In this document: piece after piece, positions 1 to 26,910 of the stretch
How the letters are laid out: each line of letters opens with the position of its first letter
Numbering within the stretch: the stretch's first letter is position 1
Source: a virus
Direction: 5' to 3' (one strand)
DNA length: 26,910 nt
Virus record (IMG/VR): IMGVR_UViG_3300006750_000059
Coordinates: 1 to 26,910 of that record
Position numbers and translations under genes: made by a program
The notes under the pieces: model-generated
The model's database searches: none
What the model saw: only the letters and a program-made list of their open reading frames with translations
What the model was told of the DNA's origin: nothing

Positions 1-1
1 T

Positions 2-580
2 CATATTACAAATGATGCAGATGATACAATGGCAGGTACATTAGCAATAACCTCTACTACTGCAGACCAATTCAAGGTATTATACGATGCAAGTAATTAT
101 GCTAATTTTAATGTATCTTCATTAGGAGGCCTTGAGATAGAAACTGTAGGAGCTGGAGATACAGATTCAGACATAACCTTAAATGCTTATGGAGATATTT
201 TGATGGATGCAGCAGGAGAAGTTGATTTTAATACTTCAACAGCAGGATTCACAGCTCAAACAGGAACAGATGCTGTATCTATAGATTGGGGAGAAGGCAA
301 TAAATATCATTTGCTTTTAGATAATAGTAGTACAGTAACATTTGCTACTAATCCATCTAACCCCTGTAATTTAATATTAAAGATAGTACAAGGTAATGGA
401 GGTAGTAATGTAATTACTTGGGCTGTAACATCAGGCACTATTTATTGGGCAGGTGGTGGAATATTAAATACAGATGAGCCGACACTTACTACAACTGATG
501 ATAAGACAGATATATTATCCTTTTATTTTGATGGAACTAACTATTATGGGGTTGCTTCCTTAGATTTTGATACTACATAA
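2..580 (+). CDS. Tail-fibre/appendage protein, C-terminal part (5' truncated)
   Basis: The frame is open from the left edge, so the N-terminus lies outside the window; the ATG at 29 is probably internal. The visible ~192 residues are rich in Gly, Thr, Asp and Asn with almost no Lys/Arg. An early part has short repeating beta-strand patterns (around GDILMDAAGEVDF). A compact C-terminal domain follows, with KYHLLLDNSSTVTF, VITW, IYWAGG, TLTTTDDKTDILSFYFDGTNYYGV and a last strand ASLDF. This composition and terminal domain are typical of the ends of phage tail fibres and other virion appendages that contact the host surface, so a virion role is inferred. No enzyme motif is seen. The next gene starts 2 nt after the stop, so it is co-transcribed with the methyltransferase and the second beta-rich protein. 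The exact receptor or fibre class cannot be told. Confidence 0.7.
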   Translation, partial: HITNDADDTMAGTLAITSTTADQFKVLYDASNYANFNVSSLGGLEIETVGAGDTDSDITLNAYGDILMDAAGEVDFNTSTAGFTAQTGTDAVSIDWGEGNKYHLLLDNSSTVTFATNPSNPCNLILKIVQGNGGSNVITWAVTSGTIYWAGGGILNTDEPTLTTTDDKTDILSFYFDGTNYYGVASLDFDTT

Positions 581-581
581 T

Positions 582-1133
582 ATGGCTTTTAAAGATAATA
601 TATTAGAATTTTTTGATAATAAGATAGTTGATTCAAAGGGTATAGAAGTTATGATGGATTGGGAATCATCTATTATGGAGAAGTCAGCAGAATTTGTATG
701 TCATAATAAAGGTGATATACTTGAAATAGGATTTGGTATGGGAATATGTGCAGACTACATACAAGCACAGGGTGTAAATTCTCATACAATAGTTGAAATA
801 CACCCACAGATTTTTGAAAAATTACAAATATGGGCAAATGGTAAATCTAATGTTACTATAGTTCAGGGTGATTGGAGCAGTGTAAATGGTTTATCTACTT
901 ACGATGGTATATTCCTTGATACATTTGGAGATGAAAATTTAGATAAGTTTAAAGAATTTGCATTATCTAAGATTAAATCAGGTGGTAAGATAACTTATTG
1001 GAATAACAAAGAAGAAGAATATAATCCATATTCATTTGACTTAGTTTCTTACAATGAGGTATCTGTATCTCCCAATGAAAATATGTATACACTTATTAAA
1101 GATAATTATTATATGCCAAAGGTTGAATTGTAA
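582..1133 (+). CDS. GAMT-like class I SAM-dependent methyltransferase
   Basis: A 183-residue protein with a Rossmann methyltransferase signature: motif I EIGFGMG (48-54), acidic end of strand 2 at Glu72 (HTIVEIHP), motif II-like acidic loop QGDW (95-98), strand 4 GIFLDTFGDE (109-118) and SGGKITYWN (133-141). The order WES (27-29), then GFGM, then LDT, then GGKITYWN closely follows guanidinoacetate N-methyltransferase and its arginine-methylating relatives (WET, GFGM, YDT, GGVLTYCN). The Glu and Asp that hold the guanidino group in GAMT (Glu45 and Asp134 in the mammalian enzyme, from memory) match Glu28 and Asp113 here. A guanidino- or arginine-type substrate is therefore plausible but unproven. 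It sits between two beta-rich virion genes, which suggests modification of a virion or host-surface component. Start: ATG at 582 right after the upstream stop; a TTG at 567 would overlap that gene. The next ATG overlaps this stop (TAATG). Confidence 0.75.
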   Translation: MAFKDNILEFFDNKIVDSKGIEVMMDWESSIMEKSAEFVCHNKGDILEIGFGMGICADYIQAQGVNSHTIVEIHPQIFEKLQIWANGKSNVTIVQGDWSSVNGLSTYDGIFLDTFGDENLDKFKEFALSKIKSGGKITYWNNKEEEYNPYSFDLVSYNEVSVSPNENMYTLIKDNYYMPKVEL

Positions 1134-1798
1134 TGCCTACAATATATTCAGGAACAGGAGATTCTTATGCTCAGTTAGGTAGTAATGTATCTTGGGCTAA
1201 TGCGAGAGGAACTGTGTCTTCGGTTGCAGATGTTTATGGTAACACTTCTACAAATAGTACTTATGCAGTATATAATATATACTCAGGTGGAAGGGGTGGA
1301 AATAATTATTACTGTAGAAGGTCTTATTTCCCATTTGATGTATCATTACAAAGTGGAACTTTAGAAAGTGCAACAATTCAGCTATATTTAGATAATTTAG
1401 GTACAGTTGGTAGTAATGCAGATAAAGTAACATTAGTAGAAGCAACAGCTTTAGCAGGAACTTCAGCAGATTATGGAAATTGCTTTGCAAGTGGAGTTAC
1501 ATTAGGAACTGAAGTATCAGATGTAGTAACAGTATCTACTACTGCAGGTTATCATACTTTTACTATAAATTCTAATGGAATTACTGCTATACAAAATAAA
1601 ATAGGAAGTGGAACTTTTACAATTTGTTTAATGGGATTTAATTTTGACAAAAGGCTTTCTGCTCCTTCTCTTGGTGGAAATTATACTCAGATTCAATGTT
1701 ATTATGCAGATTATACAGAAACAAGTAGAGACCCAAAACTTACTCTAACTTATGCAGCAGTAACAGATAATTCAGTATTTTTTGGATGTAATTTTTGA
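1133..1798 (+). CDS. Beta-sandwich virion/appendage protein (DNRLRE-like)
   Basis: A 221-residue protein, almost free of charge clusters and rich in Thr, Ser, Tyr, Asn and Gly. A central stretch has the pattern of DNRLRE/carbohydrate-binding jelly-roll modules: RRSYFPFDVS near residue 63, then ESATIQLYL (about 78-86), a variable Val/Thr-rich section, YHTFTIN followed by ITAIQNKIGSG (a strand plus helix), TFTICLMGFNF, and a terminal strand DPKLTLTY, the usual last strand of that fold. It is probably a decoration or receptor-binding part of the virion; the carbohydrate partner is inferred from fold resemblance only. Its ATG overlaps the methyltransferase stop, so translation is likely coupled. 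No signal peptide is seen. After its stop there is a 67-nt gap with a possible promoter. Confidence 0.6.
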   Translation: MPTIYSGTGDSYAQLGSNVSWANARGTVSSVADVYGNTSTNSTYAVYNIYSGGRGGNNYYCRRSYFPFDVSLQSGTLESATIQLYLDNLGTVGSNADKVTLVEATALAGTSADYGNCFASGVTLGTEVSDVVTVSTTAGYHTFTINSNGITAIQNKIGSGTFTICLMGFNFDKRLSAPSLGGNYTQIQCYYADYTETSRDPKLTLTYAAVTDNSVFFGCNF

Positions 1799-1801
1799 GA
1801 T

Positions 1802-1830
1802 TTGTATATGACGATAATAATTAATATATT
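1802..1830 (+). promoter_or_regulatory. Possible sigma70-type promoter before the virion block
   Basis: In the only sizeable gap of the left block, TTGTAT (1802-1807) and TATATT (1825-1830) are 17 nt apart, 36 nt before the strong AAGGAG ribosome binding site of the gene at 1866. In such AT-rich DNA a chance match is likely, so this is a weak call. Confidence 0.25.
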
Positions 1831-1865
1831 TAAAAGAATAATTTTAGGGAAAAAGGAGTAATATA

Positions 1866-2711
1866 ATGGCAAATGGTATATCACCATATCAAGTAGCTGG
1901 GCCAACAACAAGATTAATCCAGCAGTCAAAAATTAAAGAGAGTAAAGAAAAACAAGCAGACGTTGCAACCAAGAAACAGATGGGTGAAATGGAAGAGGAA
2001 TTTTATGCTGATATGGAAAAACTTGGGATTAAAGCTTCTGATGCTGCTGGAAAATATGATGAGCAAGATTCATATTTAAGTATTCTTGGTCTTTTAGGCA
2101 ATCCATTATTATCTGGGATTCTTGGAGCATTTACATCGGGAAGAAAAACAAAGCAAAAAAGAAAAGCAATGAAAGGGTTACTTGATATTGATGAAAGATA
2201 TGGAAAAACATTTTTAAGGGGTGATTATAGAGATTATCTTTCTGAGGCAAGGTCAATGCAGGTTGATGAGGGAGATATATTTAAAAATGCTTTAACTGGG
2301 GGATTTTCATCAGCTATGTTGAGTAAAATGCTTGGAAGTTCTAGGCCAGAAGGAGGAATACTTAGAAAGACTGCTCAAAAATTTCAAGATGTTGGTGGTG
2401 AAGGCAAATGGGGAGGATTATTTAAAGGTGTTGGGAAAACTCTTAATCCATTTGAACAAGAGGGATTATTTCAGCCGAATAGAAAAATCAATATTCCTGA
2501 AGCTCCAATGATAGGGCCGCAAACAAGAGGAGTTCAATTCACAGATAGATTAAGAGGATTATGGGGAGGAAGTAAAAATTTATTAGAACCATTAACAACG
2601 GGTGTTTCACAATTTGGACAACAGGGGTTTAATCAAGGTGGTAAAGGTGGTCAAATGATGGAATCATTGATGCCATTATTAATGTTGCTTCAAATGTTAG
2701 AAGGAGAATAA
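1866..2711 (+). CDS. Putative virion-associated protein, 281 aa
   Basis: Start chosen at ATG 1866 behind AAAAAGGAG with 6 nt spacing. The protein begins with a charged, probably helical N-terminal third (KIKESKEKQ... MGEMEEEFYADMEKLG), followed by a hydrophobic glycine-rich segment at about residues 70-90 (LSILGLLGNPLLSGILGAF) that could insert in a membrane or form an amphipathic helix. The middle is Gly/Lys-rich with no enzyme motif; the C-terminus is Gln/Gly-rich and ends in a Met/Leu-rich helix (MMESLMPLLMLLQMLEG). It is first in a series of four tightly packed genes ending in the giant protein at 4676, which suggests a set of internal or ejected virion proteins. That role is inferred from position and composition, and I do not recognise the family. 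Confidence 0.6.
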   Translation: MANGISPYQVAGPTTRLIQQSKIKESKEKQADVATKKQMGEMEEEFYADMEKLGIKASDAAGKYDEQDSYLSILGLLGNPLLSGILGAFTSGRKTKQKRKAMKGLLDIDERYGKTFLRGDYRDYLSEARSMQVDEGDIFKNALTGGFSSAMLSKMLGSSRPEGGILRKTAQKFQDVGGEGKWGGLFKGVGKTLNPFEQEGLFQPNRKINIPEAPMIGPQTRGVQFTDRLRGLWGGSKNLLEPLTTGVSQFGQQGFNQGGKGGQMMESLMPLLMLLQMLEGE

Positions 2712-2712
2712 T

Positions 2713-3180
2713 ATGTTTCAACAAAGTATATTAGAAAGTTTACAAAGTATTTTTGGGGAGATGGGATGGTCTCAGTTAACGTCTCTTACTCCAGAATCTA
2801 TTGCAAGTGGATTTGCAGAGCATTATGGGTTAAATGAACAAGATTTACCACCTGGGATGTTTCAATCAATAAGTCCTGAGATGCTACAAGCAGGTAGTTA
2901 TAAAACATACTCACCACAATTACAAGCAAAAGGACAATCTTTATTGTCTGGGTTATATGGCGGATTAGGTGGAAAAGAAGCTACAAAAGCTGCTGGTGGA
3001 TTTGCAGGTGGAAGTGGCTTTGGAAGACAACAAAGTGGTGTTAAAGATGTATATGGCAAAGAAATGGCAGGAGCAATTGGTGATGTTGGTCAACAATATT
3101 CACAAGGATTAGGACTTGTATCTGACCTTGTAAATCAATGGCATGAGCAAGCACAAAGAATTAGCATAGGACAAGGATAA
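2713..3180 (+). CDS. Putative virion-associated protein, 155 aa, Gly/Gln-rich
   Basis: Begins 1 nt after the previous stop, with GAAGGAG as ribosome binding site inside the end of that gene. The N-terminal half resembles a small helical domain (LQSIFGEMGWSQLTSLTPESIASGFAEHYGL). The second half is very rich in Gly and Gln (YGGLGGKEATKAAGGFAGGSG) and ends in a helical stretch (GLVSDLVNQWHEQAQRISIG). There are no cysteines, signal peptide or known motif. The low-complexity Gly/Gln part and the place just ahead of the giant protein fit a minor virion component, but the function is unknown. Confidence 0.55.
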   Translation: MFQQSILESLQSIFGEMGWSQLTSLTPESIASGFAEHYGLNEQDLPPGMFQSISPEMLQAGSYKTYSPQLQAKGQSLLSGLYGGLGGKEATKAAGGFAGGSGFGRQQSGVKDVYGKEMAGAIGDVGQQYSQGLGLVSDLVNQWHEQAQRISIGQG

Positions 3181-3184
3181 ATAT

Positions 3185-4672
3185 ATGGCAATTCCAGGAT
3201 TAGAGAAGGAACAAAGGTCTGATGATACACTCGCAAAATTACTTCGATTAGTACAATTTTCACAACAAGGACAAAAAGAAAGTCCTGTTGTACAAGATGC
3301 TATTCAATCATATAGTTCTTATATATTTAATTCATTTGATGATGTTGAACTCGAAAGCCATCAAGCAGGATTAGATAATTGGTATAATGAAAATTTAGGT
3401 GATTTAACTTCTTCTGAAATTGAAAGATATGAACTTGTAAAAAGAAGAATCCCAGAGCATCAAAAAAGGTATAAAGCTTTTGATGCGCAATATGCAATGA
3501 TGCACGATGAAATGGAAGAAATGAAAGTTTTGTTAGCTGGAGGAGTAGATGAAGAGGGAAATACTGTTGTAGGGTATAATGATTTAGATAACCAAGGAAA
3601 AGCTTTATTAGCAGGAACGATTAAAGAAAAAGAACTTGCATATATAAAAAGCAAAGAATTGTTAACTAAACAATTTGGAGACCTATTAAGCCATCCATCT
3701 GGGAAATTTACTACAGAATTTACAGGATTAAATTCTTGGGATGATATATATCAGCTAGGATTAGCTTCAATAGAAGACCATGTGCTTGATAAAAATGAGC
3801 TTTATACTATTTCAAGGGGAATAGATTATGGAAATCTTGAGGAGTATAATGCATATAAAGGTATTCAAGAACAAACACAATCAGATTCAAGAAGATTTAT
3901 TATGCAAGATGCAAGACCATTAATAGCTGAAGTTAACTACAAAGGCAAGCTTTTAGATGACTATGAATACATAATGGAATTAGCAGAGTCTGCGCAAACA
4001 AATCCTCAAGCACAAAAACGATTAAATGCTGTAGCTAGTTCAGTAGCTCATAGTACGGAATCTCAAACTAATCCATATGCAGGAACTCTTCCCACAGGCT
4101 TTTCTGAGCAGCAATTTACATGGCAACAATTATTAGACCAAGAAGCTAATGATTTAATAGAAATGTATCGAGCAGACATTCAAAATATTCAAGGAAATCT
4201 ATATCAACTTGAGAGTGGATTTCAAAATGTAAGCAGAGGAGAAAGTTTAACTCAAGGAATGCCTATTACATATAGTGGATGGGGAGGTGAGATAACTGAC
4301 CCATATTTAAGATATGAGCCTCCTAAAAAAGAAGATGGCCCAAAAAACAAAGTATCAAAAATGTCTGCAGATGAGAAAACCTTAATTCTTGATTATGAAA
4401 AAGATTATCAGAAAAAGCAAGAATTGAATAAATGGTTTAAAGACTATCCTTATACTGGGTCGTCTCCTGAAGAAAAAAAAGCATTTGGTACTCCAGAATA
4501 TTATAAAATAAGAACTGAAAAAAGCTCAGAGTTAAAGGTTTTAAAGATTAAGTGGAATAAAAAACAAACGCATTCTTACGGAGGAGATACTTGGGAGCAG
4601 AAACCTCAAATCTCAGCATATGAAATATATAAGCGTTATAATATGTCCCCTATAGGAAAGATGTTTGACTAA
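3185..4672 (+). CDS. Putative virion-associated protein, 495 aa, helical
   Basis: Start at ATG 3185, 4 nt after the previous stop, with AAGGA upstream. The protein is hydrophilic and mostly helical in character, with long Glu/Lys/Gln-rich segments (ERYELVKRRIPEHQKRYKAF, KEKELAYIKSKELLTKQFG) that look like coiled coil, and no membrane segment or enzyme motif. The middle contains Asp/Tyr-rich segments; the C-terminal ~120 residues are Lys/Tyr-rich (EDGPKNKVSKMSADEKTL). It lies 3 nt before the giant protein gene and is almost certainly made with it. By analogy with gene order in podovirus-like phages it could be an internal virion or scaffold partner of the giant; that is inference only. Confidence 0.55.
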   Translation: MAIPGLEKEQRSDDTLAKLLRLVQFSQQGQKESPVVQDAIQSYSSYIFNSFDDVELESHQAGLDNWYNENLGDLTSSEIERYELVKRRIPEHQKRYKAFDAQYAMMHDEMEEMKVLLAGGVDEEGNTVVGYNDLDNQGKALLAGTIKEKELAYIKSKELLTKQFGDLLSHPSGKFTTEFTGLNSWDDIYQLGLASIEDHVLDKNELYTISRGIDYGNLEEYNAYKGIQEQTQSDSRRFIMQDARPLIAEVNYKGKLLDDYEYIMELAESAQTNPQAQKRLNAVASSVAHSTESQTNPYAGTLPTGFSEQQFTWQQLLDQEANDLIEMYRADIQNIQGNLYQLESGFQNVSRGESLTQGMPITYSGWGGEITDPYLRYEPPKKEDGPKNKVSKMSADEKTLILDYEKDYQKKQELNKWFKDYPYTGSSPEEKKAFGTPEYYKIRTEKSSELKVLKIKWNKKQTHSYGGDTWEQKPQISAYEIYKRYNMSPIGKMFD

Positions 4673-4675
4673 AAA

Positions 4676-7600
4676 ATGAATTATATTCAATATTTAGAAG
4701 ACCAAAGAGAACAAAATCCAGCATATAAATCATACGGAAATGCAAGTCTATATCAGATGCTTTATCATTCAGACCCTGATTTACCCAAAGATTGGGAGTT
4801 TATGAATGATAAGATTAAAAATCAAAAATCAAAAAGAAAAAAACAGCAAGATAAAACCTCTCCAACCTTTGTTAATAATTTATTGGAAATGTCTGATTAT
4901 GGAATGATAGATGAAAATTCTTCAGAATGGGTGAAAAAGGCGTATAATGATTCCGCCACAGGAATAGCATATCAATTACATACAGGGCAAGCAAAATTTG
5001 GCATTGACCCAGAATGGGAAGCAAATATAGGAGAAGATATTTTGTCTCTTGTTCTTGGATTCACGATGCCTTTAGACTTAGCTTTAATGTTTACTGGTGG
5101 TTGGGTAGGAAAAGCTGGGCTTGCTGCATCTTCTGCCTCTAAAGGAGTTCAAAGATTGGCTGCAAAAGAAATGGTAAGAAAGAGTGGAGGGAAGATAACA
5201 TTAAGACAAGCAAAAAATCACGTAAAGAAAGTTGTATCTAATGAATCAGACGGAATGGGTCTTTTGTTTCCAAAAACACAAGAAAAAGCCGCTTTGTCAA
5301 GTCAATTCGCATCTCCAGTAAAATCTATGGCTAAAATGCAAGCTTCAACACTTGCAGTTTTTGAAGGAGTGAAAGGTGGATTAACTGAAGCTGTACATGG
5401 AGGTGATTGGAAAAAGGGTGTAAGAGATGGGGTTATGCACGGAGGTATGATGGGAGGTGTAGCTGGATTTATAGGAGGAAGTTTAAATGTAGTTAATGCA
5501 GCATTATATTCAAAAGCAATGGCTAAAGCTTACCAAGGAACTGCTGAAGGAGTTGCGACCAAACTTACAAAAAAAATTGGCAAAGATACTGCTAAGCTTG
5601 CTACTGGAAAAGTCGGGCAAGTATTAGCTGAAGGCACAGCTTTTACTGCTCCAGATGTTTATAAAGTAATTGATGATGACAATTTTACTTTAAGAGATTT
5701 AGGTAGAAATGCACTTGTTAATATAGGTATGATGGGACTTTTGAAAGCAAAGCATACTCTTATAGGAGAAGGTAAAAGAGAAGCAATGGATTATGTTAAA
5801 AAAGTATTAAAAGAGCAAGGAAATAAGTCTGATGTTGATTTACATATCAATAATATAACAACCTCTCTTGATGAAGGCAAAGGGGACTCTGATGGGATAG
5901 GAAACAAAGTATATAATAATACTGTCTCTATTGCAAAAGGATATTTAGAGAATGTTTCTAAAAAATTAGGAGATATTGATTTAATTGATGGAGGATTAGG
6001 TAAGATAACATTAGAGGAAGTTAAGAAACTTGAAAAAGCTATCGATAAATTAGAAGCAGATATATTGTCTGGGAAAAAAGATGAAAAAATTCATTATAAA
6101 GATTATAATGAGCATATGCAAACAATATTTGCTATATCTGAACTTTTAAATAAAAGTATTGGAATGCAAAAAAAAGATGTTACGATTAAAAAATCTGTCG
6201 TTAAAAGACTTGAAAATTTACAAGATAAATGGGATGGCGAAATTATTGGAGAATTGCGTAACAAAAATAAAATGAAGGAAGAACAAGTTTATAGTAGAGA
6301 GCAAAAAACAAATTTAAGACAGCAATTAACAAATTATATTGAAAATGCTATTAAATATAAAAGTAAAGCTTCAATAAAAAACTTTTTAATTGATAATGAA
6401 GGAGCTATTAAACCAAAGTACGATAGAAAAGGGAATCTCAAAGAAATTGAAATTAAAAACGAAAAAGACGTAAGGTGGGACTTGCTTAAAGAAAAGCTAG
6501 ATGCATATACTCCAAAGTCTAAAACAAAAATTCAAGTCGGTAAGGATATATATTCAGCAGAAGATGTTGAAGGCAAAAACAAAGGATTAACAGAAGGAAT
6601 AGTTGATACTACTACTAAAAAAAGAGAAGGTGGCTTAGAATATGTTCACGAAACCAAAAGGAAAGATGAAAGAAAAACAGTAGATGAGAGGATTCAAAAA
6701 CTTACTGAAATTATAGGAAGTAAAAAGTCTTTAGCTAGTGAAGTATTTAATGCTGCAAAAGAGAGGAATTTACTTAGAAAATCAAAAGAAATAAACAAAG
6801 ATAGTGTAGAAGGATTAGATGCAAATGCAGCATATCAAAAAAGTAAAGCGATATTATTACATTATGCAGAGCAACTTGGTTTAAATAAAATAATTAAAAG
6901 AAAAAAACCATTAGCAGAAGAAAGTTCTATAGAAAGAATCGATTTTCTTAATAGATTTACTAAATGGCTTGCTACTGAACGAGGAAAGAGTCTTCATGAA
7001 CTTTCTAATAAAGATGTAGATGCATGGATGGAGTCAGAAGGAAAAGGATATCATAAAACTAATTTAGTGGCTCTTTTTGAAACTCTCAAAAAAAATTCAA
7101 TGCTTTTAAATCCCCAAGCACTTACATATACTACTCCAAAAGAGATACTATCTCTTTTAAAACCTATAGGAGATACCGCAACAGAAGGATTAGAGGGGGC
7201 AAGAACTAAGCATATATTAGGGAAAGAATCTACTGAATATTGGAATTTTGGAAAAAATTTCGTTGAATATGTACAATCTAAAACAAATAGGATTAAAAAA
7301 TATGTGACGGATGATGTTGGGGAAAAGCTTGTTAAACTTTTCAATAGACAAGAAGGCGGTATTGGAGCTGAAGCTTTTATGTTTAAAAATGTAGACTATA
7401 AGCCTATAACAGGCAAGACTTTAAGGCCACTGATTCAAATGATATTTGGTGTAAAAAACATACCTGCTGGAATGGCTGGAGAGCATAGAGCTTTTAGATA
7501 TTCTTTTATGCAATGGGCTGTAGAAAAATATGGAGAAGGCTCAGAAGCAGGACAAGTATTAAAGCTTGTGCTTGGAGATAAACCTCCCAATGATATAAAA

Positions 7601-10600
7601 ACCGACCTTATAAAAGTATATGGTACAAAACAATATCATGGTAAACATGCAGCGAATGCTAAAAGATGGGTTAAAGAGTATTTAAAAGACATAGATGCAG
7701 GAGGATATGAAATTAAATTTGATGGAAGCACTAAAGGAAAAAGAGGCGTTTTTATTGAATATAAAAAAGGTGATAAAAGTGGGAGCGGAAAAGACAAGGG
7801 TGGATATAATACATGGGAAATAAAAGAAGGACTTAGAAAATTAAGAGAAGAATTTACAGATGATATTATTGAAGTTAAAGATAAAAAAGGAAAAACTGTC
7901 GATTTTGTGAAAAGAGAAACTGTTGAAACGATGATTGAATATATGATTCAAACTGCTCCTAGAATTAATGAAATTGTCCCAACATCAAAGCAAGTTGGAA
8001 ACTATACAAAATTGGCTCAAGAAGTATATGATGCGCAATATGCAGAAACACAGAGGTTAATAAAAGAGGGAAAAAAACCAAAATCTAAGCATAAATTATC
8101 TCCTAACGAAACTGCTGAAAGAATTGTTTCCTCTTTACAATTAAAAGAATTGATGCAATGGGCTAAAAAAGCATATAAAGATAAATTATTTTTTCCTAAA
8201 AAGTGGGAAAAAGATTTAGGTAAGTTTAATGGACAATATATACTTGGAAGATTGACAGGCCACTATATAGAAATTGCTACAGGTAGGGCTGGTAAAGATG
8301 TATTACCACATGAAGTTGTTGAGTTTGCCCTTCCTGCGCTTAAAACAATGGGCGATAAATTTAGTAAAGATTTGATTAAAAGAGCTACTTTTATGTTCAA
8401 GCAAAAAGGCGATAGTATAGAAAAAGCAGAGCATAGATTTATAGATAAGCTTGGAGAATATGTCGCAGATAGAGTTCTTGATAAAACAGTAGTAGGTAAA
8501 ATAAAATCATGGGTTACTGCTTTCAATAGCTATATGAGACAAAAACTTAATATCACAAATCCAAATGATGTAGAGAGAGTAAGACAGGAAATGATTGATA
8601 TTATAGGAGAAAAGGTTTACAAAGGAAGAATACCTCAAGACTATATACCAAGAGGGGAGGCTCTTAAAGTAAAATTTAAAAAAGCTAATACTGATATATT
8701 ATATAAAGAATTACTATCGGTTCATAATCAGACAAGAGCTATAATGAAAAAAGCTGTGAAACCCCCTTATAATGTTTCTAAGAAAAACATATTGAAGCTT
8801 GTTAGAGATGAACTTGGAATAGAGGTTGACCTTTCAAAAGGATTTAAACAAAGTCTTTGGAATATTAAAAAAAGTGATAAGAATTCAGTTAATGCTCATC
8901 AGTTATGGAATCTTCAATCAAGAATAAACTCTTTAACCGAAGGAAGAGGAGAAGGAAAAAGAAAAGGTTTAACTTCGAATGAAGAAATGGTAGTAAGCTT
9001 AGAAAAAGCAAAAAATATATTACCACAAATACGTAATAAAATATTTACAGATGTATTTGGCGTAAAATTTAAAGATGCTACAACAGAGCAAGTTAAAGAA
9101 TATCGTGCTTATTTATTAGTTGAAAAAGATTACAATTCCACAAATACTAGTGTCCTTGCTAGCTATAATCCATCAGTATCATTTAAAACTGGATTAAAGA
9201 CAGCATTTATGACAGTTGGTGATGTATTAAGAGCGCATGGTGGAAAAATGGGTAATGAAGTTGCTAAAAAAATAGACCAACACGATTACGTAAGAACAAA
9301 ATATTATGCAGAAATGAAAGTAATGATAGATGAAGTAGTAGATATAATCAATGCTGGAAGTTCAAATAGAATAGAAGCAGTTAAGGTAAAAAATAATTAT
9401 ATGCATTTGATGGATAAAAAACTTGTATCCAACGCTGTAAAGCAATTAACTAAACTTAGCAAAAAAGATAGTAAGTATGAAAAAGAACTTGATAATGTTA
9501 TTAGAATCGCTGCTAAATTTGGATATAGATATGTTCCTGATAAAAAAATGAGAATGAAATTAGTAGATGTTAAGAATGGGGATTTTTATCAAGCAAGAGT
9601 TCGATGGAAACAAATGACAGATGGAATATTTGATGCGTTAGGAGTTGAAGTATCCAAAAATACCAATGCAAGACAATATCTTGAAATAATGAAAGACTTA
9701 AATGGGATGTATATTAAAGATTATTTTACAAGAAGAGTTAGACATGAGGTTTTAGAAAATTGGGACACTGCTTCAAGGGATATTAAAAGACTTTCTAGTT
9801 CTATAAAAGCAAATTTAACAAAAAAAGACTTGAAAAAGATTGCAGATAAATTAGTACGAGATAAATTTATAGGAAAGGAATCAACCGACTATAAAGCCTT
9901 ACTAAAAAAAGATGGGAAATTTTTAGATGATTTTATAGGAAACGAAATATATAATATGTTTGCATTTGGCCCAGCTAAAGTAAGTCCATATTTTCTTAAA
10001 TCAAGAGGAGTTACATTACCTGAATATATTGAAATAAAAGTAAAAGGAAAGAAAAAATTAGTCAAATCATATGAATCAAGTATAGATGCAACAATGAATC
10101 ACTATGGATTAGGTATGTCTAAATTCCTAGCAACAGTAAGACTTTTTCCAGAATGGACAAATTTAGGAGGTAAATTTTCTGTTGAAACAGGAACAAGGGC
10201 TAGCATTATAAAGAAAATGGAAAACGATTCTGGAATAGGGCAATATACTTTAATGGCTATAAAGAGACAACTTGGATTAGATATGGATTCATCTAGCAAA
10301 CTTACCTCAAGGCAACAAAGATATATAGGCAATTTTGTAAATCTTGCTGCTGCTTCAGGTCTTTCTTCTCCAACGTCTGGATTTAAAAACCTTATTATAC
10401 AATTACCAAGAACTGTATATTTATATGGAGGAAGAAATACGATGAAGGCTATGGGGAGAGGTTTTAATACAATGACTGACCCTTTACTTTTCAAAGAAGC
10501 TGTTAGAGAAGGTCTTACGGGTTATGGACAAAAAACAACTTTGCTTGAAACTCCAGGAAAAATAACAAGAGGAATAAAGTTTTGGTTCGAGAACGTAAAT

Positions 10601-11911
10601 CAGATGGAAAGAAGCGAAAATTACAATAGAATTGTTTTAGCTGAGGCTGGAAAAATGTTTTTTAATGAGATGGTTGCTCAGTCAAGAGGAGAAAAGACGA
10701 TGTTTAACGTTCATAGACTCATGACTAAAAAACAAATAGAGGGAGAATACGATAGATACTTTAAAGAAGTATGGAGAATGACAGATAAGCAAATTGATTG
10801 GATTAGAAATGGAAAAGATGTTTATGGGAGTAAAGATTACGGAAAGTTAATGGAATGGGTAGGACACCAATCTCACAAAAGAGGAGCAGGAGCAACTGGT
10901 GTTGGAGACCTTCCACTATGGATGAGTAATAGATATGTTAAGCCTTGGACTCTATTTCAAAGAATAGCTATGTCTGTTACCAATGATACATACAAGAATG
11001 TTGTAAAGCCACTAACAAAAAATGGAAATATAGCCCCATTAGTTAAAGCAACAATAGGTCATGCTGTTTCTGGCGCAGCTTTATATCATATGTATAAATG
11101 GGTATTCAATCAGCAGATACCTCACGAAGAAAGTGAATATCTTGATAAAATAGTTGCAAATATATGGAGAAGTGAAGCATTTGGAGTATTTGGTGAAATT
11201 ATTCCAACGATAATGAAATATGGCTTTGGAAGACCTATTGCAGGAACAAGAGATGATATGCAATTAATAATGGAGCCGATTATCTGGAGAAATGCAACTT
11301 CAGCATGGGATGAAATGGTAAGATGGAACAAAGGCACTAAGACATTTAAAAATGCCGTACTTGATTGGGGAACTCAAACTGTTGTGTTAGCAGGACAAGG
11401 AGAAAAACTTTTTTATGCATTTAAACATCCACATGTAACTGAAAGTAAAAATTTAAAACAGCTCGAAAGGACATTTAGAGATAAAATCAATCATCCTACT
11501 CGAAGTGGAATGGTTGAGGGTAATGAAAGAAGCCCATTTTACTGGGATTTAAAACAAGCTATTTTAACAGCAAGTAATGATGAGGATATTGCAAAAGCAT
11601 ATTATGCAGCTTTTAATTACATTACCCATGAGCTTGAAAGTAAAAGAGGTTGGACAGTCCCATATTTAAGAGAAAAAGAAGCAAAAAGACTTTTAAAAAT
11701 TACTGTTGGGAACATGAACCCTTTAAGTATAACAGCAAATAAACAGGGAAGAGACATATCTTTAAGAAATGAATTTCTGGATTGGCTTAGTCCTAAAAAC
11801 AGAAGAATGGCAGAAAATTTAGAAAAAACTTTTCAAGTCAAAAGAAGAAGATACGAATCAATCATAAAAAATCCTGAATATAGAAGAAGATTTAGTATAT
11901 ACACTTATTAA
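4676..11911 (+). CDS. Giant polyvalent/internal virion-type protein, 2411 aa
   Basis: One uninterrupted frame of 2411 residues, the largest gene here. Visible parts in order: hydrophobic patches near 125-155 and 255-275; a Lys/Glu-rich coiled-coil part (about 420-600); a region at about 755-985 resembling a tyrosine recombinase (SAM-like helices FLNRFTKWLATERGKSLHEL, then Arg843 in GARTKHIL, Lys869 in SKTNR, RAFR at 938-941, Tyr982 in KVYG); a degenerate metallopeptidase-like motif HEVVE at 1212-1216; a long helical centre; and a C-terminal third with LPLWMSNRYVKPWTLFQR and a hydrophobic segment (IGHAVSGAALYHMYKWVF), a pattern common at the ends of phage large polyvalent proteins. Such proteins are thought to be packed in the virion and ejected with DNA. 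That role and the domain calls are inference from pattern and position. Its stop overlaps the convergent - strand gene by 4 nt. Confidence 0.7.
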   Translation: MNYIQYLEDQREQNPAYKSYGNASLYQMLYHSDPDLPKDWEFMNDKIKNQKSKRKKQQDKTSPTFVNNLLEMSDYGMIDENSSEWVKKAYNDSATGIAYQLHTGQAKFGIDPEWEANIGEDILSLVLGFTMPLDLALMFTGGWVGKAGLAASSASKGVQRLAAKEMVRKSGGKITLRQAKNHVKKVVSNESDGMGLLFPKTQEKAALSSQFASPVKSMAKMQASTLAVFEGVKGGLTEAVHGGDWKKGVRDGVMHGGMMGGVAGFIGGSLNVVNAALYSKAMAKAYQGTAEGVATKLTKKIGKDTAKLATGKVGQVLAEGTAFTAPDVYKVIDDDNFTLRDLGRNALVNIGMMGLLKAKHTLIGEGKREAMDYVKKVLKEQGNKSDVDLHINNITTSLDEGKGDSDGIGNKVYNNTVSIAKGYLENVSKKLGDIDLIDGGLGKITLEEVKKLEKAIDKLEADILSGKKDEKIHYKDYNEHMQTIFAISELLNKSIGMQKKDVTIKKSVVKRLENLQDKWDGEIIGELRNKNKMKEEQVYSREQKTNLRQQLTNYIENAIKYKSKASIKNFLIDNEGAIKPKYDRKGNLKEIEIKNEKDVRWDLLKEKLDAYTPKSKTKIQVGKDIYSAEDVEGKNKGLTEGIVDTTTKKREGGLEYVHETKRKDERKTVDERIQKLTEIIGSKKSLASEVFNAAKERNLLRKSKEINKDSVEGLDANAAYQKSKAILLHYAEQLGLNKIIKRKKPLAEESSIERIDFLNRFTKWLATERGKSLHELSNKDVDAWMESEGKGYHKTNLVALFETLKKNSMLLNPQALTYTTPKEILSLLKPIGDTATEGLEGARTKHILGKESTEYWNFGKNFVEYVQSKTNRIKKYVTDDVGEKLVKLFNRQEGGIGAEAFMFKNVDYKPITGKTLRPLIQMIFGVKNIPAGMAGEHRAFRYSFMQWAVEKYGEGSEAGQVLKLVLGDKPPNDIKTDLIKVYGTKQYHGKHAANAKRWVKEYLKDIDAGGYEIKFDGSTKGKRGVFIEYKKGDKSGSGKDKGGYNTWEIKEGLRKLREEFTDDIIEVKDKKGKTVDFVKRETVETMIEYMIQTAPRINEIVPTSKQVGNYTKLAQEVYDAQYAETQRLIKEGKKPKSKHKLSPNETAERIVSSLQLKELMQWAKKAYKDKLFFPKKWEKDLGKFNGQYILGRLTGHYIEIATGRAGKDVLPHEVVEFALPALKTMGDKFSKDLIKRATFMFKQKGDSIEKAEHRFIDKLGEYVADRVLDKTVVGKIKSWVTAFNSYMRQKLNITNPNDVERVRQEMIDIIGEKVYKGRIPQDYIPRGEALKVKFKKANTDILYKELLSVHNQTRAIMKKAVKPPYNVSKKNILKLVRDELGIEVDLSKGFKQSLWNIKKSDKNSVNAHQLWNLQSRINSLTEGRGEGKRKGLTSNEEMVVSLEKAKNILPQIRNKIFTDVFGVKFKDATTEQVKEYRAYLLVEKDYNSTNTSVLASYNPSVSFKTGLKTAFMTVGDVLRAHGGKMGNEVAKKIDQHDYVRTKYYAEMKVMIDEVVDIINAGSSNRIEAVKVKNNYMHLMDKKLVSNAVKQLTKLSKKDSKYEKELDNVIRIAAKFGYRYVPDKKMRMKLVDVKNGDFYQARVRWKQMTDGIFDALGVEVSKNTNARQYLEIMKDLNGMYIKDYFTRRVRHEVLENWDTASRDIKRLSSSIKANLTKKDLKKIADKLVRDKFIGKESTDYKALLKKDGKFLDDFIGNEIYNMFAFGPAKVSPYFLKSRGVTLPEYIEIKVKGKKKLVKSYESSIDATMNHYGLGMSKFLATVRLFPEWTNLGGKFSVETGTRASIIKKMENDSGIGQYTLMAIKRQLGLDMDSSSKLTSRQQRYIGNFVNLAAASGLSSPTSGFKNLIIQLPRTVYLYGGRNTMKAMGRGFNTMTDPLLFKEAVREGLTGYGQKTTLLETPGKITRGIKFWFENVNQMERSENYNRIVLAEAGKMFFNEMVAQSRGEKTMFNVHRLMTKKQIEGEYDRYFKEVWRMTDKQIDWIRNGKDVYGSKDYGKLMEWVGHQSHKRGAGATGVGDLPLWMSNRYVKPWTLFQRIAMSVTNDTYKNVVKPLTKNGNIAPLVKATIGHAVSGAALYHMYKWVFNQQIPHEESEYLDKIVANIWRSEAFGVFGEIIPTIMKYGFGRPIAGTRDDMQLIMEPIIWRNATSAWDEMVRWNKGTKTFKNAVLDWGTQTVVLAGQGEKLFYAFKHPHVTESKNLKQLERTFRDKINHPTRSGMVEGNERSPFYWDLKQAILTASNDEDIAKAYYAAFNYITHELESKRGWTVPYLREKEAKRLLKITVGNMNPLSITANKQGRDISLRNEFLDWLSPKNRRMAENLEKTFQVKRRRYESIIKNPEYRRRFSIYTY

Positions 11912-12438
11912 AATAATTCCTTAATCGGCAAAAAAACAGTCTCACTTTCATTCCTATCCCCAACCATATCTATATGTAAAGCACCTTCAATCCACTCACC
12001 TCTTGCCTTTAAATCCTTTTTTCTACCCCTCATAACACCCACTTTTTCCCTCTTTTTTATTAAAGCCTTAAGTTGGTCTACATAGAATATAAATCCGCCC
12101 TTTACGACCCCTTTTTCGGACAATATAGAGAACCACACTTCTGATTCGGTGCTAGAAATGCCTGAATCCCTACCTTTTTTAAACTCTTTACTACCACATC
12201 GTATTTCAACAGCGATATTCCCAGAGTTTTTCCATATATCTCTTTCAGTTTTTACTTCAGATTTAATTTCATCTGTTCCAATAAGTTGACCTACAAAATC
12301 CTCCCCAATTTTACCATATAACATATCTTTTTTGAATTTTACATCCCATCCCTTAACATACCCTTCTGACATTTTCATCCATCTACCCTCTCTTTCTATA
12401 TAAGCGCTATCTCCCCATTTATTATATATGTCCATCAT
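11908..12438 (-). CDS. Phage PD-(D/E)XK endonuclease
   Basis: About 176 residues from the ATG at 12438. An in-frame TTG at 12447 would add three residues, and an ATG at 12435 is also possible; no good Shine-Dalgarno sequence is present, so translation probably couples to the upstream peptide. The PD-(D/E)XK core is clear: GEDFVGQL (helix with Glu), then SEVKTERD (E-x-K on strand 2), then W..SGNIAVEI (Gly-Asn and closing Glu), then RDSGISSTESEVWFSI, which matches the SGIS(T)T-A-x-W motif of phage endonucleases of this fold. Such enzymes cut branched or mismatched DNA with Mg2+ and often replace RuvC-like resolvases. It is the last gene of the - strand replication block and meets the giant gene tail to tail. 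A RuvC-like gene lies only ~450 nt upstream, so the phage carries two candidate branch-cutting nucleases. Confidence 0.75.
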   Translation of the reverse strand: MMDIYNKWGDSAYIEREGRWMKMSEGYVKGWDVKFKKDMLYGKIGEDFVGQLIGTDEIKSEVKTERDIWKNSGNIAVEIRCGSKEFKKGRDSGISSTESEVWFSILSEKGVVKGGFIFYVDQLKALIKKREKVGVMRGRKKDLKARGEWIEGALHIDMVGDRNESETVFLPIKELF

Positions 12439-12439
12439 C

Positions 12440-12529
12440 TTAATCAAAGATAAAGAACATTGTAAGGAGTATTATTTTGTCTAAAACCCATAATAATATT
12501 AGCAGTGTTATTTTGTTATTTACATCCAT
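12440..12529 (-). CDS. Possible 29-aa single-pass membrane peptide
   Basis: A short frame that fills exactly the gap between two genes: its ATG directly follows the stop of the 45-aa gene (TAAATGGAT), and its stop lies 1 nt before the ATG of the endonuclease. The product has a polar start (MDVNNK) and then one hydrophobic helix (ITLLILLWVLDKIILLTMFFIF). A GGAGG lies 15 nt before the ATG, farther than ideal. Tight abutment on both sides favours a real coupled gene; the small size leaves doubt. A role in membrane or lysis control would be a guess. Confidence 0.35.
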   Translation of the reverse strand: MDVNNKITLLILLWVLDKIILLTMFFIFD

Positions 12530-12667
12530 TTACCAAATACTTTTCCTCCACTCAGATAACTTTTTTGCTCTTTCAGTTGAGCTTAATACTTTTGTTTTTT
12601 TCTTTTTCAGAGGCTTATAAATCCTTGTTCCAGTTTTTGCAAACCAACATTTTTTATTTGTGGCCAT
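12530..12667 (-). CDS. Small basic protein, 45 aa
   Basis: The ATG overlaps the stop of the upstream Zn-finger gene (TAATG) and AAGGA lies about 10 nt upstream, supporting translation. The product is strongly basic (KPLKKKKTKV in the middle, RAKKLSEWRKS near the end) with tryptophans at positions 8, 40 and 45. The composition suggests nucleic-acid binding, but no family is recognised. Confidence 0.5.
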   Translation of the reverse strand: MATNKKCWFAKTGTRIYKPLKKKKTKVLSSTERAKKLSEWRKSIW

Positions 12668-12885
12668 TACCACACATCCTTTCTGTCTTTATACTCAAAG
12701 CCAATTATATTTAAAGGCTTTTTACTTGCTCTTCTTCTTCTTGATTTTAGTATTTTTTTATGTTCTAATTCTTTAACATCTCTAGCTATCACTTCAGATT
12801 TACATCTTTTACATATTTTTTTATGGTTTTTCATGCCCCAATATTTACGACACTTACACCTAATATGCTTATCTAAATCATTCAT
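12667..12885 (-). CDS. Small zinc-finger-like protein, 72 aa
   Basis: Start taken at the ATG at 12885 (MNDLDKH), because AGGAG lies 9 nt before it; an ATG at 12906 lacks such a site and would overlap the resolvase more. Four cysteines form two close pairs (CKC...CKRC, in CKCRKYWGMKNHKKICKRC), a likely treble-clef or ribbon-type zinc site, followed by a very basic segment (KSRRRRASKKP). It probably binds DNA or RNA. It lies directly downstream of the RuvC-like gene, overlapping its last codons by 8 nt, and may be an accessory factor to the recombination enzymes, but nothing in the sequence fixes a specific job. Confidence 0.6.
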   Translation of the reverse strand: MNDLDKHIRCKCRKYWGMKNHKKICKRCKSEVIARDVKELEHKKILKSRRRRASKKPLNIIGFEYKDRKDVW

Positions 12886-13357
12886 TAAAATATTCTCCTC
12901 TCGCATAATGTGTTATGAGAATAGCATCAGATGTTGCAAGTGTTAGTTTATTGACCTTTGGATATAACTCTCTTGCCTTTTCTTTAAGCCACCTCTTTCT
13001 CACATCTCTTTTTAAAGCCTTTGGACAACCAACCCATTTAATCCATTCAACAGGTATGACTGTATTCATCTTAATTTCATGTGATGCTGCAATACCAAGC
13101 CATTGCCCATAGTTTGTTCCATATGAGAATGCTGCTCTTACTGCATTTGTTGGTCTTGCCCACACTCTCTCCATTAATAACCTTATCTTATCAGGAGCGG
13201 TATTTCCCATTGTAACTTCAAAAAGTAAAGCCATCTCCTCACTTGACTTTGGACATTTAAATGCTTTCATTTTTCCTCTGCCATCAATTACAGCAATACC
13301 TCCGCCTGCTCCTGGGTCTATCCCTATGTATTTAAAACGGGATGTCGTTTGAGTCAT
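12878..13357 (-). CDS. RuvC-like Holliday junction resolvase
   Basis: A 159-residue protein with RNase H-fold nuclease signatures of RuvC: the first strand IGIDPGAGGGIAVID with Asp14, a second acidic strand LLMERVW with Glu63, a helical section GTNYGQWLGIAA as in RuvC relatives, and a C-terminal helix LATSDAILITHYA with Asp144. These three acids are expected to hold two metal ions for nicking four-way junctions made during replication and recombination. Length is close to the usual 150-190 residues. The ATG lies 26 nt inside the end of the helicase gene, so the DNA encoding the helicase tail NDIPF also encodes the first residues of this protein in another frame. Dimer formation and junction preference are family knowledge, not visible here. 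Confidence 0.8.
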   Translation of the reverse strand: MTQTTSRFKYIGIDPGAGGGIAVIDGRGKMKAFKCPKSSEEMALLFEVTMGNTAPDKIRLLMERVWARPTNAVRAAFSYGTNYGQWLGIAASHEIKMNTVIPVEWIKWVGCPKALKRDVRKRWLKEKARELYPKVNKLTLATSDAILITHYARGEYFNE

Positions 13358-14672
13358 TGTTTATCATCTCCTCTATTGAATTGTATACCTTACATTTATC
13401 TCCATCATATCCTAAGTCAGTAACACCTGAGTCTCCGTACCTTACCTTACAAGCATGTAACGATATTATATTTTTACCTTTACCTGCTTCTCCTTTAACC
13501 TTATAATCATAATAACAAAAGAATACATTCTCAGCTACTTGTTCTATTGCTCCGCTCTCAGCAAGGTCGGATAATTGAGGATTATATGACTTCCCCCTAC
13601 TATCTCTTTCAATTCCTCTATTTAATTGTGATGCAAGAACTACAACAGAATTAGTTTCTTTTGCAAGCCATTTATAATCATTAACAAGTCTTTCTATTTG
13701 AAGTCTTCTTGAGTCTTCCCAACCCTCACAGGCGATAAGCTGTATATAATCATCAAATATAATATCAGGCTTAAATTTCTTCACCTCACTTGATGACATT
13801 GCAAAATCTCTTATATTATCAAACATTAAAAACCTATCCTTGCTATATTTCTTTTTTATTTCTGTGATAGTATTATTAACAACAAGTAAATCATTCTCAG
13901 CATAAACATTCTTTCTTACCATTGAGTATGATAGCTGTTCTGATTCAAGACATATTATCTTTTTAAATAGTTCTGAGTTAGGTAGCTCTCTACTAAAAAA
14001 CAATGCTCTTTGACCATTCTCTAAAGCCTTAGATAAAAGGTTAATCATTACTGTTGTTTTACCATGACCTGGTCTACCACCAATAATTGTAACCTCTCCC
14101 CTTGTTAAACCACCTGCAAATTTATCTATATTTGAATATCCAGTCTTTACAAGTTTGGTTGTTTTGTTTTTAATATCAAGAAGTGTATCACTAATAACAT
14201 CTTCAATATCTTGTGCCTGTGAAGGCCTTGAACTTAACAGTTCTCCATATAAAGAATGTGCTTTACTTATACTCTTATAAATATCAGTGTCATTTGATTT
14301 TGCTTTTTCACTTATTGTCTCAGATTCTACTATAACTTTTCTAAGTAAATACTTTTCATATATTCTTGTAGCATAATACTCCGCAGCACCTTTGCTGCAT
14401 GTATTACCTGTGCATCCTGTTATGTAGTATTTAGTTAATCCTTTATCCGAGTCTTTTTTTGTTACTGTGGAACACATAGAAAGTGTATCTATATGCTCTC
14501 CGCTTCTTTTCATATCAGTAATACGTTTCCATAGTAATTTTGCTTTATCTTGATAAAAAACATCATCATCCATAAAGTATTTAGAAACCTTATCATATTC
14601 TTCTATATTGTGTATTACTGAGCCTAAGACAACATCTTCTGAATCGATGTCGTATGGTAGTGTCGTCTCCAT
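13332..14672 (-). CDS. dnaB: Replicative DnaB-like DNA helicase
   Basis: A 446-residue protein with DnaB layout. The N-terminal domain starts LPYDIDSEDVVLGSVI, the usual DnaB N-domain opening. A linker follows, then a RecA-like ATPase domain: Walker A GGRPGHGKT (198-206), FFSRELPNSEL (225-235) like the DnaB FSLEM segment, Walker B IIFDDYIQLI (304-313), SQLNRGIERD (348-357), LSDLAESGAIEQVAE (367-381) and an arginine-finger KVRYG (409-413). It should form a hexamer that unwinds DNA 5'-3' at the phage fork. The C-terminus ends in DSNDIPF, the kind of tail normally found on SSB and also present on the SSB-like protein at 16666. No primase or polymerase gene is seen in the window. A methyltransferase gene lies 13 nt upstream. 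Confidence 0.9.
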   Translation of the reverse strand: METTLPYDIDSEDVVLGSVIHNIEEYDKVSKYFMDDDVFYQDKAKLLWKRITDMKRSGEHIDTLSMCSTVTKKDSDKGLTKYYITGCTGNTCSKGAAEYYATRIYEKYLLRKVIVESETISEKAKSNDTDIYKSISKAHSLYGELLSSRPSQAQDIEDVISDTLLDIKNKTTKLVKTGYSNIDKFAGGLTRGEVTIIGGRPGHGKTTVMINLLSKALENGQRALFFSRELPNSELFKKIICLESEQLSYSMVRKNVYAENDLLVVNNTITEIKKKYSKDRFLMFDNIRDFAMSSSEVKKFKPDIIFDDYIQLIACEGWEDSRRLQIERLVNDYKWLAKETNSVVVLASQLNRGIERDSRGKSYNPQLSDLAESGAIEQVAENVFFCYYDYKVKGEAGKGKNIISLHACKVRYGDSGVTDLGYDGDKCKVYNSIEEMINNDSNDIPF

Positions 14673-14684
14673 TATCGCTCCTTA

Positions 14685-15494
14685 TTAAAACAGTTCTTTT
14701 TGTGCTGTTTTTCGCTTTATTATTTCAATGTATTTAGGGTTTAGTTCAATACCTACCCATTTTCTTTGTAGTCTCTTTGCTATAAGTGCAGTTGTTCCGC
14801 TCCCAAGAAAAGGGTCAAGCACAGTGTCTCCTTCTTTTGTTCCTGCTTTTATGCATAACGCTGGTAGTTCTTCTGGGAATACAGCAAAATGAGCTTCTCC
14901 CGAAGATGCTGTATTGAAACTCCAAACACTACCACGTCTTACATCTCTTATCTTAATTGCGTCAGCATTAAAATAGTATTGCTTGCTTTTAGTAAACAAG
15001 AAAATATATTCATGTGATTTAACACATCTATTATTAACAGCTTCAGGCATTGGGTTTGGTTTGTGCCATATAATATCTTGTTTAAGATACCATCCCTTCT
15101 TTTGCATTTCAATAGCAAACATCCAAGGCACACCTGATAAATCTCCAATTTTTAAATATGTATGTTTTGGTGGAGCATTTCTTTTCTGCCTATACTCGCT
15201 ACCTGTTGTTGAATTTGTTATGCTGTTCTTACTGTCAAAATGACCACCTTTTGGTCCAAAAAATGTATCCCCTATGTTTACCCAAACAGTTCCATCGTCT
15301 TTTAAAACTCTCTTTATTTTTGTAAATAGTGTTGTTAAATTAAAGACAAATCTTTCTGGTGATGACTCTTGTCCAAGTTGGTCATCATTGTTGTAATCTC
15401 GTAATCCCCAATATGGTGGAGAAGTTACTACTGTTTGGATACTACCAGAGGGAATCTCCTCAACTTTCTTGAGGCAATCTCCTTCTAATAACAT
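14685..15494 (-). CDS. DNA methyltransferase (N4-cytosine/N6-adenine type)
   Basis: A 269-residue beta-class DNA methyltransferase. Catalytic motif IV TSPPYW is at 24-29, after EGDCLKKVEEIPSGSIQTVV; the SAM-binding motif I DPFLGSGTT (227-235) is near the C-terminus, followed by WVGIELNPKYIEI (motif II). Order IV...I is the beta arrangement. TSPPYW is frequent in N4-cytosine enzymes but also occurs in N6-adenine ones, so the target base is undecided and the site unknown. The middle contains GVPWMFAIEMQKKGWYLKQDIIWHKPNPMPE, typical of this group (segment given by its ends: about residues 115-150). No restriction endonuclease gene is adjacent, so it is an orphan enzyme, probably protecting phage DNA from host restriction or marking it. 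The start overlaps the upstream small gene by 35 nt. Confidence 0.85.
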   Translation of the reverse strand: MLLEGDCLKKVEEIPSGSIQTVVTSPPYWGLRDYNNDDQLGQESSPERFVFNLTTLFTKIKRVLKDDGTVWVNIGDTFFGPKGGHFDSKNSITNSTTGSEYRQKRNAPPKHTYLKIGDLSGVPWMFAIEMQKKGWYLKQDIIWHKPNPMPEAVNNRCVKSHEYIFLFTKSKQYYFNADAIKIRDVRRGSVWSFNTASSGEAHFAVFPEELPALCIKAGTKEGDTVLDPFLGSGTTALIAKRLQRKWVGIELNPKYIEIIKRKTAQKELF

Positions 15495-15681
15495 TCCACT
15501 TACTCTCTTTCCCTTTTAACTCATCAACTCTTTCTTGCGTTCTATCTATAAGTTCTTGAGTTACTAAAGTCTTATACTCTGTTAGTTGTCCAATCATTCC
15601 TCTGTATCGTTTAATATCTGATTCATACCAGTCAATGATTCGTTGTCGTTCTGATTTTGGCCTGTCTGATGATTCTGCCAT
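15460..15681 (-). CDS. Hypothetical 73-aa charged helical protein
   Basis: The start at ATG 15681 has AAAGGGTAGG upstream. The product is charged and helical (ERQRIIDWYESDIKRYRGM, then ELIDRTQERVDELKGKESKW), likely a short coiled coil. It overlaps the upstream gene by 88 nt in another frame, which is long even for a phage; both frames look protein-like, so one start may be wrong. No family is recognised. Confidence 0.5.
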   Translation of the reverse strand: MAESSDRPKSERQRIIDWYESDIKRYRGMIGQLTEYKTLVTQELIDRTQERVDELKGKESKWNVIRRRLPQES

Positions 15682-15869
15682 TCACCTACCCTTTCTTCTA
15701 CGGCTTGTTTGATAGCATCCACTACTTTTTCTTCCTTAACTTCATTGACCTTAAAAATAGCTGTGCCATCTTGTACTGGAAGAGACTGCATAGGTTCGTT
15801 TTTAAAAAAGATGCCCCACTTTTTATTTTTTAGAACCTCACATACAAGCTCTGCTATGTTTGTCTTCAT
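15594..15869 (-). CDS. Hypothetical 91-aa protein
   Basis: The longest frame begins at 16058, but the ATG at 15869 is preferred: AGGAG lies 10 nt before it, and it starts after the end of the upstream gene at 15916. The first half looks like a compact domain (NIAELVCEVLKNKKWGIFFKNEPMQSLPVQDG, residues ~3-35), then a Lys/Glu helix (VKEEKVVDAIKQAVEERVG), then an Asn/Gln-rich tail that overlaps the next gene. The family is not recognised; it sits in a run of small coiled-coil genes between the methyltransferase and SSB-like genes. Confidence 0.5.
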   Translation of the reverse strand: MKTNIAELVCEVLKNKKWGIFFKNEPMQSLPVQDGTAIFKVNEVKEEKVVDAIKQAVEERVGEWQNHQTGQNQNDNESLTGMNQILNDTEE

Positions 15870-15915
15870 TTCTTCCCATCTCCTATCTTTATTGCGGTTT
15901 TTTTCTAATCCACTT

Positions 15916-16176
15916 TCATGAATTAGTGCTTTGTACTGGTTTAGATACCTCTTGTGGTCGCTTGTTAGATAAATCACTATTAGTTCTGTTTTTATCCAAC
16001 TCTTCAACTTTGTTACGTAAGAACTCTGAAAACTCTTTTGTATCTTTTTTCCATTCATGATAGCTTTCTATAACAAACTCTAAACTACTTATTCTTTTTA
16101 GAAGACTTTGATTTTGTAGTATTAACTGATTTACTACTCTTTCCATCTCCTTCATTGTCGGTTTTTTCTTCTTCAT
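15916..16176 (-). CDS. Hypothetical coiled-coil protein, up to 86 aa
   Basis: Mostly helical with heptad-like spacing (ERVVNQLILQNQSLLKRISSLEFVIESYHEW) and a polar, Ser/Asn-rich tail. The start is uncertain: ATGs at 16176, 16155 and 16146 are all in frame, and none has a well-placed Shine-Dalgarno sequence; the longest is given. The upstream gene ends at 16085, so the overlap is 71-92 nt depending on start. Function unknown. Confidence 0.45.
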   Translation of the reverse strand: MKKKKPTMKEMERVVNQLILQNQSLLKRISSLEFVIESYHEWKKDTKEFSEFLRNKVEELDKNRTNSDLSNKRPQEVSKPVQSTNS

Positions 16177-16378
16177 CTTTTGCTACTCCTGTTATACATG
16201 TACCTAAATCCTCAGTATCTGCTCCAACATCTTCCACTAAATCTACATGTTTTGTTTTCGATGACCTTTCATCCATTTCATCAAGTTTTGATACCATGCC
16301 TCTAACTGTGTCTTCAAGCTTTTTAATCTTCAGTTTTAAAGCATCAATATCTTTTTCCATATCTATTGCTCTACCCAT
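16085..16378 (-). CDS. Hypothetical 97-aa coiled-coil/acidic protein
   Basis: The start at ATG 16378 is backed by TAGGAG 8 nt upstream. The N-terminal ~40 residues form a clear coiled coil (MEKDIDALKLKIKKLEDTV...VSKLDEMDER). An acidic middle (LVEDVGADTEDLG) and a Lys/Ser-rich low-complexity tail (SKSVNTTKSKSSKKNK) follow. No domain is recognised. It is the first gene after a structured segment (16402-16524) that would lie in its leader. Confidence 0.55.
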   Translation of the reverse strand: MGRAIDMEKDIDALKLKIKKLEDTVRGMVSKLDEMDERSSKTKHVDLVEDVGADTEDLGTCITGVAKDEEEKTDNEGDGKSSKSVNTTKSKSSKKNK

Positions 16379-16401
16379 TGTCTTTCTCCTATTTAATTAA
16401 A

Positions 16402-16524
16402 GGGCATGTTCCGATACTATCTGTTAATCATCGCCTTTTGTCATTGCTTGATAGCACATGCCCAATTCTGTTAAGAAAAGAGCAGATACGAGAACCTTAC
16501 GGGTGTGTGGGGTGTACCTGCTCT
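16402..16524 (-). other. Two inverted repeats: structured leader or smORF mRNA
   Basis: Two stem-forming units lie next to each other. In the first, GGGCATGT (16402-16409) pairs with ACATGCCC (16456-16463), and inside it CTATC (16417-16421) pairs with GATAG (16450-16454). In the second, an 11-nt arm at 16479-16489 (AGAGCAGATAC) pairs with 16514-16524 (GTACCTGCTCT) with one G-U pair in the - strand RNA and a 24-nt loop; on the - strand it is followed by TTTTCTT, so it may act as a weak terminator. The whole segment lies between the mini-HTH gene and the coiled-coil gene and also holds a 36-codon frame (16424-16534). Confidence 0.45.
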
Positions 16525-16534
16525 CCTCTACCAT
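16424..16534 (-). CDS. Possible 36-aa peptide overlapping inverted repeats
   Basis: The ATG at 16534 follows AAGAGG by 7 nt, which is a good translation signal and lies over the end of the mini-HTH gene. The product starts MVEESRYTPHTRKV, has a short hydrophobic centre (LVSALFLTELGM) and ends MTKGDD. Because the same bases form two inverted repeats, the open frame could be incidental to a structured RNA. No family is recognised. Confidence 0.4.
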   Translation of the reverse strand: MVEESRYTPHTRKVLVSALFLTELGMCYQAMTKGDD

Positions 16535-16538
16535 GACA

Positions 16539-16649
16539 CTACCTCTTTATATGTCTATATATCGTTGCACTTGATACACCAAACATATCAACCATTTTTC
16601 TTGGCTTTACACCAATCCGATAAAGCACGTTAATTAAAACACTTTTCAT
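16539..16649 (-). CDS. 36-aa mini helix-turn-helix peptide
   Basis: Starts at ATG 16649, 12 nt after an excellent AGGAGG that overlaps the stop of the SSB-like gene. Almost the whole peptide is a helix-turn-helix unit: VLYRIGVKPRKMVDMFGVS, then SATIYRHIKR, matching the DNA-binding end of resolvases/invertases and many small regulators (A-x-x-F-GVS-x-x-TIYR-x-I). It may be a free-standing DNA-binding peptide or a remnant of a larger protein; the strong ribosome binding site argues for real expression. Its position inside the replication operon suggests a regulatory or DNA-structural role, but that is a guess. Confidence 0.55.
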   Translation of the reverse strand: MKSVLINVLYRIGVKPRKMVDMFGVSSATIYRHIKR

Positions 16650-16665
16650 TGGTCTTACTTTCCTC

Positions 16666-17292
16666 CTAGAATGGAATGTCATTTTTATTTTCTCCTGTTA
16701 TAGTTTTCTTCTTACCACTATCCCATTTTTTGCAAAACTTACAATCCCAATACTGCCTTTTATTACCCTCTTTGTCAGTCCAAGGTCTTCCCCAATCAAC
16801 AACAGCAGTTACAGGTTGTCCTAAGAAATCTTCAGGGGATAAATTTGGAAGTATTTGAACTTCAATATCCTCTCCACCTATATTTCTTTTTTCTATAGGA
16901 CAGTTAATATCTATTGTTTCGCAAAACTTAAGATAACTGGTGTTTCCAGTTGAATTAGATTCAAAAGTATCTTTTTCAGTTGGTTCAAGGAATCTCCATA
17001 GTTTACCTAAGAACTTCTTACCAACATATACGTGTCCTTTGGTGGCTTTAGAGTCTCCATTTATGTCCACATAAGTAAAGTCTTTGCTTTTGTTTTCATC
17101 AGCAACCTCAACAGTGTATGTATACAGCCTTGCCTTATATTTCCCCTGTACATCAAGCACCTTTGATTCGACTTTAGTTATATGACCAAGATATTCACCT
17201 TTTGCAAACGGTGTTATATCCTTCTTTTCTGTAGCTTTATAAAAGCTTTGTTCTTTTGTTATGTCGTTAAACATATCGTTTACGTCTGCCAT
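16666..17292 (-). CDS. SSB-like single-stranded DNA-binding protein
   Basis: A 208-residue protein that ends in ENKNDIPF, the acidic/aromatic tail used by bacterial and phage SSBs to dock replication partners. The body has an alternating strand pattern consistent with an OB fold (GEYLGHITKVESKVLD...KARLYTYTVEVADE...FTYVDING...KGHVYVGKKFLG) and a late Trp/Cys segment (YWDCKFCKKW). It is near 200 residues, longer than host SSBs, and could also be read as a DUF669-type phage protein often found beside recombinases. It lies between the annealing-protein gene (its first base is shared with that stop) and the mini-HTH gene, which supports a role in coating DNA for recombination and replication. No canonical SSB N-terminal motif is obvious, so the fold is inferred. 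Confidence 0.6.
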   Translation of the reverse strand: MADVNDMFNDITKEQSFYKATEKKDITPFAKGEYLGHITKVESKVLDVQGKYKARLYTYTVEVADENKSKDFTYVDINGDSKATKGHVYVGKKFLGKLWRFLEPTEKDTFESNSTGNTSYLKFCETIDINCPIEKRNIGGEDIEVQILPNLSPEDFLGQPVTAVVDWGRPWTDKEGNKRQYWDCKFCKKWDSGKKKTITGENKNDIPF

Positions 17293-17858
17293 TATTTATC
17301 TCCTTTTTCTTTTATCATGTTTTGTATCTTTTCGATAACAGCTTCATAGTTACTTACATGCAGTTCCATATTGGTAGCCTTATTCTTTAAGTCATCAACA
17401 AACTTCTTCCCTAAAGGTTTTGCTAAATCATAAAGCTTCTTTGCCTCATCAGGTGTCAATGCATCAGGCTCAGGTAAATCTTCTCCTGCAAAGATATATA
17501 ACCCAAGTCCATGTAAAGCGATGCATTTAGCCAAAGCTCTCTGTAAAGAGGTATTAATTTGAAACGCATTTGGTTGTTCTACTGATTTATTACGATTATC
17601 AAGTACAGGGTGTATTTGTGATAGTGATATACCATCAACCTCTACCCATACATCAACAAAATAACCGCACTGTGTTACAAAGAATGGCGAACCATCCTCT
17701 GCTTTAGTAACTCCCCATCTCGCAGTAGGACATGCCTTTTTAAGCTCTGCTACTGCATTTGCCCAAGATAAGTAATTAAATTGACCTTTCTTTTCAACAT
17801 ACTTACTTACATCGGTTTTGTAGAGTTTCATGAATGTGCTTTGTGTTGTTTTACTCAT
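17292..17858 (-). CDS. DUF1071/Sak3-type single-strand annealing protein
   Basis: Start placed at ATG 17858 (MSKTTQSTFMKLYKTDVSKY): AAGGAGA is correctly spaced, and longer readings run through the previous gene. The 188-residue product has the DUF1071 pattern: KKGQFNYLSWANAVAELKKACP near 28-50, FFVTQCGYFVDVWVEVDG near 65-80, then HPVLDNRNK, PNAFQINTSLQRALAKCIALHGLGLYIFAGEDLPE at about 107-140 (given by its ends). DUF1071 proteins are Rad52-like phage annealing proteins that pair complementary single strands. Adjacent genes supply a 5'-3' exonuclease candidate and an SSB-like protein, the usual partners. The start lies 8 nt inside the sigma-like gene, so translation is probably coupled. Confidence 0.8.
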   Translation of the reverse strand: MSKTTQSTFMKLYKTDVSKYVEKKGQFNYLSWANAVAELKKACPTARWGVTKAEDGSPFFVTQCGYFVDVWVEVDGISLSQIHPVLDNRNKSVEQPNAFQINTSLQRALAKCIALHGLGLYIFAGEDLPEPDALTPDEAKKLYDLAKPLGKKFVDDLKNKATNMELHVSNYEAVIEKIQNMIKEKGDK

Positions 17859-18561
17859 ATTCACTCTCCTTTTTTTGTTTTTCTTTTTTATACTCAGCTG
17901 ATAGCTCTCTTGAGTATTTTTGTCCATAATTATAATTTGAAATTTTTTCTCTTGCTTCTTTTTTTGCTGATGGTGAAGTAATAGCATAAGGCGAAAGCTT
18001 ATCACCTCTTGCCCTGTGCCTTAGTCTTCTTAATGCTTTTTCTTTAATTTGCCTAGTTCTTTCCCTTGTTAAACCAAATTCTTTACCAACTTTTTCTATA
18101 GACATTGGTTCGTCTACCCCAATCCCAAAATGCATCTTTATTACATCTCTTTCTCTGTCTTTTAATGTTTCTAGGGCATCTCTGACTTCTTGTTCAAGTC
18201 CTATCTCATGGTCAATGTCATCAGTACTATAATCAGACTCAAGCATACGTAACTCTTTTGACTCAAATGATAACATTTTTTCAACTGGTATTTCTTTTAC
18301 TATTCTTCTAACAGTACCTTTGTTTTTTTCTACAACCTTATTGTATTGGTCAAACAGTTCATATAATTCACAGTCAAGCAGTTGAGCTATTTTAACTTGG
18401 TCTTCAAGTGATTTAAAAGAATGTCTTAAATTGGCATATTCTACAAGATATGAATAACTTATCCCAGAAACCCTTGAAAACTCAGCTATTGAATTATACT
18501 TGCTTCTTTCAAGTGCTTTCATAAATGCAGAATTTTTAAATCTAACCTCAGCTCTTATCAT
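17851..18561 (-). CDS. XRE HTH - sigma70 region 4 fusion regulator
   Basis: A 236-residue protein with two DNA-binding parts. Residues ~20-72 form an XRE/Cro-type helix-turn-helix (SIAEFSRVSGISYSYLVEY ... VKIAQLLDCELYELFDQ). Residues ~125-190 match sigma70 region 4 of RpoD-like factors: ALETLKDRERDVIKMHFGI, MSIEKVGKEFGLTRERTRQI, KEKALRRLRHRARG, the -35-recognition helix-turn-helix. Region 2, needed to melt the -10 element, is absent, and the usual core-binding parts of a full sigma are missing. It may therefore act with host polymerase by contacting the flap or the promoter -35, or redirect it, rather than replace sigma. The C-terminal ~45 residues are basic and Lys/Glu-rich. It lies 2 nt after the Cas4-like gene with no strong ribosome binding site. 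An ordinary phage sigma is the alternative reading. Confidence 0.75.
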   Translation of the reverse strand: MIRAEVRFKNSAFMKALERSKYNSIAEFSRVSGISYSYLVEYANLRHSFKSLEDQVKIAQLLDCELYELFDQYNKVVEKNKGTVRRIVKEIPVEKMLSFESKELRMLESDYSTDDIDHEIGLEQEVRDALETLKDRERDVIKMHFGIGVDEPMSIEKVGKEFGLTRERTRQIKEKALRRLRHRARGDKLSPYAITSPSAKKEAREKISNYNYGQKYSRELSAEYKKEKQKKESEYE

Positions 18562-18563
18562 AT

Positions 18564-19385
18564 CTATCTTGGTGGGTTACAGTGACTTCTAAATTGACAA
18601 TAGTTACATTGCCATTTCTGAACTGGAGAAACTCCAACTCTAAAATCAGGTAATCCTTGTTTGTGTTCATCGTTTATGTTCTTCCAAAAAAGGTATGCTC
18701 TTGACACATATGTAAGAGGAACTTGTACAGCTCTCATATCTGAATTATCTTTGTTATAATAATACAAATACATACCATCTAATCTTCCAAACATTTCTTT
18801 TATTGCATATCCATATGTTCCTAACTGCAACTCATAATGGATAGATGTATTGACTTCTTTTTTTCTGCCAAACTTCATCTTCCAAGACCATCCACCACAA
18901 GTTTTAATATCATATAAATAAATTGGCTGCTCAGGAGAGGTGTTGTCTTTAGCCACTACATCATAAAAACCCCTAACATTCAGTTCTTTTATCTGAACTT
19001 CTCCTTCAACATGAAATTCAATTTCTTTTTCTTTATTTTTATTTTCTTTTTCTCTAATAGTAGAGATACTATTATCTCTATAATTATCTCTATTAAGTGC
19101 GTGTGTGCGCGTAAGAGAACTTTGAATATCCTCGTGGACAACAGTACCAAGTCTCAAAAGCCTTGATGTTCTCGTATCTATAATATTTGTTTTCTCAGCT
19201 TTCTCAACAGATTCAAAATACAATTTCCTTGAACAAGAACCTGCTCCACTTGCATGATACCAATCCTCATTACCCTCATATCTTGCTATTCTGTTTTCTT
19301 CTTGTTTATCATCTAAGAATCCTTTATAGATACCCTCAATATCTATTGGACTTTTACTTATCATTTTTAGTTCCAACATAATCAT
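18564..19385 (-). CDS. Cas4-like Fe-S exonuclease (PD-(D/E)XK)
   Basis: Up to 273 residues; an ATG at 19364 (MISKSPID) is an alternative start and neither has a clear ribosome binding site. Cas4/RecB-family features, numbered from 19385: Cys51 in SCSRKLYF, His84 in LGTVVHEDI, Asp142 in GFYDVV, Asp159 and Lys161 in YLYDIKT, the Gln/Tyr helix YELQLGTYGYA (Gln187), and three C-terminal cysteines C260-x2-C263-x5-C269. Cys51 plus these three should hold a 4Fe-4S cluster as in Cas4 and AddB. The likely role is 5'-3' resection feeding the adjacent annealing protein. Odd point: residues ~91-121 are a hydrophilic insert (THALNRDNYRDN...REKENKNKEKE) between His84 and Asp142 whose DNA is a diverged copy of the sequence at the right window edge. 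No CRISPR genes accompany it. Confidence 0.8.
   Translation of the reverse strand: MIMLELKMISKSPIDIEGIYKGFLDDKQEENRIARYEGNEDWYHASGAGSCSRKLYFESVEKAEKTNIIDTRTSRLLRLGTVVHEDIQSSLTRTHALNRDNYRDNSISTIREKENKNKEKEIEFHVEGEVQIKELNVRGFYDVVAKDNTSPEQPIYLYDIKTCGGWSWKMKFGRKKEVNTSIHYELQLGTYGYAIKEMFGRLDGMYLYYYNKDNSDMRAVQVPLTYVSRAYLFWKNINDEHKQGLPDFRVGVSPVQKWQCNYCQFRSHCNPPR
19024..19113. repeat. Left copy of ~90-bp diverged repeat (inside Cas4-like gene)
   Basis: On the + strand it reads TCTTTTTCTTTATTT, a T/C-rich part ending TTCTTTTTCTCTA, short units of the type TATCTCTATAAT and TATCTCTATTAA, and the alternating purine-pyrimidine tract GTGCGTGTGTGCGCGTA. The same order of elements is present at 26810-26898. 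Here it is translated as the Lys/Glu/Asn-rich insert of the nuclease. Inverted units around 19060-19075 (CTAATAGTAGAG) add dyad symmetry. Confidence 0.7.
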
Positions 19386-19506
19386 TTATAAACTTATGTA
19401 AAAGCTCAGAAGCAGAGTTGTATCCATCTAACAGACATTTTGCTCTGAATCTCTTCCATGTGTTTTTGTCTATATTTTTGATTATATATGTTGTAATATC
19501 ACTCAT
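19354..19506 (-). CDS. Ribbon-helix-helix (Arc-like) protein, 50 aa
   Basis: ATG at 19506 with AAGGA about 10 nt upstream. The product starts MSDITTYIIKNIDKNTWKRF, then RAKCLLDGYNSASELLHKF, then INDYV: a beta strand, a helix starting at the Asp-Lys turn, a G-x-S turn and a second helix, the classic ribbon-helix-helix form of Arc/CopG repressors, which dimerise and place the strand in the DNA major groove. Its end overlaps the start of the Cas4-like gene by 32 nt. It may control this operon; no operator was identified. Confidence 0.6.
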   Translation of the reverse strand: MSDITTYIIKNIDKNTWKRFRAKCLLDGYNSASELLHKFINDYVGTKNDK

Positions 19507-19521
19507 ATATATCTATCCTTT

Positions 19522-19593
19522 CTATAACGTATATCTATTATTAATATAAAATATATTATTTAATTTATCTAACATTTTTTTCATTATTCTCAT
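19522..19593 (-). CDS. Possible 23-aa peptide
   Basis: Joined to the upstream gene by an ATGA overlap and ending 15 nt before the ribbon-helix-helix start. Product begins MRIMKKMLDKLNNIF and is otherwise Asn/Tyr-rich. Only the tight coupling supports it; it may be just a spacer carrying the next ribosome binding site. Confidence 0.3.
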   Translation of the reverse strand: MRIMKKMLDKLNNIFYINNRYTL

Positions 19594-19736
19594 TTATTTC
19601 TCATCTCTTTAATAACTTCTTTTTTAAGTTCACTCCAGTCATTCTTCTGTATACTCCCATGAGAATCCTCCCACAGTTTCCACACAAGAACTTTTATCAT
19701 ATTTATTTCTGCAAGTATGTCTTCTCTACTGTTCAT
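19590..19736 (-). CDS. Hypothetical 48-aa protein
   Basis: Starts by ATGA overlap with the upstream 36-aa gene. The peptide is amphipathic helical (REDILAEINMIKVLVWKLWE, then DWSELKKEVIKEMRNK) with three tryptophans. No family is recognised. Overlaps on both sides indicate a polycistronic, coupled array. Confidence 0.5.
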   Translation of the reverse strand: MNSREDILAEINMIKVLVWKLWEDSHGSIQKNDWSELKKEVIKEMRNK

Positions 19737-19843
19737 TTGTTTTTCTCTTTCTTATTTAATTTCTGCTGTCTTTTCCAGCGTTTAATTTCTTCATGTTTAC
19801 GTGCTTTTTCCTGCTTACGTTCTTTGGCTTTACGATTTGGCAT
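19733..19843 (-). CDS. Small Lys/Arg-rich protein, 36 aa (MPNRKAKERK type)
   Basis: ATG at 19843 with AGAGG 5 nt upstream. The product is one strongly basic helix (MPNRKAKERKQEKARKHEEI, then KRWKRQQKLNKKEK). Similar short proteins opening MPN-K-KAKERK occur widely in phage genomes, usually near replication genes, with unknown role; nucleic-acid binding is the obvious inference. It overlaps the end of the upstream gene by 14 nt. Confidence 0.6.
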   Translation of the reverse strand: MPNRKAKERKQEKARKHEEIKRWKRQQKLNKKEKNK

Positions 19844-20009
19844 TTTTACCTCTTATCTTTTTTTCGTAGTTTTCGATTAGATTTTGCTTTACCCTTAGTT
19901 CATCCTTAAGCATATCAATTTCTTCCATTAAAAGCGCAATCTCGCGCAAATAAATACCATTCTTATCATTTTTTGATAGTTCTTTTATCATTTGTTTTAC
20001 AATATTCAT
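19830..20009 (-). CDS. Hypothetical coiled-coil protein, 59 aa
   Basis: The frame can be extended to 20081, but the ATG at 20009 is preferred because GGAG lies 6-7 nt before it and the extension would run through the structured segment 20027-20132. The product is helical (IVKQMIKELSKND, then LREIALLMEEIDMLKDELRV, then KQNLIENYEKKIRG) with a good coiled-coil pattern. Its mRNA leader contains the strong stem at 20027-20132, so its translation may depend on that structure. Confidence 0.55.
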   Translation of the reverse strand: MNIVKQMIKELSKNDKNGIYLREIALLMEEIDMLKDELRVKQNLIENYEKKIRGKNAKS

Positions 20010-20026
20010 TAATTTCTCCATTTTAC

Positions 20027-20132
20027 TGAGAAAGGGTTGTAAGGGTAGCAGGCCAGTTCCTACGTCACAGGAATCGCACATCTACCATTCTGTTTCTTTA
20101 ATGACGAAATCGCCTCAAACAACCCTATCTCA
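20027..20132 (-). ncRNA. Structured RNA element closed by 14-nt stem
   Basis: A 106-nt non-coding segment. Arms 20027-20040 (TGAGAAAGGGTTGT) and 20119-20132 (ACAACCCTATCTCA) pair over 14 positions with one U-U mismatch in the - strand RNA. Inside (read on - strand) are GGCG-AUUU-CGUC, an outer pair GGUAG/CUACC, and within it a 5-bp stem with 7-nt loop, UUCCU-GUGACGU-AGGAA. This nested multi-branch plan is unlikely by chance. It ends 17 nt before the ATG at 20009 and follows the 20-aa membrane peptide. It is not a tRNA (no T-loop GTTCRA). It may be a leader regulator or an independent small RNA; orientation is taken from the surrounding genes. Confidence 0.5.
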
Positions 20133-20142
20133 ATGTTAATTG

Positions 20143-20205
20143 TTAATCGTTAAACACTTCTATTATCAGTAATATTAATACTATCACTGCAATCCACCCA
20201 ATCAT
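20143..20205 (-). CDS. 20-aa single-pass membrane peptide
   Basis: Begins by ATGA overlap with the upstream 58-aa gene, and GGGGTGG is just upstream. The product is almost one transmembrane helix: MIGWIAVIVLILLIIEV followed by a three-residue polar end. Very short phage membrane peptides can act on host membranes or anchor partners, but no function is shown. The coupling and the strikingly clean hydrophobic composition support it. Confidence 0.5.
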   Translation of the reverse strand: MIGWIAVIVLILLIIEVFND

Positions 20206-20378
20206 TTACCACCCCAATAGTATTCATCTTCAGTCATGCCTTTATATTCCCAAATATGAACTCTATGCGCCCACACTGTCTCAATGTCTTTTATGTGAGG
20301 CAGATTGTTTATGTTGTATCCTAATGAATATCCCACTTCATCAAGAAAGTTCTGTGCGTGGTCTGCTATTTTACTCAT
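20202..20378 (-). CDS. Hypothetical 58-aa protein
   Basis: ATG at 20378 overlaps the end of the upstream Zn-ribbon gene by 8 nt, with GGGAGAAAA before it. The product is acidic and aromatic (MSKIADHAQNFLDEVGYSLG, ending EDEYYWGGK). No family is recognised. Confidence 0.55.
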   Translation of the reverse strand: MSKIADHAQNFLDEVGYSLGYNINNLPHIKDIETVWAHRVHIWEYKGMTEDEYYWGGK

Positions 20379-20640
20379 CTTTTTTCTCCCTTTTTATTTC
20401 TTCCCATTCTGATATATGCACTGGTCGCGCCATATCATTACAACTATCACACCAATACTGAGTGTCATCAACCTCATTTGCCCATTTATAGTAAGGTTCT
20501 CCATCAATAATTATACAACTATTGCTTTTTGCAAATATTGGCTCTTCTATTTCCTCAGAGCCACACATATTACATACAACAAGGTCATCTTCTCTGAGTT
20601 TTTTTAGGTCTTCTCGCATTTTCTTTGTTGTTTTTAGCAT
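20371..20640 (-). CDS. Zn-ribbon protein, 89 aa
   Basis: ATG at 20640 behind GGAGGG (9 nt). Two CxxC knuckles form a probable zinc ribbon: VVCNMCGSEEIEEP near 21-34 and YWCDSCNDMARP near 62-73, separated by a ~38-residue insert with IIIDGEPYYKWANEV. The N- and C-termini are charged helices. The family is not known to me; phage proteins of this kind often contact nucleic acid or host polymerase. It overlaps the upstream gene by 7 nt. Confidence 0.6.
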   Translation of the reverse strand: MLKTTKKMREDLKKLREDDLVVCNMCGSEEIEEPIFAKSNSCIIIDGEPYYKWANEVDDTQYWCDSCNDMARPVHISEWEEIKREKKDE

Positions 20641-21218
20641 ATCTCAAACCCTCCACTCTGAATGCAAAACTCTGCAAAGGCTTTAACATTATCAACATCA
20701 AAAGGATATTTGTATTCTTTGTCTTCTTCTTGTTCCTCATGAAGTTTTTTAAACATATCTGCATCACCCTCTCTTATTTTCTGCAATAACCTATTGCCTA
20801 AAAGTTTAGCATCTTTATCGTTTAACCCTGCTCCACTATTATTATGACCATTATTCCATAATTCCTCTGATATTAAATCATCAGCAATGAAATAACAATA
20901 ATCCCATAAAGGTCTCCACCACCATACATTGTTCCTGAAGTAAACTCCTGGATTTGAACTCTCGTATTCATCCCATTCTTTATGGTATAGCTTTTTTAGT
21001 TTATAGTTTATGCTGTATTCACCCTTCCCTTCACATTTCCAACAATCCCCATTTTCATTAACAAACATCCCACAGTCCTCTCCTTGACATTCTTCACATA
21101 CAGCCTTCTTATCGAGTATATCCCACCTCTTTTTAAAATCCATTTTTTGTAATTTACAATAAACTGGAAAATCATCACTGTTTATTTTTGGATTTTTTCC
21201 ATATACATCCATTCCCAT
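20634..21218 (-). CDS. Conserved phage protein with DnaJ-type zinc motif
   Basis: Start set at ATG 21218 (MGMDVYGKNPKI) because AAGGAG lies 7 nt before it; the longer reading to 21236 lacks such a site. About 194 residues. Openings like MGMDVYGK and the aromatic block YFRNNVWWWRPLWDYC occur in a widespread phage family of unknown function. Between them this copy has a zinc-binding insert of the DnaJ kind: CEECQGEDC, then CWKCEGKG. The later part is helical and acidic and ends GGFEIC. The Cys-rich insert suggests a protein or RNA partner. It overlaps the genes on either side and belongs to the early-gene array. Confidence 0.65.
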   Translation of the reverse strand: MGMDVYGKNPKINSDDFPVYCKLQKMDFKKRWDILDKKAVCEECQGEDCGMFVNENGDCWKCEGKGEYSINYKLKKLYHKEWDEYESSNPGVYFRNNVWWWRPLWDYCYFIADDLISEELWNNGHNNSGAGLNDKDAKLLGNRLLQKIREGDADMFKKLHEEQEEDKEYKYPFDVDNVKAFAEFCIQSGGFEIC

Positions 21219-21357
21219 AACTAATCTCCTTATCATGTTTTAGTTTTTTAAACCTTCTTATTTTTTGTTTCAGAGAAGGACAGTCAAAGTAGTCTCCATA
21301 AGAACCTGAAGTTGCTACCTTGACAAATTCCTCCACTAAACCATCAGTCCAACGCAC
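21175..21357 (-). CDS. Hypothetical 60-aa phage protein (GTG start)
   Basis: The first codon is GTG at 21357, 11 nt after AGGAG and 1 nt after the upstream stop. The product reads WTDGLVEEFVKVATSGSYGD, then CPSLKQKIRRFKKL: an acidic helix, a GSYGDY turn and a basic helix ending in K-RRFK, a pattern seen in small phage proteins of unknown role. It overlaps the next gene by 44 nt. Confidence 0.5.
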   Translation of the reverse strand: MRWTDGLVEEFVKVATSGSYGDYFDCPSLKQKIRRFKKLKHDKEISYGNGCIWKKSKNKQ

Positions 21358-21358
21358 T

Positions 21359-21655
21359 TTAACTTAACTCCTCTTCTATTAGCTTAATTTGATTTACTAG
21401 TCCAGATATTCTATAACATCTCATACATTTACTTCCATCTTTATCAATGAAATCTTCAGTTGTTCCTAAACTAAAATAGTATGGCTTGTTCCCAATATAT
21501 CCAGTCAGTTGAAACCAATTATTTCCATCATCATTTTTTACTGTATACCATTTTCCATCTGAGAGCATGACTTTTAAAATTCTATCGATATCAGTATCCC
21601 ACAGTTTTGCCATATCCCTTGTTTCATTTGGTGGAAAATTGTTACTATATTCCAT
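21359..21655 (-). CDS. Hypothetical 98-aa protein
   Basis: ATG at 21655 with AAGGAG upstream. The N-terminal helix (DMAKLWDTDIDRILKVML) is followed by a beta-rich part (KWYTVKNDDGNNWFQLTGYI, PYYFSLGTTEDFI), a CMRC pair, and a C-terminal helix. No known motif. Small acidic early-type phage protein. Confidence 0.55.
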   Translation of the reverse strand: MEYSNNFPPNETRDMAKLWDTDIDRILKVMLSDGKWYTVKNDDGNNWFQLTGYIGNKPYYFSLGTTEDFIDKDGSKCMRCYRISGLVNQIKLIEEELS

Positions 21656-21666
21656 TTTATTCTCCT

Positions 21667-22497
21667 TTATTTTTGTGTGAATTGTACTTTGTCTGACCTT
21701 CCATAGTTATACACATCTTGAATATTCTCTGTATATCCTTTTGGATTTGCTTGTTTTGTTAATAACTTTGAACATTTTGATAACTGTATCATCATTCTTT
21801 CATGGTCATATAACCCTGTATCAACTGCTGTTCCTAGTCCCCATATGAATCTTGCGTGTCTTGATTGTTCTATGTTATATGTTTTTTCAAAGTCCTTAAC
21901 ATATCTAAGTATATCATTACCACGTTCAACTGTTAAAGCTTTCCAGTTAAGTTCTTTAAATGACGAATTGGCATAAAAGCCACCATACATCATCACTAAT
22001 GCTGTCAGTGGTATCTTCTCTTCCTTATACACTTTATCAAGGAAGCAATAATCATCAATGTTATCAGTAACTCCCCATTTTAAATAGTCTCCCAACTTCC
22101 AGTTTCTTGATTTGTTATTAACTAAGACCATTGCTCTTTTTGATACATCTCTAAAAACATTGTATACAACAGGAAGTCCAAGCCTTTTGGAAGCAGTTAT
22201 TACGTGCTGTCCATCATATGCTTCATATTTCCCTTTATGTTTAATTGATGGTGTAACAGAAATAGCTGATATTACTCCAACCTCTTTAATGCTTCCCATA
22301 ATACCTTTCACATTACTGTTAACTTCATCTCTTTGATGTTTAGGAATAACAAACAATGAATAATCTGTTGTTTCTCCTGTTTTTATGTATTTAGAATACT
22401 CTGTTATATTAAACTTTAGTTTTCTTGCTTTTACTCTAAAGCCACCAACAGGTAGATTGTTTTGTTTATTAACACCTGCGTCTTTTACTGTTTCCAT
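21667..22497 (-). CDS. ParB/Srx-fold domain protein, 276 aa
   Basis: Start set at ATG 22497 (METVKDAGVNK), 6 nt after AAGGAGAAT; the longer frame to 22536 has no ribosome binding site. Residues ~60-130 look like the ParB/sulfiredoxin (ParB nuclease) fold: SLFVIPKHQRDEVNSN, VKGIMGSIKEVGVISAISVT (helix plus GV-x-x-P-like turn), then YEAYDGQHVITASKRLG, where YDGQHVI resembles the ParB DGQHR/GERR nucleotide-binding motif. The C-terminal half is helical (EERGNDILRYVKDFEKTYNI-like, LSKCSKLLTKQANPKG). Such phage proteins may hydrolyse CTP/NTP or cut DNA; no partner ParA or parS is seen here. Function is inferred from fold only. Confidence 0.6.
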   Translation of the reverse strand: METVKDAGVNKQNNLPVGGFRVKARKLKFNITEYSKYIKTGETTDYSLFVIPKHQRDEVNSNVKGIMGSIKEVGVISAISVTPSIKHKGKYEAYDGQHVITASKRLGLPVVYNVFRDVSKRAMVLVNNKSRNWKLGDYLKWGVTDNIDDYCFLDKVYKEEKIPLTALVMMYGGFYANSSFKELNWKALTVERGNDILRYVKDFEKTYNIEQSRHARFIWGLGTAVDTGLYDHERMMIQLSKCSKLLTKQANPKGYTENIQDVYNYGRSDKVQFTQK

Positions 22498-22499
22498 CT

Positions 22500-22652
22500 T
22501 TATTCTCCTTTTGTTATGTTTCTTATCACTCTCCAAACTCCTTGTCTGATTACTTCTTGATACAGTTTTTCTTTAACTTGTTCTGAATCAAGCTCTCCAT
22601 CTTCCCACAAATCTTCATCAGGTACTTCTTCCCAACCTTTAAATTCATTCAT
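22500..22652 (-). CDS. Hypothetical 50-aa acidic protein
   Basis: ATG at 22652 with GGAGAAAG upstream, overlapping the previous stop by 8 nt; its end carries the AAGGAG used by the ParB-like gene. The first half is very acidic (WEEVPDEDLWEDGELDSE), the second a basic helix (YQEVIRQGVWRVIRNITKG). Family unknown. Confidence 0.55.
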   Translation of the reverse strand: MNEFKGWEEVPDEDLWEDGELDSEQVKEKLYQEVIRQGVWRVIRNITKGE

Positions 22653-22965
22653 CTTCTTTCTCCTTTTCTGCTACGTGTTCATATAATCCTTCACAGATTG
22701 CCTCATATATGTTTGCCTGTATCATTTTATATGGTTCAGTATCTCTTCCAGTTTCAGGTATCTCTTGCATCAACTCAGTATTCCACGCTGCATATTGAGC
22801 AATATCCCAATAATATATTGGAACAGCATTATCTGCTATCTCGTGTATCATGTCATTTTGGTCATAATCGCCTTTCTGTATATCTTCCCAATCACAATCA
22901 AGTGTATCACAGGCATCTATGATTAAATTACTTAACTGATAGTCTTTTTCTTTAGATTCTGCCAT
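22645..22965 (-). CDS. Hypothetical 106-aa acidic protein
   Basis: ATG at 22965 follows AAAAGGAG with 6 nt spacing. Very acidic and helical: LSNLIIDACDTLDCDWEDI, MIHEIADNAVPIYYWDIAQY, then IYEAICEGLYEHVAEKEKED. No catalytic pattern. Strong negative charge is common in phage anti-host or DNA-mimic proteins, but there is no direct evidence for that here. Confidence 0.6.
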   Translation of the reverse strand: MAESKEKDYQLSNLIIDACDTLDCDWEDIQKGDYDQNDMIHEIADNAVPIYYWDIAQYAAWNTELMQEIPETGRDTEPYKMIQANIYEAICEGLYEHVAEKEKEDE

Positions 22966-23110
22966 CTCTATCTCCTTTTAGTTTTTTTATAGGACTGAAA
23001 TATGTAGTTACTAAAGCAACTAAATATTCTCTACTTGTGTCCTGCTCATCTTCTAAAACAGCTTTAAGTATTCTTTCTGCTTCCTTTAGTCTTTCTTTTG
23101 TTTTACTCAT
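22952..23110 (-). CDS. Hypothetical 52-aa protein
   Basis: ATG at 23110 overlaps the upstream gene by 8 nt. Helical (KTKERLKEAERILKAVLEDE) with a central EYLVALVTTYFSPIKKL; the end carries the AAAAGGAG of the next gene. Family unknown; identified from overlaps at both ends. Confidence 0.5.
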   Translation of the reverse strand: MSKTKERLKEAERILKAVLEDEQDTSREYLVALVTTYFSPIKKLKGDRDGRI

Positions 23111-23381
23111 CACTGTCTCCCATTTTTGTTATCATTGAAAATGGTACATTCCATTTCATATCATCAATATTAACAATTGCTCTTTTTCTGTTTATTTTTA
23201 TTACATAGCCTTCCTCTAATCCTCTACTACCATTTACAGCCACTCTCTCACCAACATTTAATGTATACTTAAGCCTGTTCCCAAGTGAAGTTCTTCTGTC
23301 TTTTATAAAACCCTGTATTGTTTTAAGTTCTCTTTCATCTTCAATCAGATTTATCTGTCTTTCTATTTCACGTAATTCCAT
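23103..23381 (-). CDS. Small SH3/KOW-like barrel protein, 92 aa
   Basis: ATG at 23381 with AAAGGAG upstream. An N-terminal helix pair (REIERQINLIEDERELKTIQ) leads to a beta-barrel-like part: VGERVAVNGSRGLEEGYVIK, INRKRAIVNIDD, WNVPFSMITKM, which has the V-x-V...G-x-V-x-K-I-x-x-x-x-A-x-V pattern of SH3/KOW-type barrels found in small phage proteins. It may bind nucleic acid. Ends DSDE. Confidence 0.55.
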   Translation of the reverse strand: MELREIERQINLIEDERELKTIQGFIKDRRTSLGNRLKYTLNVGERVAVNGSRGLEEGYVIKINRKRAIVNIDDMKWNVPFSMITKMGDSDE

Positions 23382-23400
23382 TTCATTCTCCTTTGTTTGT

Positions 23401-23667
23401 TTAGAATCCTGCTAATCTTCTAAAATCAGCATCATTTACTTGTTTATCAGTATGTTCAACATCTTCCCATATACCATCACTGTTCTCAGCCATTATTATA
23501 TCTGTTGAATAAACACTACCAATTTCATCAAATAATCCAATCTCTGAGCCAAACGTCTTTATCAGTCTTGTATTTCCCTTTAAATTGTCCATCATAATTC
23601 CATTAACAGAAACACCAAGCTGTTTTGTTCTTATGTTTGTGCCTTTTTTTATGTCATTCGTTTTCAT
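23401..23667 (-). CDS. Hypothetical 88-aa protein
   Basis: Start at ATG 23667 (MKTNDIKKGTNIRTK), after AAAGGAG; a longer reading to 23712 would run further into the previous gene. The opening KKGTNIRTKQLGVSVNGIMM and GNTRLIKTFGSEIG suggest a small beta-rich domain; it ends in a helical DADFRRLAGF. It has the look of small phage proteins of unknown role. Confidence 0.55.
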   Translation of the reverse strand: MKTNDIKKGTNIRTKQLGVSVNGIMMDNLKGNTRLIKTFGSEIGLFDEIGSVYSTDIIMAENSDGIWEDVEHTDKQVNDADFRRLAGF

Positions 23668-23684
23668 TCTGTCTCCTTTGTTGG

Positions 23685-24068
23685 TTATCCAAATACAATT
23701 TTTCCAAAACAAGCCATCTGTAATGCTATATCTGCATCATCAGCATCATATTGTTCATTTAATATTCTATCAAGTATTTCAGGGTATTCAGTATCTAATT
23801 TCTGTAATGCATCAATGATTGATTTCTTTGTCATTGGGTATTTCTCCCCTGTTTCTGCATCATGTATATACATTACAGCATCTTTTTTCTTTGTTTTTGT
23901 TAAATATTCGTGTTTCCAGCCACCAACCTTTTTCATATCTTCATTATCTTCACAACTGATATTGTTTGCCCAGTATGTCGAGCCACTATCAAATGCACAA
24001 ACTAAAACATTCTCAATCAGTTCATCAGATATTTCTAATCGTCTGTTTATTATATTCATGTCAGTCAT
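23685..24068 (-). CDS. Conserved-type phage protein, 127 aa
   Basis: ATG at 24068 with AAAGGAG (ATG at 24059 is an alternative). Pattern: ISDELIENVLVCAFDSGSTY, WANNI, VGGWKHEYL, then a strand VMYIHDAETGEKYPMTKKSI and helix IIDALQKLDTEYPEILDRIL, ending ALQMACFGKIVFG. The arrangement (GSTYWAN... IHDAETGE...ADIALQMACFG) recurs in phage early regions; function not known. Acidic, soluble, no cofactors visible. Confidence 0.6.
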   Translation of the reverse strand: MTDMNIINRRLEISDELIENVLVCAFDSGSTYWANNISCEDNEDMKKVGGWKHEYLTKTKKKDAVMYIHDAETGEKYPMTKKSIIDALQKLDTEYPEILDRILNEQYDADDADIALQMACFGKIVFG

Positions 24069-24269
24069 TTATTCTCCTTTGTTTGAATCATGTATGTATT
24101 CCAAATCTTCTGTTTTATTTATCTCTTTAATTTCTTTAACTCTACAAAATAAATGTGGAAACTCTAATACAGCTTTACCAACAGCATGATATTTGTCCAC
24201 ATAATCCCATATTTCTACTCCATGTGTCATTCCAGCTTTGTTTTCAAGATATACTTTGCATTTTTTCAT
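24069..24269 (-). CDS. Hypothetical 66-aa protein
   Basis: ATG at 24269 overlaps the stop of the upstream gene by 1 nt (TAATG) with GGGAGG in good position. Beta-rich start (KCKVYLENKAGMTHGVEIWD), then AVGKAVLEFPHLFCRVKEIK, acidic end. Family unknown. Confidence 0.55.
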   Translation of the reverse strand: MKKCKVYLENKAGMTHGVEIWDYVDKYHAVGKAVLEFPHLFCRVKEIKEINKTEDLEYIHDSNKGE

Positions 24270-24613
24270 TACACAAACCTCCCTTCAAGGTATTCAATTG
24301 GATAATCAGGATAATGTGTGTGTAACTTCATTACAAGTTCATTGTATTCGCCTACTGTAAAATCAGTTAAATCGGATACATCTACCCAATTATCTTTAGT
24401 ACCATCTGTAAATGTGCTTCTACAATTCAAACACAGATTGCCTTTCCATTCAATGACAATATATTCCATTTCTGATATTTTAATGATTGGCTTTCCAATA
24501 AATCCCATCAGTTTCTTTATCAGTTCATCTTGTGTTATTTCTCCATCAAGATGACAGTCCACCAAATCAATAATACTTTCTATTCGTGGCTTTTTCTTTG
24601 CTGTTTTCTTCAT
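24269..24613 (-). CDS. Hypothetical 114-aa protein
   Basis: ATG at 24613 with AAGGAGG 6 nt upstream, inside a 17-bp block identical to that before the next gene up. The N-terminus is basic (KKTAKKKPRIES) and leads to a helical part (IIDLVDCHLDGEITQDELIK) and a beta part (IIKISEMEYIVIEWKGNLCL). Two cysteines in CLNC could bind metal, but a second pair is lacking. Ends in a helix and YLEGRFV. Family unknown. Confidence 0.55.
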   Translation of the reverse strand: MKKTAKKKPRIESIIDLVDCHLDGEITQDELIKKLMGFIGKPIIKISEMEYIVIEWKGNLCLNCRSTFTDGTKDNWVDVSDLTDFTVGEYNELVMKLHTHYPDYPIEYLEGRFV

Positions 24614-24783
24614 ACAGCCTCCTTTTCTAGTTTATCAACTCTTTGTCTTAACATACTTAATTCAGAAATATGACTATGCATATATCTGTCTAATGTTGTC
24701 ATTTTCCATAAATTCTTTAATCCTACAAACCACAACTTTGTTGTTACTGTAAACATTTTCATCTTTTGTTTATATTCTTTCAT
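24610..24783 (-). CDS. Hypothetical 57-aa protein
   Basis: ATG at 24783 with AAGGAGG; its end overlaps the next start by ATGA. Basic, with a hydrophobic/aromatic centre (FTVTTKLWFVGLKNLWKM) and a C-terminal coiled coil (ISELSMLRQRVDKLEKE). The centre may touch the membrane. Family unknown. Its long leader contains the structured segments at 24824-24995. Confidence 0.5.
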   Translation of the reverse strand: MKEYKQKMKMFTVTTKLWFVGLKNLWKMTTLDRYMHSHISELSMLRQRVDKLEKEAV

Positions 24784-24797
24784 ACAGCCTCCTTTTC
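24611..24797 (-). repeat. Duplicated ribosome-binding/start block (17 bp, two copies)
   Basis: CATACAGCCTCCTTTTC (+ strand) is present exactly at 24611-24627 and 24781-24797. On the - strand it is GAAAAGGAGGCTGTATG: an ideal Shine-Dalgarno sequence plus start codon for two successive genes. The first copy also codes for the last residues of the 57-aa protein, so the repeat serves as both coding end and start signal. It probably arose by local duplication. Confidence 0.6.
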
Positions 24798-24926
24798 CTT
24801 TTCTTTTTATTTATCAAAAAACTGTGAGAGCCTCACATATTCCTTTGCCGTACCTCCTATGCAGGTGTGGTAGGACTTACAGGACCAGTTATTGGCTCTC
24901 ACTTTTTCTTTTCTTTTTATTTATCA
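24798..24926. repeat. 19-bp direct repeat flanking structured segment
   Basis: CTTTTCTTTTTATTTATCA occurs at 24798-24816 and again at 24908-24926, one copy on each side of the stem at 24824-24902. With the neighbouring stem at 24926-24995 this gives a repeated plan of stem plus spacer, as if one unit had been duplicated and the stems had diverged. Confidence 0.55.
24824..24902 (-). ncRNA. Structured RNA element B, 9-bp stem and U-run
   Basis: Arms GTGAGAGCC (24824-24832) and GGCTCTCAC (24894-24902) pair perfectly; flanking A and T runs extend the stem past a 2-nt bulge. On the - strand the 3' arm is followed by AGTTTTTTG, so it could be the 3' end of a small RNA or a large-loop terminator. 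Inside, TCCTA/TAGGA arms (11-nt loop CCACACCUGCA in RNA) can form. AACTGGTCCTG...CTACC in this element resembles AACTGGCCTGCTACC in the element at 20027-20132. There is no open frame of note and no tRNA T-loop. Confidence 0.45.
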
Positions 24927-24995
24927 TCAGTGTAGGTAGCTATAATGAGGCTATACTTTCAAGCTCTGATAATAACATTTATCACCTACACTGAT
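24926..24995 (-). ncRNA. Structured RNA element A, perfect 12-bp stem
   Basis: Arms ATCAGTGTAGGT (24926-24937) and ACCTACACTGAT (24984-24995) are perfectly complementary and enclose 46 nt. Inside on the - strand GATAA-AUGUUA-UUATC can form a second hairpin. It starts exactly one base after the stop codon of the gene at 24996. A 12-codon frame inside (ATGTTATTATCAGAG...) preceded by AGGTGATAA could be a leader peptide, but this is weak. It could protect the upstream mRNA end, regulate the 57-aa gene, or be a small RNA. Confidence 0.45.
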
Positions 24996-25238
24996 TCACC
25001 TACAAATCTTTATCAGTTTCATTGCTTTGTAATAGTGTTTTCTACAAAACCAACCACCAACTGAAAAATTATCTTTTGTCTTCCAACCAAGCCATTCAGT
25101 ATTATTCGTTGCAAAACTTTTCTTACAAATCTTGCAATTCCTTTTCTTTGGCTTTAAAATAATATTTATTGTTCCATCATAACTTGTTACTTCACTGATT
25201 TTATAATCATCTTTATTTATCACTTCATTTAATTGCAT
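24996..25238 (-). CDS. Small Cys/His zinc-binding protein, 80 aa
   Basis: Start set at ATG 25238 (MQLNEVINKDDYKI) with GAGGA 4 nt upstream; the longer frame to 25286 would cross the terminator at 25267-25302. A beta-rich N-terminus (GTINIILKPKKR) is followed by CKICKKSF and, ~28 residues on, GGWFCRKHYYK: a C-x2-C...C-x2-H zinc site. First gene of the leftward early array after the terminator, so a promoter should lie close by, though none is obvious. Function unknown. Confidence 0.6.
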   Translation of the reverse strand: MQLNEVINKDDYKISEVTSYDGTINIILKPKKRNCKICKKSFATNNTEWLGWKTKDNFSVGGWFCRKHYYKAMKLIKICR

Positions 25239-25266
25239 AATGTCCTCATGTTTAATTATTGCTATA

Positions 25267-25302
25267 AAACAAAAAACCCCAATCAAAATTAATTGATTGA
25301 GG
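25267..25302 (-). terminator. Rho-independent terminator of the 25337-25762 gene
   Basis: On the - strand CCTCAATCAA pairs with TTGATTGGGG (10 bp, one U-G) around the 6-nt loop TTAATT, followed by TTTTTTGTTTT. It lies 34 nt past the stop of the upstream gene and separates that gene from the early array. Confidence 0.9.
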
Positions 25303-25336
25303 TCTATTGCTTTTTATAAAACACTTACTTTATAAG

Positions 25337-25762
25337 TTACTTTACATCATCGTAGAATATTGTTTTACCGTTCTTAACAACATACAAGCTATCTTGCACT
25401 TTTATTCCTTGAATATATAAAGTTGGGTTACCTATTGCAAAACCATTTTCAGTATTGCCGTTAAACTCGCAATCTTCTTTTGGTAGTACTAATTGATAGC
25501 CACTGATTTTCTTTCCGTTGTCCTTGCCTTTGTGTTGAACTATTGTTTCGCCAATTTCATAATAAAACTCTTGAAATTCTTTACAAAGCGTTTCGTGTAT
25601 TACTTCATTTACACGCGTTTGAATAACTTGTTTCATTGTAAGCACTTTACTTGCAACCACTTTATTTGTTGGCATTCCAAGTCCCATTTTTTTAGCAAGG
25701 TCTTCTTGCGTCAAATGTTGTCTTGTTCCGTTGTTTTGAGTTACTGTTTTTTCTTTTGACAT
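25337..25762 (-). CDS. Hypothetical 141-aa protein, own transcription unit
   Basis: ATG at 25762 with AAAGGAA upstream. The N-terminus is polar (MSKEKTVTQNNGTRQ), then HLTQEDLAKKMGLG, which recalls one helix of an XRE-type HTH but is too short to call. The middle is helical (VLTMKQVIQTRVNEVIHETL) and the C-terminal half beta-rich (ISGYQLVLPKEDCEF, FAIGNPTLYIQGIKVQDSLY, VVKNGKTIFYDDV). It has its own leader hairpin and a strong terminator, unlike the dense array downstream, and diverges from the + genes at 25943. It may be a regulator of the divergent region or an independently expressed accessory gene; family unknown. Confidence 0.6.
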   Translation of the reverse strand: MSKEKTVTQNNGTRQHLTQEDLAKKMGLGMPTNKVVASKVLTMKQVIQTRVNEVIHETLCKEFQEFYYEIGETIVQHKGKDNGKKISGYQLVLPKEDCEFNGNTENGFAIGNPTLYIQGIKVQDSLYVVKNGKTIFYDDVK

Positions 25763-25803
25763 AAGAAATTCCTTTCATTATTTATGATTTATTTCAAAAA
25801 GCC

Positions 25804-25815
25804 GTGCCGAAGCAC
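25804..25815 (-). promoter_or_regulatory. UUCG-tetraloop hairpin in the leader of the 25762 gene
   Basis: On the - strand GUGC-UUCG-GCAC, the very stable cUUCGg tetraloop, about 42 nt before the ATG at 25762, followed by GGCTTTTTG. It could be a leader stabiliser or a weak attenuator. Confidence 0.45.
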
Positions 25816-25860
25816 TATATATAATAATACATATAAATATATATTGAAAGTAATAAATAA

Positions 25861-25899
25861 TATAAATATATTGGTATATATAAATATATTGCCTAATAT
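25861..25899 (+). promoter_or_regulatory. Promoter with repeated TATAAATATATTG operator-like sites
   Basis: TTGGTA (25871-25876) and TAATAT (25894-25899) are spaced 17 nt, a good sigma70-type promoter for the + genes starting at 25943. TATAAATATATTG occurs exactly twice (25861-25873 and 25879-25891, 18 nt apart) over the promoter, with a third imperfect copy near 25832-25845. Repeated sites over a promoter between divergent genes suggest a repressor operator, though AT-rich DNA inflates such matches. Confidence 0.4.
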
Positions 25900-25942
25900 A
25901 TAGTACAAAACAAATAAAACAAAAAAGAGGTGAAAAAAAATC

Positions 25943-26116
25943 ATGTTTAATAAATACAATAAGAATATAACAATCAGTAAATCGCAATATGGACGCGTAA
26001 ACGCTATAATAGTGAAAGAATATTTAAGAAGAATAAACAAGTTGACGCATGATGTAAAAATCGTTGAAAATGAGCAAAATGTTAAATTAATAGTTACACC
26101 AATTGAGGAGGTTTAA
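25943..26116 (+). CDS. Hypothetical 57-aa protein
   Basis: ATG at 25943 behind AGAGGTG. Basic start (MFNKYNKNITISKSQYG), a helix (NAIIVKEYLRRINKLTHD) and an end strand (VKIVENEQNVKLIVTPI). Its end carries the GAGGAGG of the next gene, 2 nt on. No family known. First gene of a three-gene + strand cassette running opposite to the early array. Confidence 0.6.
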   Translation: MFNKYNKNITISKSQYGRVNAIIVKEYLRRINKLTHDVKIVENEQNVKLIVTPIEEV

Positions 26117-26118
26117 TC

Positions 26119-26409
26119 ATGTATGTAAATAAAGTTATTGAAAATGTTGATGACGTTGTTGATGTTCTTAATAATTTAGAAAACAAAATAAAAAAACAAG
26201 ATGCAAAAATTGATACATTAAATTTATATATTGATGTTATTAATAATAAAGTAAATAATAATATTGTTGTAGATGATAATAGTATTAATATTAATAAACT
26301 TGTTGAAGACGTATATAATGCGTGTAATTATGGGAATTTTATCAATAAGAATGACTTAAAAGAGTTAATCAATAAACATATCACCTTAAGTGATGAAAGG
26401 AGTGTTTAA
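26119..26409 (+). CDS. Hypothetical coiled-coil protein, 96 aa
   Basis: ATG at 26119 with GAGGAGG 7-8 nt upstream. Long Asn/Asp/Val-rich helix with heptad pattern (VIENVDDVVDVLNNLENKIK, KQDAKIDTLNLYIDVINNKV), an Asn-rich linker, then a second domain (INKLVEDVYNACNYGNF, INKNDLKELINKHI). Very low GC with Asn and Ile codons abundant. Probably oligomeric; function unknown. Confidence 0.6.
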   Translation: MYVNKVIENVDDVVDVLNNLENKIKKQDAKIDTLNLYIDVINNKVNNNIVVDDNSININKLVEDVYNACNYGNFINKNDLKELINKHITLSDERSV

Positions 26410-26411
26410 TT

Positions 26412-26588
26412 ATGCTAAGTAGAAAGTATTATAAAATGATAGCGAAATGTATTAAGGATAGTACTACATTAGATGCGTATGGTGATGAGATAGTACACAA
26501 AGATAGTTTAATAGATGACATATCAAACGAGTTAAAGCGCGATAATATAAACTTCAATTATACCACGTTTAGAGATGCGTGTGAGTAG
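26412..26588 (+). CDS. Hypothetical 58-aa protein
   Basis: ATG at 26412, 2 nt after the previous stop, with AAAGGAG upstream. Charged helical protein (SRKYYKMIAKCIKDSTTL, DSLIDDISNELKRD) ending NFNYTTFRDACE, an ending seen in small phage/plasmid-type proteins where F-x-x-F-x-x-AC closes a helix. Unknown role. It is followed after 23 nt by a strong terminator. Confidence 0.6.
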   Translation: MLSRKYYKMIAKCIKDSTTLDAYGDEIVHKDSLIDDISNELKRDNINFNYTTFRDACE

Positions 26589-26611
26589 GTCGCGCATTGT
26601 GTAGCAATAGA

Positions 26612-26639
26612 AAGCCTCACTTATTAGTGGGGCTTTTTT
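26612..26639 (+). terminator. Rho-independent terminator of the + cassette
   Basis: AAGCCTCAC and GTGGGGCTT form a 9-bp stem (one U-G) with loop TTATTA, followed by TTTT. It ends the three-gene + transcript. Confidence 0.9.
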
Positions 26640-26809
26640 GTTTGTGTTCCTTATCTTTATAAATATATAAAAATTTTATCTCATTATAATTTAGAGTTTT
26701 AATTCAATTTTCAACCTAATTTCAACCCATATGGGGACTTTTCGGGGGGGGTTGGTGGATACAGAAACACTCACACCCATTCTGATATAATTTTTGAAAC
26801 TTTGTAACA
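26640..26809. other. Non-coding DNA with eight-G run
   Basis: No supportable gene. The first part is AT-rich. The palindrome CCCATATGGG (26726-26735) is followed by ACTTTTC, a run of eight G (26744-26751) and TTGGTGG, an unusual GC patch in DNA this AT-rich, with several G tracts within 30 nt that could form a G-quadruplex on the + strand. Confidence 0.5.
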
Positions 26810-26898
26810 TCTTTTTCTTTATTTAATTTCTTTTTCTCTATTACTGTATCTCTATTATATCTCTATAATAATCTCTATAAGAGTGCGTGCGCGCGTAT
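26810..26898. repeat. Right copy of ~90-bp diverged repeat, iteron-like
   Basis: TCTTTTTCTTTATTT, then TTTCTTTTTCTCTA, three units close to TATCTCTATTA/TATCTCTATAA/TAATCTCTATAA, then GTGCGTGCGCGCGTATA. The order and much of the sequence match 19024-19113. Here no reading frame crosses it intact: all three - strand frames contain stops, so it is non-coding. It runs to within 12 nt of the window edge. Confidence 0.7.
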
Positions 26899-26910
26899 AC
26901 TGATATTTAA

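Follow-up and report, generated by a model that had tools for sequence, protein, structure and literature searches.

The closest described systems are the replication origins of the phages SPP1 and lambda. SPP1 has two similarly organised origins, oriL and oriR, with direct repeats and an AT-rich unwinding element: one lies in coding sequence and the other is intergenic, and some 12-13 kb of the 44-kb genome separate them (PMC6316719, PMC3485210). The coding origin is situated in gene 38, the gene of the protein that binds the origin, and the early genes of this phage include an exonuclease, an annealing protein, a DnaB-type helicase and a resolvase (PMC6316719, PMC3485210). In lambda, the origin features iterons beside an A+T-rich region inside the replication gene O (PMC5043065).

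The window, by which we mean the whole stretch of DNA analysed here, is an entire IMG/VR record: a linear fragment of 26,910 bases. Two further contigs, L004 and L005, match it at 99.9-100% and extend beyond its right end. The window carries two copies of a composite element, which we term array A and array B. The components of both arrays and their surroundings are as follows:

18564-19385, minus strand: Cas4/RecB-like PD-(D/E)XK nuclease of 273 aa, in which array A is a low-confidence insert between His84 and Asp142
19022-19113, plus strand: array A, in the same order and orientation as B, within the nuclease gene coded on the minus strand
19022-19052, plus strand: leader of array A
19053-19093, plus strand: units of array A
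19097-19113, plus strand: alternating G-C tract of array A
19354-19506, minus strand: ribbon-helix-helix-like protein of 50 aa, directly 5' of the nuclease gene and present in nearly all relatives; candidate binder
26609-26638, plus strand: intrinsic-terminator-like hairpin that closes the small plus-strand gene cluster upstream of B (L005 351-380)
26720-26751, plus strand: short G-C-rich block (CAACCCAT..GGGG..GGGGGGGG) upstream of B, matched by a similar block at this position in relatives
26768-26809, plus strand: conserved block CACTCACACCCATTCTGA..TTTTTGAAACTTTGTAACA, directly 5' of B and found at B only
26810-26897 (also given as 26810-26898), plus strand: array B, non-coding
26810-26835, plus strand: T/C leader of array B
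26836-26880, plus strand: TATCTCTA-type units of array B
26883-26897, plus strand: alternating G-C tract of array B
26897-26910, plus strand: first bases of the stretch leading to terS (most relatives have TATAATCAAATAAATGAATTATGCAAG..), which continues off the window into L005

In both window copies a T/C-rich leader (TCTTTTTCTTTATTT..TTTCTTTTTC) is followed, in the same orientation, by two to four units of the TATCTCTATTA kind and then by GTGCGTG..GCGCGTA. Aligned locally, A (19010-19130) and B (26800-26910) score 89, whereas 5000 dinucleotide-preserving shuffled pairs average 20.6 (SD 3.4, maximum 39); the next-best window match to either segment reaches only 37. A BLASTN search of the record with 26750-26910 recovers itself and 19024-19113 on the same strand (80%, E 3.5e-16); the latter segment and 26810-26898 are each other's best match within the record. 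Given an alignment far above the shuffles, a mutual best match and a shared order of parts, the duplication is real and an AT-rich coincidence is excluded. An earlier sequence-only reading had described just such a ~90-bp duplication in conserved order and orientation with a non-coding right-hand copy, and both points stand: B lies between the terminator-like hairpin and terS. That reading further took the G-C tract as evidence against coincidence. The duplication does beat the shuffles, but the tract is its least general part: across the relatives it ends most copies of A, is missing from some, and is missing from most copies of B, being found at B only in the clade of the window. A scan of duplex stability places both arrays within the least stable 0.7% of 60-bp windows; polypyrimidine-run scoring, tried alongside, was dropped as too lenient to help.

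Comparison with SPP1 reveals several likenesses: A and B are two similarly organised sites with repeats adjoining an AT-rich stretch of low stability; A is in coding sequence of the replication region, while B is intergenic; and the early region has genes for DnaB, a Sak annealing protein and a RuvC-like resolvase as well as for the nuclease (Cas4/RecB-like), a complement similar to the replication genes of SPP1. Differences from SPP1 are that the coding site is in a Cas4-like nuclease gene, that no initiator is recognised, that B precedes terS, and that the units co-vary between both sites across lineages. With lambda the locus shares tandem sites by A+T-rich DNA within a gene of the replication region; lambda differs in having a single origin with nearly perfect inverted repeats of 19 bp, in a gene that encodes the initiator itself (PMC5043065). 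The early region of the window also codes for a protein that we ourselves read, without database support, as SSB-like (16666-17292); it and DnaB (13332-14672) share the C-terminal sequence NDIPF, which resembles the tip of bacterial SSB proteins. Between the nuclease and Sak genes is a gene for a protein combining an HTH-like N-terminus with a sigma-70 region 4 (17851-18561), which has no relative at E<1e-3 in the 19 related records.

The paired arrangement is widespread among related phages. When 12 of these were each searched with their own A, the top two sites were A and B in the same orientation, the second-best site, B, scoring 43-91 versus null maxima of 32-39; a few third sites lie slightly above the null, reaching 47. 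The second site is at the same place in all 12 genomes, and the separation of A and B ranges from 5.8 to 8.9 kb. The search of contig and relatives proposed by the sequence-only reading thus finds the arrays recurring as a pair. Each copy consists of a T/C-rich leader and short tandem units of ~11-15 bp. Relatives of TerS provide 80 loci, and the leader and units are seen 5' of terS in nearly all of those whose upstream region is covered, with an extra small gene between array B and terS in some. One deeper relative, G024, has degenerate units in A and no recognisable B. The region upstream of terS in this phage (L069 about 1640-3200) has other DNA instead, with a small reverse-strand ORF and possibly a structured RNA, for which Rfam yields no match. 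Searches with the DNA of B against phage and plasmid records returned no match; TerS has no relative in GTDB genomes, hence no host was found, and neither TerS nor the nuclease has a relative among INPHARED phages, hence no cultured relative. Matches to DNA patterns for the leader or the units across all of IMG/VR are confined to this phage family; as far as these units go, the module is therefore no general mobile element.

As the sequence-only reading had it, array A encodes a hydrophilic insert between His84 and Asp142 of the nuclease, and both residues are invariant in the alignment. In the AlphaFold2 model of the nuclease, residues 92-119 have a pLDDT under 50. The insert is not unique to this phage, a point which that reading had raised: among the 48 nuclease relatives in IMG/VR, all those at 64-80% identity possess it, and in L047 and L049, which are more distant, the insert has diverged. 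We compared codon usage in the insert with that in the rest of the gene across 25 non-redundant nuclease genes. Within the insert Asn is encoded by AAT in 136/137 cases versus 64% elsewhere in the gene (p 7e-20), Lys by AAA in 97% versus 71%, Asp by GAT in 56/56 versus 83%, and Tyr by TAT in 27/27 versus 74%. The G-C tract of the insert displays the opposite bias, with Arg as CGC in 20% versus 2% and Ala as GCG in 38% versus 4%. AT-rich and GC-rich synonymous biases thus coexist in one region, each where the DNA motif needs it, which argues that the region is conserved at the DNA level, beyond the protein. This is strong but not complete proof of a DNA-level constraint on A, as slippage could copy codons as well. 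The spacing of TCTCTA is mostly 12 or 15 in A, in keeping with the codon frame, and mostly 11-14 in B.

The units are of different types in different lineages: TATCTCTATTA (the TATCTCTA type); a GTAC-containing type; and TATTATTATA (the TATTATTA type). In phages with both arrays, TCTCTA units in A are accompanied by TCTCTA units in B, and where they are absent from A they are absent from B. The units of a phage's own A and B are more alike than those of mismatched phages, both by local alignment (p 1e-5 for 14 phages; 3e-3 for eight clade representatives) and by 5-mer similarity (p 2e-5 and 2e-4, respectively); the use of clade representatives lessens but does not remove the phylogenetic dependence of this test. 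The leader alone has no own-pair excess (p 0.3). Random AT-rich control windows from the same genomes give a z of -0.4 +/- 1.0 (maximum 2.3), as against 5.3 for the units. In the nuclease tree and in the separate TerS tree, changes of unit type fall in clades that correspond ({G014,G016}, {G018} and {G031}), and about three independent switches are seen with both arrays in one record.

That the units pair within a genome and the leader does not fits a trans-acting DNA-binding protein, and does not fit a gene remnant or a copied segment. Arrays A and B are hence best explained as a matched pair of cis-acting sites. It is likely that one protein, of the phage or of the host, binds the units of both in trans, its specificity having changed several times. 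The sequence-only reading had noted the look of a protein-binding array, with iterated units next to easily melted DNA in a linker, and the covariation of the units within genomes bears this out at the level of sequence comparison.

Iterons read by one protein would be expected to look like this, with an easily melted common leader and with units that change together within a genome. By analogy with oriL and oriR of SPP1, our main reading is that the pair may work as a dual replication origin, to which we assign a probability of about 0.45. At A, within the recombination-replication module of nuclease, Sak, DnaB and RuvC-like resolvase, the protein would open the leader and DnaB would be loaded; B, in the intergenic space 5' of terS, would act either as a further origin or as a fork barrier by which replication is switched to making concatemers for packaging. 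The replication origin entertained in the sequence-only reading remains the best candidate mechanism. GC skew was rejected as an origin marker: cumulative skew, put forward earlier as a check, flips with gene direction and is uninformative. Searches with the early proteins recognised no initiator or primase family. That the gene holding A encodes a nuclease and not a recognised initiator counts against an origin, and the promoter-like, terS-proximal setting of B would fit a role in transcription or packaging equally. If the dual-origin reading is true, the origins of a whole uncultured phage family, one with no INPHARED or GTDB relatives, would have been located from sequence alone; the prediction sits at two defined 90-bp sites. 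Within-genome covariation of two site arrays would then be a way to find site pairs and their binders in viral dark matter, and the lineage-specific units would be relevant to complementation and exclusion between related phages.

The setting of B invites two other explanations. Upstream are small plus-strand genes and the terminator-like hairpin, and downstream is an operon in the order: terS, a small ORF, an endolysin-like protein, TerL and portal. The start codon of terS is ~50 bases past the right edge of the window; its identification rests on PHROG 51 (E 2e-6 to 1e-8 in three members), with Terminase_2 under the Pfam cut-off. Conserved DNA that is absent at A flanks B on both sides: the G-C-rich block and CACTCACAC..TGTAACA on the upstream side, and TATAATCAAAT..GCAAG with a TATATT box a few bases from the start codon before terS. 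Since B has conserved neighbours that A lacks, it probably has a role as a late-promoter operator or in packaging, in addition to or instead of one in replication. Rfam has no match in the window, L005, L100 or L133.

A possible though doubtful explanation is that the arrays are operators: one regulator would govern the early-to-late switch of the packaging operon through B, an operator or enhancer array, and would also bind A as a second operator, which would act by looping or on its own early operon. The position of B 5' of terS, followed by the conserved TATAATCAAAT and TATATT box, is as expected of such an operator, and a candidate regulator exists in the ribbon-helix-helix-like protein, the sole small DNA-binding candidate coded beside A in nearly all relatives. 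A, however, is surrounded by coding sequence, where no promoter role is apparent, and yet retains its leader as well as its units; the arrays are not evident upstream of the candidate regulator's own gene, and its strand residues do not covary with the units beyond phylogeny.

Ribbon-helix-helix proteins act on tandem operators. The small gene beside A in nearly all relatives is in keeping with this; unlike those proteins, its product has no family match and only a modest structural match. Its AlphaFold2 model (pLDDT 84) has two helices after an extended N-terminus; the closest structures are NikR and AtaR, with a modest Z of 5.7 for the NikR N-terminal domain and a best Foldseek E of 0.92. 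PDB sequence searches with this protein and with the SSB-like protein returned nothing significant. In a scan of early proteins against the units (17 tests, uncorrected), p fell below 0.02 only for DnaB (0.008, weak), the nuclease (0.008, its gene containing the array) and a small paired-cysteine protein (20371-20640; 0.019). The binder might also be a host protein. A variant of the origin reading that we consider rather improbable has one origin inside the Cas4-like nuclease gene, with a new initiator, possibly the tiny ribbon-helix-helix-like protein, reading the lineage-switching units, such that the origins of related phages would be mutually incompatible.

It is unlikely that B is a pac or cos site read by TerS and A a secondary or decoy site. 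B does lie 5' of terS with the extra conserved G-C-rich and CACTCACAC blocks, and contig ends are common here: in this phage family 36/69 cluster within 1 kb upstream of terS. These ends, however, are spread over about 100-1000 bp with no single base favoured, TerS distance does not track unit distance (partial r -0.01), and it is hard to see what a packaging signal within the nuclease gene would be for. Variation between strains, a physical end of the genome or an effect of assembly could lie behind the clustering, and a strain-variation hot spot upstream of terS may be present as a side feature. The right end of the window (26788-26910) and the left end of L003 overlap by 123 bp across B (family contigs L003, L094-L172).

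Low-complexity DNA without any binding function, kept alike by gene conversion or slippage or left over from a second gene, is a very unlikely source of the pair. Tandem units and strand-biased low-complexity DNA can indeed expand by slippage, but the units are more alike within than between genomes while the leader is not, AT-rich control windows lack an own-genome excess, and the second site keeps its place in 12/12 genomes. The remnant of a second related gene, offered in the sequence-only reading, is not supported, given the terS operon that follows B and the presence of B at this position in nearly all relatives whose terS upstream region is covered; whole-segment gene conversion is likewise unsupported, since the leader does not co-vary. 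Arrays bound for partition or silencing by a ParB-like protein coded between A and B (21667-22536) are extremely improbable: the arrays are tandem repeats and the protein has a ParB-like match (PHROG E 1.3e-9; NCBIfam E 3.9e-6, below its cut-off), but the gene was found in only 4/19 related records (E<1e-3) and most of the others keep the arrays.

Elsewhere in the window, the structural region contains a single ORF of 2411 aa (4676-11911), which probably codes for an internal virion protein.
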